DNA of 64,000 nt, taken from contig NZ_BSDR01000001.1 of the NCBI RefSeq assembly GCF_027925305.1, forward strand, positions 2,631,001 through 2,695,000, written 5' to 3'. Numbering within the stretch: position 1 is the stretch's first letter; each line of letters opens with the position of its first letter. Shown in pieces: positions 1 to 64,000 of the stretch. A program made the translations under genes and the position numbers. The notes beneath the pieces are model-generated. The model ran no database searches. It saw nothing but the letters and a program-made list of their open reading frames with translations, and was not told where the DNA came from. The DNA comes from Desulforhabdus amnigena. Lineage in GTDB: Bacteria > Desulfobacterota > Syntrophobacteria > Syntrophobacterales > Syntrophobacteraceae.

Positions 1-51
1 CAAACCTCCGGTGACCAAACCCAAGATGCTGTTCAATGCAAGTTTTGCCAT
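1..51 (-). CDS. 5' end of an unknown gene, cut by the window edge
   Basis: An ATG read leftward from position 51 opens a frame that leaves the window after 17 codons, beginning MAKLALNSILGLVTGG. A GAGGT Shine-Dalgarno-like stretch lies about 5 bases upstream. The visible residues are hydrophobic with Gly, which would suit a membrane protein or signal sequence, but too little is present to name a family. The gene diverges from the OppD/OppF pair. Confidence 0.5.
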   Translation of the reverse strand, partial: MAKLALNSILGLVTGGL

Positions 52-387
52 GTTGACCTCACTATTATTTTTAAAAAGTTTCTATCCGTTCCACATATCT
101 CTATGTACGCATTCCAACCTGCAAGATATATCACAGTCGGCCTTTATACAAAAGGCGTGCCATAGTAAATTTAAATAATAAAATCATTTAATTATTAATC
201 AAAACCCTCTCTAAATAGCCCTTGGGTTACGATTCTTGCGCACACGAGTTACGATACGTGCGCAATGCTTCATCCTCTTTGCACGTGACGGTCGGAGTGG
301 TATAAGAATTCAGGGAAAAATGGGGATTCAAAGAAGATCGAAAAATCCATTGTTTTCAAGCCGGGTTGCAGGCTATTTTCCCTTGAC
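52..387. other. AT-rich divergent intergenic region
   Basis: No convincing gene is visible. Positions 140-215 are very AT-rich and probably hold the promoters of the two divergent flanking genes, but no -35/-10 pair stands out clearly enough to call. Confidence 0.4.
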
Positions 388-518
388 TCCCATGACCGGA
401 ACGGTCGCAATGAAAAATGAAAACAAGCGAAGAGATGCAAGACAACAGGGAAAGCGGGCAACGCGCTTGAAAAACGATGTTACCATGAGCCATGAATCAT
501 GAGTCTTTTTTCATATAG
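388..518 (+). repeat. Dispersed repeat family B, copy 1
   Basis: About 130 bp beginning CATGACCGGAACGGTC and ending in ATGAGCCATGAATCATGAG followed by a T-run and CATATAG. Near-identical copies lie at 50534-50670 (same strand) and 31149-31285 (opposite strand), with a fragment at 59755-59795. The copy ends about 20 bases before the oppD start codon. No reading frame is conserved between copies. Confidence 0.85.
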
Positions 519-538
519 ACGATAAGGACCTCTTTTGC

Positions 539-1522
539 ATGGATACGCCATTGCTTGAAGTAAAGGACCTTCAAACATATTTCTATACGGAACGGGGCAT
601 TGCCAAAGCCGTCGACAGGGTGAGCTTCAGCCTTTCCGAGGGCCAGGCTCTTGGCATCGTAGGAGAATCCGGCTGCGGAAAAACAGTGACGGCTCAATCC
701 ATTATGCGCCTGATCCCTTCACCACCCGGCGAAATCGTCAATGGACGGATCCTCTTCGAGGGAGTGGACCTGCTCTCTCTTTCCGAGGAAGAAATGAATG
801 CCATCCGAGGCAACAGGATTTCCATGATCTTCCAGGAGCCCATGACGGCCCTCAACCCGGTTTTCAGGGTGGGAGATCAAATCAGTGAAGTCATTGTGCG
901 CCACAGAAAAGTTCGGAAGCCGGAAGCCATGGAGAGGACCGTCGAACTTCTTCGAAAGGTGGGAATCCCTTCCCCCGAAGTGCGGATCATGGATTACCCG
1001 CACCAGATGAGCGGCGGAATGCGCCAACGTGTGATGATCGCCATGGCTATCGCCTGCGACCCGCAACTTATCATTGCCGACGAACCCACCACCGCGCTGG
1101 ATGTGACCATCCAAGCCCAGATCCTGCAACTTCTGCAACACCTTCGCGAGTCGACTCGCACCTCCATTCTTCTTATCACCCACGATTTAGGGGTCGTGGC
1201 GGAGATCACCGAAAGGGTGCTGGTCATGTATGCCGGACGCATCCTGGAAGAAGCCGGCGTGAAGGACCTGTTCGACAATCCCCTCCATCCTTACACGCAA
1301 GGGTTGATGCAGTCCATACCCGGCCGCATCGTTTGTAAGGACAAAAAACGGCTGGACGCCATTCCGGGCGTTGTTCCCAGCCTGCTGGACCTCCCCGCCG
1401 GGTGCAAGTTCAATACGCGCTGCCCTCACGCCTTTGACCGATGCTTTCACGATCCGGAACCCGGTCTTCTGCTTCCCCAAAATGGACATCCCGTACGCTG
1501 TTGGCTCTACGAGGAGAAATGA
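539..1522 (+). CDS. oppD: Oligopeptide/dipeptide ABC transporter ATP-binding protein (OppD/DppD type)
   Basis: Cytoplasmic ATPase that would energise import of peptides or nickel-like substrates. Of 327 residues, Walker A GESGCGKT is at 42-49, the signature is MSGGMRQRV, and Walker B ends [11 protein letters not shown]. The C-terminus has the family's HPYTQGL segment and Cys cluster ([14 protein letters not shown]), which in this family can bind an Fe-S cluster. AAGGA lies upstream of the ATG. Its stop is followed one base later by the OppF start, so the two are coexpressed. No permease or solute-binding gene is visible, so the substrate cannot be told. OppD versus DppD is not resolved. Confidence 0.9.
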
Positions 1523-1523
1523 C

Positions 1524-2516
1524 GTGGTAGAATGGAAAGAGACCAGCAACCTGCTGGTTCTAAAAAATGTCAGGAAACATTATCCCATCACACGGGGAAT
1601 ACTGCACCGGGAAGCGGGATGTGTCAAAGCGGTGGATGGAATAAACCTCACCATCCATCAGGGTGAGACATTGGGACTGGTGGGAGAAAGCGGTTGTGGG
1701 AAATCCACTCTGGGCAGAGTCATCCTGCGATTGGAAGAACCCACGGAAGGTGAAATCCTCTTTGAAGGTCAAAATATCCTGCAAGCATCTCACAAAGAGA
1801 TGCAGGTCCTTCGCAGAAAGATGCAGATCGTTTTCCAGGATCCTTACTCTTCACTGAATCCCCGCAAAACCATCGGCTGGATCATCGCTGAAGGGCTCAA
1901 CATTCACAAAATCGGCTCCGTTAAGGAACGGCGGGAACGGGTGCAAGATATGATGGAGGTTGTGGGCTTGCGTCCGGAATATATCAACCGCTACCCTCAT
2001 GAATTCAGCGGCGGCCAGCGTCAGCGCATCGGCATTGCCCGGGCTCTTGCACTCAATCCGGAGTTCATCATCTGCGATGAACCCCTGTCGGCCCTGGACG
2101 TTTCCATTCAGGCGCAGGTCATCAACCTGCTCCAGGACCTTCAAGAAAAATACCGTCTGACTTATCTCTTTATTTCCCACGATCTTTCAGTGGTGCGGCA
2201 CATCAGTGACCGGGTGGCGGTCATGTACTTGGGCAGGCTTGTAGAACTATCTGAGAAAAATGAACTTTTTGACACCCCATACCATCCCTACACCCGGGCA
2301 CTCCTGAAGGCCATTCCCATCCCCATTCCCGGCGCCAGGAAAAAACGCGACAAGATACTGGCAGATTCTCCCGCTGCCCAAAGCCCAGTTGAGGGATGCT
2401 TCTTCGAACCGAGGTGCCCGGAAGCAACAGCAAGCTGCAAAGATCGAGTTCCCCCCTTGCATGAATACCGTCCCGGCCATTGGGTGAGGTGCTTCCAATA
2501 TGCGGGAAAAGAGTAA
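1524..2516 (+). CDS. oppF: Oligopeptide/dipeptide ABC transporter ATP-binding protein (OppF/DppF type)
   Basis: Second ATPase subunit of the peptide-type ABC importer, 330 residues. Walker [10 protein letters not shown] is near residue 54, the signature [15 protein letters not shown] follows, and Walker B ends [10 protein letters not shown]. The C-terminal HPYTRALL and [12 protein letters not shown] segments are typical of OppF. The frame is open further upstream, but the GTG at 1524 is chosen because GAGGAG lies 8 bases before it and it directly follows the oppD stop. There is no ATG nearby in frame. Confidence 0.9.
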
Positions 2517-2589
2517 GGCGCTCCGACGGCAAAGGTTCAAAAGATTTCAAACCGTCTAAGGAAGTGAGTCGCTTTTGAGATCCCCATTT

Positions 2590-2656
2590 ACCACGGAGAC
2601 ACAGAGATCACAGAGAAATTACAAAATCTTCTCCGTGCCCTCCGTGTCTCCGTGGT
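2590..2656. repeat. Dispersed inverted repeat family A, copy 1
   Basis: Starts ACCACGGAGACACAGAG and ends CTCCGTGTCTCCGTGGT, which are inverted complements, with an inner CTCCGTGCC word. It lies between oppF and the convergent Wzi-like gene. The same element recurs at 6486-6556, 56343-56413 and 59679-59752, with half copies at 13362 and 49527. Confidence 0.85.
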
Positions 2657-2687
2657 GAAAAACGGGATATTGGAATCGGCCAACTCC

Positions 2688-4358
2688 CTAAAAATCAAAC
2701 TTGAATGTCGTCATCAAGAGATGGTTTTCGCGGTCTTCCCCCGGCAACAGGTTGAAGTTTTCCACCTTTTCAAATCCGTACCGGGCAAAAAGAGAGATAC
2801 GTTCCGTGAGATCATACGTCACGTCCGTTCCAATCTGGTTGATCTTCTCCTCCGTGGCGCTCAAGGTAACCCCCGTTTCCATATAATCGTAGTCCAATCC
2901 CACCTTGAGATCGTTCGTCAAATAATATGTGGCACGAGCGAAAAAATCCATGCTGTCCGGTCCCATATGGTGTCCCATGATCATTCCATTATGTGTATAG
3001 CCGGACCTGTAAACCGCATTGCCATACCAGTAGCCGGGAGTACTGTCCACTCGATGGGCATTGTTGGCGTACTCGAACCTCAAGTCCGTTTTCCCGTCAC
3101 AGGTCAGCCTGGGGAAATAAATCCCCACCAGGTATCCGATGTCACCGAAAAGAAATTCTTCTGGATATTCCAGGCCACCTGAATCTTCCCCGCCGTATTC
3201 GCCGTAGACTTGAGCGTTCCGCAGAAACGGAAGCTGCAATCGAAAATCAAGCCCAGCTATCTGGTTGAACTTTTTATTGGACTCCCCTCCCTGAAAACCG
3301 ATGAAATCCAGAAAATCGCTGAAATTGATGCTGGGCTGCCCATCTCCGTTGAATATAGCCGTAGCATTGAGTCCCATTTCAAGAATGGGAAAGGGTTTAA
3401 AGCCGAACCGGATACCACCGAACAACGCATGGGGAGCTTCCCGGTCTTCCTCGAGTCTTGAAATGAAAACCGTATACTTGAATGGCCCCAGGTATTTGAA
3501 ATACCATGGAAGAAGAAACGGTACGGGATTTGAGAGTTTCACAAGGTCCAGAGGAGTGGCATTGTCTGTGAGGATGAGAGACCCATGGTACCCCTGTCCC
3601 CACCAAAGGTTGTCGCGTCCGGCCTCGAGTTCTATGTTCCAAGGGGAAAGCTTCCCGTATCCTTTAAGTATATCGAGTTCCGCATCATCGATGTTTGCCA
3701 CGTCCCCGTCATTTTCCCGCACGAGCAAAATGGGTTCGATATACCCGGAGAGGATGTTCCCAAGCCTCATGGAGGATGAAAACTGCAGGGTGAAATTATG
3801 GTGCTCTCCATAAATGACGCCATCATTATTGTAAACAAGGGGAGTTCCCTCGGTAGCTTTGATGCGGTTCGGCCGGACGGGAAAACCCACGAATTCCCGC
3901 GGTTGCCCTTCCGAATAGACATAACGCGCCTCTATTTCCTCAAGGGGTTTGATGAAGGTTGTGGCATGGTCGTTGCCTCCCACCTTCAGAGCTCCCATCT
4001 CATCCTGGAATTCTCTCTGAAGTTTCGACAAAAGGTATTCCACGATGGAAGGAAATTCTCCGGAAGCATATTCCTTCTGAAGAAGCGCTTCTTTAACGAG
4101 CCGGGCCATTTCTATCCGGGTAAAAGGCCGCATCCCCTGGATATCGGAATGAATCAAACCGAAACCGTCCAGTTTTTCAATAGCTCCATAAGACCAATGG
4201 TCCAGGGGAACATTCACCGAAGAAACGGCCCATGTACTTGTGACGGCAGCGAAGCAGACGAAGAATACAGGCAGAATAAAACAAGAAAGAATAACTCCGG
4301 CGTAATATTTCCGAATTCCATCTTTCCTGGTTAAGATATCGCTGGATTTTCGATACAT
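2688..4358 (-). CDS. Wzi-family outer-membrane beta-barrel with N-terminal SLH-like segment
   Basis: 556 residues. An N-terminal hydrophobic segment (about 24-45) is a signal peptide, followed by an SLH-like stretch (VPLDHWSYGAIEKLDGFGLI, about 50-95). The rest is rich in alternating aromatic strands and ends FKFDF, a typical barrel terminus. The pattern matches the capsule-assembly Wzi family, whose E. coli member holds capsule polysaccharide at the cell surface. Here the SLH-like part could instead anchor the barrel to peptidoglycan or wall polymer. GAGGTGAGGG lies directly upstream of the start. No capsule genes are visible nearby, so the role is inferred from family only. Confidence 0.75.
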   Translation of the reverse strand: MYRKSSDILTRKDGIRKYYAGVILSCFILPVFFVCFAAVTSTWAVSSVNVPLDHWSYGAIEKLDGFGLIHSDIQGMRPFTRIEMARLVKEALLQKEYASGEFPSIVEYLLSKLQREFQDEMGALKVGGNDHATTFIKPLEEIEARYVYSEGQPREFVGFPVRPNRIKATEGTPLVYNNDGVIYGEHHNFTLQFSSSMRLGNILSGYIEPILLVRENDGDVANIDDAELDILKGYGKLSPWNIELEAGRDNLWWGQGYHGSLILTDNATPLDLVKLSNPVPFLLPWYFKYLGPFKYTVFISRLEEDREAPHALFGGIRFGFKPFPILEMGLNATAIFNGDGQPSINFSDFLDFIGFQGGESNKKFNQIAGLDFRLQLPFLRNAQVYGEYGGEDSGGLEYPEEFLFGDIGYLVGIYFPRLTCDGKTDLRFEYANNAHRVDSTPGYWYGNAVYRSGYTHNGMIMGHHMGPDSMDFFARATYYLTNDLKVGLDYDYMETGVTLSATEEKINQIGTDVTYDLTERISLFARYGFEKVENFNLLPGEDRENHLLMTTFKFDF

Positions 4359-4645
4359 CCCTCACCTCTTGCAAAGTTCGCTTCTCTCTTTGTCGAAAGC
4401 CGGCCACAAGGATTTGATGCTATCGGTCGAAATGATTTTAGAGACGATTACAATAAGATCGCGAATCCATGGGGTTTATTTATCGACTGGCTCAGAAATC
4501 GAGCTCAGTTTATGGGAAAATCTTTCGCGAAAACAAACCAGTAACGGATAAGAGGAATACCCAAGGAGTGGGAAAAGATCAAGTTCTATTTCCGAAGCAA
4601 CTGTTCCCCGCCAAACACAAAAACAAAGATCGAGAAAGAACGGAA

Positions 4646-4885
4646 CTACGCCTCCGCCTCTTCTTTGATCTTCTGAAACCTTCGTGTTGAGGTGATCCTT
4701 CTTGCTTCAGCCTCTTCCACTTCCTCGAGTGTGAGGTGAATCTCGCCGCATTCGGGGCAGGCTACGTTGACATTTTCCCCGACTGTTCGTTCCCTGATCT
4801 GATCCACAGTCATATGACCAATGGAGCCGCATTTCGTGTCCACCCGTTCCACTCGCACTCGTTTTTTTTCATCTTGCGTCTTCAT
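4646..4885 (-). CDS. Small charged Cys-containing protein, unknown
   Basis: 79 residues, rich in Glu, Lys and Arg, with Cys at 19 and a CPEC pair near 43-46, which could bind a metal as half of a zinc ribbon. GGAG precedes the ATG. It follows mvhA on the same strand after about 70 bases, so it may be the last gene of the hydrogenase operon. I do not recognise a family. The Glu-rich C-terminal helix (VEEAEARR) could mediate a protein contact. Confidence 0.55.
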   Translation of the reverse strand: MKTQDEKKRVRVERVDTKCGSIGHMTVDQIRERTVGENVNVACPECGEIHLTLEEVEEAEARRITSTRRFQKIKEEAEA

Positions 4886-4954
4886 AAACCACTCCGATTT
4901 GACTTGATGGCAGGGAGACCGACATTCGCAGAGAATTCAGCAGCTGGGGAGTTC

Positions 4955-6466
4955 TCATGAAAGAGGAGTCACTGCCACAAGGTTTCCTTTCGCATCCGTC
5001 ACGGTGATTTCCATTGCGGGTCCGCCATCCAGGCGGTGGGTCGCGCAGGAAATTCAGGGGTCATAAGCGCGAACAGCCATTTCCACCCGGTTCAGCAGGC
5101 TTTCTTCGATGTTTCCCTTCCGGATGAGGCTTTGAGCCGCCTTTTTGACGCTCATATTGATGGGAGCGAGGTTGTGGTTGGTCCCTGCAATGAGATTGGC
5201 CCGGGTGATGCGCCCGTTTTCATCGGTTGAATAGTCGTGAATCAACGTTCCCCTGGGCGCTTCCACACAGCCTATTCCCCGTCCGGCTCGCGGCGTCACT
5301 TCATCCCGGACTCGCGGATCCGTGATGTCGGGATCTTCCAGAAGTTCCACCGTTTTTTCGGAAGCGTAGAGGAGTTCGATCATTCGCGCCCAGTGATAGA
5401 GCAGGGTCGATTGGGCAGGCCTTCCAAACCGGGACCGAAATTCTTCCAGTTCGGCCTGCGCGAGAGGCGTTCCCATGGAATCGCAAACGTTCAGCCGCGC
5501 CAGAGAGTTGACCCGGTAAATCCCCCGGGGTTCCTCCAGCTCCATGGAAAACCCTTCCCCCCAGCCGGCGGCGTAGGGGAATTTCCCGTAAGACCAGGAT
5601 TCCACATGCTCTTCAAGAAAGTCCGCATAATCCTCGGGGGCAAATTCTTCGAAGGAACCGTCCGGTTTCATGAGCCGCAGAACTCCCTCATGAAGGTTCA
5701 AGGAACCATCGTGAGGATTCACCGTGCCCAGAAATCCCGTGGCAACCTCTCCCAGTTCCAGGAGTTCATCATTGAACCTGGAGAAGACCTTTTCCTTTAC
5801 ATAATCCATGGCGAAACGGGCAAACTTCAACTGCTCCCTGGATTCAGCCAGCAGATCCAACCGTTCCCTTTCCAGCATGGGCTTGGCAAAACCGCCCGGC
5901 ACGACCACCACGGGATGAATGACTTTCCCGGCAAACTTTTCCATCATCATCTGCCCCCGGTACCGGGCCGTCACGACCTTTTGAGTCAACTCGGGATCCC
6001 TTCGGGCCATCCCCATGATGTTTCGCTCCGCGGGTTCAGTCCCGATTCCCATCACAAAGTCGGGTGCCGCCAGGAAGAAAAAATGGAGGATCTTATCGCT
6101 CAGGTGAGCCATAACCTGCATCAGTTCGCGCAGCTTGCGCCCTGCGTGAGGTACGTTCGCTCCAAAGCAACCATCCACCGCCTTGCAGGAGGCGATGTGG
6201 TGCTGCCAGGGGCAGATCCCGCAGATCCGGCTCACAATGCGAGGAACCTCTTCGGCAAGTCTTCCCTCGATGAATTTTTCAAAGCCTCGCAGAGAGAGAA
6301 TGTGCACACGTGCATCCTGCACATCCCCCTCCGCATCCAGGTGAATGGAAATGCGGGCGTGACCTTCAATACGGGTGACGGGCTGAATATGGATGACCTT
6401 GCCGCCGCGCGTCCCTTCACGCTCAGCCGACCTTTCTTCAGCTCCTGGAGGAGTTTTTTTTACCAT
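4955..6466 (-). CDS. mvhA: [NiFeSe] hydrogenase large subunit, MvhA/VhuA type, selenocysteine-containing
   Basis: Catalytic subunit of the hydrogenase that passes H2 electrons through MvhD to HdrA. The N-terminal Ni ligand motif SRICGICPWQH is present. The frame meets UGA at 5054-5056, codon 471, inside the C-terminal motif that reads DP-U-ISCATH; the family norm is DPCxxCxxH, so UGA falls exactly on the first nickel-ligand Cys. The frame continues 32 codons to TGA at 4955. Residues after CATH would be the tail removed by the maturation protease, a gene for which heads this operon. A hairpin sits 17 bases after the UGA. The start at 6466 is chosen for its GAAGG; an earlier GTG lies inside repeat A. 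Total 503 residues. Confidence 0.88.
5022..5036 (-). promoter_or_regulatory. SECIS-like hairpin of mvhA
   Basis: In the mRNA a perfect 5-bp stem CCGCC/GGCGG with loop UGGAU starts 17 bases after the UGA codon. Its placement matches bacterial SECIS elements, which SelB binds to insert selenocysteine. The loop has GGAU rather than the GGUC seen in the other two candidates here, so this is the weakest of the three. Confidence 0.6.
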
Positions 6467-6485
6467 CTGAAAACCTTCGTATCTA

Positions 6486-6556
6486 ACCACGGAGACACGG
6501 AGAACACAAAGATTTCATTTGAAAGTCTTTCTCCGTGCCCTCCGTGTCTCCGTGGA
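6486..6556. repeat. Dispersed inverted repeat family A, copy 2, inside the hydrogenase operon
   Basis: ACCACGGAGACACGGAG ... CTCCGTGTCTCCGTGG ends, lying between mvhG (ends 6593) and mvhA (starts 6466). The inner part shares GATTTCATTTGAAAGTC with copy 6 near 59707. The hairpin would be transcribed in the operon mRNA. Confidence 0.85.
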
Positions 6557-6592
6557 GATCAAATTTGACAATCTCAAGCTAAATGACCTGTC

Positions 6593-7537
6593 TTATTTCA
6601 AGGCCGTGGACTTACGGCTGAGCCTCACCAACCGCCGATGCGCTCCGGAAAATCTCAGGATCGACGTCCGGTCGGGAATTCCGCGGATGTCCACTCCCCT
6701 GCCGGCGAGGGCGTTCATCAAATCCAGCAGTTGGTTTCCGTTTTGCTTTATGGGCCCAAAACATCCCCTGCACGGAACCCTGGCGATGATGCAGCGGGGA
6801 GCTCCCCCGGAAGACCCTGCACACCCTCCACGAGTCACGGGGCCCATACAGATGAAACCCTGCTCCAGCAGGCACCGCATCCGACTGAGGGGCTCTGCCG
6901 CCGAGTATTCCGCACTTTCGGTGAACCGCCTCGTTTCTTTCACGATGCTCTTCCCTTCCCGCAGCGCCGGACAGGAATCACAGACGCTTTTTGCGTTTGC
7001 CGTCGGCCTCTCTCCCAGCAACAAGGCTTGGATTGCATTCCGAATGGAATCCGGATGAGGGGGGCAGCCCGGAAGATAGATATCGATCTTTATTTTTTCG
7101 TCCAGGGCATAGGTTCGGTCCAACAACGGGGGGACATTTTCATGGGGCGAAGGCGGCGGGCCATCTTTCTCCCATGGGCCGAAATATCGCAACAGAAGCT
7201 CTTCATTGGAAAAGGAATTGATCAATGCGGGGATGCCGCCATGAGTGGCGCAGGTCCCCAATGCCACGATGATCCGGCACTTTTTACGCATCTCCTCCGC
7301 CACGTTCATGTGTTCCCGGTTTCGAACCCCTCCGCTCACAAGCCCCACATCCGCTTCGGGTATCGTCAGAGCGGCCCCGCCTCCCTTCTCGCCGTAATAT
7401 TTATGGTCCATGAGAAGGGGCATGTGAACGACATTCAGTTCCGGCAGAAGATCCAGGAAAGCCGTTCCCATATTGAGGATGGCCATTTCGCATCCCGAAC
7501 AACTGTTCAAGCATTCCAGGGCTACCGTGAGGGGCAT
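6593..7537 (-). CDS. mvhG: Hydrogenase small subunit, MvhG/VhuG type
   Basis: 314 residues. Carries the Fe-S chain that moves electrons from the NiFe(Se) site to MvhD. LNSCSGCEM near residues 11-17 is the proximal-cluster motif, with later cluster Cys in GTCATHGG, LPGCPPH and GFICMGPVTRGGC. This fits the F420-non-reducing hydrogenase gamma subunit, which is cytoplasmic and lacks a Tat leader, as here. The start overlaps the end of mvhD by 16 bases, showing tight coupling. The repeat A copy separates it from mvhA. Confidence 0.88.
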   Translation of the reverse strand: MPLTVALECLNSCSGCEMAILNMGTAFLDLLPELNVVHMPLLMDHKYYGEKGGGAALTIPEADVGLVSGGVRNREHMNVAEEMRKKCRIIVALGTCATHGGIPALINSFSNEELLLRYFGPWEKDGPPPSPHENVPPLLDRTYALDEKIKIDIYLPGCPPHPDSIRNAIQALLLGERPTANAKSVCDSCPALREGKSIVKETRRFTESAEYSAAEPLSRMRCLLEQGFICMGPVTRGGCAGSSGGAPRCIIARVPCRGCFGPIKQNGNQLLDLMNALAGRGVDIRGIPDRTSILRFSGAHRRLVRLSRKSTALK

Positions 7538-7989
7538 GGGAACTCCTCCGTATCATCGCGATCCAGGCCGCCATTCGACCGGTAGGGTGAAGGCCCCAGG
7601 GCCCTCACGGTTTCCGTCATTTCCCGAACCGCCGCCACAAAACGGTCCGCCTCAGAAGAGGAACACCACACCAGGCGAAAGCGCTCCTGCTCCAATCCAA
7701 GGGTATCGAGCATCTCCTCCACCACCACCATCCGCATCTCGGCTTTCCGATTGCCGTCCACATAATGGCATTCCCCCTGCCGGCACCCGGTGACCATCAC
7801 ACCGTCGGCCCCCTTTTGAAAGGCCTCCACCACCAAATTCGAATGGACCATTCCGGAACACATGACGCGAATGATGCGCACGTTGGGGGGATACTGTATG
7901 CGCATAATACCCGCGAGATCCGCAGCCGCATAGGAACACCAATGGCAGTTGAAAGAAAGAATCCTGGGTTCAAAAGACATTTTTGGCAT
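7522..7989 (-). CDS. mvhD: MvhD-type [2Fe-2S] electron-transfer subunit
   Basis: 155 residues. Links the hydrogenase to HdrA. Conserved landmarks are FNCHWCSYAAADLAG, IRVMCSGMV, and GCRQGECHYVDGN. The site that can be Sec in some methanogen VhuD proteins is ordinary Cys here. ATG at 7989 lies one base after the hdrA stop, with GAGAG inside the end of hdrA; a second in-frame ATG at 7980 (MSFEP) is possible. The frame is open further upstream but that part overlaps hdrA and has no family character. Confidence 0.87.
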   Translation of the reverse strand: MPKMSFEPRILSFNCHWCSYAAADLAGIMRIQYPPNVRIIRVMCSGMVHSNLVVEAFQKGADGVMVTGCRQGECHYVDGNRKAEMRMVVVEEMLDTLGLEQERFRLVWCSSSEADRFVAAVREMTETVRALGPSPYRSNGGLDRDDTEEFPCPSR

Positions 7990-7990
7990 A

Positions 7991-10900
7991 TTAAGAAACT
8001 CTCGCCCCGGCATCTGCCTGTTCTCCCAGCGCCGCTTCCACCTGGGCGGAAAGCTGCCGGTAGGTGAATCCTCCAACGTCCACACCCTCCTTGGGGCATG
8101 TGGCCTGGCAGGATCCACAACCTTTGCACCGCGCCGCCTGCACCACAATGATTTTTTGATCCTTTTTTCCAGGAACATTTTCGAGGGTGATGGCATGGTA
8201 AGGGCACACATCCACGCAGAGGGCGCAGCCGTCGCATGTTTCGGGATTCACTCGAGCCTTGACGGAATCGAGGATCATGTGCTGGTTGCAGAGCACCGTC
8301 ACCGCCCTGGCCACGGCCGCCTGCGCCTGGGCCACCGATTCTTCTATGGGTTTAGGGTAATGTACAAGCCCCGCCAGGAACAGTCCGTCCGTTGAAAAAT
8401 CCACGGGACGAAGCTTGACGTGAGCTTCCTGAACGAAGCCATCCGCATCAATGGGAATCTTGTAGAGCTTTGCCAAATCAGCAATATCCGGGTTGGGAAC
8501 GATGGCTGTGGCCAGAATCACCACATCGGCCGGAATGCGCAGTGGTTCGTTCAATACGTGGTCCCGAACCACCACGTTCACGTCATTGTCCTGAATGAGG
8601 ACGTTGGGCTTCTCGTGCAGGTCATACCTGATGAAAACGACCCCCAGTTCACGGGCCTTTGTGTAAAGCTCTTCACGCTGCCCATATGCTCGAATATCCC
8701 GGTAAAGGATATAAACGTTACGGCGCGGATCTTCTTCCTTGAGGACAATAGCCGACTGAATGGAGTGGGTGCAGCAAACCTTGGAGCAATAAGGGCGCGC
8801 CGGTTCTCTTGAGCCCACGCACTGGATGAAAACGAAATCACGCCCGTATTTCACCCGTTCGTCCCCCACCAGGTGCAGTTTATCGAATTCAAGGGCCGTG
8901 AGCACCCTTTGGGAATATTCATAGCCGTATTCATCGGTCTTGAAGGCTTGAGCGCCCGTAGCAAGAATCGCCACCCCATGATCCACCGTGATGTTGCCTG
9001 CCTGCTTTTGAATGATGGAACGGAAATGCCCTACAGCCCCCTCCGCATGATTGACGGTGCTCTTGAGGTGAAGGGAAATGAATTCATGACTTTTGACCCG
9101 GGCAATGAGATTTTCCACAAAATCGGGTATGGATTCCTTCTTCCACGTCTCGGAGAGATGGCGGGCATTTCCTCCCAGTTCAGAACTCTTTTCCACGAGA
9201 TGCACCGAAAACCCCTGATCGGCCAGCCCCAATGCCGCAACCATTCCGGAAACACCCCCGCCGAGCACTAAAGCCTGCGGAATCACTCCTATCGAAACGG
9301 GAGGAACCGCTTCCAGGAGTGCAGCCTTGGAAACAGCCATGCGGACCAGGTCTTTGGCTTTGGCCGTTGCCGCTTCGGGTTCCGCCGCGTGAACCCAGGC
9401 CCCATGATTGCGAATGTTGGCCATCTCAAACAGACATTCATTGAGCCCCGATGCTCTGAGCGTCTCGCGAAAAAGCGGTTCGTGAGTCCGAGGGGTGCAT
9501 GCCGCCACCACAATCCGGTTCAAGGCCTTTTCCCGTATTCTCCGGCGCAGGATTTCCTGGGAATCCTGCGAACAGGTGAAGAGATTCCTCTCCACATGGA
9601 CCACGTGCGGCAAACACTTCGCATAGTCCGCAAGAGACTTCACATCCACCACCCCCGCGATATTGGAACCGCAGTGGCACACAAAAACCCCGATTCGCGG
9701 CTCCTCTCCCCTCACATCCCGTTCTGGAGGGAACTCTTTCTGCACTGTACGGCTGAAGCGCACATCCATGAGGGACATGGTTGCCGCCGCAGCCGCTGCA
9801 GACCCTTCCACGACAGACTGGGGAATATCCTTGGGGCCGGAAAATGTCCCACAAACATAGATCCCGGCGCGACCGGCTTCCGTGGGTGAAAAAGAAGAAG
9901 TGACGGCAAATCCATTGTGATTGAGCTCCACCCCGCTACACCGGGCGAGAGACCTGCACCCCGAGTGCGCCTCCATGCCCACCGACAGGACCACCAGATC
10001 GAACTCGTCCTGCGCCTGTTTCCCGTTGTCGGTGATGTAGCGGCAAAGAATCCTCTGATTTTCACTGGAGGGCTCCAGAGAATGCACCCTGCACCGGTGA
10101 AAACGGATGCCTTTTTCTTTAGCCCGTTCGTAATAGCGTTCGAAATTCTTGCCGTATGTCCTCAGGTCCATGTAAAAAATGGAGACATCCAGGTCCTTCT
10201 CAAGCTCTTTGGCGATCATGGCCTCCTTGATGGCGTACATGCAGCAGACGGACGAACAATAGCCATGAGAGGATTTATTGTAATCCCGGCTCCCCACACA
10301 CTGCAGAAAAGCCATCTTTTTGACCTTCCTGCCGTCCCCGGGCCGGATGAGCCGCCCTCTCGTAGGTCCCGACGCCGAGAGAATACGTTCCAGTTCCATG
10401 GACTTGACCACGTTGGGCAAAAGGCCATATCCCCAGGTGCGGGCACCTTTGGGGTCAAACGTCTGGAAGCCCGGAGAAAGGATGATGGAACCGACTTCGA
10501 GGGTCACATGTCGAGGAGCGTCATTCAAACGGACCGCTCCGGCAGGGCAGGCCTTCTCACACGCCCCGCACTTGCCCCCCTGTATTCCAATACATTCCTG
10601 CGGATCGATCTGATATTTGAGGGGAACCGCTTGAGGATACTTCAGATAAATTGCCTTGCGGACCTTGATTCCTTCGTTGTACCCGTCTTTGACTTCACGG
10701 GGGCAAACCCGCGCGCATTCTCCACAGGCGATGCATTTTTCCTTATCCACGTAGCGTGGATGTTCCTTGAGGCTGACTACAAAATGCCCCACTTCCCCCT
10801 CGACCTGCTCCACCTCCGTCAGGGTCATCAACTCGATATTCAAGTGCCGACCGCACTCGACCAGTCTGGGTGAGAGGATTCAGACCGAACAATCGTTGGT

Positions 10901-11062
10901 GGGAAAGACTTTGTCCAACTGGGTCATGGACCCGCCTATTGCGCCTGTCCGTTCCACCAGGTAGACATAAAAGCCGCTGTTGGCCAGATCCAGGGCGGCC
11001 TGCATGCCTGCGATACCGCCGCCCACCACCATGACTGCACCGGTTTTTTCCTGTAAAATCAT
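7991..11062 (-). CDS. hdrA: HdrA-type heterodisulfide reductase subunit A, duplicated form, selenocysteine-containing
   Basis: 1023 residues with one in-frame UGA at codon 61 (10880-10882). Upstream reads GGGIAGMQAALDLANSG ... FPTNDCSV, downstream ILSPRLVECGRHLNIEL; together these make the conserved HdrA stretch in which the UGA position is normally Cys. Then come a CIACGECARVCP ferredoxin motif (110-121), a second ferredoxin motif, an internal HdrA-like start (VFVCHCGSNIAGVVDV), a second FAD site GGGVSGMVAALGLADQG, and two C-terminal ferredoxin motifs. HdrA bifurcates electrons through FAD. The double FAD layout is longer than the methanogen protein of about 650 residues. Its stop is one base from mvhD. 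Confidence 0.9.
10840..10860 (-). promoter_or_regulatory. SECIS-like hairpin of hdrA
   Basis: In the mRNA, UCGAGUGC pairs with GCACUUGA (8 bp, one G-U near the middle) around loop GGUCG, starting 19 bases after the UGA. A GGUC loop on a short stem at this distance resembles the E. coli fdhF SECIS, whose loop is AGGUCU. Confidence 0.75.
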
Positions 11063-11104
11063 TTCGACGCGCTCCCACAGTCGGGATCGAGATCCATTCT
11101 CTTC

Positions 11105-12577
11105 TCAGGGAGAAGAACCCGAGGGTTTGGAATTCTTGAAAATAAGGGAATCGGCCACCAACTCCCAAAGGTATTTCACTCCGATATCGAGGTCGTACTC
11201 TTTCTTGAGACTTCGAAGGATCTGGTCCCTGCAGTTCTGACAGGCAGTCACCACCCATTTTGCCCCGCTGGTTTGGATCTGCCTGGCTTTGAGCCTCCCA
11301 TGGAAAACCCGCTCCTCCTTGAAAGGCGTGGCCCAGGCTCCTCCGCCCGCACCACAACAGTAGCTTCCTTCCCTGTCGGGAACCATATCCACAAAATTTG
11401 GAGCACACTGCCGAACGATCCTTCGTGGTTCCTCAAAGTAGCCCTGCCCGAACGCCTTCAGCGACTTTCGACCATAGTGACAGGGATCATGATAGGTGGT
11501 CAGATCAGAAGGAAGCGACGGTTCCACATGAATGCGTTCTTGCTCAAGATATTGCACAAGGAGATCCACAACGGAGAGGACTCTGAAATGCTTCAAATCT
11601 TCCTTGAACCAGCGATTCAATCCATAACGGGTTGCGTAATAAGCGTGACCGCATTGCGGCAGGAGAAGCGTCTTACACTCCAGGCGGTGCATGTTTTCCA
11701 CCAATCGCCCCACCATGGTTTTCATAGCTTCATCGTCTCCCGTGTAGAGCCCCCAGTTGAGCCCCTCCCAGTATTCCGAAGGAACGGTCCAGGATTCCCC
11801 GGCGGCATAAAAAATCTTCCACCAGAACTTCATGCTTTCAGGTTCGGCAAAAGCCTCCTTGGAATTCACAGTCACCAGGAGGTTTGCCCCTTTCGCATCG
11901 ACAGGGACTTCAAAGCCGGCATATCCTTCTTCCCGCATCTCGCGCCCCATTTCCTGGAGCAAAGAAAGAAAATCCTCCTTGGGAATACCCAGGTTGTTGC
12001 CCTTCTCCAGACACAAGAGCACACCCTTTTGGAGAGCCCCCGGAACCTTCTTGCGGTCCCGCAGTCCTCGAACAGTACGTAAAAGGGCCACGATTTCGAC
12101 GTTCATGGGACAGGCCTCCTCACACTTGCCGCAAAGCGTGCATTTCCAGGGCCATTGGGATGCGATCAACTCCTCCTCACGCCCCAGTATGGCCATGCGA
12201 ACGGCTTTGAGCGGATCGAGGCCATCCACACCGGAAATGGGACAGGCACCGGCGCAACTGCCGCACGTGAGACATACATCTCCCCACTGGGCAGTAGGGA
12301 GAAGGCGCTGAGAACGTTTTCCGACCCCCTTGAGATCTTCCGGCGGGAAGGTCATTTCACGGCTCATGACAGGTTTGCCTGGCACGAACTTCAATTTCAT
12401 GGAGGACCGGTCTATCCCAAATTCTTCACAGAGCTTTGCAAAATCGCTTTCAGATATGAGATAGCGTTTCCCGGCAACACTTCGGGCAGGGAGTTTCCCA
12501 CTGTTCACCCAGTTGCGCACCGTATTGCGATGGACGCCCAGATGCTTTGCCAGCTCTCCCACACGAATGACGATCAT
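11105..12577 (-). CDS. HdrD/HdrCB-like Fe-S protein fused to an N-terminal helix-turn-helix domain
   Basis: 490 residues. Residues 1-50 (RVGELAKHLGVHRNTVRNWV and a following beta-wing with ISESDFAKL) match excisionase/MerR-like DNA-binding domains. Then come two ferredoxin motifs, CLTCGSCAGACP and CTLCGKCEEACP, and a CCG-domain region with HDPCHYG, SYCCGAGGG and TACQNC, as in HdrB/HdrD. Such proteins accept electrons from HdrA and reduce a disulfide or similar partner. GGAGGGAGC precedes the ATG at 12577, ruling against the longer frame. It overlaps the protease gene by 4 bases. The HTH part could be a relic used for binding a partner, or it could make a redox-sensing regulator. Confidence 0.85.
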   Translation of the reverse strand: MIVIRVGELAKHLGVHRNTVRNWVNSGKLPARSVAGKRYLISESDFAKLCEEFGIDRSSMKLKFVPGKPVMSREMTFPPEDLKGVGKRSQRLLPTAQWGDVCLTCGSCAGACPISGVDGLDPLKAVRMAILGREEELIASQWPWKCTLCGKCEEACPMNVEIVALLRTVRGLRDRKKVPGALQKGVLLCLEKGNNLGIPKEDFLSLLQEMGREMREEGYAGFEVPVDAKGANLLVTVNSKEAFAEPESMKFWWKIFYAAGESWTVPSEYWEGLNWGLYTGDDEAMKTMVGRLVENMHRLECKTLLLPQCGHAYYATRYGLNRWFKEDLKHFRVLSVVDLLVQYLEQERIHVEPSLPSDLTTYHDPCHYGRKSLKAFGQGYFEEPRRIVRQCAPNFVDMVPDREGSYCCGAGGGAWATPFKEERVFHGRLKARQIQTSGAKWVVTACQNCRDQILRSLKKEYDLDIGVKYLWELVADSLIFKNSKPSGSSP

Positions 12578-13068
12578 GCTCCCTCCTTCACATGATCCAA
12601 AAGCCATAGACAGGCACCGCGAAGGGAGGCATCGACTTCCGCCGAGAGCCCCGGAGACACCTCTGCAGGTATATGTTTGGCCTGCACCGCCAGGATTCTG
12701 ACCTCAACGCCTGCAGCATCCCGAAGCTCCGTAAGCAAATTCACCGAAGGAAACCGATGCAATGAAAAAGCGGCATTCTGATAAAGAGGAATCTGCTCAA
12801 GCTCTATCTCGAAGAGTTCTCCCGCCTTGCGGTTGGCCTGGATGACCGCGTCCACGATGAAGATTTTTCGGGGCTTTTCGGGCATCAGAAGCAAATCGAG
12901 CAGCACATTGCGAACACCCGTCCCCACATCCACGGCAAAGACATGATCAGGAAGAACATAATCCTGAAGAAGATGTTCGATCACACCCGGTCCAAACCCA
13001 TCGTCTCCCAGGAGCGTGTTTCCGCATCCGAAAATGAGGACGGGATGACTGAAAATTTCTTGAATCAT
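12574..13068 (-). CDS. Hydrogenase maturation protease (HycI/HoxW/FrhD family)
   Basis: 164 residues from ATG 13068, where the family sequence begins (VLIFGCGNTLLGDDGFGPGV). The GxGNxLxxDDGxG motif with its nickel-sensing Asp is intact, as is a second conserved acid in VDVGTG and a His at FSLHRF. It should clip the tail after CATH from MvhA once nickel is loaded. First gene of the hydrogenase-Hdr operon, with ATGA overlap to the next gene. The frame is open upstream to 13239 but without family likeness. Confidence 0.85.
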   Translation of the reverse strand: MIQEIFSHPVLIFGCGNTLLGDDGFGPGVIEHLLQDYVLPDHVFAVDVGTGVRNVLLDLLLMPEKPRKIFIVDAVIQANRKAGELFEIELEQIPLYQNAAFSLHRFPSVNLLTELRDAAGVEVRILAVQAKHIPAEVSPGLSAEVDASLRGACLWLLDHVKEGA

Positions 13069-13156
13069 GGAATAATCCGACAAAAATCTTTCTGAGGTCT
13101 GCACATTCCAGCCCAAGCCACAGGCATTTTGTGCAGGTTGTGCAATCTTCGGATCA

Positions 13157-13185
13157 CAAATATTATTCAAGCAATGTTGTGTCAA
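13157..13185 (-). promoter_or_regulatory. Candidate sigma-70 promoter of the hdr-mvh operon
   Basis: On the minus strand a perfect TTGACA (13180-13185) is followed after 17 bases by TATTTG (13157-13162), about 90 bases before the protease start. The -10 is a weak match, so the call is tentative. Confidence 0.4.
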
Positions 13186-13318
13186 CAGGTTTCTTTTTTG
13201 AAAAAACTCTGTTTGCAACGGACCGGCAAGCACCCGCATACATCAAATGAACGGACCATACGTGCTCTTCGAATCGGGAAAGGTTTGAAAGGGGAAGTTT
13301 GGGGAGTGAATGCGCAGT

Positions 13319-13355
13319 GCGTAGGTTGCGTTTCGAAACTCAATGCGACCTACGC
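13319..13355. repeat. Palindromic intergenic repeat
   Basis: GCGTAGGT ... ACCTACGC arms enclose partly complementary inner sequence around TTTCGAAAC. It directly precedes a half copy of family A, so two repeat types are nested in this gap. Confidence 0.6.
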
Positions 13356-13361
13356 GATGTG

Positions 13362-13380
13362 CTCTCCGTGTCTCCGTGGT
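13362..13380. repeat. Half copy of repeat family A
   Basis: CTCTCCGTGTCTCCGTGGT, the right arm only. No matching left arm is within 100 bases. Confidence 0.7.
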
Positions 13381-13498
13381 GAATAGCGGGATATTGAAAT
13401 CCGCCAATTCTCTTGAAAAAGAAAAGAAGGTTTTCAAAGGAGAAAAAGAGGTGCGGAAAACTCAAAAATATGAAAGATAAAAAATCAAGAAAATAAAA

Positions 13499-13528
13499 GA
13501 CCATCCCCCCTTTCGCAGGGGGACGGTC
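13499..13528 (-). terminator. Rho-independent terminator of the SEC-C gene
   Basis: Read on the minus strand, GACCGTCCCCC and GGGGGGATGGTC pair with one or two mismatches around a short loop, followed by TTTTATTTTC. It lies about 80 bases past the end of the gene at 13608. Confidence 0.8.
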
Positions 13529-13607
13529 CGGGACACACTTTTCAGATAAGCCATCAGGGGGTACAAGCAGCCTGAAGCAACCTCGTTTACGCTGAAATTT
13601 TAAAATT

Positions 13608-14900
13608 CTACCGGTTCAATTCCCCCGCCAGATCCTTGATGGCTCCGGCGATTTTGCTGAGTTCCCCCACCCGCTCCCTGGCCTTCTCCAGGTAAGGCAA
13701 GGCTTCGGGGTTTTTGTGATTTCCGAGGGCTTGCGCGACAAAATTCACTATGTAAGGATTCTCATGTTCCGTGAGAGAAACCAAAATGCGGAAGCTTTCC
13801 GGGGTCTCCAGGTTCCCGAGAACACTGATCAATCCCACCTTGAGCTCATCGAAGGCCGGGTTTTCCGAAAGCACCTTTTCAATCACGGGAATGGCGCGAT
13901 CTCCAAGTTTCTCAAGATTTACCAGGCACTTCTGAGCAAAATAGGGAAACCGGAACATGGAAAGTTCCGCCAGCAGAAGAATGCTCTCGTCGCTGCCGTA
14001 GGCATAGAGAAGATCAGGTATAAAAAGGCTCGCCCAGGAAAAGGAATACGTCAGCGGCAAAAGGTAAGGAATGGCGCTGGGCCCCTCCTGCTCCAACTGA
14101 TCCAGGTTGCCCGCCAGAGCCCGGCGCCGCATTTCATATCCCTCTTCCTGGCGGCCCGGAAATCTCTTGGGATCATTTGCGGCTTTGAGGCCATCCACCA
14201 GTTTCTTCAGCCGCTGATCATCGTTTGAGGGAAACAGGTCGCGGTAGACTCGCGCCCGCTGAGCGATCCAGAATTTTTCCAGCCAGGTCGACGGGGAATA
14301 GAAATAGACAAGGTTTTTCTTTTCCACTCCTTCTCTCTTATGGAACCCGTTTTCCTGATAGTAGGCCTTTTCTTCCTGAGCCACCTGCCACCGTTCACGC
14401 GCGATGTGGAAGGCTCTGTCGTAATCCCCCTGAACCAATGCGGTCATCACGGTGATATCATGGAGCCGATCCTCGTCGGGGTAGGATTCAAGGAGACGCT
14501 CTGCAAGGCGTTGAGCCTTCTCAAACTCCTGGGAAAACAGCAGGTCGAAGCCTTTTTCGACATCTTTTTCCAACCTTTCCTTACGCTTGGCCTGCTCCTC
14601 CATTTCCTGCAACCGGTCGGGAGGCATCCTCTTGCGGGCTTCCTCATGTTTGGGAAGGCAGCATTTCTTGTATTTCTTCCCCGATCCACAGGGGCATGGG
14701 TCATTTCGCCCCGCCTTGTGGATGACAAGATGATCCGCAAGGGCCATCTGCCGCCGGGATTCCTGGTACTCGCGGAGCAGCTTTTCCAATTCCTCCCGGC
14801 TCATGTTATACTTTGAAGCAATGGCATCGGGGTCACCGCCCTGAAGCAATTCTATTACAGGTCGAAGGGGATTCTGAGGGGACTGCTGGTTGCTTTCCAT
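13608..14900 (-). CDS. SEC-C motif protein with HEAT-like C-terminal half
   Basis: 430 residues. A SEC-C zinc motif ([18 protein letters not shown], about 63-80) follows an N-terminal segment and precedes a charged helical linker (about 90-120). The C-terminal half has short helical repeats such as [20 protein letters not shown] and [16 protein letters not shown], which look like HEAT repeats. SEC-C motifs bind zinc and often mediate protein contacts in SecA and many unrelated proteins. The specific role is unknown. It stands alone with its own terminator. Confidence 0.75.
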
Positions 14901-15234
14901 TTCCTGTTCCTTTCAAATATAGTATGGCGTGTTTGGGCGCGACCATCTTCAAACGGTCCATCCTCTCACGTAAGGGTTCAATGTGCAAGGCTTTTTAACA
15001 GCTTTTCCCGTTTCTGTCAAAACTATCAGCGCTCACACGAATAATCTCACAAAAATTCTTGCACATACCCGAAATGCCGACAGGCTCCAGGAACGGACGG
15101 AAACCTCCGCCATGTTCCGAAGGCCATCCCACTGGCAGGCACAGGAAAGGGATTTCACCTCCAATGGGCCTTGACGCACCGGTAGGAAATGGATAAGCTG
15201 AAGTTGAAAATTTCAATGAAGAGAGGGACGAGAG
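14901..15234. other. Divergent promoter region, no gene seen
   Basis: Lies between the SEC-C gene (leftward) and the DtxR-type regulator (rightward). Short open frames here show no family likeness or good ribosome site. Promoters for both genes are expected but no clear one can be assigned. Confidence 0.4.
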
Positions 15235-15768
15235 ATGATCTCTGATATTGCGGAAGGGCTTTCTGCCAGCCTGGAAGACTACCTGGAAGTCATCTTCCAC
15301 CTGGAGCAGTCGAATCGCGTGGCGCGCGCAAAAGATATCGCCGACCAAATGAATGTTCAGCGAGCCTCCGTGACGGGAGCGTTGAAGGCTTTGGCGAGTC
15401 GAGGGCTGATCAACTACAGTCCTTACAGTTACATCACTCTCACAGCCACTGGGCGCAATATCGCCAAAGACATCATCCGCCGCCATGATACGCTCAAGGA
15501 ATTTTTCCTGACGGCCCTTCAGATGAATCCCGACGACGCCGAGGCAAATGCCTGCCGCATCGAACATGCCATCGATCCCGTGGCCATAGATCGGCTGGTC
15601 CGTTTTTTGGAGTTCATCCAAATCTGCCCACGCACGGGGATTGACTGGTTTGAGGCCTTCGCACGCTACTGCAAAAAAGGCATTCAAACATCCAACTGTG
15701 AAAACTGCCTCAAAGTATGCATGGATAAGGTCGATTGTCCGGAAGACAAGACTGAAGCATCCTCTTGA
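15235..15768 (+). CDS. DtxR/MntR-family metal-dependent transcription regulator
   Basis: 177 residues. The N-terminal winged helix (SLEDYLEVIFHLEQ, then IADQMNVQRASVTGALKALASRGL) and the following metal-binding dimerisation helix with conserved Glu and His (CRIEHAIDPVAIDRL) match DtxR/MntR repressors, which bind operator DNA when loaded with Fe or Mn. The C-terminal tail has four Cys (CENCLKVCMDKVDC), unusual for MntR and a possible extra metal or redox site. GAGGGACGAGAG lies just upstream of the ATG. No metal transporter is adjacent. Confidence 0.85.
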   Translation: MISDIAEGLSASLEDYLEVIFHLEQSNRVARAKDIADQMNVQRASVTGALKALASRGLINYSPYSYITLTATGRNIAKDIIRRHDTLKEFFLTALQMNPDDAEANACRIEHAIDPVAIDRLVRFLEFIQICPRTGIDWFEAFARYCKKGIQTSNCENCLKVCMDKVDCPEDKTEASS

Positions 15769-15796
15769 CCTGCCTGACCATTCCCTTCAGCAAAAA

Positions 15797-16744
15797 TCAT
15801 CCCGAGCGATCCGCAACCTGCTTTGTATCGGGTTGGTTTGAATTGGCCAGCTGTACTGTAAAATCGAGAATCGCGGCACTTTCCTGATAAGCTCTACGGG
15901 TGAAGTCTCCCAGGTGCTCGGCGCTCCGCTGGAAATCTTCCACAAAAGCGTCCAGGTTTTGCTGGTCGTACCATTCCTCATAGCGGTCGAGCCCTTCCCT
16001 CAGCAACCCGAGAATTTCTTTCGTGTAGGGATTCATCTGAGTGATGGCCGAATAGAGCGCTCCATTCTGGGCGAAAATTCTCCCGAGCATATTCATCTCC
16101 AGGCGATAACTGGGGCTTGTGTATTCCATCGTTTCGGCTATATCCACCCCATAATCCCGAAGCACTCTCCCCGTAAGCATGGTGGTCATGTGAAAAAGCA
16201 CCTGGATGATGCTCATCATGCGGTCGTGCTCCCGGGGCGTGGCCTCCTTGACCTTCACCCCTCTCTCCTCGAAAAGACGGCGCAGGCAGGCCCAATCCGC
16301 AGGTTCGATGCGAACGGGACAAGCCACAAGGGTTTGACCTTTGAAGGAGGAAATGCGTCCGCCAAACATGGGGTGAAGGCCCACGACGCTGGCTTGAGAG
16401 CGCAGCATCTCCCGGATGGGGGGTTCCTTGAGACTCGTAAGATCCATCAGCAGCTGGTCCGGGCGGACATAAGGAATCAGTTCGCGTATGACGGCTACCG
16501 TCTCATGGAGAGGCACGGCAAACAGGACAACGTCCGAATTTTCCACCACCTCCCGGTTGCCAGGCACCGTGGAACGATCTGCAACCGAAATCCTGTACCC
16601 CCACTCTTCAAAAAAGCGAGCGAACAGGCGGCCCATTTCCCCCCTGCCCCCGATGACTCCCATGCGAGCTCCAGGCCCCCATCGCGAAGAGGGTGCCGCA
16701 TTCTTCAAGGCATCAAAATCGGACAAAACCTTACTGTCTGACAT
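15797..16744 (-). CDS. tyrA: Prephenate dehydrogenase
   Basis: 315 residues. NAD(P)-dependent oxidative decarboxylation of prephenate to 4-hydroxyphenylpyruvate, for tyrosine synthesis. GVIGGRGEMGRLFARFF is the Rossmann motif; SDVVLFAVPLHET, LMDLTSLKEPP and VGLHPMFGG are conserved TyrA stretches. A fused chorismate mutase domain is absent. AAGGAAAGG precedes the ATG at 16744; upstream codons in frame are unlikely. The gene is preceded by a Tyr-rich leader peptide and a terminator, so tyrosine-responsive attenuation is expected. Confidence 0.87.
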   Translation of the reverse strand: MSDSKVLSDFDALKNAAPSSRWGPGARMGVIGGRGEMGRLFARFFEEWGYRISVADRSTVPGNREVVENSDVVLFAVPLHETVAVIRELIPYVRPDQLLMDLTSLKEPPIREMLRSQASVVGLHPMFGGRISSFKGQTLVACPVRIEPADWACLRRLFEERGVKVKEATPREHDRMMSIIQVLFHMTTMLTGRVLRDYGVDIAETMEYTSPSYRLEMNMLGRIFAQNGALYSAITQMNPYTKEILGLLREGLDRYEEWYDQQNLDAFVEDFQRSAEHLGDFTRRAYQESAAILDFTVQLANSNQPDTKQVADRSG

Positions 16745-16971
16745 AACCTTTCCTTTCTGCGATGCACATGGATTCGCAGCAGATTCCCGTTCCATCGGGC
16801 GGCAGGACTTTTGCCGCTCGGGACTTTCTCCTCCCGGAGTACGTTTAAAAGCTCATGATCTCTGTGCAAAAATCGCTTCTGCCAGGGCAGAGATATCGCT
16901 TTCTCTCCCAAAACAAAAGCCGCGAGCAATTTCTTACCCACGGCCTGAACGTTTTGAAAACCGGACAAAAA

Positions 16972-17004
16972 AAGCCGTGGGCATCTTCGGGATCCCCACG
17001 GCTT
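16972..17004 (-). terminator. Attenuator terminator upstream of tyrA
   Basis: Read on the minus strand, AAGCCGTGGG pairs perfectly with CCCACGGCTT over 10 bp around a 13-base loop and is followed by a run of T. It lies between the leader peptide stop and tyrA. The loop sequence TCCCGAA can pair with TTCGGGG in the leader codons (17041-17047), a possible competing fold, though this does not invade the stem itself. Confidence 0.85.
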
Positions 17005-17024
17005 ATATGCTTTTCGCTTAGAGC

Positions 17025-17105
17025 CTAGTCGCTGCGTGCACCCCGAACACCACGGTAAGAGCCGCTGCAATAATAGCAATAATAACAGGCATGCAGAGTG
17101 CGCAT
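17025..17105 (-). CDS. Tyr-rich leader peptide of the tyrA attenuator
   Basis: 26 codons, ATG to TAG, with GAGGG 6 bases upstream. The peptide begins MRTLHACYYCYYCSGSYRG: five Tyr codons, four of them within codons 8-12, plus three Cys. Ribosome stalling at these codons when charged tRNA-Tyr is low would alter folding of the following hairpin, as in trp/phe/his leaders of enteric bacteria. The fit between Tyr codons and a downstream prephenate dehydrogenase is the main support. Confidence 0.8.
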   Translation of the reverse strand: MRTLHACYYCYYCSGSYRGVRGARSD

Positions 17106-17142
17106 TCAGTTCCCTCGCTGTTTCGTATCAATGTCAGCTGAT

Positions 17143-17171
17143 TCTTAAACAAAACAAACCCGGGTTGTCAA
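17143..17171 (-). promoter_or_regulatory. Candidate promoter of the tyrA leader
   Basis: TTGACA (17166-17171, minus strand) followed after 17-18 bases by TTAAGAAT as a poor -10, some 40-60 bases before the leader ATG. Confidence 0.45.
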
Positions 17172-17193
17172 GAACCTTTTGAAGGTTTTCAGC

Positions 17194-17319
17194 AATTCTC
17201 ATTTTTTGGATGGCTCTCATGATTGGCATTTCCGGCATCCTCCTCAATCCCCCTTCATAAGGAGGATTTTATACTAAATCTCCCTCCTCAAGGGGGGGGA
17301 GGTTTTCAAAATGAGAATT
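17194..17319. repeat. Small element with 12-bp terminal inverted repeats
   Basis: Ends AATTCTCATTTT and AAAATGAGAATT are perfect inverted complements 126 bp apart. The inside holds TCCTCAATCCCCCTTCATAA and a CCCTCCTCAAGGGGGGGGAGG palindrome. It lies between the divergent tyrA leader and cmoA, and has no coding capacity. Confidence 0.6.
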
Positions 17320-17427
17320 GGTGACGGAACTACGGAGCCTCTTGCTTTGTCCGTTCCACTTTATTATAAGCTCAGAACTCGTTAACTTATATTCAAAGTA
17401 ATCAAAAAGGTGGAATGCAGCAGCGCA

Positions 17428-18162
17428 ATGAATGCACCAGAATCTCATCAAAATTTCCCGAAAGAACGCAACCGGTCTCGCGACTCCGTTTATGCGGCGC
17501 CGCGAGAAAAAATAGGGGATTTCGTCTTCGACGAAACCGTTGCGGATGTATTCCCCGATATGATTCAGAGATCCGTGCCGGGATACGACACGATCACCTC
17601 CCTGATCGGCGTCCTGGCCGGCCGCTACGCACAGCCAAACAGCACCTGCTATGATCTCGGATGCTCCCTGGGAGCCGCCACGCTCTCCATGCGCAGGCGC
17701 CTGCACCAGCCCGGCTGCCGCATCGTTGCGGTGGACAATTCCGAGGCCATGATCAGACGCTGCCGGCAAAATATCGATGCCGACGCTTCCGCCCCCCCCG
17801 TCGATATCCTGTGCACCGATATCCTGGATGTCAAAATTCGAAACGCCTCGGTGGTGGTCCTCAACTTCATTTTGCAGTTCATTCATCCGGAACAGCGCCT
17901 CCAGGCGCTCTCGAACATTTACCAAGGTCTGTTGCCGGGAGGAATTTTGATTCTCTCGGAAAAGATCCGTTTTTCCGATCTCAAACAGCAGACATTCCAC
18001 ACGGAAATGCACTATGCGTTCAAGAAAGACAACGGCTACAGCGATCTTGAAATCAGTCAAAAGCGCGCAGCGCTGGAGAAGGTACTGATTCCGGAGACTC
18101 TGACCGAACACCGGGAGCGTCTGCTCGCCGCCGGTTTCGCCCGGTGCGACGTGTGGTTTTAA
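17428..18162 (+). CDS. cmoA: Carboxy-SAM synthase, truncated at the C-terminus by an ochre stop
   Basis: Makes carboxy-S-adenosylmethionine from SAM and prephenate for CmoB. 244 residues with EVFPDMIQRSVPGY-type motif (VADVFPDMIQRSVPGYDTI) and SAM site CYDLGCSLGAATLSMRRRL. It ends DVWF at TAA 18160-18162, but the frame then reads CLNFASLFARK to a TGA at 18196-18198 that overlaps the cmoB ATG. The family normally reads VWFQCFNF here, so one C-to-T change turned Gln into a stop and removed about 12 residues. The start is uncertain: ATG 17428 or GTG 17410. Its substrate prephenate is also that of neighbouring tyrA. Confidence 0.85.
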   Translation: MNAPESHQNFPKERNRSRDSVYAAPREKIGDFVFDETVADVFPDMIQRSVPGYDTITSLIGVLAGRYAQPNSTCYDLGCSLGAATLSMRRRLHQPGCRIVAVDNSEAMIRRCRQNIDADASAPPVDILCTDILDVKIRNASVVVLNFILQFIHPEQRLQALSNIYQGLLPGGILILSEKIRFSDLKQQTFHTEMHYAFKKDNGYSDLEISQKRAALEKVLIPETLTEHRERLLAAGFARCDVWF

Positions 18163-18194
18163 TGCCTCAATTTTGCCTCCCTCTTTGCGCGAAA

Positions 18195-19169
18195 ATGATC
18201 GATTATACCGGCCTGTACCAAAAAATAGAACAAACGCCGCTGGCTCCGTGGTTCCAGATCCTGCCTTCCAAAGTGGCAAGAGCTTTCAACGACTCACCCC
18301 ACGGCGACTGGCCCAGGTGGGAGTCCATCATCGAGCAAATGCCTCAACTGACACCCTCATCCGTGGATCTGAATACCGGCACCGTGCGCATCGGGAATGC
18401 CACCGACTGCGATCCCCTGGACCGGGAGAACCTTGAAAAACTGCTGCGGCAGCTTCACCCCTGGCGGAAGGGACCCTATTCGGTCTTCGGCATCCATATC
18501 GATACGGAATGGCGTTCGGACTGGAAATGGGAACGCCTCCGCGACCACATTCGACCGCTGAAGGGCAGGCTGGTACTGGATGTGGGCTGCGGCAACGGTT
18601 ATCACTGCTGGCGCATGGCAGGCGCCGGAGCTCAACTCGTTGTCGGCATAGATCCCTACCTGTTGTTCATTGCGCAGTTCAGAGCACTGCAGCGTTTCGT
18701 GCGCGATGACCGGGTCCATCTGCTTCCCCTCGGTATCGAGGCCCTGCCGCAGAATCCGGGAGGGTTTGACAGTGTCTTTTCCATGGGGGTGCTGTATCAC
18801 CGCCGCTCCCCCATCGACCACTTGATGGAATTGAGATCCTGCCTTCGAAGCGGCGGGGAACTCATTCTGGAAACACTGGTCATCGAGGGAAAAACCGGGG
18901 AAGTGCTGGTTCCGGAAGGCCGCTATGCAAAGATGCGCAATGTATGGTTCATCCCCTCCTGCCCCACCCTCGAACTCTGGCTGAAACGCTGCAGCTTCAA
19001 GGATGTCCGGCTGGTCAATGTCTGTGAGACCACCACCGAAGAACAGCGCTCTACCGGCTGGATGACCTACGAATCCCTGCCCGATTATCTCGACCCGAAA
19101 GACCGCCGGCTGACCGTGGAAGGATTGCCGGCGCCGAGAAGGGCAATCTTTCTGGCCACCTGCCCCTGA
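18195..19169 (+). CDS. cmoB: tRNA U34 carboxymethyltransferase
   Basis: Transfers the carboxymethyl group of carboxy-SAM to 5-hydroxyuridine at tRNA position 34, giving cmo5U. 324 residues, close to the E. coli length. SAM motif LVLDVGCGNGYHCWRMAG (about residues 125-142), plus the family stretches SDWKWERL, SMGVLYHRRSPIDHL and NVWFIPS. The ATG at 18195 overlaps the read-through stop of cmoA as ATGA, supporting the original cmoAB coupling. With cmoA's present stop the gap is 32 bases. Confidence 0.9.
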   Translation: MIDYTGLYQKIEQTPLAPWFQILPSKVARAFNDSPHGDWPRWESIIEQMPQLTPSSVDLNTGTVRIGNATDCDPLDRENLEKLLRQLHPWRKGPYSVFGIHIDTEWRSDWKWERLRDHIRPLKGRLVLDVGCGNGYHCWRMAGAGAQLVVGIDPYLLFIAQFRALQRFVRDDRVHLLPLGIEALPQNPGGFDSVFSMGVLYHRRSPIDHLMELRSCLRSGGELILETLVIEGKTGEVLVPEGRYAKMRNVWFIPSCPTLELWLKRCSFKDVRLVNVCETTTEEQRSTGWMTYESLPDYLDPKDRRLTVEGLPAPRRAIFLATCP

Positions 19170-19405
19170 CGAATGAGATTTTTTCAAAACCAGGATTTCC
19201 GACTCTTTTTCCCACGCTCCCCGGATTCCCCAAACAGACTCTGTCCGCTCTTTCCCTTCCCTTCATTCTGCCGGGGCAGGTGAGGCTTATCGTTTCAAAA
19301 TTTTTTCTTCCAAAAGAGATGCTTTTCCCTCCATCAATGCCTAACAAAAGACCATAACACCTTTGCATCCGCAACGCTTGAAGCAGACCACGGGAGGCTG
19401 TTTAC

Positions 19406-20446
19406 ATGCAAGGACCTCTGAAAGTTGCCGTATTGGGTACAGGGCGGATGGGCTGCGGCATCATCCGGCTTCTCTTTCAAAAAAAAGGGCTGGAGCTGAC
19501 CGGCGTTTACGGTCGTAGAACCGACCGGGCAGGGATCGATATCGGAAAGGCAGTGGGACTTGCAGAGGAAATCGGGATCAAAATATCGAACGACCTTCCG
19601 GCTCTGCTGAAAAAGGCAAAAGCTCACGTGGTGATCCAGGCCACATGCTCCAGGGTCTCCGAGGCTGCGGAAGAAATCAGAACCGCTCTTCACCAGGGAG
19701 CAAACGTCATTTCCATTGCAGAAGAAATGGCATATCCCGCCTGCCAATCCCCGCTCATCGCCAAAGAACTCCATGCGCTCGCTCTGCAAAAGAAAGTGAC
19801 CGTCCTCGGAACCGGCATCAACCCGGGATTCGTGCTCGATCTTCTGGTGATCGCTCTCACAGGCGTGTGCTGGAAAGTGGAATCCATTACGGCAAAGCGG
19901 GTGAACGACCTCTCTCCTTACGGCCCATCCGTTCTGGCGGCCCAGGGAGTGGGTGTCACCCCTGAAGCGTTCCAAAAAGGCGTGGCGGAGGGTTCCATCG
20001 TCGGACACATGGGATTTCCCGAATCCATCGGCATGATTGCCAAAGCTCTCGGCTGGGAAATCGACAGGATCGAAGAGATCCGCAGCCCCATCGTTTCCAG
20101 GGTGAAGCGCGAAACCCCTTTCGTGAAAATCGAACCGGGGCTCACCGCAGGCTGTAACCACACTGCACTGGCCTATCGTGACGGCAATCCGGTCATCCAC
20201 CTGGTGCACCCTCAACAGGTGCACCCACACCTGGAAGGCGTCGAAACGGGGGATTCCATAAAAATAGAGGGCGAGCCCAATGTCCATTTTTCCGGCAGTC
20301 CGGAAATCCCCGGTGGTATCGGCACGATCGCCCTGGCCGTCAACATGATTCCCCATGTCGTCAATGCTCCCCCCGGGCTGAAATCCATGGCGGATCTCCC
20401 CGTACCCGCAGCCTTCATGGGGGACATACGTACACTGCTCCAATAA
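19406..20446 (+). CDS. ord: 2,4-diaminopentanoate dehydrogenase
   Basis: 346 residues. Oxidatively deaminates (2R,4S)-2,4-diaminopentanoate to 2-amino-4-oxopentanoate with NAD(P)+. GTGRMGCGIIRLL near residue 11 is the nucleotide-binding motif; VLGTGINPGFVLDLL and a dihydrodipicolinate-reductase-like fold support the family. Assignment is strengthened by the next four genes, which are the rest of the D-ornithine oxidative pathway known from Clostridium sticklandii in the same order. GGGAGG is upstream of the ATG. First gene of the cluster; about 235 bp of non-coding sequence precede it. Confidence 0.88.
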   Translation: MQGPLKVAVLGTGRMGCGIIRLLFQKKGLELTGVYGRRTDRAGIDIGKAVGLAEEIGIKISNDLPALLKKAKAHVVIQATCSRVSEAAEEIRTALHQGANVISIAEEMAYPACQSPLIAKELHALALQKKVTVLGTGINPGFVLDLLVIALTGVCWKVESITAKRVNDLSPYGPSVLAAQGVGVTPEAFQKGVAEGSIVGHMGFPESIGMIAKALGWEIDRIEEIRSPIVSRVKRETPFVKIEPGLTAGCNHTALAYRDGNPVIHLVHPQQVHPHLEGVETGDSIKIEGEPNVHFSGSPEIPGGIGTIALAVNMIPHVVNAPPGLKSMADLPVPAAFMGDIRTLLQ

Positions 20447-20465
20447 AATCGAAGGGAGACGGCCA

Positions 20466-20780
20466 ATGGCTGAACGCGCAGAGAAAGGTTCCTGGGTTGA
20501 AATTCACGGCATCGTGCTGGAAAAGGGTGAAAGAGCTCCACAGGTTCCCGAGGACACGCAAAGGGTCCCTCTGGAAATGAAGGTCAAGGGATTTCTGGTC
20601 CATGACGCCGTGGTGGGCGGGGAAGCTGAAATCGTCACGCCCGCCGGCCGGACGCTCAGGGGAAAACTCACAGCGGTCAATCCGCCGTACACGCACATGT
20701 TTGGTTCCCCGATTCCCGAACTCTCACGCATAGGAGGCGAAGTACGGGCGATTCTCAGGGAAAAGGGGCAGGCACAATGA
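20466..20780 (+). CDS. ortA: 2-amino-4-oxopentanoate thiolase, alpha subunit
   Basis: 104 residues. Small subunit of the PLP thiolase that splits 2-amino-4-oxopentanoate with CoA into acetyl-CoA and D-alanine. Contains the family stretches WVEIHGIVLEKGERAPQVPE and NPPYTHMFGSPIPEL. No catalytic domain of its own. GAAGGGAGA lies upstream; it overlaps ortB by 4 bases. Confidence 0.88.
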   Translation: MAERAEKGSWVEIHGIVLEKGERAPQVPEDTQRVPLEMKVKGFLVHDAVVGGEAEIVTPAGRTLRGKLTAVNPPYTHMFGSPIPELSRIGGEVRAILREKGQAQ

Positions 20781-22201
20781 ATCCCCGCGATAGCTATGAA
20801 TCCATAATGGCTCAGCGCACAGAAATCATGCGCTCTTCCGTCGGCATCGATTACGCTCGATACATCACTGGCCCCCTTTCCTTCGATTACGAAAGGCTGC
20901 TCGCCGACACCGGTTATGACCTTCAAACGATCCGTTCCATCCAGAGCGAGACCGGAGTGGGCAACACCCCCATGGTCGAACTCAGGAATCTCACCGGGCT
21001 TGCCCGCGCCGTTTCCAAGCCGGGAATGGGAGCGCGCATCTTTTTAAAGGACGAAGCAGCCAACCCTTCGGGGTCGTTCAAGGACCGCAGGGCCTCCCTT
21101 TCAGCTCATGAAGCGAAAAAGCGCGGCTACAGAGGAATTGCCGCGGCGACGAGCGGCAACTACGGTGCGGCGGTGGCTTCACAGGCGGCGAAAGCGGGCC
21201 TTCGATGCATCATCGTGCAGGAAGCCTTTGACAGCAAAGGGGTCGCGCAGCCGGAAATCGCTGAAAAAACGAGGGCCTGCGAAGCATACGGAGCGGAAGT
21301 CGTCCGGCTCTCCGTAGGTCCGGAACTCTTTTACGTCTTTCTTGCGGTGCTCAAAGAAACCGGGTACTTCAACGCTTCCCTCTACACCCCCTACTCCATC
21401 CTCGGAATCGAAACCCTGGGCTATGAGCTCGCCCTGCAGATCCAGACTGGGGAGGGAAGATTTCCCGATGTGGTGGTCGCCACGCATGCGGGGGGCGGGA
21501 ACGTCACGGGCACGGCCCGAGGGCTCCTGAAAGCGGGTGCGGCGGAGACCCGAGTGGTTGCCGCAAGCGTGGACCTTTCCGGCCTCCATATGGCTTCGGA
21601 CCGCGATTTCAATCGCAAGTCCTTCACCACCGGCCATACGGGCTTTTCCATTCCCTTTTCCACCTGGCCCGACAGGGCGGACGTGCCGAGAAACGCGGCA
21701 CGGGCCCTTCGTTACATGGACCGCTTCGTTACAGTGACTCAAGGAGAGGTCTTTTATATCACGCAGGTCCTCGCTGAAATCGAGGGACTGGAACGCGGCC
21801 CGGCGGGAAACACCTCGCTCGCCGCCGCATTTGCCATGGCGCGACGGATGGAGCGGGACCAGATCATCGTCGTGCAGGAAACCGAATACACGGGAGCCGG
21901 CAAGCATCCATCCGCACAATTGAATCTCGCAAAACAAATGGGCATTGAGGTGGTGCGTGGGGATCCCGGAGCGAGCAAGCCGGGAAAATCCATCGTCATC
22001 CCGGAGCATCCCGCTCAAATTGAGGCCGTGGATGTGGACCTGGACCGGCTCAGAAGGTCCTACCTGCGAAATGCCCTTCATTCCCTTGGGGAGAAGCGGT
22101 TTCCCACCGAAACCGATGTGCGATTTTTGGCAGCCGATACAAAATCAACTCAGGACTATGTTCGGGAGGTGATTCATGAGCATTACGGAAAGAGCGGATG
22201 A
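20777..22201 (+). CDS. ortB: 2-amino-4-oxopentanoate thiolase, beta subunit (PLP)
   Basis: 474 residues, fold-type II PLP protein related to threonine synthase. The PLP lysine is in NPSGSFKDRRAS (K102), and the phosphate loop looks like ATSGNYGAAVAS with a later HAGGGNVTG. Catalyses the thiolytic cleavage that yields acetyl-CoA and D-alanine. Start overlaps ortA by 4 bases; its end overlaps oraS by 26 bases, so the genes are translationally coupled. Confidence 0.9.
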   Translation: MNPRDSYESIMAQRTEIMRSSVGIDYARYITGPLSFDYERLLADTGYDLQTIRSIQSETGVGNTPMVELRNLTGLARAVSKPGMGARIFLKDEAANPSGSFKDRRASLSAHEAKKRGYRGIAAATSGNYGAAVASQAAKAGLRCIIVQEAFDSKGVAQPEIAEKTRACEAYGAEVVRLSVGPELFYVFLAVLKETGYFNASLYTPYSILGIETLGYELALQIQTGEGRFPDVVVATHAGGGNVTGTARGLLKAGAAETRVVAASVDLSGLHMASDRDFNRKSFTTGHTGFSIPFSTWPDRADVPRNAARALRYMDRFVTVTQGEVFYITQVLAEIEGLERGPAGNTSLAAAFAMARRMERDQIIVVQETEYTGAGKHPSAQLNLAKQMGIEVVRGDPGASKPGKSIVIPEHPAQIEAVDVDLDRLRRSYLRNALHSLGEKRFPTETDVRFLAADTKSTQDYVREVIHEHYGKSG

Positions 22202-22529
22202 CTTCAAAACCCGGCGACAACATTTAGAAAAAATGTCCGATGAGGAACTGCACACGTATTTTTGGACTTTGGTGAATCAGATCGTTCAGCCCCTCGTGGA
22301 GGAAGCCAAAACCCATACTTCTCCTTCCATCGAACGGTCGGTGCTCCTGCGGATGGGCTTTTCCAGTCTGGAAGCAAAGTCCATCGTCAATACTATGCTC
22401 GAGAAGGGAATTCTCGGCCACGGCGCGGGGAACCTCATCCTTCGGCTCGCACGAAAGAAGGGCATTGCCGTACGGGAGGCTGGGCTTGCATTGATGGACG
22501 GAAAATATTGGGAGGAGGTGGCAGGATGA
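22176..22529 (+). CDS. oraS: D-ornithine 4,5-aminomutase, S subunit
   Basis: 117 residues, close to the C. sticklandii small subunit. Helical, with ERSVLLRMGFSSLEAKSIV and GAGNLILRLARKKG. It partners OraE in the adenosylcobalamin- and PLP-dependent move of the delta-amino group of D-ornithine to C4, forming 2,4-diaminopentanoate. Start is inside the end of ortB; stop overlaps the oraE ATG (ATGA). Confidence 0.88.
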   Translation: MSITERADDFKTRRQHLEKMSDEELHTYFWTLVNQIVQPLVEEAKTHTSPSIERSVLLRMGFSSLEAKSIVNTMLEKGILGHGAGNLILRLARKKGIAVREAGLALMDGKYWEEVAG

Positions 22530-24721
22530 AATCCCTGGTCCCGGAAAAGAAAATCGACATCCAGGAAGTGCTCGAGGATTTGGACAAATACCGCCCCAAG
22601 CGAAAGGGATGGAGCTGGCGCAGGCATATTGAAAACCAGGAGATCGGCCCCTTCGTCTTCAAGGAAACGTCGCAAAACCTCAAAAATTCCGTGCCGCTTC
22701 CTTCAGCCCGGCACCTGGGGAACATAGATCCTCAATGCGATGTGGTGATCACGACGGAAATCGCATCCGGGCGGTTCGAAGACGATATCCGGCGCATGCG
22801 CATGGCGGCATGGCACGGAGCGGACCACATCATGGTCATCCGCACCGTGGGCCAGTCGCACTTCGACGGACTCATTGAAGGCACACCGGAGGGAGTGGGT
22901 GGAATCCCCATCACGAGAAAGCAGCTTCGAGCAACGCGCAAAGCCCTGGACGCCATCGAGGAGGAGGTGGGGAGGCCCATCAACTTCCATTCCTACGTGA
23001 GCGGAGTCGCGGGCCCGGAAATTGCCGTCATGTTTGCTGAAGAAGGTGTAAATGGAGCCCACCAGGACCCCCAGTACAACGTGCTCTACAGAAACATCAA
23101 CATGCACCGTTCCTTCGTGGATGCCGCCGAAGCCAAAACGATCATGGCCGGAGCGGGAATCCTTCAGATCGACGGGGCGCATAATGCCAATGCCACGGCC
23201 AAAGAAGCCTGGAAGGTCATGCCGGAGCTCTTCGTGCAGCACGCCGTCAATGCGGCATTTTCCCTGGCGGTAGGCATGCCGAGGGAATTCATCGCTCTTT
23301 CCACGGTCCCTCCCACTGCACCCCCCGCACCCAAAATGCGTCTCGACCTCCCCTATGCCGTGGCGCTCCGGGAGATTTTCAAGGGGTTCAAATTCCGTGC
23401 TCAACAGAACACACGGTACATGGAAGCGGACATGGCCGAAGCGACCATCACCCATGTGCTCGACACATTGATTACCAGCATGACTCCCACCGACATTCAG
23501 AGCACCATCACCCCGGATGAAGGACGCAACGTGCCCTGGCATTACAACAACATCCTGGGAGTGAATACCGGCCGGCAGACCCTCATGGGAACGGACGGAC
23601 TCATGGAGATGGTCGAACTGAAAAGGGAGGGCAGCCTGCCTGAAAAGGTTCGGGAATTGAAGGAACGCGCCGTTCTTTTCCTGGAGGAAATCCTTGAAGC
23701 GGGAGGTTATTTTGCTGCGGTGGAAGAAGGGCATTTCGTGGATTCGGGTTGTTTTCCCGAAAGAAAGGGAGATGGAATCGTCCGAGATCCCCACGGCGGA
23801 GTTGCCGCCGATTCCATCATAAAGCGTGAACCCGATTACGGCGCTCCCGTCTGCTGCCATTTCGGTGACAACGTTTATGCACCAAAGGACGAAAAGCCTT
23901 GCGGTTCATACGGGGGATGCACCCTCTGTGATCCCTCCAAGATTCAGTATATCGATGAACTGGACCCAATGGACAATGTACACAAACGCCTTGAAAAACC
24001 CCTCGAGGAAAAAGCCGCCGGATGGGTGCGGCCCGAAGTCGAATGGTCCGGGGACGGTATAGTGTGCGTCACCCTTTTTATCCCCGAGGAACCCGAAGTG
24101 GCGGAAGCGGCGGCCCTCAAGATGGCGGAAAAAATGGGGCTCTTGAACCCGGAAGTGATCAGCAGGCGGCTCATGCACCCTGCGGAAGGAAGCCTCTTTG
24201 AGGTCAAGGGAAGGCTCGATTATGCGGTGAAAAGGGATGAACTGGTCCTTCAGAAAAAAGAGGAAAGCTTACCCGACAAGGAAATCGAGGCCTATGTCCG
24301 GCCAAGAGACATCCATGTCGTGGGGGCCACAGTGGGGCAGGATGAACATTCCGTCGGATTGAGAGAGATTCTGGACATCAAGCATGGAGGCATTGAAAGG
24401 TACGGCTTCCAATGCCACTACCTGGGAACTTCGGTTTCTCTTTCCCGGGTCCTGGATGCCGTTGAGGAGACGGGCGCACGCATTGTTTTGATCTCCACCA
24501 TAGTAACTCACAACGACATTCACAAGACCAACATGAAAAAACTCCATGACCTGGCCGTCGAACGGGGCTTGCGGAATAAGGTGCTCCTCATCGCCGGCGG
24601 CACCCAGGTGACCGACGAAATGGCCAGGGCCTGCGGCATGGACGCAGGATTCGGAAGGGGCGCCAAGGGGCGCCAGGTGGCCACATTCATTGTCAGAAAC
24701 CTTAGTGGGGTCAGCCCTTGA
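22526..24721 (+). CDS. oraE: D-ornithine 4,5-aminomutase, E subunit (B12 and PLP)
   Basis: 731 residues, the usual length. An N-terminal TIM-barrel part (from about 40 to 500) is followed by a C-terminal Rossmann cobalamin domain with DEHSVGLREILD, the D-x-H-x-x-G motif whose His ligates cobalt, and a Thr/Gly-rich IAGGTQVT strand. The ATG at 22526 is preceded by GGAGGAGG. The last four residues (GVSP) and the TGA are encoded by the REP end of the transposase element, so the native C-terminus may have been altered by that insertion. Confidence 0.92.
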   Translation: MKSLVPEKKIDIQEVLEDLDKYRPKRKGWSWRRHIENQEIGPFVFKETSQNLKNSVPLPSARHLGNIDPQCDVVITTEIASGRFEDDIRRMRMAAWHGADHIMVIRTVGQSHFDGLIEGTPEGVGGIPITRKQLRATRKALDAIEEEVGRPINFHSYVSGVAGPEIAVMFAEEGVNGAHQDPQYNVLYRNINMHRSFVDAAEAKTIMAGAGILQIDGAHNANATAKEAWKVMPELFVQHAVNAAFSLAVGMPREFIALSTVPPTAPPAPKMRLDLPYAVALREIFKGFKFRAQQNTRYMEADMAEATITHVLDTLITSMTPTDIQSTITPDEGRNVPWHYNNILGVNTGRQTLMGTDGLMEMVELKREGSLPEKVRELKERAVLFLEEILEAGGYFAAVEEGHFVDSGCFPERKGDGIVRDPHGGVAADSIIKREPDYGAPVCCHFGDNVYAPKDEKPCGSYGGCTLCDPSKIQYIDELDPMDNVHKRLEKPLEEKAAGWVRPEVEWSGDGIVCVTLFIPEEPEVAEAAALKMAEKMGLLNPEVISRRLMHPAEGSLFEVKGRLDYAVKRDELVLQKKEESLPDKEIEAYVRPRDIHVVGATVGQDEHSVGLREILDIKHGGIERYGFQCHYLGTSVSLSRVLDAVEETGARIVLISTIVTHNDIHKTNMKKLHDLAVERGLRNKVLLIAGGTQVTDEMARACGMDAGFGRGAKGRQVATFIVRNLSGVSP

Positions 24722-25743
24722 CATTGGAAATTGCAAGGGAGAACACAGCCAGCAATTTGCCAAGTGCGCTATCTTTCTCGGCCTTTTCCGGGAACCTCGC
24801 ATACACCTTCGCAACTGCGGAATAGCTCAAACCGCCAAACAAATCTCCGATCCGGCGGTTGGTCAGCCCCGTATACTTTTTGAGTAAATAAATCGTCAGG
24901 TCCCTCTTGTCATCCTTCTGCACTGCCAGATCTTCGATGGAGATCCCCAAATGATGCGACACTATTTTCAATATCTCTTCAGCTCCCATCGATTTTTGCA
25001 GCTCACGCCGGGACGATACCTCCTCTTTGCTCAGGGTTTCATCCTTCAGCCGCCCCAGAGTCTTCCGAATAAAATTCTCTCCGCCCAGAATCGCTCCCCC
25101 GTAGACATCCTTCAAAGGACTCTCCAGCTCTTCCGATATAGCGCTCTCTATAAAGGCACGATATTTACTCCGGGCCAAAGCCGGGTCGCTCGCAAGCATT
25201 GCCAGGATAAGATCCCGATAAACTATCTCTTCCCCCTCTTTTTGAATAAATGACTTGTAACTGCTGTAAGGATAGGCCTCGGGTCTTTCGACTATCCCCG
25301 CTCTTACCGGATTCAGGTGGACATATCGGCTCAATTCCAGGAGGTAGTTGTCCTTATCCACCAGGATGGCTTTGTATCTGCCCTGGAAAAGATGCCCCGT
25401 CCGGCCTTTTCTCCTGTTGATGTAGTTGGTGTAGGATCCGTTGATGTAATGCATCACCTTGCTCAAATTTCCTCCGGGGGTTTCAATGAGCAGATGATAA
25501 TGATTGGGCATCAGGACATAGCAGTGGAGGCGGTATGCGTACTTTTCCCGCGCTTCTTCAAGATAGGTTTTGAACCGATCGTAATCCGCCTTGGAAAAAA
25601 AGATCCTCTTGCGCTCATTTCCGCGACTCGTGACGTGATAAAAAGCGCCTTCGTGTTGAATCCGCAAAGGTCTCGCCATGAAAAACCTCCCATATAAGCG
25701 AAACCTTTAGCATGGGGAATGTCTCAAGTCAAGGGCTGACCCC
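24707..25743 (-). mobile_element. REP-associated transposase element with terminal inverted repeats
   Basis: Left end GGGGTCAGCCCTTGAC (24707-24722) and right end GTCAAGGGCTGACCCC (25728-25743) are perfect inverted complements enclosing a single Y1 transposase gene. It sits exactly at the 3' end of oraE. A third copy of the end sequence is at 27761 and a duplicated right end at 26096-26111. Confidence 0.85.
24711..25679 (-). CDS. REP-associated tyrosine transposase (RAYT, Y1/IS200-like)
   Basis: 322 residues. Single-strand DNA transposase of the TnpA-REP kind. GAFYHVTSRGNERKRIFF, the HUH-type metal motif in MPNHYHLLIET, and the catalytic Tyr region SYTNYINRRKGRTGHLFQGRYKA are all present. 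The C-terminal third (about 225-310) has a DnaA-C-like HTH (KYTGLTNRRIGDLFGGLSYSAV), common in Desulfobacterota relatives. It ends NVKG at a stop supplied by the REP end. AGGTTTTTC lies upstream of the ATG. The gene appears intact. Confidence 0.9.
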   Translation of the reverse strand: MARPLRIQHEGAFYHVTSRGNERKRIFFSKADYDRFKTYLEEAREKYAYRLHCYVLMPNHYHLLIETPGGNLSKVMHYINGSYTNYINRRKGRTGHLFQGRYKAILVDKDNYLLELSRYVHLNPVRAGIVERPEAYPYSSYKSFIQKEGEEIVYRDLILAMLASDPALARSKYRAFIESAISEELESPLKDVYGGAILGGENFIRKTLGRLKDETLSKEEVSSRRELQKSMGAEEILKIVSHHLGISIEDLAVQKDDKRDLTIYLLKKYTGLTNRRIGDLFGGLSYSAVAKVYARFPEKAEKDSALGKLLAVFSLAISNVKG

Positions 25744-26118
25744 ATGGATACTGGAAAAGATGCCCCGTCCGGCCTTTTCTCCTGTTGATGTAGTTGGTGT
25801 AGGATCCGTTGATGTAATGCATCACCTTGCTCAAATTTCCTCCGGGGGTTTCAATGAGCAGATGATAATGATTGGGCATCAGGACATAGCAGTGGAGGCG
25901 GTATGCGTACTTTTCCCGCGCTTCCTCAAGATAGGTTTTGAACCGATCGTAATCCGCCTTGGAAAAAAAGATCCTCTTGCGCTCATTTCCGCGACTCGTG
26001 ACGTGATAAAAAGCGCCTTCGTGTTGAATCCGCAAAGGTCTCGCCATGAAAAACCTCCCATATAAGCGAAACCTTTAGCATGGGGAATGTCTCAAGTCAA
26101 GGGCTGACCCCATGGATA
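25383..26118. repeat. 368-bp tandem duplication of the right part of the RAYT element
   Basis: Unit 1 is 25383-25750 and unit 2 is 25751-26118. I saw only one difference between them, a T/C in the CGCGCTTCTTCAAG word (position 25558 against 25926). The unit spans the 5' part of the transposase, its upstream region and the right REP end, so it is very recent. Confidence 0.88.
25724..26047 (-). pseudogene. 5' fragment of the RAYT gene created by the tandem duplication
   Basis: The first 99 codons of the transposase are repeated up to GHLFQ, then the frame runs into the right REP end and stops. The HUH motif is kept but the rest of the catalytic domain and the HTH are lost, so it should be inactive as a transposase. 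Confidence 0.88.
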
Positions 26119-26192
26119 CAAAAATGGTTGCATTGTGAGGGATTTCATTCATACTTGTGGCTTAAAAATCAAAATAATATGAGGTTGCATTA

Positions 26193-26669
26193 ATGTGGCG
26201 TAGAAGACTCAAGTGGACCAGCAGGGTGTCCGGACTCATTACATGCATCGTCATTTTCAGTTTGTTTGTTGCCGCCCTGCCGGCTTACGCCACCCAGACT
26301 CATAAGGCTCCTGAGGGTCTTTACATTCACCAGCTGGGACACCTTCTTTTTTTGGCCGCCGCCGCTTTTCTATTTTCAAGACTGCATCGCAATCCACTGC
26401 TTACAGGAAAAGGCTGGAATCGCATCAAGATTTCCTGTGCGTTCTTTTTTCTTTGGAACCTCTACGCCTTTGTAGGGCACATCCTGGAAGAGCTCATGCC
26501 GGCTCCGTCTTTTACAGGAAAGGCCGGGGTCTGGCATCAGGTTCTAGCGGAAGCGCCCGCAAGGATTGGAATTCCTTTTTACATTTTAAAATTCGACCAT
26601 CTCATTTGCATGCCCGCCATTCTTTTCTTCTTTTGGGGCATCAAAACCTTGTATGAGGAGCAGAAATGA
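26193..26669 (+). CDS. Membrane protein paired with a histidine kinase, unknown
   Basis: 158 residues with a signal-like segment (about 10-33, ending PAYA) and about three further membrane helices (LGHLLFLAAAAFLF, AFFFLWNLYAFVGHIL, CMPAILFFFWGI). Several His (HQLGHLL, GHIL, WHQV, DHL) sit next to the helices and could bind metal or haem. GAGG precedes the ATG. Its stop overlaps the kinase ATG by 4 bases, so it is probably a sensory partner. I do not recognise the family. Confidence 0.7.
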   Translation: MWRRRLKWTSRVSGLITCIVIFSLFVAALPAYATQTHKAPEGLYIHQLGHLLFLAAAAFLFSRLHRNPLLTGKGWNRIKISCAFFFLWNLYAFVGHILEELMPAPSFTGKAGVWHQVLAEAPARIGIPFYILKFDHLICMPAILFFFWGIKTLYEEQK

Positions 26670-27775
26670 TCAGTGGATTGCCGATTTGGCCTGTCTGGGC
26701 CGTGGATCTGTTCGGCTCGAGCGTAATGATCATTTTTGCTTTCCTGTCGCTGCGCTATGCTTTCAAAATATCGAGGAAGGACCCGGAGAATCTGATCTGG
26801 TCCTACCTGGTCGTCCTGGCATTGGTCTTTTCCGCTTTTTCCATAGGCAGAGGCGCGGGACATATCGCCAAGATCGTTCTTATCTCCATGGGAAAACAAT
26901 CTGCATGGGAAAAAATCGCGCCCATTAGCGGGGCAATCAATACAGCCACCTTTATGTTTATCGCCTCCATTACCTTTTATTACCACAAGGTCGAGAAAAC
27001 GTTTTATGTCGTTCAGAACTACGCAAAAAAAATCACTGAAGCCTATGACAAACTGGAAAAAGCCTACCAGGAAATCAAGGAGGACCAGGAAAAGATTATC
27101 CGCTTGGAAAGGCGCGCCACAGCCGCCCGCATGGCCTCCCTCCTGGCTCACGAGACGAGAAACCCCATACTCTCCATAGGCGGGTTTGTCAAAATCCTGC
27201 AGCGTAAATTTGCCTGTGACTTCGAACTGGGTCCGAAACTGGAAATCATCCTGGCGGAAACAGAAAAGCTGGAGCAGCTGGTGGCGGGGATCCTCAAGGC
27301 GGGTCATGAGATGGCTACCGAACTGCAAGAGACAAATCCCGATCTGATCTTTGAAGCATTGTTAGAGTCGGTCCAAGGTAAAGCCCGACTTGCGCAGGTG
27401 AGGGTGCTGACAGAGAAAGAGCCGGTCAAAGCACAGCTGATCGTTGACAAGGATTCGATCGTCATGGCGCTCAAGGAGGTTTTTGTAAATGCCATTGAAG
27501 CCTCTCCACAGCATGGCGAAGTTTCACTGCGGATGTTTCAGGAAGGAGACTGCGTCGTATTCACTATCCAGGATCACGGTCAGGGAATTGCAGCGGAGAT
27601 ACAAAACAAGATATTCGAACCGCTTTTCAGCACCAAGAAGCTGGCATCCGGGCTCGGTTTGTCATACGCCAAAGAAATGATTGAAACTCATGAAGGGCGC
27701 ATCACGTTTGAAACCAAAGAGGGAGAGGGGACAACCTTTTTCATCTCTCTTCCCCTTTCAGGGGTCAGCCCTTGA
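26666..27775 (+). CDS. Membrane-bound sensor histidine kinase
   Basis: 369 residues. About three membrane helices (10-30, 45-65, 85-105), a coiled coil (about 118-150, KITEAYDKLEKAYQEIKEDQ), HisKA box MASLLAHETRNPILSIGG, then the HATPase region with N-box EVFVNAIEAS, G1 DHGQGI and FEPLFSTK. No periplasmic sensor domain, so sensing may rely on the overlapping membrane gene. No response regulator is visible in the window. The C-terminal GVSP and stop derive from a solitary REP end. Confidence 0.88.
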   Translation: MISGLPIWPVWAVDLFGSSVMIIFAFLSLRYAFKISRKDPENLIWSYLVVLALVFSAFSIGRGAGHIAKIVLISMGKQSAWEKIAPISGAINTATFMFIASITFYYHKVEKTFYVVQNYAKKITEAYDKLEKAYQEIKEDQEKIIRLERRATAARMASLLAHETRNPILSIGGFVKILQRKFACDFELGPKLEIILAETEKLEQLVAGILKAGHEMATELQETNPDLIFEALLESVQGKARLAQVRVLTEKEPVKAQLIVDKDSIVMALKEVFVNAIEASPQHGEVSLRMFQEGDCVVFTIQDHGQGIAAEIQNKIFEPLFSTKKLASGLGLSYAKEMIETHEGRITFETKEGEGTTFFISLPLSGVSP

Positions 27776-27781
27776 AATTGG
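27761..27781 (+). repeat. Solitary REP end at the 3' end of the kinase gene
   Basis: GGGGTCAGCCCTTGAAATTGG, the same word as the RAYT left end apart from A for C at one base. It encodes the last residues and TGA stop of the kinase. Confidence 0.8.
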
Positions 27782-27800
27782 ACTTTTCCATTCCGTTTTC

Positions 27801-27885
27801 ATCCGCAGATTGAGCAGGCTAAATAATCCCGCCAACCCAAGATAGATGATCTCTTAATCTTCCAAAATCTGCTTAATTTGCGGAT
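27801..27885. repeat. Imperfect inverted repeat
   Basis: ATCCGCAGATTGAGCAGGCT (27801-27820) and AATCTGCTTAATTTGCGGAT (27866-27885) are inverted complements at 16 of 20 positions. It lies between the kinase and the racemase fusion. Confidence 0.5.
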
Positions 27886-27972
27886 CAATTCAGCCTGATT
27901 TTCATCACATCAGATCTGGGCCGAGTGAATTTTTCTCTTGAAAAAACCGGCGAGTCCCTTGGAAAAAAGAAC

Positions 27973-29949
27973 ATGTACGGACCCTACATCACCATCGATC
28001 TTGAAAAAATTGAACACAATGCCCGTACAATAACCCGGCTCTGCAGGGCACACGGCATTGAAGTCACCGGTGTCACCAAGGTGACCTGCGGCATGCCCCA
28101 GGTGGCCAAAGCCATGCTTCGCGGCGGCGTCTCTTCCATCGGCGAATCCAGAATGAAGAATATTCACCGCCTGAAAGCCAATGGAGTCAACACTTCCTTC
28201 ATGCTTCTCAGGATCCCACCCCTTTCAGGGGCTGACGATATCGTAGCCTCGGCAGATATCAGTCTGAATTCAGAACTCCCAGTGATCTCGGCACTTTCGG
28301 ATGCCGCATGCCGCAGAGGGCTGGTTCATAAGATCATCATCATGGTCGATCTTGGCGACCTTCGCGAGGGAGTGTGGCCGGACGATCTTCTCCCGTTTGT
28401 CCGTGACGCAGTGGGCCTTCCCGGAATCCGCATCGTGGGTCTCGGAACGAATCTCAGTTGTTACGGAGGTGTAATTCCCACGGCAGAAAACATGAACCGG
28501 CTGGTCGAATACGCCTGCATGATCGAAAAGAGTTTCAGCATCGATCTGCAGTATATTTCAGGTGGGAATTCGAGCGCACTCAACCTCATTGCTTCGGGTA
28601 AGATGCCCAAGCGGATCAATCACGTGCGTATCGGCGAAGGGATTCTCCTTGGCCGCGAAACCATAAACCGGACCGCCTGGCCCGGCACCTTTCAGGATGC
28701 GTTTATGCTCCATGCGGAAGTGATCGAGTTGAAAGAAAAGCCATCCATGCCCATCGGGCCGACAAGCGAGGACGCATTCGGAGGTAAACCCGTTTTTGAA
28801 GATAAGGGTGAGATGATCCGGGCCATATTGAACATCGGGCGGGAAGATGTCGACATCGAAGGCATCAAGCCGGTGGATCTAGGACTTTCCATCCTCGGCG
28901 CATCCAGCGACCACCTCATCTTGGACGTCACACGGGCACAAAAAGCCGTTCATCTGGGGGAGGACCTGGCCTTTTCCATGAACTACGGGGCACTTTTGGC
29001 TGCCATGACTTCCCAGTATGTGGAAAAACGCCCTCTGAGAGGTCTCGAAATGGAACGACTTCGTGCCGGGGTGATGATTTTGTGTATCAGGGGAGCCAAC
29101 GGTAAAGCCCCCTTCACGGTATTTGATATTGAAAGACTTGAGAAGGGCTTGAAAGTTCTGGGATATTCGAATGTCATAAAAAAGAACATCTCCTCTCCCT
29201 CGGGAGGAGAAACGCAGAGCCATGAAAGGCATTCCCCTTCCGCGGAAAACCGGCAGATCCTTGAAATGGCACCGGCAGTGGCTGATGGGGTGGTCGAAGC
29301 TCTTGCGCAAGATTGCATTCCCCTGGTTCTGGCAAATGATCCCGGGCATTGCCTTGGTGTCTACCAGGGATTGGCCCGATTTCTGCCGTCCTGCGGCACG
29401 ATCATTCTCAGCGCTCACGGCGGCTTCATGCCCCCCCGTACCGATGTGCCCCTTCGGCACTCGGCACTTGGATCAGCTCTTGGCTTCGACGTGGGCACAA
29501 CTGCGGCGCTTGCAGGCATTCAACCCTGCCTCCAACCGGAACAGGTCGTTTTGATCGGCCTGCGGGAAGTAGAGGACGAGGAAGCTCAACGGATCATCCA
29601 CTCAGGCATAACCGTCTACACCATGGAAGAGATCGATGCCCTTGGGATACGCGAGGTCGCGGATCGTGCTCTGCATACTGCGGGAATGGGCACCGCGGGC
29701 ATTCATTTGAACCTGAACATGGATGTTTTAGATCCCGGCGTGGCACCCGCAGTCCTTCAGCCTGCCAAAGGCGGCCTCTCCTACCGGGAGGGGCACCTCG
29801 TGATGGAAATGATCGCCCGGTCGGAACTTCTTCGATCCTTGGCGGTGGTAGGTTTCTCTCAGGAGAGGGACAAAAATGGCTCCACAGAGCGAACCGCAGT
29901 GGAGTATATTCTTTCCTTGTTTGGAAAGAAGATTCTTGGAACAGTGTAA
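27973..29949 (+). CDS. orr: Ornithine racemase fused to a degenerate ureohydrolase (arginase-like) domain
   Basis: 658 residues from ATG 27973 (an earlier GTG at 27925 is possible). The N-terminal half, about 1-355, matches Clostridium ornithine racemase: IDLEKIEHNARTITRLCRAH, the PLP Lys in GVTKVTCG, LGDLREGVW, SGGNSSAL and IGEGILLGRET. The C-terminal half, about 360-655, follows the arginase fold: a DPGH site (456-459), SAHGG (480-484), ALGIREVADRAL, NMDVLDP (582-588) and GGLSYREGHL. The manganese ligands are partly lost: DAHxD has become SAHGG and DxD is NMD, so arginase activity is doubtful. Racemase activity would feed D-ornithine to OraSE. Confidence 0.87.
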   Translation: MYGPYITIDLEKIEHNARTITRLCRAHGIEVTGVTKVTCGMPQVAKAMLRGGVSSIGESRMKNIHRLKANGVNTSFMLLRIPPLSGADDIVASADISLNSELPVISALSDAACRRGLVHKIIIMVDLGDLREGVWPDDLLPFVRDAVGLPGIRIVGLGTNLSCYGGVIPTAENMNRLVEYACMIEKSFSIDLQYISGGNSSALNLIASGKMPKRINHVRIGEGILLGRETINRTAWPGTFQDAFMLHAEVIELKEKPSMPIGPTSEDAFGGKPVFEDKGEMIRAILNIGREDVDIEGIKPVDLGLSILGASSDHLILDVTRAQKAVHLGEDLAFSMNYGALLAAMTSQYVEKRPLRGLEMERLRAGVMILCIRGANGKAPFTVFDIERLEKGLKVLGYSNVIKKNISSPSGGETQSHERHSPSAENRQILEMAPAVADGVVEALAQDCIPLVLANDPGHCLGVYQGLARFLPSCGTIILSAHGGFMPPRTDVPLRHSALGSALGFDVGTTAALAGIQPCLQPEQVVLIGLREVEDEEAQRIIHSGITVYTMEEIDALGIREVADRALHTAGMGTAGIHLNLNMDVLDPGVAPAVLQPAKGGLSYREGHLVMEMIARSELLRSLAVVGFSQERDKNGSTERTAVEYILSLFGKKILGTV

Positions 29950-29993
29950 ACAATCTCTGAATACTGCAAGGCGATCACAGCAGGAGGCCTATC

Positions 29994-31127
29994 TTGGATC
30001 ATCATCGGTCGAGTCATCTGACTCAGGCATTCATCCACCTCGATCATCTCACCCACAACATGAATCTGCTTCAAAGCCTGGTAGGCGACCGCCCCCTCTG
30101 GCCGGCCATCAAAGCCAATGCGTACGGCCATGGCGCAGAAATCGTCGGCCGCCATCTCATGGACATGGGATATGAAACCCTGTGCGTCGCTCATGTTTCG
30201 GAAGCCATCGATCTGAAGGAAGCGGGGCTGAACGCAACGTTCATCGTACTCTCAGCCACTTTACCGGAAAACAGTGAGTACCTGGTGGCCTACGGATGCG
30301 AACCCGTCGTCTGCACTCTTGAAATGGTGGAAGGGATCGCAAGGGTCGCTTCCAGAACGGGGAAAAAGGTTGCAGTACATCTCAAGGTGGATACCGGCAT
30401 GGGCCGCGTGGGGATTCGCCCGGATCAGGTCGTTGAGTTTCTCGATCGTTGCCGTGACTACCCCGAGGTCACTGTAAAGGGCATCATGAGTCATTTCCCC
30501 ATGGCCGACGAAGAGGACAAATCCTTTGCCGTACGCCAGATCGACCTGTTTCGGCAGGTGAAAGAAGCATCCAGAGGATACGGAATCAGCGTGTATCATT
30601 TCGCCAACAGTGCGGCTATCTTCGATCTGCCGGATGCTTACTTCGATGCCGCACGCCCGGGGATATCCATCTATGGTCTGAAACCGTCTCTTTCCATGTT
30701 GAACCCACGGGTAAAGGAACTCAAACCGGTCCTCGAATGGAAAAGCCGCATCACTTTTCTGAAGGAGGTACCCGCTGGAACGGGGCTGAGCTACGGGCAC
30801 ACCTTTCATACTCAAACTCCGTCTCTGATCGCGACCATCCCTCTGGGTTACGGAGATGGAATGAGCCGGCTGCTCTCCAATAAACTGCAATTCTTGATTC
30901 ATGGGATCCGATGCCCACAGGTGGGGAGGATTTGTATGGATCAATGCCTGGTGGATGTGACCGCGCTCCGCGGCAGGGTGGAACCGGGAAATGAAGCCGT
31001 CATCGTGGGAAAACAGGGCAACGATGAAATCACGGTGGATGATCTTGCCCAAACTCTTGGCACCATCAATTATGAAATTGTGACCAACATCGCGAAACGC
31101 GTGCCTCGAATCCCCTTGAAGGCTTAG
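29994..31127 (+). CDS. alr: Alanine racemase
   Basis: 377 residues, fold-type III PLP enzyme. PLP Lys in AIKANAYGHG (near 39), KVDTGMGRVG, catalytic Tyr in GLSYGHTF and the RICMDQCLVDVT stretch are all present. Interconverts D- and L-alanine. The start is TTG at 29994, with GGAGG 7 bases before it; no ATG is better placed. It follows orr by 44 bases. Because OrtAB releases D-alanine, this copy probably converts that product to L-alanine for catabolism, though cell-wall D-alanine supply is the usual role. Confidence 0.9.
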   Translation: MDHHRSSHLTQAFIHLDHLTHNMNLLQSLVGDRPLWPAIKANAYGHGAEIVGRHLMDMGYETLCVAHVSEAIDLKEAGLNATFIVLSATLPENSEYLVAYGCEPVVCTLEMVEGIARVASRTGKKVAVHLKVDTGMGRVGIRPDQVVEFLDRCRDYPEVTVKGIMSHFPMADEEDKSFAVRQIDLFRQVKEASRGYGISVYHFANSAAIFDLPDAYFDAARPGISIYGLKPSLSMLNPRVKELKPVLEWKSRITFLKEVPAGTGLSYGHTFHTQTPSLIATIPLGYGDGMSRLLSNKLQFLIHGIRCPQVGRICMDQCLVDVTALRGRVEPGNEAVIVGKQGNDEITVDDLAQTLGTINYEIVTNIAKRVPRIPLKA

Positions 31128-31148
31128 GGGCTTATATGGCTCAAGGTT

Positions 31149-31285
31149 TATATGAAAAAAGGCTCATGGTTCATAGCTCATGGCTCATGATAACATCGCT
31201 TTTCAAGAGCGTTTCCCGCTTTCCACATTGGCTTGCATCTCTTTGCCTTTTTCATTTTTCGTTGTGACCGTTCCGGTCATGGGAG
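31149..31285 (-). repeat. Dispersed repeat family B, copy 3
   Basis: Reverse orientation of the element at 388 and 50534. Read on the minus strand it starts CTCCCATGACCGGAACGGTC and ends in ATGAGC-type words and a T-run. It differs from the 50534 copy at only a handful of positions over about 130 bp. It lies between the convergent ends of alr and pqiC. Confidence 0.88.
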
Positions 31286-31306
31286 TTAATTCAGGTTCAA
31301 AGCCGC

Positions 31307-31915
31307 TCAGGAGGTGGAAGTGGCGGCGAGCATCGCAACTTGCTCTGCGATCTCTACGGCCAGCTTCCCCACTGTCCGGCTGAGCGCAGCAACAGCGGCG
31401 TCCGCACTGGTATCGGCCGCCTGCTCGCTGACCGTGGATGTGCGTGAAAATGCCAGTTGCCCGGTTTTGCCGTCAAAGATCTGCCAACGGGCAGCGAGCG
31501 TTGCCTGCCCGCTTTTGCTGACATCAAAGCGGGTAAAATCGACCTGGACACGGTAATCGAGCGGTGACGGCGTTGCCTGAGGAAAGGCATCGACGCGGTC
31601 GCCGGGCATAAGATTCGCAATATTTTGAAGCAAAACGGCCGGCAGCCCATTGGCAAGCGGTTCAGCCCATTGCCGAAAGTCCCGCAGACGAACAACATAG
31701 GGACTCTCACGGATAACGATCTCCGGCCGGTCGGTATAGCCTGCGATGCTGACCGGTCCGATTCCGATCGTCAGAGGGGAATGTGCCTGTATATTCACGC
31801 CTGGATCAACGACGCTTGTAAGCGTATAAAAACAGGTCTGCGGGCTTCTGCAGGCGGTCAAAGCGAGTGACAGCATCAACAGTGCAAGCAAGAGGCATCT
31901 CTTTCGGTTCATCAT
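31307..31915 (-). CDS. pqiC: PqiC-type auxiliary lipoprotein
   Basis: 202 residues. Lipoprotein signal with lipobox LALTAC (about 17-22), then the ABC-transport auxiliary lipoprotein domain (CFYTLTSV, IGIGPVSIAGYTDRPEIV, WAEPLANGLPAVL). In E. coli PqiC is outer-membrane anchored and pairs with PqiB in lipid transport between membranes. Start overlaps the pqiB stop by 4 bases. Third gene of the pqi operon. Confidence 0.87.
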   Translation of the reverse strand: MMNRKRCLLLALLMLSLALTACRSPQTCFYTLTSVVDPGVNIQAHSPLTIGIGPVSIAGYTDRPEIVIRESPYVVRLRDFRQWAEPLANGLPAVLLQNIANLMPGDRVDAFPQATPSPLDYRVQVDFTRFDVSKSGQATLAARWQIFDGKTGQLAFSRTSTVSEQAADTSADAAVAALSRTVGKLAVEIAEQVAMLAATSTS

Positions 31916-33582
31916 TTTTTGGAACCCTCCTTCCCTCGAATCAATGCCTCCGGATGACGCTGCAGCGTATCCGCCAAGGTCCTCACAGCTCGGCTGGTAT
32001 CCGTCAGCTCCTTTATCATCTGAACCAGGCCGTAGCGCAGTTGGGAGTCCTCACCGACCATCCGGTCGGCGTCGGTCATCACCGTCTCTGCCTTGGCTAA
32101 TGTTTTGCGGGCGGTATCCGACGTTGCTTTCAGACTATCGAGCAGGGGACCAACCTCTTTCAAGGAAGTCACCGCATCCTTTACCGATTTCGAATTGATC
32201 AGCCGGTCCGTTGACTGGATTGTATGGCGCAGATCGTTTATCAGTTCCTGCAGCGGGAGCGACTCGAGTTTAGCCAGGAAATTACTTGCCTGGGTGCTGA
32301 GTTCTTTGAATTCCGACGGTTCCGACGGGATAACCGGGATCTTTCCACTTGTATCAAGCTCCGCCGGGGCAGCCTTAGGAAAAAACTTGAGAGCGATCAC
32401 CTGTTGTCCGGTCAGGAGATTGCCGGACTGCAACTGCGCTCGCAGGCCTTTGTGTACCCATTCCTTCATGTATTTCCAGTGCAAAGACTCCATTTCCGCT
32501 TCTGTCATGGAAAATGCGCCCGTAAAATTCAGCCGTTGCGGTTCCATTTCGACCGTCACCGGAACTTTTATCAGCCCGGTTTTTGGATCGATCATGATGC
32601 GAACGTCGCTAACCTGCCCGACCTTGATGCCGTAAAACAAAACCGGCGCCCCCACATCCAGCCCGGAAAGGGACTGGCCATTGAAATAGATCAGGAATGG
32701 CCGTCTGAGGTGAAAGCCGGCTTCTTCAGCCTGACTGAACGACTCGTAGAGTGGAAACCCCTTGCCTTCGGGACTCTGCTCGGTATGGCTGAACTCACGA
32801 GCGGTATCGAAGGCAATACCGCCGGTCAGCACGGATTGCAGCGACTCGGTACGGACGGTCACTCCACTCGAAGTAAGCGACATGTCGACGCCGCTGGCAT
32901 TCCAGAAACGGCTCCGATCCCTGACAAGTTTATCGTGCGGCGCCGCGATAAAGGCAGTAAAGGTAACGCCGCGGCCGTCGTCATCGAGAGAATAGCCGAG
33001 GACCTGGCCGACCTGGATGCCACGATAATAAATGCCCGACCCCGCTGAAATCGATCCGACCTTGGAAGCATGAAGCTTATATCTGGATCCGGGAACATCC
33101 ACGGTCAGCACAGGCGGCTCAGTGAGGCCGGTGAATTTCCTTGCTGCTTTACCCGGTCCCGGGCGCATGGCAATGTAGGTGCCGGAAACCAGAGTGCCGA
33201 GGCCTGAAACCCCCGATGCCGTCAATCGTGGCTCAACGATCCAGAAAGTGGTTCCCTCACGCAGTTGGTCGGCAATCTCCTTGCGCATTTCAGCGGTGAC
33301 CACCACCCGGCTAAGATCTTTACTGAGGTCAACCGAATCGACAAGACCAAGGTCGACGTCACGATACTTGATCCTGGTCTTGCCAACCTCCAGGCCTGAG
33401 GCCGTTTCAAAAGCAATGGTAATGGTTGGGCCTTTCTCGGAGTAGGTTTTGTAGACGAGCCAAACCCCGATGAGAAAGGCGACCAGCGGAATGAGCCAGA
33501 CGATCGACGGCAAGCGTCTTTTCTCGACAATAGCCGCTTGCGGCAAATCATCCTGTGAGACGGCAGGCTTCTCTTCAGTCAC
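31912..33582 (-). CDS. pqiB: PqiB-type MCE protein
   Basis: 556 residues, similar to E. coli PqiB. One N-terminal membrane helix (IVWLIPLVAFLIGVWLVYK, about 26-45) is followed by three MCE domains: ITIAFETASGLEVGKTRIKY, then LHASKVGSISAGSGIYYRGI, then LSGLDVGAPVLFYGIKVG. A C-terminal helical region forms the needle in the E. coli structure. The periplasmic channel carries lipids between membranes. GTG start at 33582, overlapping the end of pqiA by 8 bases. Confidence 0.9.
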   Translation of the reverse strand: MTEEKPAVSQDDLPQAAIVEKRRLPSIVWLIPLVAFLIGVWLVYKTYSEKGPTITIAFETASGLEVGKTRIKYRDVDLGLVDSVDLSKDLSRVVVTAEMRKEIADQLREGTTFWIVEPRLTASGVSGLGTLVSGTYIAMRPGPGKAARKFTGLTEPPVLTVDVPGSRYKLHASKVGSISAGSGIYYRGIQVGQVLGYSLDDDGRGVTFTAFIAAPHDKLVRDRSRFWNASGVDMSLTSSGVTVRTESLQSVLTGGIAFDTAREFSHTEQSPEGKGFPLYESFSQAEEAGFHLRRPFLIYFNGQSLSGLDVGAPVLFYGIKVGQVSDVRIMIDPKTGLIKVPVTVEMEPQRLNFTGAFSMTEAEMESLHWKYMKEWVHKGLRAQLQSGNLLTGQQVIALKFFPKAAPAELDTSGKIPVIPSEPSEFKELSTQASNFLAKLESLPLQELINDLRHTIQSTDRLINSKSVKDAVTSLKEVGPLLDSLKATSDTARKTLAKAETVMTDADRMVGEDSQLRYGLVQMIKELTDTSRAVRTLADTLQRHPEALIRGKEGSKK

Positions 33583-34834
33583 GATTGGCTCCAGCTGCGT
33601 CCCAGATCAGACGCGGATCGAAACTCATGGCAGCGAAGATTGTCAGTACGACGACGGAGGCAAAGGCCATCGCACCGACCCCGGGAACGATTGTAGCAAT
33701 CGAGCCCATTTGTACGAGGGCTGCTGTGATTGCAAGAACGAAGATATCGACCATCGACCAGCGTCCTACGGCATCGATGATCCGGTAAAGACGCGTCCTG
33801 TCTGCCGGCCTCCAGCGCGATCTGCGGTGTATCGAGATGAGAAGGAAAATGAGGCCGACCAGTTTCAGCATGGGTACAGTAATGCTTGCAAAGAAGACCA
33901 GCACAGCCAGCGGCCACATCCCAGAGCTGATCAGTTCCTGGACACCGCCTAGAATGGTGTTGACGAAAGGCTTGCCGAAAGAGACCACCGTCATCACCGG
34001 ATAAACATTGGCGGGAATGTAAAGAATCGCCGCAGCAATGACCAGTGCCCAGGTCCGGTTGAGGCTGTCCGGTTTACGCTGGTGAAGCGTTGCACCACAC
34101 CGGGGACAGAAAGCCGATTCATCCTCTGTGTGGGGATCGACACGGCAAACCAGGTGACATACGTGACAGCTGAGCAGCCGCTTTCGCTCTCGGGGATCGG
34201 GCAATGGTTGCGGCCGCGAGCGTTCCAACCGCTCCCAAACTTCACGCGGTTCGTTGGCGGCATCGCCGGCCGCCATCGCCACGATCATGGCAACGAAGCA
34301 GAAAAGAGCAACACCGACCTTTATGGTCCCCAAATCTGCCAGCTTCACGCACGTTACCAGCACGCCAAGCAGAAAGACCTCCGCCATCGACCAGGGGCTG
34401 ATCAGTTCCACAAGCCGGGCAGCCTGTTCAGCAAACGGGGCACGCCGGCCGAAATGGAGTGGAGCCAGTACGTACAGGTTGGTCAGGATCTTTGCCAAGG
34501 GTACGACAATCATGACCAGAAGAACCAACAGGCCGACTTCCCACATCCCCTGGCGATACACGGCCAATGCGCCGGAAATGAGTTTGCTGGTTTGCACACT
34601 CCCTTCGATGGACATGGAAAGGAACGGAAAGCTATTGGCAAGCAACAGCAGAATCAGCGCTGTGAGGTTGAATATGAATGCGTTGGCAATACTGCGTGTA
34701 TTTCGTTTATAAAGCACGGCACCGCAGCGAGCGCACTTGACCGTTGTCTTATCCGGCGCATCGGGAACGACAAAAAGCTCATCGCATTCCTGGCAACGAA
34801 TCAACGGTCTTTTGCCTGCATGAACAAGATTCAT
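33575..34834 (-). CDS. pqiA: PqiA-type integral membrane protein
   Basis: 419 residues. Two copies of a zinc-ribbon plus four-helix unit: RCQECDELFVVPDAPDKTTV with CARCG near 12-40, and CHVCHLVCRVD with CPRCGATLH in the middle. Eight or so membrane helices. Inner-membrane partner of PqiB. First gene of the operon; in E. coli the locus responds to SoxRS and paraquat, but no operator is recognisable here. Confidence 0.9.
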   Translation of the reverse strand: MNLVHAGKRPLIRCQECDELFVVPDAPDKTTVKCARCGAVLYKRNTRSIANAFIFNLTALILLLLANSFPFLSMSIEGSVQTSKLISGALAVYRQGMWEVGLLVLLVMIVVPLAKILTNLYVLAPLHFGRRAPFAEQAARLVELISPWSMAEVFLLGVLVTCVKLADLGTIKVGVALFCFVAMIVAMAAGDAANEPREVWERLERSRPQPLPDPRERKRLLSCHVCHLVCRVDPHTEDESAFCPRCGATLHQRKPDSLNRTWALVIAAAILYIPANVYPVMTVVSFGKPFVNTILGGVQELISSGMWPLAVLVFFASITVPMLKLVGLIFLLISIHRRSRWRPADRTRLYRIIDAVGRWSMVDIFVLAITAALVQMGSIATIVPGVGAMAFASVVVLTIFAAMSFDPRLIWDAAGANRD

Positions 34835-34972
34835 ACGTGTTTGTATTCTCTCGATAGAGACGCTAAAATCCTAACTCGGAAGCAAGCCTGCCACCATTTT
34901 GAGCATACTCCCCCTCTCTTGCCTCGATAAAGAATCCATCGATCCCAACATCAATTGAAACCTCCAGCCGGC

Positions 34973-35452
34973 TTATTGCTTCATCATTATTTGAATTCCA
35001 TCGGCTCCTGCGGTGAGTCCCAGTCCTTGCTGGCTTGTTGTCAGGTGCAAAACGACACCATTTCCGTTTTGGAGCCAGAGATGCCCTTCTCCCTGGTCGG
35101 TCGCAGAATAACCGACACTCGCCTGAACATATGTTCCTGGAAATTGCGACACATCCGTAAGGTTATACACATCGCCGTAAGCGCTTATATGAGAGGCTCC
35201 GATTCCTCCGACGCCAACCCCTCCCAGCTTAAAATCATAGGTATTTCCCTGGAACTGTAATTTTCCTCCACCCATCTGGCCGTTGAAAATATAGGCCAGT
35301 TCGTATTCGTTGATTTCCACCGTTCCCGAAGGCGTTTTCTCTTCGGCAACGGCCGCCGCGCTCAGTGCCATTGCCACGATCAGAACAAGGAAAAAAAAGA
35401 TGTTGATCATTCTTTTGTTCCTCAAATGGCATGTAGAAGTCGTTCTTTTCAT
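34973..35452 (-). CDS. Exported protein, unknown
   Basis: 159 residues from ATG 35452, where AAAGGAG sits 7 bases upstream. A signal peptide (MINIFFFLVLIVAMALSAAA, about 15-36) precedes a Gly-rich beta-type mature part (KLGGVGVGGIGASHISAYGD) that ends GLGLTAGADGIQIMMK. The C-terminal pattern resembles small secreted proteins of the DUF1134/DUF992 sort, but I cannot assign it firmly. It may be periplasmic or surface exposed. Confidence 0.65.
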   Translation of the reverse strand: MKRTTSTCHLRNKRMINIFFFLVLIVAMALSAAAVAEEKTPSGTVEINEYELAYIFNGQMGGGKLQFQGNTYDFKLGGVGVGGIGASHISAYGDVYNLTDVSQFPGTYVQASVGYSATDQGEGHLWLQNGNGVVLHLTTSQQGLGLTAGADGIQIMMKQ

Positions 35453-35611
35453 TTGAAGTCTCCTTTCAATTGGGTAGTGTTGAATAACTTGTTTTGTAAT
35501 GAAAATATTTGGCGCCCATAGTGTGCGTGCCGCTGCCACGAACGCATATTCAGAAGTTACTCCGCATCGGCTCCCCTCGGAATAATCTGGGGGTCACACT
35601 CACCGCCTCCC

Positions 35612-36355
35612 TTATTGTGGAGGATTCACAATTACATAAGTTACCTGGTCCCCTTGATATACAGGCTGGTACCAGGTCGAGCCGGACTGATAGTAGGTAA
35701 TACCGTTCACAACCATCATGCTTGGAGGGACCGCCAGCGCATTGAACGCAGAAGCCGTCAAGACGCTACCCACGGCCATACCGGTAACGGCCCCGGCTGC
35801 GTACGTGCCGCCGTAGCCATAGCCATAACCACCATAGTATCCAGGATGGTAGTCGTCCGCCCAGCTCTGTCGGCTTTGCTGAGCCTGCTGCCCATAGCTT
35901 TGCCAGGATTGCGCCTGTTGTTGCCCATAGCTTTGTCGGCTTTGCTGGGCTTGCTCTCCATAGCTTTGTCGGCTTTGTTGAGCCTGTTGTCCATAACTTT
36001 GCCAGGATTCACGACCGGATTCCCGGCTGGACTGGGCACTGGACTGCATTTGTTCTGCCGTGGACTGGCGGCCGGACTCCATGCTGGAGCGATCGGCCTG
36101 CCAATTCCCGCTGCTTGCGACTCCGCTACCTGAAAAACGGTCACCACCTCCCCAACCACCGCCTCTCGACTCGGCACCTCCCCAGCCGCCGCCACCGAAT
36201 CCACCCTCTCCACCGAAATGCCCTCCACCGGCAAAACCACCCCGGGAAAATCCTCCACCGCCTCCACGAAAGGCTTCCCCTTGCGTGGCCACAAAAACGA
36301 TCATCAGGAAGAGGCCACTCCAAGTTATAAGGTGTCCCAATATTTTAGTTTTCAT
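35612..36355 (-). CDS. Exported Gly-rich and Gln/Ser-repeat protein with C-terminal DUF6515-like part
   Basis: 247 residues. Signal peptide to about 28, a Gly-rich stretch (about 30-80, FGGEGGFGGGGWGG), then four to five copies of an 11-residue unit SYGQQAQQSRQ (about 118-165), a Gly/Tyr stretch (GGYGYGYGGTYAAGAV) and a C-terminal SH3-like segment (VVNGITYYQSGSTWYQPVYQ). The last part recurs in many exported proteins as DUF6515. The repeats look like a flexible or aggregation-prone linker. Two bases separate it from the DUF2092 gene upstream, so they are cotranscribed. Confidence 0.75.
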   Translation of the reverse strand: MKTKILGHLITWSGLFLMIVFVATQGEAFRGGGGGFSRGGFAGGGHFGGEGGFGGGGWGGAESRGGGWGGGDRFSGSGVASSGNWQADRSSMESGRQSTAEQMQSSAQSSRESGRESWQSYGQQAQQSRQSYGEQAQQSRQSYGQQQAQSWQSYGQQAQQSRQSWADDYHPGYYGGYGYGYGGTYAAGAVTGMAVGSVLTASAFNALAVPPSMMVVNGITYYQSGSTWYQPVYQGDQVTYVIVNPPQ

Positions 36356-36357
36356 GG

Positions 36358-37170
36358 TTATTTCCCTTCTTTCATTCCTGTTCCTACGGGCTGAATCATC
36401 CGTGGGGAAAACGCAATCTTCACCGCGCCCTTGGGCGGTGTAAAGACAAACAACGAATTGGGGGCCTTGGGTGAGAGATTCCAGTCACTGAACTGAGCCC
36501 AGTACTGCGGGCGGCCGTCTTCACGAGTGTAAGTAATCACGAGTCGGCACGGCAGGGGTTGATCACCCTGCGCAACCCACAACTGCAAGTCCGCCTTCTT
36601 CCCACGCAACGCTATGTGGTCGCAGGGAACGCCCGCAATCTGTGACTGCTCGACGTAGGCGGCTTCGCGCACGCCAGCCTCCAACATCTTGGGTAGATTG
36701 CTGTCCACCAGCTCGGCCAGGGGCAGCCGCATATCGAGATCATTGATGAAGTGGGCAATGGCCTCGTCCACCGTTCCGGGTTTGTCGGTTCTGGCATCCG
36801 TCGCATAGACGTTTGCCTTCAAGTTGAAGACGACAAGGTCCTTACCGTCGAACATCATTCCGCCCTTTACACCGTTGCGCTTCGTCTCGTCGATGCGAAG
36901 ATGGTCAGGGCGGCGGAGCACTATGTTCCGTATTTCGCCGAACTCGATCTTCTGTCCGGAATCCTGAACCACATCGAACCCGGTATCCACAGTAACACTA
37001 AAGCTCTGGGCCTTGGACAGGAACTCAGCCATCCGCTTTGCGACAGCCATCGCCTGCTCCCCGCTCTTTTCCATATCAGCAGTGCCGCCTTCCTGAGCAT
37101 GCAAGGGTGCACCAACCAACAACAGAGTTAGAACCCACGCAAACAACATCCCTAATTTTATTCTCTTCAT
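36358..37170 (-). CDS. Exported DUF2092-family protein
   Basis: 270 residues with a signal peptide to about 25 (VLTLLLVGAPLHAQ). The mature part (FLSKAQSFSVTVDTGFDVVQ, RRPDHLRID, MMFDGKDLVVFN) follows the DUF2092/LolA-like half-barrel pattern, suggesting periplasmic binding of a hydrophobic ligand. Function of the family is not established. Probably forms one operon with the next two exported proteins. Confidence 0.75.
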   Translation of the reverse strand: MKRIKLGMLFAWVLTLLLVGAPLHAQEGGTADMEKSGEQAMAVAKRMAEFLSKAQSFSVTVDTGFDVVQDSGQKIEFGEIRNIVLRRPDHLRIDETKRNGVKGGMMFDGKDLVVFNLKANVYATDARTDKPGTVDEAIAHFINDLDMRLPLAELVDSNLPKMLEAGVREAAYVEQSQIAGVPCDHIALRGKKADLQLWVAQGDQPLPCRLVITYTREDGRPQYWAQFSDWNLSPKAPNSLFVFTPPKGAVKIAFSPRMIQPVGTGMKEGK

Positions 37171-37183
37171 TGTCCAACTCCTT

Positions 37184-37256
37184 CATACCGGCGTAAGCCG
37201 GTATCCAGAGAATTTGTCGTGAGACTGGATTCCGGCTAAAAGCATGCCGGAATGAC
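37184..37256. repeat. Dispersed CCGG-rich intergenic repeat
   Basis: CATACCGGCGTAAGCCGGTA hairpin followed by TCCAG, then GACTGGATTCCGGCT and ATGCCGGAATGAC. This is the widely seen repeat that, when mistranslated, gives WIPAYAGM-type peptides. It lies upstream of the DUF2092 gene. Confidence 0.75.
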
Positions 37257-37377
37257 ATAATCAATAAGGCTCGAGAGTGTTAAATAACTTCTGATCAGAT
37301 GCTTAGGTTTAACTATTAAGATATATATCGATACAAGGCTTTCAAGACCGCCGACTGAAATTCAAGCTGGCGTTCGA

Positions 37378-37578
37378 TTAGGACACGTTCAGACACGATT
37401 CAATCGTTTCGGCATAACCTGCAATACGATAAATCCCCTGCCGGTCGTAAAATAGAATCGACCGCCAAAGCCGGGGGTGATGAGCGAGTTGACCATAAAC
37501 GGTGGGCCGCACCTCGCCGAGAGCGGCCCGTGCGTTTAACAACCGAAGCTCCGCCGCGGTTTGCGCTGTGATGCGGCA
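37378..37578 (-). pseudogene. 66-codon open remnant after the arylsulfatase amber stop
   Basis: Beyond the TAG at 37579-37581 the same frame stays open for 66 codons to a TAA and reads like real protein (TAAELRLLNARAALGEVRP, then WRSILFYDRQGIYRIAGYAE). No start or ribosome site of its own is evident. It could be the 3' end of a lost gene or a former tail of the sulfatase. I do not recognise a family. Confidence 0.3.
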
Positions 37579-40146
37579 CTATTGCGGCCCGCTCTGCAGA
37601 TGATGAATCGGACTGCCGTCAACCGCGATCGCTTCCGCATTTTCGAGCTTCTTGACGTCCTCCTCCGTAAGTTTTGGACGGTCCACCTTGATCGTCAGCT
37701 TATCGAGTTTTGCGGTCAGCGGGAACGGCGGCAGGTAGTCGGCGTCGTTCACCCCGGTCAGGGTGTCGGAACCGATGTCGAAGCTTTCATCCCATTGCAG
37801 GATCATCGGCAGCGTGTGCGGCAGGGTAATGGTTTGGACCGCCTTGCCGTCCACCTTGAGCGTGCCGGTGCCGGAACGGCCAAGACCGCTCATGTTGTTG
37901 TAAGCGAGCGTGCCGATGCCGAGGCCGTCGTATTTGAAATCGAACTCGAGGGTGTGCTTGCCGGCTGTGAGCGCCTCCGGTCCCTCCCACTTCACGCGCT
38001 TCAAGTCAATGAGATTCCACAGGAACACCGGCTTGCCCTTGAGCAGGTAGAAGCCGTAACCGGCAAACCGTCCGCCGGAGGTCAGGATCATGCCTTCCGC
38101 ACCACCTTCAGGAACAGTGATGTCCGCCGTGATGGTATAGGAGGAATTAAGCAACATTGGGGAATCGCCCTGCGGCAGGCCGACCATCGGGCAGGTATAG
38201 ACAAACTCGGTGCGACCGGCGGTGATGTTCGGGCGCGGAGCCACGATGCGAGCCGCGACCGAGGCGTCCAGCGGGAAGACCTGGTGCTTTTTCGCCTCCT
38301 CGATGAACATCTTCTTCATCTCCTCCACCTTCTCCGGATGCTTGTCGGCGAGGTTCTGAGACTGGCTGAAGTCTTTGTTCAGGTCGTAGAGCTCGAGCAC
38401 CTGGTTGTTGAGCGGGTCGGGGTTGGCGGCGCCAAAGGCCTCCCACGGCGCGCGGTTCACCTGGGTGCTCAACAGCCAGCCGTCGTGATACAGGGCCCAC
38501 TGGCCAAACATTTCGAAATATTGGGTCTTGTGCCGTGACGGTGCCTTGGCGTTCTTCTCGTCGAACGTGTAGGCGAAGCTCGTGCCTTCGATGGGCGCCT
38601 GCTTGATGCCGTCCACGTATTCGGGCGCGGGGATGCCGGTGAGCTCGAGGAGGGTAGGCATCACGTCGATGATGTGCATGAACTGCTCGCGCAGCCCCCC
38701 CTGATCCTTGATGTGGCCGGGCCAGGAGACCGCCATGCACTGACGGACCCCGCCGAGCTTCGAGGCATTCTGCTTGAACCAGGTGAACGGCGTGTCAAAG
38801 GCCCAGGACCAGCCGGCAGACATGTGGTTGTAGGTCTGTTCGGTTCCCCACACGTCGTACCACTTCATCTGAACATCCACCGGCATCTGGTTGACGCCGT
38901 TGAAGAAGGCCACTTCGTTGGGTGTGCCGAGCGGGCCCCCTTCGGCGCTCGTGCCGTTGTCGCCGTTGATGTAGATGATGAGCGTGTCGTCGAGCTTTCC
39001 CATGTCCTCCACGGCCTGAATGACCCGGCCGATTTCGTGGTCGGTGTAGGCTTCATAAGCGGCGAATATCTCGGCTTGCTTAATGAAAAGCTTCTTCTCC
39101 TCGGGCGTCAAATCGTCCCAGTTCTTGAGGACCTTCGTGGGCCAGGGCTCCAGCTGGGTGTCTTTAGGGATCACGCCGAGGCGCTTCTGGTTCTCGAAAA
39201 TCCGCTCGCGCAGCTTGTTCCAGCCGTCGTCGAAGAGGTGCATGGCCTGAATCTTCTCGACCCATTCCTTGGTCGGGTGATGCGGCGCGTGCGTGGCACC
39301 GGGGACGTAATAGAGGAAGAACGGCTTGCTCGGATCGATCTGGTTGATCCGGTTCAAATAATCGATAGCGTCGTCGGCCATGCCGGTAATCAGGTTCCAT
39401 TCCGGCTTGCCCTCAAAAGGGTAGATTTGCGTCGTGTTGCGGAAAAGGTTCGGCTGCCACTGGTTCGCATCGCCACCCACGAACCCGTAGAAATACTCGA
39501 AGCCCATGCCGGTCGGCCATTGGTCGAACGGACCGGCCTGACTGGCGGCAAAGGCGGGCGTATTGTGGTCCTTGCCGAACCACGAGGTGGCATAACCGTT
39601 TTCCTTGAGGATGCGGCCGATGGTGGCCTTATCCCTGGGGATGATGCTGTTGTAGCCCGGGAAGCCTGTGGATTGCTCGGAGATCACGCCAAAGCCGGCC
39701 GAATGATGATTGCGGCCGGTGATGAGCGCCGCGCGTGTCGGCGAGCAGAGGGCCGTAGAGTGGATGTTGTTGTAGCGCAGCCCTGTCTTTGCAATGCGAT
39801 CCATCGTCGGGGTCGGGATGACGCCACCGAAGGTGCTCGGCACGCCGAAGCCCGAGTCGTCGGTCATGATGAGCAGGATGTTGGGCGCCTTCTTGGGAGG
39901 CACAATGCGCGGCGCCCACCAGGCTTTGGACTTGAGGGCGTCCTCCTCGATCACACCTCCGAACTTCGGGTCGGGCGCCGGGAGCTGCTTTCCATCGATG
40001 GTGGTGGTGGCGCTGGGCGAGCCCAGCTCGCCGGTCACCTGCTGGGCCATGACCGGCATGCTTGCCAGTAAAGCAGCAACAATGAACACCATGGTGAAGT
40101 CAACCACAGCGATCACTACTCTCAAGGTTTCTTTTCTTGATTTCAT
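37579..40146 (-). CDS. Type I arylsulfatase (formylglycine-dependent)
   Basis: 855 residues. Signal peptide to about 35 (VFIVAALLASMPVMAQQ). Metal site LLIMTDDSGFG and the modification motif CSPTRAALITGR (Cys converted to formylglycine) are intact, as are GKDHN and the later NGDNGTSAEGG. The C-terminal 200 residues form an extra beta-sandwich. It would hydrolyse sulfate esters in the periplasm. AAAGGAG precedes ATG 40146, so the longer frame is rejected. It lies 19 bases after the octahaem cytochrome gene. A formylglycine-generating enzyme is not identified here. Confidence 0.87.
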   Translation of the reverse strand: MKSRKETLRVVIAVVDFTMVFIVAALLASMPVMAQQVTGELGSPSATTTIDGKQLPAPDPKFGGVIEEDALKSKAWWAPRIVPPKKAPNILLIMTDDSGFGVPSTFGGVIPTPTMDRIAKTGLRYNNIHSTALCSPTRAALITGRNHHSAGFGVISEQSTGFPGYNSIIPRDKATIGRILKENGYATSWFGKDHNTPAFAASQAGPFDQWPTGMGFEYFYGFVGGDANQWQPNLFRNTTQIYPFEGKPEWNLITGMADDAIDYLNRINQIDPSKPFFLYYVPGATHAPHHPTKEWVEKIQAMHLFDDGWNKLRERIFENQKRLGVIPKDTQLEPWPTKVLKNWDDLTPEEKKLFIKQAEIFAAYEAYTDHEIGRVIQAVEDMGKLDDTLIIYINGDNGTSAEGGPLGTPNEVAFFNGVNQMPVDVQMKWYDVWGTEQTYNHMSAGWSWAFDTPFTWFKQNASKLGGVRQCMAVSWPGHIKDQGGLREQFMHIIDVMPTLLELTGIPAPEYVDGIKQAPIEGTSFAYTFDEKNAKAPSRHKTQYFEMFGQWALYHDGWLLSTQVNRAPWEAFGAANPDPLNNQVLELYDLNKDFSQSQNLADKHPEKVEEMKKMFIEEAKKHQVFPLDASVAARIVAPRPNITAGRTEFVYTCPMVGLPQGDSPMLLNSSYTITADITVPEGGAEGMILTSGGRFAGYGFYLLKGKPVFLWNLIDLKRVKWEGPEALTAGKHTLEFDFKYDGLGIGTLAYNNMSGLGRSGTGTLKVDGKAVQTITLPHTLPMILQWDESFDIGSDTLTGVNDADYLPPFPLTAKLDKLTIKVDRPKLTEEDVKKLENAEAIAVDGSPIHHLQSGPQ

Positions 40147-40165
40147 GCTCTTCTCCTTTCCTATC

Positions 40166-42532
40166 CTATGGTTCATTCTCCTGCTTCAGCGAATTCAGCC
40201 GCACCGCAATGGAATACTTGTAGATGTCCGGAATCCCCTTGGTCTCCAATGCCCTTTTGTAGATCCTCTCTGCTTCTTCCTTCTTCCCCTGCTTTTCATA
40301 GATGCTGCCAAGAAGGAGATAGGAATCTGAGTGAACGGGAATCCTGTCTACAAGGTCCTCCAACACCATGGCTGCGCTCCCGCTGTCTCCTTTCTGCTCC
40401 TGATAAAATGCCAGGGTATAAGCGTACCTGGGCTCGCCGGGCCTGAGCTCCGTTGCCTGCCGGCAGAAACCGATCGCCTCATCGATACGGTCCCTGGAGA
40501 GAATCACGCAGAGGTTGTACGCCGCCTGGGCCATCTGGGGATCGGCTTTGAGTGCCGCTTTGAGATGCCTCTCCGCCCCCTGCGTGTCGTTCTCTTCGGC
40601 CTTGAGCAACCCCATGTTGAAGTTTGCCTCAGCATTGTCGGGCGCCATCTTCAATGCCTTCCGAAGCATGTCGCCTGCCTTCCGGTTCTCGCCCAGGCGG
40701 GCATACGCCATGGATTCGTTGACCATGGCCCGCAGCGCATGCGGCTCCAACTTCAGGGCCGTGTCATACGAGGCAAGGGCCGACTTGATGTCACCGCGAT
40801 CCATGTAGTAGTTGCCCATATTGTAATGGGAGCTCCACTGGTCTGGGCGGGAGAGGATCGAGGAGAGGTACTCCCTGGTTGCTGATTCGACAGTTTTCTT
40901 TTGAGCATCATCCAGGGGAATGTTTTGATATCCTGCAAGAGACGCGGCAGCCCGAACACGAACGAGGCGATAGTCATCCCCGGTCGCATCTACAAGGGCT
41001 TGCACGGTTTCTTTCGTGGGTACATTTTGCAGGGCGGCGGCAGCTGCAGAGCGCACAAGGGGCGAAGGGTCCTCAATGGCCTCGATCAGCACCGGAACGA
41101 CCCGAGGGTCCCCGGAAGCCGGGATGATACGGATGAGCGATGTCGCAAAAACCTCGTCACGGTCCTTGCTCATCACGTAGCTCAGCATCTCCGGAAGCTT
41201 GCTCCAGTCCCGCCTGCGCCCGGCGTCAACGAGAGATGCCCGTGCGAGCAGCGGCGCCTGATAGTCCCGCGGGCGCCATTCACGGACGACCCTGTCGGCC
41301 CAGGCGGCATCCTTATCGGTATGGCAGATGTTGCAGGCATTCGGCGACTTGAAGGCAAGTGTCGCCGCGGGTGTGGGCGGCAGCATCGAGTGGTCGGTCC
41401 GGTTCATTCGAGCAAAGGAGGTCATGGGCATGTGGCAGGAGATGCACTTGTTTCCCGCACTCCCCTCCTTGTGATGCGTATGAACCGGTGCATCCTTCAC
41501 GTTTTTCTCGTGACAGGGCATGCAGGCCTCGTTTGCCTTCTCGTCGGCTTTAAACCGGTAGCGGCCGCTCGAAGTATGGCAGATTACACAATGGAGTGTC
41601 CCGGCCTTGCCACATGGACTCATCATCCATGAGGTGTACGTGTAGTTCTCTCCCAGGTCTCGACCGTCGGGGTAAAAGTCGGGGTCCTCCAGCGTCGCGA
41701 GATCGAAATGGTCGAAGAATCGATCACCCGGCTCAAAGTTTTCCGCGATTACGGACATCTTTGCATGACATATGGAGCATGCAGCGTTTTTTTGCTCAGG
41801 TGTGAAATTCTTCCAACTGATGATCTTGGGATCCTGGAGCTTCCGTCCCTCGGGGGTCTCCCGGAAAACCCGGTTGTGCTCTACCGAGGGGCCGTGGCAA
41901 GACTCACAATTGATGCCCGGTTCCGCCCAGGTAGTCTTGTACCTGTCGGTCTTGAGATCATAGTTCGTCAAGAGCTGACTCACATGGCAGGAGTAACACG
42001 CGGTGTTGAAGGTGTAGGGCGATTCCTTCCAGTGAACCGGCCGATCCGTCTCCCCTGCCGGGAAGTGGCGTATTCCACTGGCAGCCGTATCGAACCATTC
42101 CCTCTTGTTCAGATCATAGGCAACCGGCAGGGTCTGGAGTCTCCCCTTAGGGAAAGGCGTCAGGAAGTAACAAACATTCTTTCCGCCGAGGACATGTTCG
42201 ATCGGATACTTCTTTTTCCCCTTTGGAGCCGTTTCAATGACCACACCGCCTTTGAGATCGGCCTGATACTTAAATTCCCCGATCACCACTGCATTCTGCT
42301 GCTGAGTAAGCCGGGCTTTGGCAAATTCAGGCGTATAGGGCTGCATGGCGAGGCCATGCAACGACGTAGACCAGAGCTGATAAAATCTCTCATGACATCC
42401 CCGACAGCTCACCGAACCGGCAAAACCGGAGGCAGGCGGGCGTGTGTTCTGTTTCTTTTCAGCCGCCACCACTGCTGAACCCATAAGAATCATGGCGAGA
42501 AGAACCATCATGGGCGATTTCAATGTTTTCAT
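40166..42532 (-). CDS. Octahaem c-type cytochrome with HEAT and TPR tail
   Basis: 788 residues. Signal peptide to about 24, then eight CxxCH haem motifs: CRGCH, CYSCH, CESCH, CSICH, CVICH, CMPCH, CISCH and CNICH, within about residues 43-400. A HEAT-like segment (VLIEAIEDPSPLVRSAAAAA) follows, then at least five TPRs (YNMGNYYMDRGDIKSALASYD and similar). Periplasmic or outer-membrane-associated redox protein; the repeats probably dock partners. ATG 42532 is chosen because AGGTGG is 6 bases upstream. Cotranscribed with the arylsulfatase. The electron acceptor is unknown. Confidence 0.88.
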   Translation of the reverse strand: MKTLKSPMMVLLAMILMGSAVVAAEKKQNTRPPASGFAGSVSCRGCHERFYQLWSTSLHGLAMQPYTPEFAKARLTQQQNAVVIGEFKYQADLKGGVVIETAPKGKKKYPIEHVLGGKNVCYFLTPFPKGRLQTLPVAYDLNKREWFDTAASGIRHFPAGETDRPVHWKESPYTFNTACYSCHVSQLLTNYDLKTDRYKTTWAEPGINCESCHGPSVEHNRVFRETPEGRKLQDPKIISWKNFTPEQKNAACSICHAKMSVIAENFEPGDRFFDHFDLATLEDPDFYPDGRDLGENYTYTSWMMSPCGKAGTLHCVICHTSSGRYRFKADEKANEACMPCHEKNVKDAPVHTHHKEGSAGNKCISCHMPMTSFARMNRTDHSMLPPTPAATLAFKSPNACNICHTDKDAAWADRVVREWRPRDYQAPLLARASLVDAGRRRDWSKLPEMLSYVMSKDRDEVFATSLIRIIPASGDPRVVPVLIEAIEDPSPLVRSAAAAALQNVPTKETVQALVDATGDDYRLVRVRAAASLAGYQNIPLDDAQKKTVESATREYLSSILSRPDQWSSHYNMGNYYMDRGDIKSALASYDTALKLEPHALRAMVNESMAYARLGENRKAGDMLRKALKMAPDNAEANFNMGLLKAEENDTQGAERHLKAALKADPQMAQAAYNLCVILSRDRIDEAIGFCRQATELRPGEPRYAYTLAFYQEQKGDSGSAAMVLEDLVDRIPVHSDSYLLLGSIYEKQGKKEEAERIYKRALETKGIPDIYKYSIAVRLNSLKQENEP

Positions 42533-42610
42533 TAAAGCCACCTTTCCTTGAGGGTTTGAGCAGCGCTTCTATCTTCTTCAAGGAGCAGTCGATCGGGTAA
42601 GGGACACGGT

Positions 42611-42729
42611 CTAAGAACCTATCCAGAAACCACCTGTGGACTTTGCGACACCCCCCTTGGTCCCCCCTCGAGGGGGGGAATGAAAGGGGGGTGTCCGCTG
42701 CCGAGGTAGGTTTTCGGATAGGCTCTAAG
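42611..42729. repeat. Small element with imperfect terminal inverted repeats and C-rich core
   Basis: CTAAGAACCTATCCAGAAACC (first 20 bases shown in part) and the complement of GGTTTTCGGATAGGCTCTAA match at about 17 of 21 positions. The core CCCCCCTTGGTCCCCCCTCG and its GGGGGGG partners form hairpins. It lies between the FadL-type gene and the cytochrome. Confidence 0.55.
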
Positions 42730-42746
42730 TACGGCTAAGCTCCGGC

Positions 42747-44036
42747 TCAAAATCTATAAACCAGGTTCAAATTGACGACATTGATGTTGTTGGGATCGTA
42801 GTCCCCTTGCAGCGTTCCGCGCACGGCCGGGAGACCCAACTGTGCGAGGTTGGCGGAGCCGAGGTCTATGTATTCATAGGCAAGGCCCAGCGTCAGGTTT
42901 TTATTCCAATCGTACTGGATCCCTGCAGCGTAGCGAATGTTGCGATCGAGAGGAAGAGACGCCGAGCGATTGGCATCACTCAGCGGAGAGGTATCATAGG
43001 CAAAACCAAGAGAAAGAAGCCAGGGTTGCGCGATTCGATACTGCCCCCCCAGAGCAAAATGATAAGTATCCTGCATTTTCAGGTTCGCCGTCAGGCTTCC
43101 TGGATTGACGGGATCAACAGTCAAAGAGATATCCACATCGCCGAACTCGCTCCAGTCCTGCCAGCCAAAATTCGCCACAAACGCCAGCTTATCATTGACC
43201 TGTTGATAAAGGCTCATCATGATCCATTGAGGAATGGTAAAGTCCAGTTCCAGCTCACTGCCGATAAGACTTCTTTGGGTCAATAGCCGGGTCAAAATCG
43301 GCCCCGTATTCTCAAAGGACGGAGTGTCCGTGAAGGTAAGATCTACCGGCGAATAGTACGTCACACCCAAGCGGGTACTTCGGGTCGGTTCGAAGAGCAC
43401 CCCAACCCCGCCACCGAAGCCGAAATCTTCGTCCTTGTATTGAAGCTTTCCGTCCGAAAGGCTATCCTGAAGGTTATTGATGCCCACGTCATTGCTCAGA
43501 TATCCATACACCACGTTGAACATGGCTCCGACGGAAAACCAATCGTTGACTCGATATGCCGCGGATGGAGAAAGTGCAGCGGTTAGGAAAGTCGATTTTT
43601 CGACTCGATACCGTCCTACCCAGGTATCGCCGTAATCAATTGCGGCTCCGAAGTAGGAAAGCGAGCCGATGCCCAGTTTGAAGCAATCAGAAAGGCTGTG
43701 AACGTAGTAACCACCCAGTGAAGGCAAAACCCCGCCTGCATTGCCTCCTTCACCGCCGCCGCCGGCTAACCTCGTATAAGGACCGGAATTAAATTCTGAC
43801 GTAATAATCATCGGTTGCGCTCCCACGAGCAGTTGTGAACGGTCCAAACGGGTCATTCCGGCCGGATTGGTAAAGGAGGTGGACGCATCGTCCGCAAGTG
43901 CAGCCCAGCCTGCCGAAGCCGTACCGGTAGTGGGGGAATCGTTCTCATAGACAATCAGCCCACCCGCCCAGGCCATTCCTGACACGAACTTCAAAAATAT
44001 TCCCAGAGCAAAGGTGCAGAACAAAAGCGATTTCAT
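42747..44036 (-). CDS. OmpP1/FadL-family outer-membrane transporter
   Basis: 429 residues. Signal peptide to about 24. The N-terminal stretch SAGWAALADDASTSFTNPAG is the family hatch motif; the rest has barrel strands and ends NLNLVYRF. These porins import long-chain fatty acids or aromatic hydrocarbons. A sulfate reducer could use it for hydrophobic growth substrates. The C-rich repeat separates it from the cytochrome gene. The specific substrate is not predictable. Confidence 0.87.
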   Translation of the reverse strand: MKSLLFCTFALGIFLKFVSGMAWAGGLIVYENDSPTTGTASAGWAALADDASTSFTNPAGMTRLDRSQLLVGAQPMIITSEFNSGPYTRLAGGGGEGGNAGGVLPSLGGYYVHSLSDCFKLGIGSLSYFGAAIDYGDTWVGRYRVEKSTFLTAALSPSAAYRVNDWFSVGAMFNVVYGYLSNDVGINNLQDSLSDGKLQYKDEDFGFGGGVGVLFEPTRSTRLGVTYYSPVDLTFTDTPSFENTGPILTRLLTQRSLIGSELELDFTIPQWIMMSLYQQVNDKLAFVANFGWQDWSEFGDVDISLTVDPVNPGSLTANLKMQDTYHFALGGQYRIAQPWLLSLGFAYDTSPLSDANRSASLPLDRNIRYAAGIQYDWNKNLTLGLAYEYIDLGSANLAQLGLPAVRGTLQGDYDPNNINVVNLNLVYRF

Positions 44037-44093
44037 AAATTCCCTCCTCTTTTGCTTTCTCCCAATGGCCCCTCCAACCGGTCAGGAACAATA

Positions 44094-44145
44094 AGGGGCT
44101 GTAAAAAATTAACCCTCAACAGGAAGTTATTCTTTTACAGCTCCT
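44094..44145. terminator. Inverted repeat upstream of the FadL-type gene, possible bidirectional terminator
   Basis: AGGGGCTGTAAAA and TTTTACAGCTCCT pair at 12 of 13 positions across a 26-base loop. The long loop and lack of a strong T-run leave it uncertain whether this is a terminator for the radical SAM gene or a small inserted repeat. Confidence 0.4.
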
Positions 44146-44190
44146 AAGATGAACGACAGGATGGCTGTCACCAAACAAGCCGAAGCCGTT

Positions 44191-45384
44191 CTATACTTGC
44201 CGGTATGCAACCTTATCTTTTGATTCTCCTTGTCCTTGGGGTTTGGCTGGTGGTGAACCGATTCTCGGTTGTGGCTTTACCGTCATCTCCTGCATCATCT
44301 GAAAAAGATTTCTGTAGAGCAGACAATAAGGATCTTTGCGAAATATGTCGCCGTGGACCGTGTACGCCCGCACCGGGCAGCCTCCGTGGCAAATGCTCAG
44401 ATAGTCGCACTCCAGGCAATCCTCTCTCTGGATCAACAGGCCGGGTCGCAACTGGAGGCTTCGGCGGGCAGGGCTGTTCTTCAACAGATCGGACAGGCCG
44501 ACATCGTCAAAGATATTGCCGAACCGAAATTCCGGGTAACTCGTCACCCAGCAGTCGCATTGAGCGACGTGTCCTCTCGGGTCGATGCAGACGAACTCGT
44601 TGACGCAGTTTTCCCGCCAGATGCAGACGAAGTCCTTGTTCCCGCGGAGGAAATAATCCATCAGCTTACTGAAAGGACCGATCCTCACACCCTTCTGAAA
44701 GCCCCGTTCAAACCAGATGGTTGCAAGATCCACAAAAAACCGGGTCAGCCGATGGTGGTCCAGGGGAAAGCCTTTCTTCACATCGTTAAGAGACCCTCCT
44801 GGAAAGGGCGTATTGATCTGAAGATCACGGATTCCCAGATCATCGACGAAATGGGAATAAAAGCGCTCCGCGCCCAGCTCGAGAGTCTGTTCATTGGGGA
44901 TCGATATGACTCCGACTTCGATGCCGGCATCGACGGCCTCCCGCATGTTCCGGGTCCAAACCCTCTCGTATTCCCTGGCGCCACCATTTTTGAGTTTTCT
45001 ATGGAGATTGGGAAAGTCCATGGAAGAGCCCACACTGTTTCCGAACATTTCCGAGAGCACCCTATTCCATTTCTTGCCGTATGCGATCATGTTGGACTGG
45101 AGGAAATGGCCAACCCCCTTGTTTCTCCCATCGGCAATTCTCTGAATGATTTCGTTAGCCGCTTCAAACCATTCGGGAGGCAGGGTCATGACCTCTCCTC
45201 CCTGCCAGTAAATGGACAGGAATTCGATATGGTTCCGACTCAAGTAATCCATGACCTTGTGTGCCACTTCCGAAAGCTGATCCAGGCCGAGGCGATGGTT
45301 GGTCTTGGTCTCGAAGCAGTAATCGCATTCGGCGTTGCAGTTCAAAGTAGGAAGGAGGATGAGAGAAAAATGGTCGCCTGTCAT
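44191..45384 (-). CDS. Radical SAM/SPASM peptide maturase, GRRM-like
   Basis: 397 residues. The radical SAM cluster motif CNAECDYC (Cys 16, 20, 23) is followed by WQGGEVMTL. The C-terminal SPASM region has CIWRENCVNEFVC, CDCW and CLECDYLSICHGGCP, which would hold two auxiliary Fe-S clusters. Such enzymes modify peptides made by the ribosome. The neighbouring W-x-N repeat precursor points to the GrrM type, whose relatives make cyclophane cross-links at aromatic-x-x triplets. It starts 5 bases after the companion gene. It could in principle act as a sulfatase maturase, but its closest context is the precursor. Confidence 0.85.
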   Translation of the reverse strand: MTGDHFSLILLPTLNCNAECDYCFETKTNHRLGLDQLSEVAHKVMDYLSRNHIEFLSIYWQGGEVMTLPPEWFEAANEIIQRIADGRNKGVGHFLQSNMIAYGKKWNRVLSEMFGNSVGSSMDFPNLHRKLKNGGAREYERVWTRNMREAVDAGIEVGVISIPNEQTLELGAERFYSHFVDDLGIRDLQINTPFPGGSLNDVKKGFPLDHHRLTRFFVDLATIWFERGFQKGVRIGPFSKLMDYFLRGNKDFVCIWRENCVNEFVCIDPRGHVAQCDCWVTSYPEFRFGNIFDDVGLSDLLKNSPARRSLQLRPGLLIQREDCLECDYLSICHGGCPVRAYTVHGDIFRKDPYCLLYRNLFQMMQEMTVKPQPRIGSPPAKPQGQGESKDKVAYRQV

Positions 45385-45389
45385 GACCG

Positions 45390-46211
45390 TTACTTTCCGC
45401 CCATGGAGTGAAATGCCGCAAGATCCCCTCGCAGCTCCTCTGCCGCGTCCTTGATGGTCTCAAAGAGGGCCTTCACGCCGTCACATCGATATTCCCGGCT
45501 GGGCCATTTGAAATAGCAGGAACAATTCCCAAGGAACTCGCAACTGCTGCACTCGCGTTCTTCAGCAATGAGCTCGTCTCTGAATCGCGTCACAAACGAG
45601 GTGACTTCACCTTTCAAATCGCCCTCCGCGAATCGTTTGGAAAGAGTCTCCTTTCCCTCATCCGTGATGTAACGATTATGAGAAGGGTCTTCTTCCTGTA
45701 TGGCCCAAAGGGTCACAGGGTCTCCCCGATAGAAAGCCAGGAACAGGCTGTGGAAATATTCAATGGGTTGAGAAACCGTGGCATGACGCAGATACCAGTG
45801 CGCTGCCCGTGACAGCTCTTCAAAGAGGAACGGATCGGGTTGGAATACTTGCAACTTAACCGCAAAGTTCAATGAAACCGCAAGCTTCACCACTTTGCTG
45901 AACCCGGGAGCGACGGGGACACTCACGCGGACCGGGTGCCTGGCCAGGAGCGGCGAGCACTGATAAAGCAGGGGGAGATCCCTTTCCGGATCTTGAACCA
46001 CCAGATCTACGGGAATATTCTGTCCCCATAGCGTCAATCGCTCAAGATCAGGGTGAATGGAAAGCACCTGGACATACGAAACCCTTGCCAGATCTTCCAT
46101 GGAAAGCCCTTCCACGATCTCTGCAGGGTCCCGGGAGCGGACGATCAGGCTTCGACCGGCGTATGTCTCAACCATTGAGACAGGAATGTTGTAGACAACA
46201 GAATCCGTCAT
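45390..46211 (-). CDS. Companion protein of the peptide-modifying system, unknown
   Basis: 273 residues. An alpha/beta N-terminal part (YVQVLSIHPDLERLTLWGQ) and a helical middle lead to a C-terminal Cys cluster: ECSSCEFLGNCSCYFKWPS, then YRCDGVK, much like a SPASM auxiliary-cluster site but without a radical SAM core. It may bind the precursor, carry electrons or build a cluster. AGGA lies upstream. Sandwiched between the precursor and the maturase with 5- and 33-base gaps, so one operon. I do not recognise a named family. Confidence 0.7.
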   Translation of the reverse strand: MTDSVVYNIPVSMVETYAGRSLIVRSRDPAEIVEGLSMEDLARVSYVQVLSIHPDLERLTLWGQNIPVDLVVQDPERDLPLLYQCSPLLARHPVRVSVPVAPGFSKVVKLAVSLNFAVKLQVFQPDPFLFEELSRAAHWYLRHATVSQPIEYFHSLFLAFYRGDPVTLWAIQEEDPSHNRYITDEGKETLSKRFAEGDLKGEVTSFVTRFRDELIAEERECSSCEFLGNCSCYFKWPSREYRCDGVKALFETIKDAAEELRGDLAAFHSMGGK

Positions 46212-46244
46212 GGTCGTTCATCCTGGAAGATGCTTCTTCTCACG

Positions 46245-46607
46245 TTAAAACCGATTGACCCAGGCACCCCCGCGATTGGCCCAGGCGCCACCTCGATTGA
46301 CCCAGGCCCCCCCACCATTCGCCCAGGCGCCGCCCCCTACGACTCGATTCGCCCAGGCGCCACCGGGCGTGACCACAGCACCTCCGCCACCTACACGGTT
46401 CGCCCAGCCGCCACCCCCGACACGGTTGGCCCAGGCTCCGGCGCTCGCCTCCCGCTCCGCCCCCAACAGTGCGTCTCCCAAAAGAACGCTTCCAATGACG
46501 ACCATCGACCACTTCCCGAGCCCGAGCAGAAACCCCCTTCGATCCATCAACTCTTCTTCTCTTTTGCCGTTTTCCTCACTCTGCGGCCCTTTGAAATCCT
46601 TATCCAT
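46245..46607 (-). CDS. Gly-rich W-x-N repeat precursor with twin-arginine-type leader (GrrA-like)
   Basis: 120 residues from ATG 46607, which has GGAGG 7 bases upstream. Residues 1-20 are charged; MDRRGFLLGLGKWSMVVIGS is a twin-arginine-like signal with a hydrophobic core. After about residue 58 come seven repeats of GGAWANR or close variants: WAN five times, WVN twice. Cyclophane (triceptide) maturases act at aromatic-x-Asn/Asp/Ser triplets, so each repeat is a potential cross-link site. First gene of the operon. Low complexity could inflate apparent similarity, but the regular W-x-N spacing is specific. Confidence 0.82.
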   Translation of the reverse strand: MDKDFKGPQSEENGKREEELMDRRGFLLGLGKWSMVVIGSVLLGDALLGAEREASAGAWANRVGGGGWANRVGGGGAVVTPGGAWANRVVGGGAWANGGGAWVNRGGAWANRGGAWVNRF

Positions 46608-46725
46608 ACCCAGCCTCCATTTCTCCATCGAATGAACCCAGCCAAGAAGGCGGCAAAAAAGTAGTCTCCGGCTCCTCCGACAACAACCGGACGCATTGTC
46701 TTTAGATGCCGCATTCGCATCAGTA

Positions 46726-47292
46726 TTATTTGGGTTGCTCGGCACCTTGCTGCTGCTCAGCACCCAGTCTGGAAAAGTGCATACTCACAATTCGCCATTT
46801 GCCCTTGATCCTTTCGAGAGCACCGGACATGTTGAACGCACGCTCCCTTTTTTCGTTCTTCACCATGCCCTCCATGTTGATCGTAGCGGCAAACCAGGCA
46901 AAATTGCCCCTGGAGGCGGCATGAATCCAATCGTATTTAAAATTCAAGGTATTTGCGTCGAACCTGTTGAAAAACTGATTGTAGGCTCCCCCGATGGCTT
47001 CTTCTCCCACGTAAATCTCTCCCGGGCCGGTGCCCATAAGCACGACGTTCGGGCCGGGTGCGTAGGTTTCCATCACTCCCTTGAGATCCTGGGCATTGAA
47101 CGCCTTGTTGTGCTCCATCACCAGGGCCTTGACATCGGCATTGGCATTTGTGTCCGGCTTTCGCGCAAAGCAGGGCGAAACCATGGCAAAGGAGACCAGC
47201 ACTATAAAAAGCAAACCTTTTTCAAGACCATAATCTTTCCTCTCTTTTCGTGTGGGTGATGAGCGAAAATCGAAATCCGGTTTCCCGGTCAT
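46726..47292 (-). CDS. Exported NTF2/SnoaL-like protein
   Basis: 188 residues. A charged start (1-26) leads to a signal segment LLFIVLVSFAMVSPCFA, then the NTF2-like fold: ALVMEHNKAFNAQDLKGVME, GEEAIGGAYNQFF, and KGKWRIVSMHFSRLG at the end. The family binds or modifies small ligands, or acts as an oligomeric scaffold. It lies 118 bases upstream of the precursor gene on the same strand and could be part of its operon. The long N-region makes the start uncertain; no alternative start is in frame. Confidence 0.7.
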   Translation of the reverse strand: MTGKPDFDFRSSPTRKERKDYGLEKGLLFIVLVSFAMVSPCFARKPDTNANADVKALVMEHNKAFNAQDLKGVMETYAPGPNVVLMGTGPGEIYVGEEAIGGAYNQFFNRFDANTLNFKYDWIHAASRGNFAWFAATINMEGMVKNEKRERAFNMSGALERIKGKWRIVSMHFSRLGAEQQQGAEQPK

Positions 47293-47716
47293 AGGGAACT
47301 TTCATGGAGTCCCCTACTCACTTCATTACCGGCAGCCCATTTCGTCTTCCAGGGAGTAATACAAGACATGGGGTTTTGCTTGTCATCAATGTCTCCCCAA
47401 TCGTTGTCGCCAAAGATTGCGGAAGGAGGCCCTTCGGCTCGCTCACAGCCCGGACGGAAGAAAAGATGCACGCATGCCAACTGCTCGAAGAGCTTTTCTC
47501 ACCAGGAGTCGAAACATGATCGTCAGAAAGCGTTCTGTGTAAGTAAGATGGATTGACGCGCCAAACGAGAACGAAGTCGGGAAGGCCAACGAGTCAAAAC
47601 GGCCGAAATCAGGACGGGCAACTCTGATTTTTGAGTTCTTGCTTCAAGTTTAATGAATTACAAGTTAAAAAAACATTGCATGAATTTAAATGTTACATAG
47701 GGTATGTAACAGTTAC
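47293..47716. other. Divergent intergenic region, no gene seen
   Basis: Short open frames here lack family likeness or ribosome sites. It should hold the promoters of the RiPP-type operon (leftward) and the TPR gene (rightward). Positions 47640-47710 are AT-rich. Confidence 0.4.
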
Positions 47717-47718
47717 AA

Positions 47719-47789
47719 TGGGTGACAGGATTGAACCTGCGCCTGCTGGTGACATCGTGTAAAACATGTCGGTTTGACGTCTCTCCACC
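47719..47789 (-). other. Degenerate tRNA-like relic
   Basis: On the minus strand GCAGGTTCAATCCTGT looks like a T-arm (loop one base short), followed by CACCC, and GGTGGAG at the far end can pair with part of it. A GACAT/ATGTC stem around TTTTACAC would be the anticodon arm. Pairing is incomplete, so it is at best a remnant of a tRNA 3' end. Confidence 0.25.
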
Positions 47790-47803
47790 ACAAGGATTTC
47801 CCA

Positions 47804-49441
47804 ATGAGTGCAGAGCAGTCAGGCTCCCCCCCAACTGCCCTGGGCAGTGACAGGGAGTTCCCCGAGGAGATCATTAGAGGTCAGCTCGCAACGGTGCTTG
47901 CAAGCCCGGAGTTTGCCCGGAGGCCTGTGCTGCGAAGCTTTCTCTCCTTTGTGGTGGAAAAAGTCCTGGCTGGGCAAAGCCATGAAATCAAGGGTTATAC
48001 GGTGGCCACCGAGGTGTTCGGCAGGAACGAGAACTTTGACGGCCAGAAAGATTCTGTTGTTCGCATCCAGGCCGGGCGACTTCGCCGGGCGCTGGAACGC
48101 TATTACCTGTCCTATGGCGTGCAAGATCCGGTGAAAATCGAAATACCCAAGGGAAGTTATGAGCCGAGGTTCCATAGGTTTTCCACTCCGGAATCCGGCA
48201 AGGGAGGATCCCGGCCGGAACGGGGAGGTCCTGCGTTCACCCTATCCCATGGACCATCAGTGGCCGTCATGCCTTTGGTCAACCTGACAGGGGACCCGGG
48301 ACAGGAATACTTCACCGACGGTTTGAGCGAAGAGTTTACCCGTGAGCTTGCACGGTTTCAGAACCTCCGCGTCGTAGCCAGTCACTCCACCCTTCAAATG
48401 AAGGGAGTGAAGGCTTGCGCCAGGGAGATGGGGCAGAGGTTGGGGGCTCGGTTTCTTGTGGAGGGAAGTGTGCGCAAGGAAGCCGATCAGGTAAAAATCT
48501 CTGTTGGATTGATCGACACGACGACCGGATTGCAAATCTGGGGGGAACAATATCGCCGTGAGCTTAGAGCTGAAAGCCTCATCACCTTGCAGGAAGATAT
48601 CGGCAGGAGGGTGGCGAGTAAGGTTGGGGACCTGTTTGGAATCATCTCCACACAACTGTCCAAGGAATCCCAAAAAAAACCACCAGGGACGTTGACCGCT
48701 TACGACGCATTGCTCAGGTACCACCATTATCAAACATCACTGTCTGCGGAGGCTTTCGCAAGAGCATTCAAGGCACTGGAGGATGCTGCTGTCGAAGAGC
48801 CGGAGAGTGGACTTGCCTGGTCCCTTCTCGCGAACCTCTACGCCAACAACTATGCCCTGGGACACTCTCAGATGAAGACAACCCTTGAGACGGCCATGGC
48901 CATGGCTCGTAAAGGAGCCTCTCTGGACCCCGGGAACCAGTTGGTCCGCGCTATTCTTGCCTTTGTCCTGTTTTTACAGAACGACAAAGACAATTTTTTC
49001 CGGGAGGCTGAGGAATGTGTTGCCCTCAATCCCAACAATCCAGCCATCATCGGTTTTATCGGGTGGGCAACGGCACTGTATGGTGACTGGGAACACGGTC
49101 TTGCTCTGCTGGAAAAAGGGATTGAGCTGAATCCCCATTTTCCGGGCTGGTATCACCTTGCACCCTATTTCGACTGCTATCGACAAGGAAGGTACCCGGA
49201 AGCCTTTCGAGAGGCTCGACAATTCAACATGGCCCAGCTCTTCTGGGACCCGCTGCTGCAGGCCGCCGCCCTGGGTCAAATGGGAAGGGAGTCGGAGGCT
49301 GGATCGGAAATTGACAGGCTGCTCGTGTTGCGGCCGGACTTCCCCACTTGTGGGTCCCGCCTGATCGGCTTTTATGTCAAGCCCCCTTCCCTGATCGAAG
49401 CCACTCTCGATGGTCTGCGAAAAGCGGGGCTCAAGACGTGA
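47804..49441 (+). CDS. TPR protein with FlgO/TolB-like domain and N-terminal DNA-binding-like segment
   Basis: 545 residues from ATG 47804, with AAGGA 7 bases upstream. The N-terminal 100 residues (FLSFVVEKVLAGQSHEIKGY, then VFGRNENFDGQKDSVVRIQA) are the module often found in proteins misnamed adenylate cyclase. Then comes SVAVMPLVNLTGDPGQEYFT, the FlgO/TolB-N-like domain, and six or more TPRs (LAWSLLANLYANNYALGHSQ and onward). No cyclase catalytic domain is present. Possibly a signalling or regulatory scaffold. It diverges from the radical SAM operon. Confidence 0.75.
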   Translation: MSAEQSGSPPTALGSDREFPEEIIRGQLATVLASPEFARRPVLRSFLSFVVEKVLAGQSHEIKGYTVATEVFGRNENFDGQKDSVVRIQAGRLRRALERYYLSYGVQDPVKIEIPKGSYEPRFHRFSTPESGKGGSRPERGGPAFTLSHGPSVAVMPLVNLTGDPGQEYFTDGLSEEFTRELARFQNLRVVASHSTLQMKGVKACAREMGQRLGARFLVEGSVRKEADQVKISVGLIDTTTGLQIWGEQYRRELRAESLITLQEDIGRRVASKVGDLFGIISTQLSKESQKKPPGTLTAYDALLRYHHYQTSLSAEAFARAFKALEDAAVEEPESGLAWSLLANLYANNYALGHSQMKTTLETAMAMARKGASLDPGNQLVRAILAFVLFLQNDKDNFFREAEECVALNPNNPAIIGFIGWATALYGDWEHGLALLEKGIELNPHFPGWYHLAPYFDCYRQGRYPEAFREARQFNMAQLFWDPLLQAAALGQMGRESEAGSEIDRLLVLRPDFPTCGSRLIGFYVKPPSLIEATLDGLRKAGLKT

Positions 49442-49526
49442 GCCATCCCGAGTGGAGCGTAGGCTGGGAGCCATGGTAGTGAGAAGAAATCGCGAAAGCC
49501 AAGCGGATTCCAATAGGCCGTTATTC

Positions 49527-49543
49527 ACCACGGAGACATGGAG
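49527..49543. repeat. Half copy of repeat family A
   Basis: ACCACGGAGACATGGAG, left arm only, between the ends of the TPR gene and the RRM gene. Confidence 0.65.
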
Positions 49544-49659
49544 AAGATTGCAGAGGCGACAGGCTCAAAGCAAATAAGGAGCATGACCAACCATGCCCCT
49601 TATGACCCTGTCGAATCATTCATTCAATATATTTACCATCACCCGGCAGATCTTGAGGA

Positions 49660-50088
49660 TCAGTAGGCCCGACGACTTCCACCTCTGTCGCCGCCCCTGC
49701 CGCCTTTACCTCCCCCACCGCCATATCCGCCGCCGCGATGACCGCCTCCTGGTCCTCCACCGCTGCGGCCGCCGCCACCGTAGCCACCACGCTGCCCACC
49801 ACCGTAGCCGCCGCGAGGACCGCCTCCCGGTCTTCCGCCACCACCTTCACGCGGCTTGGCTTCGTTGACCGTGAGCGCAAAGCCATCCAATTCTTTGCCA
49901 TTGAGTCCGCCGATAGCGGCCAGAGCCTCTTCACGGTTCGGCATTTCTACAAAGCCAAATCCACGGGATTTCCCGGTGTATCTGTCTGTAACGATCTTGG
50001 CCGAACTCACTTCGCCAAACGATTCAAAAAACTTCTGCAATCCCTCTTCTGTGGTCTTAAAAGACAAATTCCCTACGTAAATATTCAT
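49660..50088 (-). CDS. RRM-type RNA-binding protein with Gly-rich tail
   Basis: 142 residues. A single RRM domain at 1-80 with RNP2 NIYVGNLSF at the start and RNP1 KSRGFGFVEM near 42, then a Gly/Arg tail (RGGYGGGGRSGGGPGGGHRG). Such small bacterial RRM proteins, also common in cyanobacteria, bind RNA and are often cold induced. AAGGA lies upstream of the ATG. A long leader or promoter region of about 450 bases precedes it. Confidence 0.9.
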   Translation of the reverse strand: MNIYVGNLSFKTTEEGLQKFFESFGEVSSAKIVTDRYTGKSRGFGFVEMPNREEALAAIGGLNGKELDGFALTVNEAKPREGGGGRPGGGPRGGYGGGQRGGYGGGGRSGGGPGGGHRGGGYGGGGGKGGRGGDRGGSRRAY

Positions 50089-50533
50089 AAAAATCCTTCT
50101 CTTTCAGAAAGAAATGCCGGTAACTGATCCCGATAAATTTGCCCGCCCTGCATGTCGGCAGGAGCATTCACCGAAAATAGCCACTCTGAGGCATTGCCAA
50201 GTTTTGGGTGAAAGTGAAATCGGCGCAGTGACACTTTCCCTCAAAGGTCCATAGACATGGTGGAGATGAGACATGTGAACAAGATAATCGCCGTAATATC
50301 TTTGGAATATATTAACCTGTAAAGTCCAAGCAAATCAAGCAACAAGAGGCGACATTGAGGAAAGATTTGAAATAGCGTCGACTTGATCCTGAAATTCCAA
50401 GAGTTCCCAAGGAGAAAAAACGAATTGCCCGCCTTGTCGGAACTATCTATTGCCCCTGGGAGAAGGATATTCTAGACTGAATCGCGCTTTTATTTTCCGC
50501 CCCCAACCATCGGCACTTTGCGATTCAAGTAAC
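50089..50533. other. Divergent intergenic region, no gene seen
   Basis: Lies upstream of the RRM gene (leftward) and of repeat B copy 2. No open frame with family likeness. It may include a long untranslated leader for the RRM gene, but no motif is clear. Confidence 0.35.
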
Positions 50534-50670
50534 CCCCATGACCGGAACGGTCACAACGAAAAATGAAAAAGGCAAAGAGATGCAAGCCAATATGGAAAGC
50601 GGGAAATGCTCTTGAAAAGCGATGTTATCATGAGCCATGAGCTATGAACCATGAGCTTTTTTTATATATA
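50534..50670 (+). repeat. Dispersed repeat family B, copy 2
   Basis: CCCATGACCGGAACGGTCAC at the left end, AAGAGATGCAAGCCAATATG in the middle and repeated ATGAGC words at the right, then a T-run and TATATA. It ends about 10 bases before the methyltransferase ATG, in the same orientation as copy 1 upstream of oppD. Confidence 0.88.
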
Positions 50671-50679
50671 AGGATACCC

Positions 50680-51357
50680 ATGAAGATCGGCCAGACCCCA
50701 AGCAAAAGAAAAGTTTTCATTCTCGAAAACACACAGCTCACACCGCCGCATCTCTGCCCCGAGATCCAACTGCACCTGATCACAGATTCCTGCCCCCTCT
50801 GGCACGCAACGGAACCCGATATTGAAAGGCTTGGAATCGGGGATCCCTACTGGGGGTTTTGCTGGGCCGGAGGACAGGCCCTGGCGCGATATCTTCTGGA
50901 CCATCCGGAAGAGGTTGCAGGAAAACGCGTGATTGACTTCGGAGCCGGCTGTGGCGTAGAGGCTGTTGCTGCCATGATGTCCGGCGCCGCTTTTCTGCTT
51001 GCTTCAGATATCGATCCATTGGCAGTGGAAGCGACCCGACTGAACGCCCTTGTCAATGGTGTTTCCATGGAGACCACAACGCGGGACCTTGTGGGAGACC
51101 CTCTGACGGGCTTCGATGTCCTTCTTGCGGGCGATATGTTCTATGATCCCGCTTTTAGCCGCTCAGTTCTCTCGTGGTTCGCGGCACTGACGGCACGTGG
51201 CATGAAAATCCTCTTGGGAGACCCTTCGCGGGGCAATATCAAGGATACCCCCGTCGAACCTCTCGCATCTTACCAGGCCCCTTCAGATGTCGACCTTGTT
51301 GGGAAATACCTTCAGAAAACAACAGTGTATGCAATAGCACCCAGGATCAGCCGCTGA
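50680..51357 (+). CDS. Class I SAM methyltransferase (ETF-beta lysine / nicotinamide-type)
   Basis: 225 residues from ATG 50680, with AAGGA 6 bases upstream. GIGDPYWGFCWAGGQALARY is the signature region of the METTL20/ETFB lysine methyltransferase-like family, followed by the SAM motif VIDFGAGCGVEAVAAMMSG and a DLVGDPLTGFDVLLAGDMFY strand. Probable protein methyltransferase acting on a lysine of an electron-transfer or ribosomal protein. The longer frame upstream runs through repeat B and is rejected. Confidence 0.78.
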   Translation: MKIGQTPSKRKVFILENTQLTPPHLCPEIQLHLITDSCPLWHATEPDIERLGIGDPYWGFCWAGGQALARYLLDHPEEVAGKRVIDFGAGCGVEAVAAMMSGAAFLLASDIDPLAVEATRLNALVNGVSMETTTRDLVGDPLTGFDVLLAGDMFYDPAFSRSVLSWFAALTARGMKILLGDPSRGNIKDTPVEPLASYQAPSDVDLVGKYLQKTTVYAIAPRISR

Positions 51358-51375
51358 AAAATTTTCCTCAGGTTC

Positions 51376-53076
51376 CTACCAGTCCGGCATGCGGGGAAGA
51401 CTGCGAACATCCGCTGCGGGAGGAACATCCAGGTTCTTCGGAAGATCTCTCGGGGGCAGCAGATTTCCCCAATCCGTTCTCGATTCCATGGTTTTAATGG
51501 TCTCTTCCGAAACGAAGCCTTTCCCTTCGCGCATCTGCCAGCCGCCTCCCAACGCCTTGTAAAGGCTAATGAGATTGGTGGGAACGGCACCCCTGCTCTG
51601 TACCAGGCGATCCTCAGCCTGCACGAGGAACTGCTGCGAGTTGAGGACCCGTGTGTAGTCCGCAGCCCCTTCACGATACTGAATCAGGGAAACCTCCACG
51701 GCACGCTTTGCCGCCTCTACACTCTCGGAAAGGAATGCAACCAGCTCCTGTGCCTGCAGGAAGCCGATGAGGGAATCTTCAACTTCCCGTGCCGCCTGCA
51801 AAACCGTCTTTCGGTAGACGACCAGGAGCTGCTGGAAGCGCGCGTCCTGAACGCGAACATTGTTCTTGATTCGCCCGTAGTTCAAAACAGGCCACTGAAT
51901 GGATGGGCCCGTAGACATGGTGAAACTCTGCCAGCTGAAAAGATCGCTGAAGTCACTCCCGCCCGCTTGCGTGAAAGGAGAATCGCTCGATTCGAAGCCG
52001 AATGTTCCAAGAATGGAAATTTGAGGGAAGAGCTCAGCTTTTGCAACACCGATTTGAGCACATTGCGCTGCAGCCTGAAGCTCTGCACGGCGAATATCCG
52101 GACGCCGGAGAAGGAGCTGCGCTGGAACACCGACAGCTACTTCGGAAGGCACTTTGGGAATCGTCTTGGAACCTTCAAGAAGTTCGCTCAAATCTCTTGG
52201 AGGTATGGCAAGCAGAATACAGAGAGCATTTTGAGCCTGCCGAAGACCCGCTTCGAGGGTGGGGACCAAAGCCTGAGTCTCCCGGAGAAGGCTCTTGGCC
52301 TGCTGATAATCCAGTTGAGTCACCGCCCCGTTGGTGTAGAGCACGTTTGTAAGTTCAAAGGAATTCTCCTGGATTTTGACGTTTTCTCTGGCGACCGCCA
52401 ACCGTTCCTGGAAAATCCGGATCAAAACATACGTGGATGCCACCTCGGCAGTGAGAGAAACCAGAACATCATCGTAATCAGCAATGGAGGCAATGAGCGC
52501 CGCGTCGGAAGATTCTACCGCTCGACGGAATTTCCCCCAGAAATCCAACTCCCAACTGGCGTCGAGGGCATAGCTGTAGGTCTGAAGATGAAGGTCCCCT
52601 CCGGCCGAACCAGGAGCATTCTTGCTGATTTCATTATACGAATAGCTGGCTCCTACCTCTTGCACCTGAGGAAACTGATTCCCCACTGCAATTCCCAATT
52701 GGGCACGAGCCTCAAGAATGCGGAGTCCGGCAACTTGTAAATCAAGGTTTTCATCGTATGCGGTCTTGATGAGGAAGTCGAGCACGGGATCGCCAAAAAC
52801 AGTCCACCAGTCGCTATAGTTGACCGGTTCCGTCTTGACCTTGGGGTTCCCCTCTTCAATCCACTCACCGGCTATGGGAGCCGAAGGCTTTGTAAAATCA
52901 GGTCCAACAGTGGTGCATCCAAAAGTCAGAAAAAGCAGAATAACCCCCACCATGAATCGTGCCTGAAAAATCGACCGTGAAAGACTTGGCGGATATAGGC
53001 AAAGGCAGAGGCTGGAACGTTTTTTACAGTTTTTTCCCGCCGATGAACATTTGATGGCTTCGCCCGGACGCTGCAT
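51376..53076 (-). CDS. NodT-type outer-membrane efflux lipoprotein
   Basis: 566 residues. Outer-membrane channel of the TolC/OprM class. LLFLTFGC is a lipobox near residue 54, preceded by a long N-region; GPDFTKP and the duplicated helical repeats (AVESSDAALIASIADYDDVL, RPDIRRAELQAAAQCAQIGV) are typical. No pump or membrane-fusion gene is adjacent, so its partner lies elsewhere. The start at 53076 has GGGGGAGG very close to it; an ATG at 52953 would leave too short a signal, so the true start is uncertain. Confidence 0.85.
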   Translation of the reverse strand: MQRPGEAIKCSSAGKNCKKRSSLCLCLYPPSLSRSIFQARFMVGVILLFLTFGCTTVGPDFTKPSAPIAGEWIEEGNPKVKTEPVNYSDWWTVFGDPVLDFLIKTAYDENLDLQVAGLRILEARAQLGIAVGNQFPQVQEVGASYSYNEISKNAPGSAGGDLHLQTYSYALDASWELDFWGKFRRAVESSDAALIASIADYDDVLVSLTAEVASTYVLIRIFQERLAVARENVKIQENSFELTNVLYTNGAVTQLDYQQAKSLLRETQALVPTLEAGLRQAQNALCILLAIPPRDLSELLEGSKTIPKVPSEVAVGVPAQLLLRRPDIRRAELQAAAQCAQIGVAKAELFPQISILGTFGFESSDSPFTQAGGSDFSDLFSWQSFTMSTGPSIQWPVLNYGRIKNNVRVQDARFQQLLVVYRKTVLQAAREVEDSLIGFLQAQELVAFLSESVEAAKRAVEVSLIQYREGAADYTRVLNSQQFLVQAEDRLVQSRGAVPTNLISLYKALGGGWQMREGKGFVSEETIKTMESRTDWGNLLPPRDLPKNLDVPPAADVRSLPRMPDW

Positions 53077-53342
53077 ATCCTCCCCCTTGATTTTTCAGAT
53101 ACTTGCTGCCCAAAATACTACCATAACGTACCTTCTATGCTCAAACGTCAACATGACCAAAGGTCATGCATGTGGTGAAGTATCCTTTCCCGGCTGACTC
53201 TATCATGCTTCCATGAAACTATATGGTAGAAATATAGGATTCAGTAAGCTAAGAATAAGTTTTTGATACATCTCCGCATGAGCACGAGCCCCTTGGATGG
53301 GGGCAATCCAAATCAAACACCGATCCTCTCATTTGAAAGCTG

Positions 53343-54125
53343 ATGTTGATAAGAAGAAAAACGAAAAGCCCGCAACCGGCAGAAAACAGATCTCTCAAGA
53401 AGACGGTATCCAATCAAAAGAAGAAGAAATTCAACAATTTCTTCGGACTCTTCGGGAAAGTAACCCTGCTTTTTGTATTCCTCTCCCTGGGAGTCATTCT
53501 CATCCTCCGTTTTATCCCACCCCCTACGACCGCTTTCATGGTGGAAAGGTTTTTTGCGGGGCTCTTCAATGCCGACCAAAAAGTATCCATTCAATATAAC
53601 TGGATAAAAATTGATAAAATTTCACCCTGTGTGGCCCTTGCGGTGGTCGCTTCGGAAGACCAGAAATTCCCGTATCACTGGGGATTCGACTTCAAGTCCA
53701 TTGCCGACGCATTGAAGGATGGACAAAAAAGGGGGCGCTACCGGGGAGCAAGCACCATCACCCAGCAGGTGGCCAAGAATCTTTTCCTCTGGAACGGAAG
53801 GAGCTACATCCGCAAAGGGTTCGAAGCCTATTTCACGGTTTTGCTGGAACTGATGTGGCCCAAGAAACGCATTCTGGAAATCTACCTCAACGTCGTAGAA
53901 TTCGGAGACGGCATTTACGGAGTGCATGCAGCCGGGCAGGCTTTTTTTAAGAAGCAGCCCGGGGAACTCACCAAGAGCGAATCAGCGCTTCTCGCCGCAG
54001 TCCTGCCCAATCCTCAAAAATATAAAGTCAAAGCGCCTTCGAAGTATGTAATGAGGCGAGCGCGGCATATCGAAAAACAGATGAGGAACCTGGGGGACGC
54101 GTATCTGAAGAATCTTACCGAATGA
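53343..54125 (+). CDS. mtgA: Monofunctional peptidoglycan glycosyltransferase
   Basis: 260 residues. Polymerises lipid II into glycan strands. A Lys-rich cytoplasmic start, one membrane helix (VTLLFVFLSLGVILILRFI, about 40-60) and the GT51 motifs VASEDQKFPYHWGFD (catalytic Glu), RGASTITQQVAKNLFLW, KKRILEIYLNVVEFGDGIYG and ESALLAAVLPNP. No transpeptidase domain. A long frame without transpeptidase matches MtgA. It stands alone between two divergent or convergent neighbours. Confidence 0.92.
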   Translation: MLIRRKTKSPQPAENRSLKKTVSNQKKKKFNNFFGLFGKVTLLFVFLSLGVILILRFIPPPTTAFMVERFFAGLFNADQKVSIQYNWIKIDKISPCVALAVVASEDQKFPYHWGFDFKSIADALKDGQKRGRYRGASTITQQVAKNLFLWNGRSYIRKGFEAYFTVLLELMWPKKRILEIYLNVVEFGDGIYGVHAAGQAFFKKQPGELTKSESALLAAVLPNPQKYKVKAPSKYVMRRARHIEKQMRNLGDAYLKNLTE

Positions 54126-54261
54126 AAAAAACCATGTTCCATCGGAGATACTGAAGCCCTATAAAAACAGGTGCTCAAACAGCAGTGACCCCACGGCTCG
54201 TACATAAATGAAAATCGTACATGCAAACAAATTCAACCATGATGTCAACAAAAAGCGCCCC

Positions 54262-56097
54262 TTAAAACAATGACTGCCCTCCGGAGTGACTGGGCCAGGA
54301 ATATCTCTCACCAAATAAAATATCATACTGCAATATTCCCAGTCCCTGAAGGAATGGATTGTCCCTCACCTCTGAAAAATCCACCAGGCTGCCATCTTTT
54401 TGCTGGAAAAACTCGCGATGGATGACAGGATAATCCTTTATGCCCTGAACCAGATAGTCCATGTAGGAAGGCAGTTCGATATTCATTCGGCGCAACAACG
54501 TCGGCGCAAGGTAAATGGGGCTGAGATGGGACGGGACATCTAAATCATCCAGCAATTTCGGTCGATTCGTCCAAGTCGCGCAGGGAACGCCGGCCATCCG
54601 GTATAGCTCCTCGTAGTTGTATTCGCCAGGTTCAGAGACAACGCTTCCAGATTCGCGGTATAAGGCAAACTCCGGACCGAAACTTGGCAAATGGTCCCCG
54701 CAAAAAAGCAGGATGATCGGCTCCGGTCGGGTTTCCAGATACCTCACCAACCGCCCCAGGGCGCGGTCTGCATCCCGCAAACCGGTCGCGTAAGTCTGCA
54801 AGGAAAGCTGCAACTCCTTTGAAAAATCTCCCTTAACATCGATTTCGCCGGTCGCATAACGATGGGGGGCATACGTCCCATGATTCTGAATCGACAGTGC
54901 GTAGATGAAGAAAGGATCGCCGGCACCGTTTTGGATTTTCGCAATGATCTTGTCGACAAGGGCTTCATCCGAAATGAACCAGCCCCGCTCCTGAGCTCCC
55001 TTGAAGTCCTTCAGCGAAATGAATTCATCGAATCCGAGCCTTGGATAGGCATGGGCTCTGTTCCAGAACCAGTCATGATAAGGGTGAATCGCAGTGGTTC
55101 GGTAGCCATGGTCCTTGAGTATTCGGGCAATGGAGGGAGTATCCCTGTTCAGGTAGTGATCAAATGGAATGGCGCCGGGAGGTAAAAAAGCATTGCTCAA
55201 CCCCGTCAGGATCTCGAACTCGGAAACACTCGTGTTCCCGCCGAATACCGGGGAAATCATGTAAAAACCGGGGAATCGCAACCGGAGCTGCTTGAAATTC
55301 TCTAGCGGGTCCTCAGCCGGAGTGTACCGGACATAGCGCAAATCAGAAAAAGATTCATTAACAAAAATCAACAGATTGACAGCTTCGGCGGCAGTTTCCG
55401 GAGGTGCGGCAGAAGGGGGCGGCGTTGTGGACTGCAAGAGAGTACGTACCTCTTCAGCACCATAGCCCGACGGTTCATCAATCAATAAGGGTTGAAAATT
55501 CAAGCTGAAGGCCAGCAAGAAACCATTCCTCGCATAATTTGCGCGCTGGTTCCATGTGGTGTTTTCTATCCTCAGGCGAGACAGTATGTTCACCGGCAAA
55601 TGACGATAGTAGATCGGCGTTCCTAAAACGATGAAAGGCAGAACGCACAGGAGCAGACGCTGTTTGATGCCGATAAATTGCTCCCATTTGACGAGACCAT
55701 AAAGACATGCCCCGCTGGCGACACCGACCGAGAGAGCCGTCGGGAAAAGCATTGCCTTGATGGGCAGGGCCGGCAGCAAAACGATGATCTGCTCGAAATA
55801 GAAAAGGTCCCAGGCAAAAAATGGGGCGTGCAGGTTCACCAGTTTTGCGTAATTGATCAGTGAAAGGACAGTCAACAGCGCAAAGGAAACGATTGTTCCG
55901 GGTATCCATTTGCCCACTATCGCAACCCCTAGAACCATGAGACTGTAAATGAGAAACAAGTTGAAAAGGGCGAGATGGGGATAGGCCTGAAGCCATGCCA
56001 GGAGTTTAGCCGCACCGCTTTGTGCAAGCCCTTCCTGCAGCGCCAGGGACACAATCCCCGCGACGAGGAACAGAAACAATTTTACCAATGAATTCAT
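54262..56097 (-). CDS. LTA-synthase-like phosphoglycerol transferase / alkaline-phosphatase superfamily membrane protein
   Basis: 611 residues from ATG 56097, with AAGGAAT 7 bases upstream. Five membrane helices in the first 190 residues lead to a periplasmic sulfatase-fold domain: LLIFVNESFSDLRY (metal Glu), nucleophile Thr in GGNTSVSEFEIL, IHPYHDWFWNR, and FCGDHLPSFGP. This resembles LtaS/OpgB-type enzymes, which transfer phosphoglycerol from phosphatidylglycerol. In a Gram-negative this may decorate glucans or other surface glycans. The Thr in place of Cys/Ser excludes a sulfatase. Confidence 0.85.
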   Translation of the reverse strand: MNSLVKLFLFLVAGIVSLALQEGLAQSGAAKLLAWLQAYPHLALFNLFLIYSLMVLGVAIVGKWIPGTIVSFALLTVLSLINYAKLVNLHAPFFAWDLFYFEQIIVLLPALPIKAMLFPTALSVGVASGACLYGLVKWEQFIGIKQRLLLCVLPFIVLGTPIYYRHLPVNILSRLRIENTTWNQRANYARNGFLLAFSLNFQPLLIDEPSGYGAEEVRTLLQSTTPPPSAAPPETAAEAVNLLIFVNESFSDLRYVRYTPAEDPLENFKQLRLRFPGFYMISPVFGGNTSVSEFEILTGLSNAFLPPGAIPFDHYLNRDTPSIARILKDHGYRTTAIHPYHDWFWNRAHAYPRLGFDEFISLKDFKGAQERGWFISDEALVDKIIAKIQNGAGDPFFIYALSIQNHGTYAPHRYATGEIDVKGDFSKELQLSLQTYATGLRDADRALGRLVRYLETRPEPIILLFCGDHLPSFGPEFALYRESGSVVSEPGEYNYEELYRMAGVPCATWTNRPKLLDDLDVPSHLSPIYLAPTLLRRMNIELPSYMDYLVQGIKDYPVIHREFFQQKDGSLVDFSEVRDNPFLQGLGILQYDILFGERYSWPSHSGGQSLF

Positions 56098-56342
56098 GGA
56101 GGATTCCTTGCCTACGATCAATGCATGCTCGTTCTATAGAGATCCAAGACAACCCATGGGTGCCGAATTGAAAACTCCCCTGGACTGGAAAAAGTGAAAA
56201 TGAATATCCCGATTCACCAAATATTACCCACAAATAAAACAACGGGAAGTTGATATCAAGCACAAGACATTCAACAACCTGCTTTTTCCGAGCGAATCGA
56301 GATTGAGCCGCACTGAGACCGCAGTCTTTCATGCACTCTATT

Positions 56343-56413
56343 AACCACAGAGACACGGAGGACCCAGAGAAACACCAATGAAATCTCTGTGTGTCCTCCA
56401 TGTCTCTGTGGTT
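56343..56413. repeat. Dispersed inverted repeat family A, copy 5
   Basis: AACCACAGAGACACGGAG at the left and CTCCATGTCTCTGTGGTT at the right, inverted complements with few mismatches. It directly abuts the TIR element at 56416, so two repeats are stacked. Confidence 0.8.
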
Positions 56414-56415
56414 TA

Positions 56416-56559
56416 GAGGCTGTCTGAAAATTCCTCTGCTTGGGAGCCGAACCTGCTTCGATTCCCCCCTTGAGGGGGGCCAAGGGGGGTGTTTTTCTGG
56501 TTCGCGAAATCTTGACACCCCCTACCCCCCCCTCAAGGGGGGAATTTTCAGACATCCTC
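56416..56559. mobile_element. 144-bp MITE-like element with 19-bp terminal inverted repeats
   Basis: GAGGCTGTCTGAAAATTCC (56416-56434) and GGAATTTTCAGACATCCTC (56541-56559) are inverted complements at 18 of 19 positions. The inside has two C-rich/G-rich hairpins (CCCCCCTTGAGGGGGG). No coding capacity. Probably moved by a transposase encoded elsewhere. Confidence 0.75.
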
Positions 56560-56934
56560 TCAGAGGATATCCGACAATGCCGACTCAAATATATAATTTT
56601 AAGAAAAATGGCTATCGATACAAAATTTTACCGCAAAATCGATCCATTTCCGTGCGGCGCAGGTCCCTTGAGGGAATGGACACTTTGCACGTATGGGACA
56701 TTATCGCCTGGACGAATGGGTCACCCCGGTCCGCAACGGACTTCAGGTCCGGCTTTCACGTTAGACATTCAAGGATTTACCCGATATTATAGAGCAAAAA
56801 TTTGGAAGCTGAAAAAATCGCTCCTTCGATCCATATTGAGTCGAATGCCGATGCGAAATGGGCATGTTATTCAATGTCCACCAGGAAAACAGGTAAGATC
56901 CCTAAATTCCATCCACTGTATTGAAAGCGACGCG
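56560..56934. other. Upstream region of the antiporter, no gene seen
   Basis: No gene with family likeness. Positions 56640-56770 contain short self-complementary words such as GGTCCGCAACGGAC and GGTCCCTTGAGGGA that could fold in the antiporter leader; I cannot match them to a known riboswitch. Confidence 0.3.
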
Positions 56935-58632
56935 ATGGAAAATCTGACGCAGCATCATTTCATGGTTTTGTTCCTCTCTCTGGGAATTTTGCTCGGCATG
57001 GCCCGTGTGCTGGGCGAACTGGCTCAGCGATTGCGCCAACCCGCGGTATTGGGAGAACTGTTCGCTGGAGTTCTGCTGGGCCCGACCGTCCTGGGAAGCA
57101 TAGCGCCCGAGTTCAGCGCATTTCTCTTTCCCCCGCAGGGGCCAAACGCCATAGCATTGGAGGCCATAGCGACTCTGGCCATTGTGTTGTTCTTGATGGT
57201 TGCGGGCATAGAGGTGGATCTGTCAACTATCTGGAGGCAAGGCAGGGTCGGCTGCAAGGTCGGGATAGCCAGCATCGCCATTCCATTTCTTTTAGGCTTT
57301 GCCGCCGCCTGGCTGGCGCCGCAGGCTCTTGGTCGGCAACCGGATGCCGATCCAATGATATTTGCCTTGTTTTTGGCGATTGCCATCTCCATCACCGCAC
57401 TGCCCATCATTGCCAAAACGCTTATGGACATGGACCTTTACCGCAGCGATATAGGGATGGTGGTCGTCAGCGCAGCAATCTTCAACGATCTTGCCGGCTG
57501 GATCGTTTTCGCCGTTGTTTTAGGACTCATGGGCAACCCAGCCGGGAGCGGCCACAGCATCATGCTGACGATTGCGCTGACACTGGCTTTTGTAGGGGCA
57601 ATGCTCACGCTCGGCCGCTGGCTGATTCACAAGGCGTTGCCCTTTGTGCAGGCCTACACCCGGTGGCCGGGCGGCGAACTGAGCTTTGCGCTGATCCTTG
57701 GGATGCTGGGAGCGGCCTGTATGGAATGGATCGGAATTCATGCAATTTTCGGAGCCTTCCTCGTGGGCGCCGCTGTGGGCGATTCCTCCCACCTGCGCGA
57801 GCGCACCCGGGCTACTATTGAACAGTTCGTGTCATTCATTTTTGCTCCCATCTTCTTCGCGAGTATCGGACTCAAGGTGAATTTTCTGACTTACTTCGAC
57901 GGTCCGCTGGTGCTGACGGTGCTGCTGATCACCTGCGTGGGCAAACTTGCCGGCGGCATCCTGGGGGCGCGGTGGGGCGGAATGCCTCCCCGCGAAGCCC
58001 GGGCGGTCGGTTTTGCCATGGTTTCCGTCGGTGCGATGGGGATCATTGTGGGACTATTGGCCCTGGAAGCAGGGATCATCCGTCAGCGGCTGTTTGTGGC
58101 CCTGGTCATCATGGCGATGGCCACATCGATGATGGGCGGCCCGGCCATGCGGCTCATTCTCCGGCCTACAAAAAAGTGGCGGCTGCGGGATGCCCTCTCA
58201 TCGAAGCTTTTTCTGCGGGAACTAAAGGCCGGCTCCCCTCGCGAGGCCATCCAAGAGATGACAGCGGCGGTGGGGGAAGCGGTAGGGCTGGATGCCGAAG
58301 CTCTGGAAGCGGCCGTCTGGACGCGGGAAGAAGCGCTCAGCACCGGTATTGGAAATGGAGTGGCGCTCCCACACGCCCGCATCGAAGGACTGCAAGAATC
58401 TTTGGTGGTAGTCGGGTTTTCCGACACAGGAATCGACTTCGACGCGCCGGACGATAAGCTGGCGCATGCGATCTTTCTTATTCTCACGCCGGCCGCCGAT
58501 CCCAGCGCACAACTCGAGATCACTTCCGAACTGGCGCGGCTCTTTCGCGACCCCCACATGCTCAGCCGCGTCCTTCGCATGCAAAGCTTCACGGATTTCC
58601 TGGCCTTGATAAGCGCCTCGGTTCGACCGTAA
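56935..58632 (+). CDS. CPA2 cation/proton antiporter fused to a PTS EIIA-type domain
   Basis: 565 residues. About 12 membrane helices in 1-395 follow the Na+/H+ or K+/H+ exchanger pattern (LRQPAVLGELFAGVLLGPTV, ITALPIIAKTLMDM, NDLAGWIVFAVV with its Asp). Residues 425-560 form an EIIA-type domain with VALPHARIEG, whose His is the phosphorylation site in PtsN/mannitol EIIA. Phosphorylation by the PTS could thus control cation exchange. The start is chosen where the family begins (MENLTQHHFMVLFLSL), though its ribosome site is weak. Confidence 0.87.
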   Translation: MENLTQHHFMVLFLSLGILLGMARVLGELAQRLRQPAVLGELFAGVLLGPTVLGSIAPEFSAFLFPPQGPNAIALEAIATLAIVLFLMVAGIEVDLSTIWRQGRVGCKVGIASIAIPFLLGFAAAWLAPQALGRQPDADPMIFALFLAIAISITALPIIAKTLMDMDLYRSDIGMVVVSAAIFNDLAGWIVFAVVLGLMGNPAGSGHSIMLTIALTLAFVGAMLTLGRWLIHKALPFVQAYTRWPGGELSFALILGMLGAACMEWIGIHAIFGAFLVGAAVGDSSHLRERTRATIEQFVSFIFAPIFFASIGLKVNFLTYFDGPLVLTVLLITCVGKLAGGILGARWGGMPPREARAVGFAMVSVGAMGIIVGLLALEAGIIRQRLFVALVIMAMATSMMGGPAMRLILRPTKKWRLRDALSSKLFLRELKAGSPREAIQEMTAAVGEAVGLDAEALEAAVWTREEALSTGIGNGVALPHARIEGLQESLVVVGFSDTGIDFDAPDDKLAHAIFLILTPAADPSAQLEITSELARLFRDPHMLSRVLRMQSFTDFLALISASVRP

Positions 58633-58699
58633 GCCTATGGAGACGGTCAACGGTGCAGAGGTTCGACTCCATATATCCTGTCAAGAAGTGAGAAAGCGA

Positions 58700-59404
58700 T
58701 TATGAGCCGCCTTTTTCTTGAACGATTTTGTGCGGCTGGAGGCAACTTTCCACCGCCCGCTTGAGACCATTCTTATGCACTTCTCCGGCAAAATGGACCG
58801 GGCTTTTGCCGTACAGGGGATCCCACCCGGAGGGATTGGCGGTGCAAAAGAATTGGGTCTCGAGGCCGATTCGAACTATGGCCTCCTCCGCAGCCATTCC
58901 CAGGACGCGCTCCGCCGCATCCCAGGTGGCACCGCATGGAGCACCGCGAATCACTCGCAGGGAAAGGATATGCCCTTCCGCATCCAAAGCCGCCTCGAAA
59001 TCCGGAGCGCCAAAGCGCTCGCCGTACTTGCCCAGGCCGACCTGCCGGGCCAGACCACATCAGGTGGGAGGCGTCAGAGCTTCCTTGATTTCCAGTTTCT
59101 TTCCGGAGGCAATGACGGGTATGGAGCGTTGCGCGCACCGTTTCGCCAGCTCATAAGAGAGGTCTGGATGGCGCAGGAAGTCCAGCACCAGGTCCGCATG
59201 AAACGATTCGGGAAGGTATTCCTCGGGATCATCGATAATAGGAGGGAGTGCGCCATCGATGGAGAGCACTTCCAGGAGAAAAAGCTCTCCTCCAAATCTT
59301 CCAATGCCTGCGATCTTGGATTCACCACTACCGTTTTGCTGAAAGACCACTATTTTTTGAACTCCCCGGGCTTCCGTTTCCTCCCTTGCCATTCTATCGT
59401 CCAT
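58700..59404 (-). CDS. DUF166-family protein, selenocysteine-containing
   Basis: 234 residues with in-frame UGA at 59060-59062, codon 115. Before it: LPESFHADLVLDFLRHPDLS and ALTPPT; after it: CGLARQVGLGKYGERFGAPD and IRGAPCGATWDAAERVLG, the conserved DUF166 (PF02593) stretch. The UGA thus sits within one continuous conserved domain as the first residue of a U-C pair. A SECIS-like hairpin follows. AAGGACGGA precedes the ATG. Family function is unknown; it was once called thymidylate synthase in error. Two extra Cys (APCG, FFC) could make a redox or metal site. Confidence 0.85.
59030..59050 (-). promoter_or_regulatory. SECIS-like hairpin of the DUF166 gene
   Basis: In the mRNA, GCCCGGC pairs with GCC-U-GGGC, with one bulged U, around loop AGGUCG, starting 9 bases after the UGA. 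The loop word AGGUC, the bulged U and the loop position about 20 bases from the start of the UGA all resemble the E. coli fdhF SECIS closely. Confidence 0.8.
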
Positions 59405-59409
59405 GATCC

Positions 59410-59535
59410 GTCCTTGAAATTTTTATCGTTAGGATTCAAAGGCACATACGTCGCCCATTCAGGGGGTGCTTTGCCCCTCCCCTGGAGCATGTTTCGGGGT
59501 TGCCGGAAATCATATATGATTTGATGCCTTTTGTG
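59410..59535 (-). other. Possible structured leader of the DUF166 gene
   Basis: On the minus strand AAAGGCA (near 59523) can close on TGCCTTT (near 59440) over 7 bp, enclosing an ATCATATATGAT palindrome and a CAGGGG/CCCCTG hairpin. It does not match a riboswitch I know. An open frame also crosses it but has no family likeness. Confidence 0.25.
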
Positions 59536-59678
59536 AACAAGCGGGTCCACACCGGCCCAAATCTTTGACCGGATGCAACCAAGGGGAAGAATCACACCAG
59601 ATAACTTTCGAGAATCTTGATGATCCAGGGCCGAAGCTTTGTTATGATTATTAACTTGACATTGTCGGATTTCATCTG

Positions 59679-59752
59679 AACCACAGAGACACGGAGAATA
59701 AAAAGATTTCATTTGAAGGTCTTTCTCCGTGCCCTCCGTGTCTCTGTGGTTT
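59679..59752. repeat. Dispersed inverted repeat family A, copy 6
   Basis: AACCACAGAGACACGGAG at the left and CTCCGTGTCTCTGTGGTT at the right, with the internal GATTTCATTTGAAGGTC shared with copy 2. It is followed directly by a family B fragment. Confidence 0.85.
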
Positions 59753-59754
59753 TT

Positions 59755-59795
59755 TTATATGAAAAAGCTCATGGTTCATAACTCGTAGCCCATGC
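59755..59795 (-). repeat. Fragment of repeat family B, copy 4
   Basis: TATATGAAAAAGCTCATGGT and TCATAACTCGTAGCCCATG, matching the ATGAGC-word end of family B in reverse orientation. The rest of the element is absent. Confidence 0.7.
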
Positions 59796-59823
59796 CTAAC
59801 CCAATTTAAAGGACCCCAGAGAT

Positions 59824-60669
59824 ATGATGGATAACAGCGAATCATTCCTCCAGGAAATTCAGGATGACCTTTCGGAGATACTCAAGCCCTATCAAAAACA
59901 GGTGATGCAACGGCAGCGGATGGCCGAGTTCATCAATCAGTGCATGCGCTGCGCCGGTCGAGACGATTTCATTTTGCTCGATGAACTCCTTCAGAGCAAA
60001 ATGGTGGAAGAAATAGAGCGGGAAGAGGGGCTCGAGGGCTGCGGGAGGATTTTCGGTCAACTGAGAACCTACGCCGATGAAAAAGTGGAACGGTACCGCA
60101 TCCATTTCATTGAAGATCTCTTGGCACGGGCCGAAGAGGCCGGTCTTCCCCTGGAGATCGATTTTCCCCGCCTCAGTTGCCTGAAGGGAATAGAAGGAAC
60201 GGTGGATTTCAGCAAACGGACCACGACCATCAACAAAAAAGTCCTCAAATCCATCGATCCCAAGCGGATCATTTCGGCGCTCCTCAGGGCCAAGCGCGAA
60301 CTCTACGACCGTCCTTACGATCCTCAAGCCTTCATCGACAGCCTCCGGCAGACTTATGGTGAAATCCTCAAGAAGGAAGGCTGGGCGGAGGGAGACTCCG
60401 TTCCCATCCAGCGATTCTATTTCGAATATGTCATGTCTCTCCAGAGCAAAGTCTTCTTTCAGGACATGGACAAAGGAAAATTCCGGGGCTACAGCCTGGA
60501 CCAGTTTGCCGTGGATCTCTGGCGCTATTTTCAGGCGGGCACGGGCGGAACGTCCGATGGATACGCCCTGCAGTTGAGGCCGGGAAGAAACAATTCCCTC
60601 TGGCTCATCGACAGCGACGGCGAAAAGCGCCAGATCACCGGAATCTCTTTTCAGAAAGCCGAACCATGA
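59824..60669 (+). CDS. Unknown protein, first gene of an ATPase/helicase module
   Basis: 281 residues, mostly helical and charged (YQKQVMQRQRMAEFINQCMR, then EEIEREEGLEGCGRIFGQ), with a C-terminal part LWRYFQAGTGGTSDGYALQL that may be a small beta unit. No membrane segment or catalytic motif is visible. AAAGGA lies upstream. Its end overlaps the next ATPase by 4 bases, so they are coupled. I do not recognise a family; a partner or loader for the ATPases is the natural inference. Confidence 0.75.
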   Translation: MMDNSESFLQEIQDDLSEILKPYQKQVMQRQRMAEFINQCMRCAGRDDFILLDELLQSKMVEEIEREEGLEGCGRIFGQLRTYADEKVERYRIHFIEDLLARAEEAGLPLEIDFPRLSCLKGIEGTVDFSKRTTTINKKVLKSIDPKRIISALLRAKRELYDRPYDPQAFIDSLRQTYGEILKKEGWAEGDSVPIQRFYFEYVMSLQSKVFFQDMDKGKFRGYSLDQFAVDLWRYFQAGTGGTSDGYALQLRPGRNNSLWLIDSDGEKRQITGISFQKAEP

Positions 60670-62000
60670 TACCCAAAGAACAAATCGACGCATTGAAGCC
60701 TTTCCAGGCCAGGGCCATTATCGAGGAACTCCGGAAGGGAAGCGTCCCCATGGACTATGTCTCCTTTTTCACCGTGGGACGCGAAAACTGGCTGACCTTC
60801 ATAGAAGACGATCTGGATCACTACATCGCGGAAGGCGGGGCCAAGGTCCGCTTCATCAACGGCGACTATGGAGACGGGAAAACCCACTTCATGTCGGTCA
60901 TCCGCCATATGGCCCTGGAGAAGGGCTTTGCCGTTTCCTTCGTGGTTCTCACACGCGAAGTGCCCATGCAGAAGTTTGAAATCGTCTACAGAGAAATCGT
61001 CAAACAACTCCGGGTCCCGGCAGGTTCCGGGACAGGCGGGAGCCTGAAGGTGGAGGAAGCCGGCATCCGAAGCCTTCTGAACGCATGGGCCGACAGCCTG
61101 GCATTGGGCATGGCGCTGGAGGAAGGGCCTTCCCTGCAAGAAAAATTGCTCCTCACGGGTGAGGAGCTTCGCGCCCTTCCCGGCATGGAGGCCAATTTTG
61201 CCAACGGAATCATGAGCCTGCTCGAAAACCGCCTGACTCCCCCGCAGGAAGGGGAAATGGAGGAAGAGCGCCTTCAGAAACGCGAAGTCCTTTATCAGTG
61301 GTTCGAAGGGGGAAAGGTCGCCAAGAAGGACCTGAAGCCGTTTCAGATCTTCGAATCCCTCAACAAAACCAACAGCAAGCGCTTCCTCGGCTCTCTCATG
61401 GCTTTCCTCAAGTACCTCGGCTACAAGGGGCTCATCCTGCTCCTGGATGAACTGGAAACCGTCGTCGCGCAGTCGACCTCCGTCCGAAATGCGGCTTACG
61501 AAAACGTCCGCCTCCTCATAGACAACACGGAACAGGCGCGGCATCTCCATATTTTCTTTTCCATCATCCCCGACGTCATTCTTTCCGAGAAGGGCTTCAA
61601 ATCCTACGATGCCCTATGGAGCCGCGTTCGTTCCATCGGCGAGAGCAAGCGGCTGAACTACCGCAGTATCCTCATCGATCTGCACAAGACCCCCCTCGAG
61701 ACTTCGGAGCTCATTGAACTGGGGCTTGCCCTGCGTCGCATTCACGAAATCTCCTACCGCTGGGAAGCAAAAGAAATAGTGAAGGAAAACCTCATCGAAC
61801 AGATCTGCATGCATCAAAAACAGATGGGGCTTCTGAGCGAAGTGCGCCTTTTTATCAAACAGGTGATCCGCATCCTGGACATGGCCGAACAGGGGGAGGC
61901 CCCCGATGAGACGTTGGACCTCACGGAGCAGATCCTCACCAGCCGGCGGGAGATGGAACAGGAAAAGATGGAACAACTTCAACCCAGGTGGGATACGTGA
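60666..62000 (+). CDS. BrxD/DUF2791-like P-loop ATPase, copy 1
   Basis: 444 residues. Walker A GDYGDGKTHFM (about 61-71), Walker B LILLLDELETV (about 258-268) and a following sensor-like VILSEKGFKSYDALWSRVRS. The overall pattern, with an N-terminal RAIIEELRKGSVP, matches DUF2791 ATPases, one of which is BrxD of BREX systems. The stop overlaps the next ATG by one base (TGATG). Probable motor or clamp in a DNA-targeting complex; the function in this setting is not established. Confidence 0.8.
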   Translation: MIPKEQIDALKPFQARAIIEELRKGSVPMDYVSFFTVGRENWLTFIEDDLDHYIAEGGAKVRFINGDYGDGKTHFMSVIRHMALEKGFAVSFVVLTREVPMQKFEIVYREIVKQLRVPAGSGTGGSLKVEEAGIRSLLNAWADSLALGMALEEGPSLQEKLLLTGEELRALPGMEANFANGIMSLLENRLTPPQEGEMEEERLQKREVLYQWFEGGKVAKKDLKPFQIFESLNKTNSKRFLGSLMAFLKYLGYKGLILLLDELETVVAQSTSVRNAAYENVRLLIDNTEQARHLHIFFSIIPDVILSEKGFKSYDALWSRVRSIGESKRLNYRSILIDLHKTPLETSELIELGLALRRIHEISYRWEAKEIVKENLIEQICMHQKQMGLLSEVRLFIKQVIRILDMAEQGEAPDETLDLTEQILTSRREMEQEKMEQLQPRWDT

Positions 62001-63277
62001 TGGAAAGCATACTTCAAGGCGGGGGAATTCAGGCATCGGACAGGGAAAACAGATCCTTTCGGGAAGCCCTGGAAAGGGAAAGCGATTTCCGCATCCGCCG
62101 CGCCGTGGAACGGCTTCGTGAGGGGCTCTTCGATCCCGTCGCCGTTCGACTCCTGACGGCCCATGAGAATCGCCTGAGGGAAGAAACCGAACGGGGATTC
62201 CGGGCGGTGGACGCAGGAAAATCTCCCCACCTTTGCGTCGTGGGGGCCTACGGACAGGGCAAATCACACAGCCTCACCTACATTCAGGACCGGGCATCGA
62301 GGGAAGGCTTCGTGACCAGCATGGTCAACCTGGATCCCCGGGAGGTCCCCTTTCAGAACTTTCGCGAAGTCTACCGGGCGCTGACGGCCGGCCTAAGGTT
62401 TCCCGACACCGAGGCGTCGTTCATCGTTCAGTGGAAGAGGTGGGCCCAGCAGCAGATGGCGGAAAGTCAAGATCCTGTCAACGCTCCGGCCGATGTGCTT
62501 CCCAAAGAAATGCCGCATCTTTTCAAATCGGTACTGGTGGCCATGGCTCACAGGAACCTCCCCCTTTCCGAGAAGGAAAAGCGGCTGAAAAAACATGCTG
62601 CGTTCCGCCCGAAGGAATTTCCCGTTCTTCTGGCCCGCGCACTGGCCGGCGAAACCGTACCGTATCATCGCCTGCGAAACGTCTTCAAATACCGCCGGGT
62701 TCCCTTCTTCAAGGAAGCGCCTCTGACCCTTTGCGGCACGGAACCCTTCTTCCAAATGACCCGGTCATTGGGTCGCCTCTTGCGCAACATGGGCTACCGG
62801 GGCTGGGTCCTTCTCTTCGATGAAGGAGAATCCATCGTGCAGGCGAACGTTCTCCTTCGCAGCAAGGCCTACAAGCTTTTGCACCGCTTCTTTTCGCCAG
62901 AAGAGCCCGATCCCTCGTTCCTCTATCCCGTCTTTGCCTTCACCGAAGATTTTTTCCACCAGGTGCGGCAGGAGGATTATGACCAGGTCAGGGTACGGGG
63001 AGAGGTGGAAATTCCCTATTTCGATCGAAACTACGCCCAAGAATGGAGGGAACTCACGGTTTACCGGCTGAGCGATCTGTCTCGCGAGGAATGGGAAGAT
63101 CTCTCCCGGAAGCTGATGGACCTCCATGCCAGGGCCTACCGCTGGCAGCCTCCCGAAGCGGAGGTGCACCGGGAGATGGCCAACCGGCTCAGCACCATGA
63201 GCCGCCAGGAAACCCGTCTCAAGCTGAAGGCCCTGGTGGATTGCCTGGACCTGGCGTACCAGGAGCAGGTTTTATAA
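62000..63277 (+). CDS. BrxD/DUF2791-like P-loop ATPase, copy 2
   Basis: 425 residues from ATG 62000. Walker A GAYGQGKSHSLTYI (about 84-97), Walker B WVLLFDEGESIV (about 270-281). Its layout parallels copy 1 but identity is low, so they are old paralogues that may form a hetero-oligomer. Start overlaps the first ATPase stop by one base. It is followed after 15 bases by the helicase. Confidence 0.8.
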   Translation: MESILQGGGIQASDRENRSFREALERESDFRIRRAVERLREGLFDPVAVRLLTAHENRLREETERGFRAVDAGKSPHLCVVGAYGQGKSHSLTYIQDRASREGFVTSMVNLDPREVPFQNFREVYRALTAGLRFPDTEASFIVQWKRWAQQQMAESQDPVNAPADVLPKEMPHLFKSVLVAMAHRNLPLSEKEKRLKKHAAFRPKEFPVLLARALAGETVPYHRLRNVFKYRRVPFFKEAPLTLCGTEPFFQMTRSLGRLLRNMGYRGWVLLFDEGESIVQANVLLRSKAYKLLHRFFSPEEPDPSFLYPVFAFTEDFFHQVRQEDYDQVRVRGEVEIPYFDRNYAQEWRELTVYRLSDLSREEWEDLSRKLMDLHARAYRWQPPEAEVHREMANRLSTMSRQETRLKLKALVDCLDLAYQEQVL

Positions 63278-63292
63278 AAAGCTTTGTATCCT

Positions 63293-64000
63293 ATGCCTTC
63301 AGCTCACGACACATTCGACTCCCCCCTTTTACTGCTCCCCAACACCTACCGGACTTTTTACGGGAGTTTTTCACACCTGCACTCCATCCAGAAGGAGGCC
63401 ATCGAACCCGTGCTCGCCGGCCGCGACCTGGTGGTGCAGTCGGCCACGGGGTCGGGCAAGACCGAAGCCGTCCTGGCTCCCTGTATCGAAAAGGTGATCC
63501 GGTCAAAAGGGGCTGACGCCGTTCTCTACATCGTTCCCACGCGCGCACTGGCCATTGACCTGGAGCGGCGCCTTGCTCCCATACTCGGTCAACGCCTGGG
63601 ATTGAATTTCGGAATCCGCACGGGCGACGCCAAACGGACCGGCGGCGGACACCCTCACCTGATGCTCACCACCCCGGAATCCCTCGACGTCCTCATGGGA
63701 AGCTCGAACAAAGAGTTGCAGCGTTTTGTACAGCGAGTGCGCACGGTGATCATCGATGAGGTGCACCCTCTCGTACACCAGTACAGGGGCAGACAGCTGG
63801 CCTGCCTGCTCCAGCGCCTGGAACGCCGCATCGGCGCCCCGGTGCAGAAGATCGCCCTTTCGGCCACCATTTCCGACGTCGGGGCCATCATGGATTTTTT
63901 CGGTTTTCGCCCCGATGCCGTGCACCTCCTGAGCACCTTGCAGCGCGAGATTGTTCCCCACCTCATCCATATCAAGCGGGAAGAAGAACTCGTCGCCCTC
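63293..64000 (+). CDS. DEAD/DEAH-box SF2 helicase, cut by the window edge
   Basis: 236 residues visible, open at the edge. Motif I VVQSATGSGKTEAVLAPC (about 47-64), Ia VPTRALAIDLERRL, Ib TTPESLDVL, motif II IDEVHPL, and motif III ALSATISD. The DEVH box and the Q-motif-like HSIQKEAI point to the Lhr/BrxHI group of helicases. The ATG at 63293 has no strong ribosome site, so an upstream non-ATG start is possible. Fourth gene of the module. Confidence 0.85.
   Translation, partial: MPSAHDTFDSPLLLLPNTYRTFYGSFSHLHSIQKEAIEPVLAGRDLVVQSATGSGKTEAVLAPCIEKVIRSKGADAVLYIVPTRALAIDLERRLAPILGQRLGLNFGIRTGDAKRTGGGHPHLMLTTPESLDVLMGSSNKELQRFVQRVRTVIIDEVHPLVHQYRGRQLACLLQRLERRIGAPVQKIALSATISDVGAIMDFFGFRPDAVHLLSTLQREIVPHLIHIKREEELVAL

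Follow-up and report, generated by a model that had tools for sequence, protein, structure and literature searches.

A putative tyrosine-sensing leader-peptide attenuator with two terminators upstream of tyrA in Desulforhabdus amnigena, and related leaders of aromatic genes in Desulfobacterota

The trp and pheA attenuators of Escherichia coli work by a logic of protector, antiterminator and terminator, with a single terminator in each. Both trp and pheL are named as attenuator leaders (PMC11802643), and leader-peptide attenuation has been listed for trp, phe, thr, leu and his, with tyrosine not among them (PMC10989985). In the his attenuator of Salmonella and E. coli, read-through is brought about by the pairings B:C and D:E, which stand against A:B and E:F (PMC4046918, PMC10989985). 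Leaders of aromatic genes have been described as well. The aroR leader, which is located before aroF of Corynebacterium glutamicum and contains Phe-Tyr-Phe, is reported to respond to phenylalanine and not to tyrosine (Neshat 2014, as cited in PMC11802643), and the uORFC-13-1 motif of Acholeplasma aroF combines an upstream ORF with Phe codons and a terminator before a DAHP synthase gene (PMC8632094). For a sulphate reducer, Table 7 of Song et al. 2005 gives a putative attenuator from the Merino database before the aroA'-aroB'-pheA-aroF-tyrA operon of D. vulgaris (PMC1173090), and a survey of Actinobacteria reports T-boxes for tyrosine (PMC1262725).

Here, we analyzed a stretch of 64,000 nucleotides of the D. 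amnigena genome (NZ_BSDR01000001.1, positions 2,631,001 to 2,695,000; referred to as the window), for which a tyrosine attenuator with a leader peptide controlling tyrA had been proposed. All of the attenuator elements and tyrA are located on the minus strand, in the order TTGACA, Shine-Dalgarno sequence, 26-codon ORF, terminator T1, terminator T2 and tyrA. The TTGACA noted upstream of the leader is present as an exact sequence at 17171-17166 and is a probable -35 element, which also occurs 5' of most of the aligned leaders with enough upstream sequence. The -10 element is weak (TTTAAG, at a spacing of 16 nt), and a simple promoter scan found none. The downstream gene was correctly identified as tyrA, since its product is a prephenate dehydrogenase with PDH_N (1.2e-17) and PDH_C (4.2e-12) domains, which shares 76% identity with TyrA of Desulforhabdus sp. 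TSK, the nearest named genome. The ORF spans 16795-15797, and a start at 16744 is favored because of homology and the AAAGGAAAGG site. As a convergent DtxR-family gene follows, tyrA appears to be monocistronic; on its other side, the leader separates it from the divergent cmoA gene (17410-18162, plus strand). Elsewhere in the window (19406-24721, plus strand), a gene for 2,4-diaminopentanoate dehydrogenase adjoins ORFs for a PLP-dependent enzyme and aminomutase-like proteins, which looks like a cluster for ornithine degradation.

The leader ORF encodes the 26-residue peptide MRTLHACYYCYYCSGSYRGVRGARSD (17105-17025; this and the other leader frames given below end at a stop codon), is preceded by the Shine-Dalgarno sequence GAGGGA (17116-17111), and is kept as a Tyr-rich ORF at this place in 23 relatives. 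The four clustered Tyr codons of the original prediction were confirmed and start at 17084, 17081, 17075 and 17072. The ribosome presumably stalls at the Tyr-Tyr-Cys-Tyr-Tyr codons (17084-17070); another Tyr codon, the fifth, had not been counted and is located at 17057-17055. Taken by itself, the Tyr cluster is unremarkable, since TAYTAYNNNTAYTAY is found 12 times in the genome compared to 16 times for the reversed control. What is remarkable about these sites is their position before aromatic genes and not their frequency: three of the 12 stand at the head of transcription units of aromatic genes, and six others that were read either fall within genes or belong to short frames that show no evident leader layout. 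An overlapping hydrophobic ORF (17152-17018) was rejected as the leader, because it is the Tyr frame that is conserved.

The TyrA loci of 30 genomes (our own and those of 29 relatives) were brought into the same orientation and scanned for this arrangement. In 23 relatives, a T1-like terminator was found downstream of a Tyr-rich ORF, so that the Tyr codons and the stem, on whose conservation the proposal had been made to depend, are retained. An alignment (A1) was built from 25 leaders, including the aroFGH leader of our own genome. In most of the relatives, a DAHP synthase-tyrA operon follows the leader, which is mostly located about 1.2-1.45 kb 5' of tyrA, because the DAHP synthase (type Ib) gene lies in between. 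A leader directly before tyrA was only found in our own genome and in Desulfoferrobacter (L021). In Desulforhabdus sp. TSK (L019/L002), no Tyr leader is located directly upstream of tyrA, which there follows an SH3-like gene; the arrangement therefore appears to be labile. The aroFGH gene of the same strain does have a Tyr leader (L091). A leader of this kind had been considered uncommon in Desulfobacterota; the leader itself holds, but its supposed rarity does not, since such leaders are common in the phylum, usually before the DAHP synthase-tyrA operon or other aromatic genes.

Terminator T1 (strands 3:4, 17004-16967 including the T run) consists, as had been predicted, of a perfect 10-bp stem (AAGCCGTGGG-GATCCCGAAGATG-CCCACGGCTT, 17004-16972), which is followed by seven T in a run up to about 16967. 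On the alignment, 97.3% of the cells of T1 are paired, five of nine pairs carry changes on both sides, and no shuffle was as good. A hairpin of GCCGTGGG and CCCACGGC with 3-25 nt between the arms occurs only once in the 4.54 Mb genome, namely at T1, for which reason we rejected GCCGTGGG as a generic terminator stem for our own genome. The original prediction included neither the antiterminator strand nor T2 (strands 5:6, 16947-16910 with its T-rich tail, stem 16947-16917), which was recognized from its sequence and from the comparison of tandem leaders.

An antiterminator fold that excludes the terminator, the other feature on which the proposal had been staked, exists in the window and coevolves across the relatives. 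Strand 2 (GGTGTTCGGGGTGCACGCAGCG, 17051-17030) is located in the last leader codons and pairs with strand 3 (AGCCGTGGGGATCCCGAAGATG, 17003-16982), i.e. the 5' arm and loop of T1, with a duplex energy of -22.6 kcal/mol (shuffle p 0.020). The two strands were assigned by duplex and alignment analysis, with T1 covariation as additional evidence for strand 3. Since the 2:3 pairing shares the 5' arm of T1, strand 3 can pair with either strand 2 or strand 4, and the antiterminator and T1 are mutually exclusive. The consensus of strand 2 at the end of the leader ORF is GGGTATGC. Over the 25 leaders, the mean z of the duplex is -2.25, and the native mean of 2:3 was never reached when leaders were re-paired with the terminators of other species (0/1000); the shuffle test was weak in L020, L026, L040, L044 and L046. 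On the alignment, 72.9% of the antiterminator cells pair compared to 27-52% in slid controls, with changes on both sides in 9 of the 16 pairs. The strands, their conservation and their coevolution are in this way established computationally. Equilibrium folding of the leader did not reproduce the switch in most species, and the pairings were therefore tested by duplex, swap and truncated-transcript analysis; the single consensus of RNAalifold contains T1 only, since strand 3 is common to both of the mutually exclusive folds.

As a rule, the end of strand 2 lies 4-6 nt upstream of the leader stop codon, so that a ribosome that has reached the stop codon would cover it, whereas one halted on the Tyr codons would leave it free. 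The leader ORFs of L021 and L025 are closed by an earlier stop codon and strand 2 is retained after it, which places the constraint on the RNA. Strand 1, the start of the leader (17105-17088), can pair with strand 2 as a protector according to the MFE fold; this pairing is supported by swaps over the whole set (0/5000) and is not significant for the window leader alone. In addition, ACCGTGG within the leader (17061-17055) can pair with CCCACGG in the 3' arm of T1 (16982-16976), which would extend the antiterminator; visual inspection of two relatives did not reveal this extension.

The two terminators are themselves connected by a potential pairing. Strand 4, the 3' arm of T1 (16984-16972), and strand 5, the 5' arm of T2 (16947-16934), which were both assigned by duplex and tandem-leader tests, are complementary with -22.5 kcal/mol in the window, and 4:5 and 5:6 represent a second set of mutually exclusive pairings, as in a his-type relay. 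It is possible, though rather unlikely, that T2 is a mere back-up terminator of a leader attenuator without any relay, and that the complementarity of 4:5 is a by-product of the similarity of T1 and T2. This would be in line with the related arms of the two terminators, with the many relatives that carry T1 only, and with L037, in which strand 5 is kept about 30 nt after T1 (11-nt match to the T1 3' arm) without a T2 hairpin with a T run. However, pairing 3:6, which served as a control because it is expected to be equally complementary if T1 and T2 merely share their origin, is weaker than 4:5 in 32 of the 37 tandem leaders (Wilcoxon p 2e-6); since related genomes are not independent, one leader per cluster was considered in the first set of 20 tandem leaders, which gave p 6e-4. 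Moreover, 4:5 is partner-specific, the native pairing beating all swaps (0/5000, 37 leaders), whereas 3:6 is not (739/2000), and in L102 the complementarity of 4:5 even continues into the T2 loop. These results imply a six-strand relay as in the his attenuator, but with two putative terminators. With a ribosome on an early Tyr codon (the second) and a polymerase that has just passed strand 5, the free optimum combines 2:3 with 4:5. In the fully transcribed leader, T1 or T2 is favored at equilibrium, so that the switch would have to be kinetic.

The locus thus unites the features of a leader attenuator, i.e. an ORF with a ribosome-binding site, conserved cognate codons, a terminator and an exclusive antiterminator, and the original prediction is supported computationally by the conserved ORF, the terminator and the coevolving antiterminator. 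Judged from the sequences, the element is most likely a ribosome-mediated transcription attenuator that senses tyrosine via charged tRNA-Tyr and controls tyrA, to which we assign a probability of roughly 0.88. From the arrangement of the strands we infer ribosome stalling, a kinetic order of folding and a response to tyrosine. If tyrosine is sufficient, the ribosome would pass the Tyr codons up to the stop codon and mask strand 2, upon which 3:4 and 5:6 would form T1 and T2 and transcription would end before tyrA. If tyrosine is short, the ribosome would halt on the Tyr codons and leave strand 2 free to pair with strand 3; this antiterminator would block T1 and free strand 4, which could then pair with strand 5 and thereby disarm T2, so that RNA polymerase would reach tyrA. 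In an untranslated leader, strand 2 may be bound by strand 1, and the terminators would form.

A combined sensing of tyrosine and cysteine is improbable, although the Cys codons had been suggested as a second signal. The window leader contains three Cys codons and the Tyr runs of the relatives often include Cys, but the Cys codons have no fixed position and are absent from several leaders, and neither tyrA nor the other downstream genes are linked to cysteine. Irrespective of its cause, the frequency of Cys codons in or beside the Tyr runs is unusual (17087-17067 in the window; A1 leaders), while His, Asn and Asp codons, which like Cys codons are one step away from Tyr codons, are nearly absent.

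Besides tyrA, the D. amnigena genome contains paralogous leaders whose codons match the downstream pathway (Tyr, Phe/Tyr, Phe or Trp). A Tyr leader (MVQLIFSGLFGYYYFYYYTTRLPEVR) precedes an aroFGH-type DAHP synthase gene, a Phe/Tyr leader (MTGQAFFDYYFYYYFPASGELR) precedes the genes for DHQ synthase II and chorismate mutase-prephenate dehydratase (pheA), and a Trp leader (MSECLITKTCFWRWWRKSGREVCAVKI; L049, G000:C1 near 2720965) precedes DAHP synthase-trpE. The T1 and T2 of this Trp leader have quite different sequences and keep the 4:5 complementarity. A Phe-rich frame with hairpins (FGYFFGFFFFFFRPIHLVW; L048, G000:C1 near 3245066), which is located before a DAHP synthase-prephenate dehydratase-ACT fusion, is a probable Phe attenuator. 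This match of codons and pathway bears on the very unlikely case that the ORF and the terminators are unrelated to tyrA control and represent a small RNA independent of tyrosine or a small protein with a function of its own. Short terminated attenuator transcripts can act in trans, as is described for peTrpL of S. meliloti (PMC7298713), but conservation of the peptide is limited to the Tyr runs and to the part that overlaps strand 2, and in L021 and L025 the position of strand 2 after the stop again points to the RNA. Least credible of all is a T-box or another riboswitch that senses tyrosine next to an incidental short ORF: RNA control of this kind has been described for tyrosine genes (PMC1262725), but the T-box covariance model RF00230, which matches in B. 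subtilis and other controls, has 0 matches in our own genome, no Rfam family matches in the window at gathering score (best weak match E 0.027, far below gathering scores), and the ORF and the switching strands take up the element of about 140 nt.

Beyond this genome, a covariance model of the attenuator (R1) was matched at E 0.01 by 38 of 39 genomes from the order, at E 1e-3 by 51 of 55 genomes from the class, and at E 1e-4 by 156 of 395 genomes sampled from the phylum; these counts include the training sequences, which match by construction. All of the 21 high-scoring phylum loci that were read (L135-L155) have an aromatic-rich ORF before a terminator, and the genes recognized downstream encode ADH synthase, DHQ synthase II, chorismate mutase-prephenate dehydratase and DAHP synthases; in other members of the class, trpE and genes for LivJ-type binding proteins follow the leaders. 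Some of the weaker R1 matches are ordinary terminators (L107, L127), because similar stems in some relatives are plain or bidirectional terminators. L152 carries tandem Tyr-rich leader ORFs (MQVYYYYYYYYTKGRNLPAY and MEFFVTLKNKSFKTESYYYYYYWRGSP, about 1470-1760, reverse complement), each with its own terminator-like hairpin. Tyr-rich leaders with T1/T2-like terminators were also observed before genes for LivJ-type periplasmic binding proteins (L096, L103, L105, L106, L123, L125, L126, L130, L131 and L134), of which the L105 protein has a Peripla_BP_6 domain; we predict that these LivJ-type ABC systems serve the uptake of tyrosine or aromatic compounds. Taken together, we lean towards a phylum-wide regulon of aromatic genes under leader-peptide control, with tyrosine-specific members, often with a two-terminator relay, and with leaders that identify LivJ-type ABC systems as transporters of tyrosine or aromatic compounds. 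This suggests that much of the aromatic synthesis in the phylum is controlled by leaders, whose codons could serve to infer the specificity of DAHP synthase isozymes and of transporters that are otherwise only known as periplasmic binding proteins.

Among the described systems, the switching order resembles that of the his operon attenuator, which likewise has a leader peptide with a run of cognate codons and six strands, the corresponding alternatives here being 2:3 plus 4:5 versus 3:4 plus 5:6. The his attenuator differs in that it senses histidine and has a U run on the E:F hairpin only, so that its last hairpin alone is a terminator, whereas both T1 and T2 have T-rich tails here; in addition, strand 2 falls within the last part of the leader ORF in our case. 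The trp and pheA attenuators of E. coli share the protector, antiterminator and terminator logic, but differ in amino acid, phylum and sequence and have a single terminator. The aroR leader of C. glutamicum is also an aromatic leader before a DAHP synthase operon, but belongs to the Actinobacteria and is reported to respond to phenylalanine, and uORFC-13-1 resembles our element in its upstream ORF and terminator and differs in its Phe codons, phylum and structure. The putative D. vulgaris attenuator shares the tyrA-containing operon and the sulphate-reducing host, but is given in the cited table as a structure-only prediction, with no leader peptide or tyrosine codons described there. A phrase search of the open-licence literature for a tyrosine leader or attenuator found none, and our claim of novelty is limited to that literature. 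Within it, the predicted mechanism would be attenuation of the trp/his type, and its tyrosine-specific two-terminator form would be new; if the coupling of the two terminators holds true, it could make the off-state tighter and the response more switch-like than in a single attenuator.

Follow-up and report, generated by a model that had tools for sequence, protein, structure and literature searches.

An Orr-like racemase fused to an arginase-like domain that has lost its hydrolase site and kept an intersubunit arginine site

RESULTS

The fusion and its domains

The window (the whole 64,000-nucleotide stretch of Desulforhabdus amnigena DNA analysed here) contains one open frame in which a PLP racemase domain is followed by an arginase-like domain (Table 1); an alternative GTG start lies 48 bases upstream of position 27973. 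In an NCBIfam search, aa 4–353 match NF040742 racem_Orr with 439.5 bits, under the curated cut-off of 480, and the Pfam model PF01168 scores 92.6 bits. K36 and Y338, which we take to be the invariant lysine and tyrosine of the alanine-racemase-type PLP fold, do not vary across the 35 rows of the alignment. Arginase sequence models from Pfam and NCBIfam cover aa 423–654 (PF00491, 111.3 bits; TIGR01229, 119.8 bits, short of its curated cut-off of 227.6), and in the predicted structure the arginase fold begins earlier, at aa 364. This AF2 model (35-row alignment) has a mean pLDDT of 87.9 and a pTM of 0.72; its residues 364–655 match the Bacillus caldovelox arginase 1cev_A with a VIA Z of 37.7 and an rmsd of 2.8 over 288 aligned positions, and Foldseek relates the model to the arginase 2cev_A (E 9.2e-25) and to the alanine racemase 5yyc_A (E 2.7e-21). 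The original prediction of a single frame, racemase to about residue 355 and arginase-like thereafter, is therefore borne out by domain searches and predicted fold alike. No frameshift or assembly join was found, the window genome being one contig of 4.54 Mb; numerous unrelated assemblies encode both domains in the same arrangement, so that a chance or assembly artefact is ruled out.

Table 1. Features of the fusion and of its surroundings in the window
Feature	Position	Strand	Basis
ord, start of the ornithine oxidative cluster (19406..24721)	19406-20446	+	NCBIfam, over cut-off
ortA	20466-20780	+	NCBIfam, over cut-off
ortB	20777-22201	+	NCBIfam, over cut-off
oraS-like	22176-22529	+	position and homology to other clusters alone
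oraE	frame ending 24721	+	NCBIfam, over cut-off
Racemase-arginase fusion frame	27973-29949	+	658 codons, open; 658 aa
Orr-like PLP racemase domain, aa 1-356, ending ...YVEKRPLRG	27973..29040	+	NF040742 racem_Orr, PF01168
Pseudo-arginase domain, aa 364-658	29062..29946	+	predicted structure
P457 in place of metal ligand H99	29341..29343	+	1cev alignment
S480-A-H482-G-G484 in place of metal motif DAHGD, H alone kept	29410..29424	+	1cev alignment
Interface stretch T550...D555 (=D199)...R560-E561	29620..29655	+	T194 83/84, D199 82/84 in fused family
N582-M-D584 in place of metal motif D226-x-D228, second D alone kept	29716..29724	+	1cev alignment
Interface stretch G601, R605, E606, E612 (=G245, R249, E250, E256)	29773..29823	+	84/84 each
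G627 in place of guanidinium-binding E271	29851..29853	+	1cev alignment
C-terminal G651-K652-K653-I654	29923..29934	+	chain end near that of B. caldovelox arginase, without Arg308-type tail
alr, alanine racemase, directly downstream of fusion	29994..31127	+	TIGR00492, 328.1 bits

Gene neighbourhood

The ornithine cluster, whose ord, ortA, ortB and oraE were assigned with the models NF040740, NF040739, NF040741 and NF040743, lies ∼3.3 kb upstream of the fusion with transposase and kinase genes between. On the reverse strand of this interval (24711–26047) sit a transposase gene, presumably of the REP-associated type, and an adjoining truncated copy that begins identically; in relatives a GlmL/MutL-like gene takes the place of this pair. 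Of the 75 loci sorted as fused, 16 have such a gene, presumably a reactivase, close to the fusion. A search of the window genome with the reactivase from the related locus L041, run without a positive control, gave no match, so the window aminomutase may lack its reactivation partner. Beyond alr, the reverse strand holds three genes that by eye resemble a paraquat-inducible pqiABC-type set (31307–34834) and a gene for a secreted-looking protein with repeated QQSRQSYGEQA units (35612–36355). Neither an arginine deiminase nor a second ureohydrolase was matched in the window genome, and arginine is therefore no evident source of ornithine there.

Neighbours were tallied for 95 loci, of which the motif filter sorted 75 as fused and 11 as unfused and could not place 9 (L053, L111, L208–L213 and L215). 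Ornithine-oxidation genes accompany 10 of the 75 fused loci, as well as L053; a D-amino-acid dehydrogenase accompanies 52, mostly Mesorhizobium, in a set where many loci are short, and within the same limit none of the 95 has both. The Shinella and Roseateles XES5 operon runs from speB-like, 5-guanidino-2-oxopentanoate decarboxylase, aldehyde dehydrogenase and biotin carboxylase-like genes through a C45 peptidase and a D-amino acid dehydrogenase to the fusion and RidA, an order that fits an L-Arg to D-Arg to 2-ketoarginine route; Rid proteins that speed a D-arginine dehydrogenase have been described (PMC5619798). The biotin carboxylase-like (ATP-grasp) and C45 peptidase genes, seen for example in L032 at 5214–7691, are conserved in this D-arginine-type operon. 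Seven fused spirochaete loci carry arginine deiminase-like genes, and 9 of 11 such spirochaete genomes have an arginine deiminase match of at least 200 bits, all under the curated cut-off of 489.1. One spirochaete locus (L045, 2220–13141) combines ord-ortAB-oraSE with a reactivase-like gene abutting the fusion. Genes resembling ornithine carbamoyltransferase and arginine deiminase follow in convergent orientation, and the locus seems to carry a complete gene set leading from arginine to acetyl-CoA.

The neighbours of the fusion thus point to ornithine oxidation or to a D-arginine route. The window enzyme is probably a racemase of ornithine or arginine, and the alphaproteobacterial members may act on arginine. 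Parts of PMC8803604 describe the oxidative ornithine pathway as ord-ortAB-oraSE-orr, with Orr as the racemase. The window protein resembles Orr (NF040742) in its racemase domain and in its ord, ortA, ortB, oraS and oraE neighbours, but the NF040742 model, which the window protein scores below cut-off, has 351 positions and no C-terminal domain.

Distribution of the fused family

A scan of genome contigs with two peptide patterns yielded 369 relatives, and among the best 80 of these 72 are fused and 8 unfused; as the ranking favours full-length matches, this proportion is no estimate of frequency. A tblastn search recovered the fusion from Sinorhizobium, Shinella and Roseateles XES5 plasmids (three of the best 5 of 208 matching records). 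In less biased samples, centred on individual members, 149 Spirochaetota genomes gave one fusion, that of the centre genome itself, and 12 further genomes in which most of the racemase, and nothing else, was matched; 99 genomes from the phylum of the Zymogenaceae centre gave four, two of them already in the set; and 148 genomes from the class of the Lentisphaerota centre gave seven, one already in the set. None of 59 relatives of the window genome matched over both domains. The resulting 84 fused domains comprise 72 from the contig scan, the window, the three plasmid records and eight from the phylum and class samples; trees and first tables use 47 of them, near-identical Mesorhizobium and similar loci being left out. 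The racemase–arginase layout is thus a widespread family across several phyla. The original prediction knew of no characterised counterpart, and the fused, arginase-like layout stands as it described; yet with 84 members it is no single case. No paper on a racemase–arginase fusion was found in the open-access papers searched, which is no proof of absence, subscription papers lying mostly outside them.

Loss of the hydrolase site

Arginase residues are numbered here as in the B. caldovelox enzyme (1cev). In the alignment to 1cev, four of the six metal ligands are replaced in the window protein (H99 by P457, D122 by S480, D126 by G484 and D226 by N582), two are retained (H124 as H482, D228 as D584), and the further catalytic residues H139, presumably rat H141, and E271 are replaced by R495 and G627. 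The prediction had read DAHxD as SAHGG and DxD as NMD, which is correct, and the GGLSYREGHL stretch it named is present; it erred in stating that a DPGH site remains, since DPGH stands where arginases have GGDHS and puts a proline opposite the ligand histidine. The loss of hydrolase chemistry that it proposed is nevertheless supported by these replacements, and residual arginase activity of the window protein was rejected on the lost metal ligands.

Across the 84 fused members, H99 is kept in 11, D122 in 64, H124 in 14, D126 in 10, D226 in 11, D228 in 20 and E271 in 7, and at least one metal ligand is missing from 83. All six are present in a single Zymogenaceae member (L039), and five in L190. 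Intact ligands in homologues, which the prediction had named as a sign against itself, thus occur in one member, which has no equivalents of E271 and H139 and therefore gives no ground for arginase activity in the window protein; this fusion (9001–11010 of its locus) is the best candidate for residual metal binding. Judged by sequence, the arginase half is a pseudoenzyme that has lost its hydrolase site. Together with the fusion itself, this is the solid part of our results.

The chemistry was lost by different routes in different lineages. Seven Lentisphaerota-type members keep E271 (7/7) and mostly H99 (6/7) and have lost most metal ligands; four Zymogenaceae-type members keep four to six ligands and have lost E271. 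The fold persists in the far-decayed domain of Mesorhizobium L062, which is still predicted as an arginase (pLDDT 86.6; Z 27.9 against 1cev and 29.4 against the Thermus thermophilus enzyme).

Conservation of the intersubunit arginine site

Human Asp204 and Glu262 are presumably the equivalents of B. caldovelox D199 and E256, both of which are reportedly contacted by free L-arginine in the B. caldovelox enzyme, by Bewley's account of 1999. The window protein has this site as D555 and E612. As set out in PMC7925462, human and rat arginase I have an Arg308 that forms salt bridges with Glu262 and, in rat, with the neighbour's Asp204, the Arg308Ala mutant regains its trimeric state when guanidinium is supplied, and L-arginine occupies the same interface region in the B. 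caldovelox enzyme, which ends at Met299. The fused chains likewise end near the Met299 position, without an Arg308 tail.

Within the fused family T194 is kept in 83 of 84 members, D199 in 82 (absent in L058 and L100), and G245, R249, E250 and E256 in every one. When the domains were thinned to 27, with a mean pairwise identity of 31%, the invariant residues were G117, G245, R249, E250, E256, G295 and I298. Thirty other ureohydrolases drawn from the same searches give the opposite pattern: D122, H124, D126 and D228 in all 30, D226 in 29 and H99 in 24, against D199 in none and E256 in one, so neither interface residue is demanded by the ureohydrolase fold (Fisher test, 47 fused members versus the 30, p ∼2e-19 for D199 and ∼2e-20 for E256, uncorrected for relatedness). 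In 16 arginase-like proteins the metal and interface residues are mostly both kept (D199 12/16, E256 13/16). This contrast suggests that it is the intersubunit arginine site, and not the former catalytic pocket, that the family has conserved.

Origin, loss and selection

In the C-domain tree all 47 fused domains lie on one side, with only the very long-branched ureohydrolase L197 among them, which suggests a single origin of the fused arginase domains. The racemase tree requires four changes of the fused state and has unfused genes nested within it, among them L041, which is 79% identical to the window racemase, shares its ...RPLRG and ends at the domain border, only 4 residues beyond that motif; a separate clade of seven is unfused as well. 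The likeliest history is that the domain was gained once and lost twice or more, the tree alone being unable to tell gain from loss; the existence of unfused relatives implies that the racemase can do without the arginase domain. Second match segments in L052, L057 and L059 had looked like a separate arginase gene beside unfused racemases; this was rejected, as the ORFs there comprise the alanine racemase that lies downstream and none proved to be an arginase. C-domain branches are longer than racemase branches. In 15 of 17 pairs (both pairs with L051 dropped out, probably through the motif filter), dN/dS is 0.08–0.25 for the arginase domain and 0.04–0.19 for the racemase; the arginase domain is under purifying selection.

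DISCUSSION

Because the metal ligands are lost and the intersubunit arginine site is kept, we propose that the fusion is a two-domain racemase of the ornithine/arginine type whose dead arginase tail is retained as an arginine-sensing regulatory assembly module, a reading to which we give a probability of about 0.45. Both observations also support the earlier suggestion of a non-hydrolytic domain that possibly binds arginine. Retention for subunit assembly is likely; that arginine would be both ligand and switch of the racemase is a specific inference from the residues conserved. Free L-arginine, or a guanidinium or ornithine relative, would bind the D199/E256 site as in B. caldovelox arginase and lock arginase-like trimers together, and this locking would govern how the racemase dimers assemble within a predicted hexamer (dimer × trimer) and how active they are, so that an ample supply of arginine would turn on D-ornithine or D-arginine formation. 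In its ancestral state the fusion was perhaps a working arginase–racemase that made L-ornithine and handed it to the racemase. PMC11271267 reports similar kinetic parameters after a hexamer was broken by E278A, which counts against too strong a reading. Also on the side against it are the window genome's want of a second ureohydrolase or arginine deiminase match, the unfused relatives and the loss of D199 from L058 and L100.

Among known proteins, the arginases (RocF) of B. caldovelox, B. subtilis and T. thermophilus share the fold, the D199/R249/E250/E256 interface site and a chain end near Met299, whereas the fused family is joined to a racemase and has lost most metal ligands, E271 and H139. 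To our knowledge, the arginase-like protein of Trypanosoma brucei is not a fusion. Like that protein, which has no manganese cluster (4RHI; cited in PMC6988801), the window domain combines, by sequence and predicted fold, an arginase fold with lost metal ligands. The same holds for MetCb of the metformin hydrolase MetCaCb, an arginase-family pseudoenzyme without the binuclear metal site that acts through its partner (parts of PMC11271267); MetCb, however, pairs with an active ureohydrolase in a heterohexamer, and the window domain is joined within one polypeptide to a PLP racemase, to which it bears no relation.

MetCb, a dead arginase-family protein serving as a binding partner, is also a precedent for the main rival explanation, which we consider somewhat unlikely, namely that the domain is a ligand-free scaffold holding racemase dimers together, with R560 or K652 filling the D199/E256 site. 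Its own basic residue would then act as Arg308 does in mammalian arginase, and the conserved patch is indeed a subunit interface. Position 204, near the interface site, is R in 71 and K in 5 of the 84 members, and position 296 is K in 80, both differing from most arginases sampled; yet the remaining eight members, with S or H at position 204, all keep D199 and E256. An improbable alternative is a decaying relic of a bifunctional arginase–racemase, held by fold stability alone and heading for loss. It agrees with a decay series that starts at six ligands (L039) and ends at none, with the repeated disappearance of the domain, twice or more (L041 and the seven-member unfused clade), and with the long C-domain branches, but the dN/dS values lie near those of the racemase, charged interface residues are invariant at 31% mean identity, and the fused family shows newly conserved residues. 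The original prediction had placed an allosteric site for ornithine or arginine in the old catalytic pocket, which we judge more improbable again: E181, presumably the equivalent of human E186 on the amino-group side, is kept in 41 of 47 members, but few members retain D178 (14/47), H139 (3/47) or E271 (7/47), most metal ligands have been lost, and many members lack the loop at ∼128–142 or have it in altered form. A ureohydrolase that is still active, with changed chemistry, and channels Arg to Orn to D-Orn is very improbable, since the six ligands of L039, the five of L190 and genomes such as G063, G064 and G084, where PF00491 matches the fusion alone, are set against a window protein with two of six ligands, neither E271 nor H139, and a TIGR01229 score far below cut-off.

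If the domain is an arginine-sensing module, the effector should bind the window protein specifically at D555/E612. Pseudo-arginases were already known; the fused series is large and phylogenetically broad, its members have decayed to very different degrees, it serves as a natural experiment that shows what in an arginase still matters without the chemistry, and it offers the intersubunit arginine site without catalysis. Proteins annotated merely as 'alanine racemase', such as the Shinella and XES5-type fusions, are likely basic-amino-acid racemases. A possible, more tentative generalization is that the domain is a portable L-arginine sensor, in which the hydrolase site decayed by several routes across phyla, the intersubunit pocket was kept and arginine switches the racemase. 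If so, the former activator site of an enzyme would have outlived its active site, and an arginine-switched racemase would feed D-ornithine oxidation or a D-arginine route.

Follow-up and report, generated by a model that had tools for sequence, protein, structure and literature searches.

A four-gene locus in Desulforhabdus amnigena

Four genes lie one after another on the minus strand of the window (the whole 64,000-nucleotide stretch of the D. amnigena genome that was analyzed, to which window coordinates refer), in the order exported NTF2-like protein, precursor, companion, and SPASM radical-SAM maturase, at the place given in the original prediction. The NTF2-like gene (46726..47292) encodes a member of the SnoaL_3/NTF2-like family (PF13474, 5.2e-16, 59.5 bits against a gathering cut-off of 22) with a hydrophobic export segment near its N-terminus. 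Its true start codon is uncertain; the open reading frame has an unusually long N-terminus ahead of the signal-like segment (47170-47292), and an ATG in a different frame near the start, close to a run of A, suggests a start-site or frame ambiguity. The precursor gene (46245..46607) likely begins at the ATG at 46607, just downstream of GGAGG, which gives a protein of 120 amino acids composed, according to its translation and the homologue alignment, of a Tat leader and a Gly-rich core with seven W-x-N sites. The leader (residues 1-56; 46440..46607), backed by the leader alignment and the leader profile, contains DRRGFLLGLGKWS and the cleavage-like EASA, and the core (residues 57-120; 46248..46439), for which residues were counted, consists of seven GGAWANR-type repeats with a W-V-N-R-F end. 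The companion gene (45390..46211), 33 bp from the precursor stop, encodes a 273-amino-acid protein assigned by its predicted fold and Cys motifs to the pseudo-radical-SAM/SPASM type, with one four-Cys (Aux-II-type) site. The 397-amino-acid SPASM radical-SAM maturase, identified by PF04055 and invariant Cys ligands, is encoded at 44191..45384 and starts 5 bp from the companion stop.

In the eight loci with longer neighborhoods, the NTF2-like gene, the companion, and the maturase were always kept, and seven of the loci also had the precursor; the surrounding genes (for FadL, a cytochrome, a sulfatase, and a cyclase-like protein) were not conserved. A genome search, which had been proposed as a check, found all four genes recurring together across Desulfobacterota without these flanks, and the radical-SAM system and its W-x-N repeats turned out to be kept as a unit with the Tat leader and the extra partner protein, both of which had been singled out as distinctive. 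An adenylate-cyclase/TPR-like gene (47774-49441) was considered as a further member and rejected, being not conserved and having a TIGR04510 match far under the cut-off. A search of the locus for RNA elements and tRNA found none. No model in NCBIfam or Pfam covers the precursor or the companion, for which no family of either collection scored above its cut-off. The four-gene set is an uncatalogued one, common to sulfate-reducing and wastewater bacteria.

The Trp-rich core and the Tat leader of the precursor

The seven W-x-N sites of the window precursor (at W59, W68, W85, W95, W102, W109, and W116) include all 7 Trp and all 7 Asn of its core, which is devoid of Cys, so that thioether chemistry of the sactipeptide or ranthipeptide type was ruled out for this protein. 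Among 11 precursors, every core Trp (85/85) belonged to a W-x-N, and 85 of the 87 core Asn were placed two residues after a Trp. For 48 precursors, the corresponding count was 402 of 477 Trp in W-x-N/D (378 N and 24 D), against a mean of 66 and a maximum of 94 after shuffling. Since this larger set was gathered using W-x-[ND] and RR as filters, and was thus partly chosen by motif, the 11-precursor count is the fairer statement, together with the homologue alignment, in which W and N were invariant and the linkers variable. Some of the 75 Trp of the larger set that fell outside W-x-N/D came from Competibacteraceae. The precursor has the conserved aromatic-x-Asn/Asp/Ser motifs by which triceptides are recognized, and it is accompanied, as they are, by a SPASM radical-SAM enzyme. 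The Desulfobacterota precursors finish with W-[VI]-N-R-[FY] (window 46248-46262), an ending that resembles the C-termini of outer membrane proteins; the C-terminal aromatic residue is missing in Competibacteraceae.

The leader carries RR at residues 23-24, KWS at 32-34, and an AxA-like cleavage site between EASA and GAW. Across 37 aligned leaders, RR and WS were invariant, and the conservation (RRxFLxxL followed by [KR]-WS) reached well past the Tat consensus. By sequence, the precursor is a predicted Tat substrate: it has the twin-arginine signal, the hydrophobic stretch, and the AxA site, and the genome encodes Tat machinery, TatC included. A literature search that covered few subscription papers returned nothing relevant on Tat-exported radical-SAM RiPPs. 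The leader provides a simple handle with which further members can be found.

The maturase scores below the cut-offs of the curated peptide-maturase models it matches

The maturase contains CxxxCxYC, eight auxiliary-cluster Cys, and D277; with the three SAM-cluster Cys, every cluster ligand is present. All of these (C16, C20, C23, C254, C260, C276, C323, C326, C332, C336, C354, and D277) were invariant in 29 maturases, and the catalytic Asp of anSME bears the same number as D277. The predicted structure (pLDDT 87.8) was matched by anSMEcpe with a Z score of 35.7. The maturase scored 120 bits against the anSME model (TIGR03942; cut-off 349), 116 against DynA (450), and 102 against DarE (650), and it did not pass the XyeB model. 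With GrrM (TIGR04261) it reached 75.2 bits against a cut-off of 310, and its precursor matched no Gly-rich-repeat precursor model, so that the GRRM membership suggested in the original prediction was not supported. None of the curated NCBIfam peptide-maturase cut-offs was passed among the matches listed; the only model passed there was the general SPASM-domain model TIGR04085. The anSME, DynA, and DarE models fit the maturase better than the GrrM model does, so a different Trp chemistry is possible. It might fall into cluster 19 or 63 of an earlier survey, which have Aro-Asn and Aro-x-Asn motifs (PMC9062424). Phage matches to the maturase were distant radical-SAM enzymes only (22-26%), and a search of plasmids for the companion gave no match.

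The companion is a predicted pseudo-radical-SAM protein

The AF2 model of the companion (pLDDT 91.3) matched ChlB (9gmc) and anSMEcpe (4k38) with Z scores of 14.4 and 14.3, respectively, over about 252 residues, far above the value of about 7 obtained with unrelated barrels. The CxxxCxxC motif was missing in all 46 companion relatives, and C-x2-C-x5-C-x(8-16)-C, represented in the window by C221, C224, C230, and C243, was present in 45 of them. Profile comparison with the maturase (hhalign, E 1.8e-5) brought the Cys motifs into register and equated the four-Cys motif with Aux-II. By its predicted fold and the absent CxxxCxxC, the companion is a pseudo-radical-SAM/SPASM protein with an anSME/ChlB fold and no SAM-cluster motif. 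Since ChlB, its best structural match, was crystallized together with the leader of its precursor, according to the entry titles, the fold type is one able to hold a leader.

The set recurs in distant bacteria and is split in Competibacteraceae

Scanning with the companion retrieved 44 loci, from Desulfobacterota, Geobacter bins, Pyrinomonadaceae, Methylococcaceae, Chromatiaceae, Accumulibacter, and many Competibacteraceae. Among 98 relatives, the maturase occurred in 10 genomes, 9 of which had the companion and 8 the precursor; the mismatches were a decayed locus (G012) and contig-edge fragments (G096 and G040). At one locus (L017/L062), the precursor is lost, the maturase frameshifted, and the companion interrupted by a TGA, a co-decay that is suggestive only, because the assembly is a draft. 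Trees of the maturase and of the companion (29 sequences each) broadly agreed and had the Competibacteraceae, Pyrinomonadaceae, Geobacter, and Desulfococcaceae/Desulfobacterales groups in common, with weakly supported deeper forks and with Accumulibacter and Methylococcaceae positioned differently in the two.

In Competibacteraceae, a family known from wastewater plants, the precursor adjoins the companion and the maturase is placed elsewhere. Of 15 genomes, 13 carried the maturase orthologue (56-58% identity) in trans, one of these in two pieces on different contigs; in the other two genomes, both drafts, none was seen. Nine of 12 separate maturase loci had a Tat and W-x-N precursor alongside the maturase, and none was seen beside it within the stretch examined in the remaining three (L095, L098, and L102). 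Homologous operons lacking the precursor had been named as an outcome that would speak against the prediction; the Competibacteraceae loci without a maturase keep the precursor, most separate maturase loci have their own, and the one locus that has lost it is damaged in the maturase and the companion as well. Each Competibacteraceae genome gave two to six precursor matches (a few being pieces of one gene), and an NTF2-like gene adjoined the precursor in 16 of 30 precursor loci opened. It follows that one maturase probably serves several substrates per genome in this family and that the NTF2-like protein goes together with the substrate rather than with the maturase.

Some Competibacteraceae loci have further neighbors. 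A small protein that appears by eye to be SpoIIAA/STAS-like follows the precursor at L096:9368-9748 and L153:581-1036, and in several genomes (L033, L042, and L051) a divergently transcribed gene upstream of the precursor and companion encodes a patatin-like protein whose C-terminal part looks, by eye, like an outer membrane barrel. A locus titled as a Synechococcaceae cyanobacterium (L059) has a Competibacteraceae-like companion and precursor and was probably mis-binned.

The companion tracks the leader, not the core

A leader profile run against 395 genomes found matches in 8 at E<1e-6, with three additional weak matches between 1e-4 and 1e-3. The companion profile found 7 of the same 395 genomes, all inside the leader's 8; in the eighth (G040), the precursor lies at a contig edge. 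The overlap has a hypergeometric probability of 2.8e-14, a value that ignores kinship. As the leader query contained the leaders of every companion genome but G148, only the G148 match is independent: this genome encodes two Tyr-rich precursors with the leader, and its companion and maturase lie on a separate contig. Starting from divergent companions in four additional genomes, we found precursors that combine this leader with different cores, among them Y-x-N repeats (G399), W-G-N-R (G426), and W-R-C, in two copies (G356). As far as sequences tell, the companion tracks the leader and not the core, since the core may be of the W-x-N, Y-x-N, or W-R-C kind and the maturase diverges as well. It is mainly for this reason that we assign leader recognition to the companion. 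The pairing of leader and companion with other cores, the invariant WS of the leader past the Tat consensus, and the pseudo-radical-SAM nature of the companion all go beyond what had been predicted.

Proposed pathway and alternative explanations

Taking together the gene set and its co-occurrence, the motifs, the cluster ligands, the predicted folds, and the link between leader and companion, we infer, with a probability of roughly 0.7, that a radical-SAM system here modifies a repeat protein exported by Tat, and that the companion reads and guards the leader, the maturase makes cyclophanes, and Tat exports the product. The companion, devoid of a SAM cluster, would bind the RRxFLxxLxKWS leader, present the substrate to the maturase, and hide the Tat signal until modification is complete. 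The partner proteins of bufferins have likewise been proposed to mask a signal peptide for as long as modification is under way (PMC12452194). In the cytoplasm, the maturase would form a bond between every Trp of the core and the beta-carbon of the residue two positions later, Asn or Asp, and the window precursor would thereby become a chain of seven three-residue cyclophanes. OscB bonds Trp C7 to the C-beta of Asn/Asp and XncB bonds Trp C6 to Asn, and the spacing and residue choice in the precursor match the sites of both (PMC11002830). Release would expose the signal, and Tat would export the finished, braced protein, to be cut after the AxA site and to act in the periplasm or cell envelope with the separately exported NTF2-like partner; that it is a structural or binding protein of the envelope is a guess.

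The closest relative of the maturase, both in NCBIfam and in the PDB, is anSME, and a CSPTR-type (Cys-type) arylsulfatase is encoded nearby (window 37579-40176), which prompted the reading that the maturase is an anSME or close kin acting on this sulfatase, with the Trp-rich protein an unmodified neighbor. A sulfatase also comes after the maturase in L035, and no convincing anSME is encoded elsewhere in the genome, none scoring above the cut-off. We nevertheless rejected this role as very improbable: the maturase itself is far under the anSME cut-off, L035 is the only locus scanned with a sulfatase (no sulfatase is present at the other Desulforhabdus locus), the relocated maturases are still accompanied by a W-x-N precursor and not by a sulfatase, and one FGE-family gene is present elsewhere in the genome. 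Least credible of all is an ordinary structural role for the Trp-rich protein, with its linkage to the radical-SAM gene an accident; Gly-rich repeat proteins readily arise, but the repeated co-location and co-loss across distant phyla, even after the genes were separated, and the invariance of W and N amid varying linkers argue against it.

Two other alternatives concern parts of the pathway. The change at W-x-N could be of another kind (a different Trp-Asn geometry, a Trp-Arg (i+3) bond, or epimerization or hydroxylation of Asn), considering that DynA and DarE, among the closest models, make other Trp cross-links, that Arg directly follows Asn in 266 of 402 sites, and that Aro-x-x-Asn candidates have been described (PMC9062424). 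The fixed W-x-N/D spacing, the preference for Asn or Asp alone, as with OscB (PMC11002830), and the frequent replacement of that Arg by Gly, His, or other residues make such a change rather improbable. As for the companion, the main alternative is an electron relay, in which electrons would move, in either direction, between the maturase and the one Aux-II-type cluster of the companion. The four Cys it retains are those of Aux-II, and in PapB the second auxiliary cluster participates in intermolecular electron transfer (PMC10470005), but a relay would not need to track the leader so exactly, and the maturases here retain their own Aux-II ligands. We consider a relay unlikely, if less so than a different bond, and it could be combined with leader binding; the leader could also be bound by the maturase itself. 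Leader binding by the companion, which we prefer, invites a broader and tentative proposal, to which we give slightly less than even odds: a modular export-coupled platform in which a catalytically dead, single-cluster companion reads and gatekeeps RRxFLxxLxKWS and different SPASM enzymes encoded next to it make different cross-links on swappable cores (W-x-N, Y-x-N, or W-R-C). Modification would then be proofread before folded export.

Comparison with known systems and variant loci

By analogy, the window system probably works like the GrrM/OscB triceptide system (TIGR04261, 3-CyFE). In both, a SPASM radical-SAM enzyme is encoded next to a Gly-rich repeat precursor with Trp-x-Asn/Asp sites, which are cross-linked by OscB (PMC11002830) and predicted to be so in the window. 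Unlike GrrM/OscB, the window set has a Tat leader with KWS and pseudo-radical-SAM and NTF2-like partners, one maturase of its type appears to serve several precursors, and its score is far under the GrrM cut-off; the curated NCBIfam Gly-rich-repeat precursor models matched neither the window nor the Competibacteraceae precursors. With anSMEcpe (4k36-4k39) the maturase shares the closest solved fold, the cluster Cys set, and an Asp at 277, but its partner is a W-x-N precursor instead of a sulfatase. DarE and DynA, the next-best NCBIfam models, belong to systems with Trp-centered cross-links (darobactin and dynobactin) but with different precursors. Neither system is known to depend on a Tat leader. 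The bufferins, RiPPs modified by MNIO enzymes, likewise have a signal peptide as leader and a proposed masking partner (PMC12452194), but rely on Sec, MNIO, and Cys where the window set has Tat, radical SAM, and Trp. GeoRSP (separate SPASM protein, TIGR04304) and pseudo-SAM/SPASM proteins such as TIGR04347 are also cases of an additional SPASM-type protein next to a radical-SAM enzyme, but the companion matches none of these models.

Several variant loci add minor observations. Both Tyr-rich precursors of G148 (L183:7833-8887, plus strand) contain a lipobox-like LPMAGC, making them possible lipoproteins; a gene resembling that of peptide methionine sulfoxide reductase lies close by. At L071:5435-6333 (plus strand), two paralogous precursors that carry the Tat-KWS leader and W-R-C or R-C repeats neighbor a different SPASM radical-SAM enzyme (6574-7710, plus strand) and a companion (8855-9670, minus strand), possibly a thioether-type or metal-binding form of the platform. 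At L072:6926-8995 (minus strand), a 689-amino-acid fusion of a maturase-like SPASM domain with a second radical-SAM domain is encoded next to a divergent companion and one more radical-SAM gene.

Follow-up and report, generated by a model that had tools for sequence, protein, structure and literature searches.

A five-gene operon with two ATPases and two helicases

We analyzed a stretch of 64,000 nucleotides from Desulforhabdus amnigena (hereafter the window), corresponding to positions 2631001-2695000 of a complete single-contig genome of 4.54 Mb. At the 3' end of the window lies an operon of five genes, A-B-C-D-E, the last part of which was read from the genome past the window edge (Table 1). 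A sequence-only reading of the window had described a four-gene module with an unknown protein, two ATPases, and a helicase in a row. All four of these + strand open reading frames (ORFs) were confirmed, and the module was found to comprise five genes, gene E lying just outside the window. The junction lengths given in that reading were confirmed as well. The A-B junction is a 4-base overlap (ATGA); B and C share 1 base when ATG 62000 is taken as the start of C (GTG 61988 is an alternative start), and C and D are separated by 15 bases if D starts at ATG 63293. D and E overlap by 4 bases, again ATGA. The identification of D as an Lhr/BrxHI-like helicase was correct for its SF2 helicase part and incomplete, as D also contains a nuclease-like domain. 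Nuclease genes were among the features that the reading had proposed to look for beyond the edge, as was PglZ, which is absent from the genome. The reading had thought that pgl/brx genes might follow; transposase-like ORFs come after E, and no BREX genes. The ORFs 3' of E resemble transposase, integrase/recombinase, and reverse-transcriptase genes, as read from their sequences.

Table 1 Features of the operon and its upstream repeat, in window coordinates.
Feature	Position	Strand	Description
Inverted repeat	59679..59751	none	Arms 59679-59696 and 59734-59751, 18 bp, 37 bp apart
Gene A	59824..60669	+	281 aa; without family match
Gene B	60666..62000	+	444 aa; BrxC/BrxD-type (ORC/Cdc6-like AAA+) ATPase
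Gene C	61988..63277	+	429 aa when started at GTG 61988, with ATG 62000 as the alternative; a divergent second BrxC/BrxD-type ATPase
Gene D	63284..64000	+	Only the start (63284 or 63293) in the window; ends in the genome at window-equivalent 66622; 1112 aa
Gene E	window-equivalent 66619-69579		986 aa; SF1 helicase; wholly beyond the window

The GC content of the operon is 57.9%, compared with 50.2% in the 0.8 kb upstream, 50.7% in the 9.4 kb downstream, and 54% in the window. Upstream of A is an inverted repeat whose arms are 100% complementary, with a run of T after the second arm. The repeat is dispersed, with 10 copies in the window at up to 3 mismatches against 0.06 expected. Together with the T run, it may also act as a terminator insulating the operon.

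The closest operon was found in Desulforhabdus sp. TSK, where A is 78% identical. In the window genome and in locus L007, the operon is bracketed by the same pair of homologous genes; in the window genome, about 8 kb of other sequence lies on either side of the operon before these shared flanking genes are reached. We searched the window's family for an empty site. The gene that precedes the L007 operon has a homologue in genome G276 (locus L086); of the other ORFs in the 14 kb read, none had a counterpart. With only one shared ORF, a clean empty site was not demonstrated.

Conservation of the operon

We denote the window's version of the operon type I and compared 15 loci carrying it (the window, L007-L016, L035-L037, and L063; L018, L039, and L087 are repeats of L007, and L019 and L041 repeats of L008). 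A is followed by B in all 15, with A truncated by the contig end in L016, which indicates that the arrangement is not due to chance. C follows B in every locus except L014. D is present in 11 of the 13 loci whose contigs reach usefully past C (past B for L014). It was not found in L014 or L015, whose contigs are long enough; the contigs of L009 and L012 stop within about 130 bases of C and fall outside this count. E accompanies D in 10 of 10 D-bearing loci with a long enough contig, the contig of L063 being cut within D. In seven of these ten loci, a single ORF of 1,895-2,034 aa covers both D and E; the window and L007 have two genes, and L011 has a broken version.

Two divergent ATPases and a small partner

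Both B and C match PF10923 (BrxC_BrxD, formerly DUF2791), with 191.7 and 84 bits, respectively, against a cut-off of 22.2. The claim of two divergent BrxD-kind ATPases with a new partner was borne out. The Walker A and Walker B motifs are GDYGDGKT and LLLDE in B, and GAYGQGKS and LLFDE in C. Walker A is intact in each of the 14 type I B proteins examined and in 12 C proteins out of 13; the remaining one, from L012, had been read in a wrong frame. Walker B was discernible in a 12-row alignment.

We constructed a phylogenetic tree of 49 ATPase sequences, several of them on long branches. C forms a lineage apart from type I B, BrxD, and SngB, with 21 of the 22 C proteins on one side of a branch with support 90/96 (not starred). 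A single ancient duplication giving rise to B and C is likely on this tree. It is not proven, since the C of L029 places next to the B of the same locus and four of five B proteins of the related type II loci (see below) are nearer to SngB and BrxD than to type I B.

A had no significant match in Pfam, PADLOC, NCBIfam, or PHROGs, with noise only from Pfam and PADLOC. An AlphaFold2 model of A (pLDDT 91.0, 16-row alignment) predicts a long helical hairpin (residues 2-105), a small alpha/beta domain (about 110-160), and a C-terminal winged-helix-like domain (about 165-280). A Foldseek search with the model gave nothing at E<=0.001 (best E 2.0). VIA-align gave Z scores of 4-8 to helical bundles, Mediator and frataxin-like alpha/beta folds, and the ORC1 winged helix, the C-terminal domain matching ORC1 winged-helix domains weakly (Z 5.2-5.8). 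These scores are too low to assign the fold further than a winged-helix-like C-terminus. A is probably a DNA-binding protein. Weak profile matches of A relatives to DUF6276 and JetA (the latter in a distant relative) were set aside, and a match in L034 was dropped as it turned out to be an MltA protein.

Helicases and nuclease-like domain of D and E

Residues 29-717 of D constitute an SF2 helicase of the Lhr/BrxHI-like kind, matching the DEAD profile with 106 bits and BrxHI with 291 bits. The C-terminus (about 770-1108, some 340 residues), which lay past the window edge, is a Cas4/RecB-like PD-(D/E)XK domain. Scanned alone, it matches PDDEXK_1 with 24.5 bits against a cut-off of 22. The motifs GIPD, GDIK, QxxxY, and C ... 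CxxCx5C were all found in the window's protein; the cysteine pattern is that of Cas4, AddB, and Dna2. By these residues, D has both the PD-(D/E)XK active site and the four-cysteine motif of a Dna2/Cas4-type Fe-S nuclease. A PDB profile search with the nuclease domain returned no relevant relative, and a single-sequence AlphaFold prediction made without an alignment had a pLDDT of 34.6. Among solved relatives of E, DNA2 was the best (96 bits) and UPF1 the next (82 bits). With the nuclease-like end of D and E as an SF1 helicase, the arrangement resembles that of the Dna2 nuclease-helicase.

We compared the motifs of D and E across nine aligned proteins. All nine retain the SF2 and SF1 helicase motifs, the exceptions being DEVQ in L036 and a conservative DEAH for DEVH in L013. 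The nuclease-domain cysteines (C ... CxxCx5C) are likewise present in 9/9 and G-D-[IV]-K in 8/9; the Cas4 profile matches eight and PDDEXK_1 six of the nine nuclease domains (E<=0.5). The Asp of nuclease motif II is absent in L035 and L036, and the Lys of motif III in L008, which has GDTM where others have GDIK. These losses leave a full nuclease active site in only six of the nine, and in some members of the family the domain may have a structural role only. In L008, E is also missing its N-terminal stretch.

Distribution and horizontal transfer

The A profile matched 25 of 395 Desulfobacterota genomes, and the top seven matches were type I loci from families f1, f12, and f45. Within the window's own family, type I was found in three of the six genomes searched. 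Beyond Desulfobacterota, it was observed in Latescibacterota, Gemmatimonadota, a metagenome-assembled genome (MAG) labelled Deltaproteobacteria, and one more bacterium, all of them MAGs. In a concatenated tree of ten type I loci, in which L015 is represented by 36% of the columns, a single clade of the six Desulfobacterota rows was rejected (p-AU 0.004). The tree fits horizontal transfer, with MAG misbinning as a caveat.

The surroundings of the type I loci are mixed. A gene for a type III restriction enzyme lies next to one of them. Others have neighbours with tRNA-synthetase (gltX-like), ComM-like, rlmL-like, and umuC-like domains, or with an ABC-transporter domain recognized from sequence. 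A PADLOC scan (E<=1e-10) of 52 flanking ORFs from 12 type I loci gave matches that include one REase_III, two PDC-S01 members, one SoFic, and generic ATPases; these are raw matches, for which no enrichment is claimed.

Related modules and scattered homologues

Homologues of A that are more distant stand at the head of other modules. A second version, type II, consists of A-B-C followed only by an Lhr-type helicase of ~700 aa. It was found in L029, L030, and L032, on the Desulfomonile tiedjei plasmid pDESTI.01 near AbiEi/AbiEii toxin-antitoxin genes, and on the conjugative plasmid3 of Aulosira laxa. The plasmid3 module lies directly 3' of genuine BREX type 2 genes (PglZ 1057, BrxD 552, and BrxHI 929 bits). 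In type III (L064-L067), A-B-C is followed by ORFs that are similar among these loci; in L064, whose proteins were scanned, these are a small protein and then an SNF2-Mrr helicase-nuclease. L031, L033, and L075 have other or partial arrangements.

Family f41 differs in that the components are scattered. A homologue of A (A') was found in five of five genomes searched (L069-L071, L073, and L074), which span four genera, and L072 from family f73 looks like a further case. Aligned by hhalign against A1, the five f41 sequences and the f73 sequence gave a probability of 97.5 and an E value of 4.9e-12 over 253 columns; on this alignment, A' is a true homologue of A. In L070, A' is flanked by genes for a SIS-domain protein and ApbA, and genes for a pyrF-type decarboxylase and a phosphoribosyltransferase are also nearby. 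The B-C pairs are away from A' in the four genomes read, with neighbours such as cysS-like, Na/Ala symporter, tldD-like, and lptF-like genes, and no D or E relative was found at these B-C loci. In two of the five genomes, a helicase scores strongly (446 and 440 bits) at a third place; helicase matches in the other three are weak.

Scatter of this kind among housekeeping genes is the picture that a core or domesticated complex presents; of the evidence against a solely antiviral role, it is the strongest. The operon could be a host DNA-maintenance complex for repair, fork processing, or end resection, in which B and C would load a Dna2-like helicase-nuclease where the host's DNA is damaged; the complex would merely happen to move horizontally, with defence secondary or absent. 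The separation of A' from B-C, the helicase located elsewhere in two genomes, and the homology of A' to A speak for this, and the relatives of D and E, Lhr and Dna2, are cellular repair enzymes. However, types I and II are patchy, plasmid-borne in two cases, and spread across phylum borders, and the f41 B-C loci showed no relative of D or E. We regard host maintenance as rather unlikely.

Proposed function

The reading towards which we lean, if only just, is an undescribed, horizontally moving anti-invader system in which paired ORC/Cdc6-like ATPases and a helicase would degrade invader DNA. Conserved gene order and motifs, the DNA2 relationship of E, patchy spread, rejection of a single Desulfobacterota clade, plasmid-borne relatives, and BREX, AbiE, and restriction neighbours count for this reading; mixed neighbourhoods, the f41 scatter, incomplete nuclease sites in three of nine proteins, and the absence of PDB matches to the nuclease profile count against it. 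The sequence-only reading had also suggested a defence system. Its recurrent, distinct system stood up, the defensive role is what we infer, and the scatter in f41 argues against a role that is exclusively antiphage.

What the sequences show directly is the gene content, the motifs, the conserved order, the distribution, and the phylogeny. In the proposed anti-invader system, the five proteins would act as a complex. A, with its helical hairpin and winged-helix-like C-terminus, would recognize or hold DNA and bridge to the ATPases. B and C, anciently separated, would build a mixed ring or a partial ring that loads D and E onto the target DNA. The SF2 helicase of D would then open the DNA and its Cas4/RecB-like nuclease domain would cut it, while the Dna2-like SF1 helicase E would power processive resection, so that the invader would be degraded without a base-modification tag. 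Since the operon contains no modification enzyme, our guess is that self would be told from non-self by DNA ends, topology, or the state of replication, and not by a base mark.

Loader-type ATPases with a helicase and a nuclease but no modification enzyme could also act against plasmids or conjugation rather than phages, much as Wadjet or DdmDE do, with A-B-C sensing DNA topology or replication. Relatives of the operon are indeed carried on plasmids, and no relative of A was found in 50,697 phage records or in viral contigs scanned with A1 patterns. The sequence link to Wadjet/DdmDE is, however, one weak JetA match (14.6 bits) of a distant A relative, and we consider such a system improbable.

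Returning to the anti-invader reading, a broader idea, which we put forward tentatively and as less than likely, is that this would be an immune family built on the plan of an origin-loading machine. Two ORC/Cdc6-like ATPases and a winged-helix adaptor would load interchangeable helicase-nucleases, namely the Lhr-nuclease-Dna2 fusion, a bare Lhr-type helicase, or SNF2-Mrr; one family, f41, would be a domesticated core with a chromosomal role. BrxD-BrxHI and SngB-SngC are ATPase-helicase pairs. A third such branch, in which two ATPases and a defined small partner go with a nuclease-like domain physically fused between two helicases, would make the 'helicase loader' idea directly testable. If true, an ORC/Cdc6-like loading step would be central to a family of bacterial defences, and the scattered f41 set would be a case in which an immune module had been recruited for a chromosomal function or had arisen from one.

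Comparison with known systems

The sequence-only reading had held that the module may be a distinct system unless a normal BREX gene set followed the helicase. We looked beyond the helicase, and no such set follows. PglZ (PF08665) has no match in the complete genome, and PglX, BrxC/PglY, and PglW are not among the five operon genes. The comparison with PADLOC models that the reading had suggested gave no model matching A. With the BrxD model PDLC02494, window B scores 147.2 bits compared with 552.4 for a genuine locus, and it is below the NCBIfam BrxD cut-off of 350 bits. Window D scores 290.8 bits with the BrxHI model PDLC02503 compared with 847.9 for a genuine locus. With the SngB model, B reaches 109.4 bits, whereas four genuine SngB proteins score 576.8-635.7. 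A has no match to a TerB domain and no profile similarity to a genuine SngA carrying TerB_N and TerB_C. The low scores of B and D and the lack of TerB in A indicate that the operon is neither BREX nor Shango, and membership in BREX type 2 or Shango was ruled out by gene content, scores, and the tree.

The homology of B to BrxD and SngB and of D to BrxHI and SngC would be explained if the operon were a BREX type 2 or Shango locus in degenerate or variant form. However, beyond the scores and missing genes above, SngB joins BrxD in the ATPase tree (99/96), away from type I B and C, and plasmid3 of Aulosira laxa has a related module right next to its BREX type 2 genes. We consider a variant of this kind very improbable, and already largely refuted.

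The operon shares with the BrxD-BrxHI dyad of BREX type 2 an ORC/Cdc6-like ATPase gene adjoining a gene for an SF2 Lhr-type helicase. PMC12839542 assigns BrxD to the ORC-Cdc6 AAA+ ATPases and proposes that BrxHI is loaded by it. Unlike BREX type 2, the operon has two ATPases, gene A, a nuclease-like domain, and an SF1 helicase, in a genome without PglZ and without PglX, BrxC, or PglW in the operon. Shango (SngABC), antiphage by phage assay according to an excerpt of PMC10250203, is the nearest tested relative in layout, with the same order of accessory protein, ATPase, and helicase. It differs in having one ATPase rather than two and an SngA with the TerB_N/TerB_C that A lacks; the operon also has a nuclease-SF1 extension, which is not described for Shango in that excerpt (PMC10250203).

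E matches the SF1 helicase regions of DpdJ and Mokosh MkoA (145 and 152 bits), but the match is confined to the helicase region and the operon has no matches to other Dpd or Mokosh components. No description of this gene set was recognized within open-licence PMC full text. As in Dna2-type nuclease-helicases, a Cas4/RecB-like domain with a Cys cluster motif is followed by an SF1 helicase; unlike in these, the nuclease comes after an SF2 Lhr-like helicase and is accompanied by three accessory genes. The operon appears to be an undescribed ATPase-helicase module.

Variation and surroundings of the operon

Three type I loci (type I being the window's version of the operon), L011, L014 and L015, are broken or replaced. 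At L011 the helicase gene D is split over several frames; at L014 both D and the ATPase gene C are absent downstream of ATPase gene B, and at L015 D was not found in the 0.75 kb past C. A cluster of mobile-element-like ORFs lies immediately 3' of the window's operon, just beyond the window edge.

We found that the CCACAGAGACACGGAGAA repeat has 10 matches in the whole window at ≤3 mismatches, against 0.06 expected, and inverted pairs are the usual arrangement of the copies. The repeat is possibly a MITE-like or terminator element.

Features at the operon and related loci
Feature	Coordinates	Remark
ORFs resembling transposase, integrase/recombinase and group II intron reverse-transcriptase genes	L005:10743-17910	cluster
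Type I locus, D split over several frames	L011:13378-18950	
A-B-C, small protein, SNF2 helicase/Mrr-type nuclease fusion	L064:3954-10001	
A-like gene, then three BrxC/D-type ATPase ORFs	L075:1-4398	
BREX type 2 PglZ, BrxD, BrxHI, then directly a separate A-B-C-helicase module	L085:3201-15095	Aulosira laxa plasmid3
CCACAGAGACACGGAGAA repeat	window 59679-59751; other sites e.g. 2591, 6487, 13362, 49528, 56345	dispersed

Gene A in other arrangements

The L064 set, in which A-B-C is followed by a small 185-aa protein that matches no Pfam family and by the SNF2-Mrr fusion, is apparently one more undescribed module. Its gene order is resembled at L065-L067. In L075 the third ATPase ORF is incomplete, being cut at the contig end.

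A gene A homologue was also observed clustered with pyrF-type decarboxylase, SIS-domain, ApbA and phosphoribosyltransferase genes (L070:4718-8204; domains scanned at L070 only). Layouts around the homologue at L069 and L071-L074 resemble this cluster, the arrangement being conserved through one family.

The Aulosira laxa plasmid that carries BREX type 2 genes beside an A-B-C-helicase module is conjugative.
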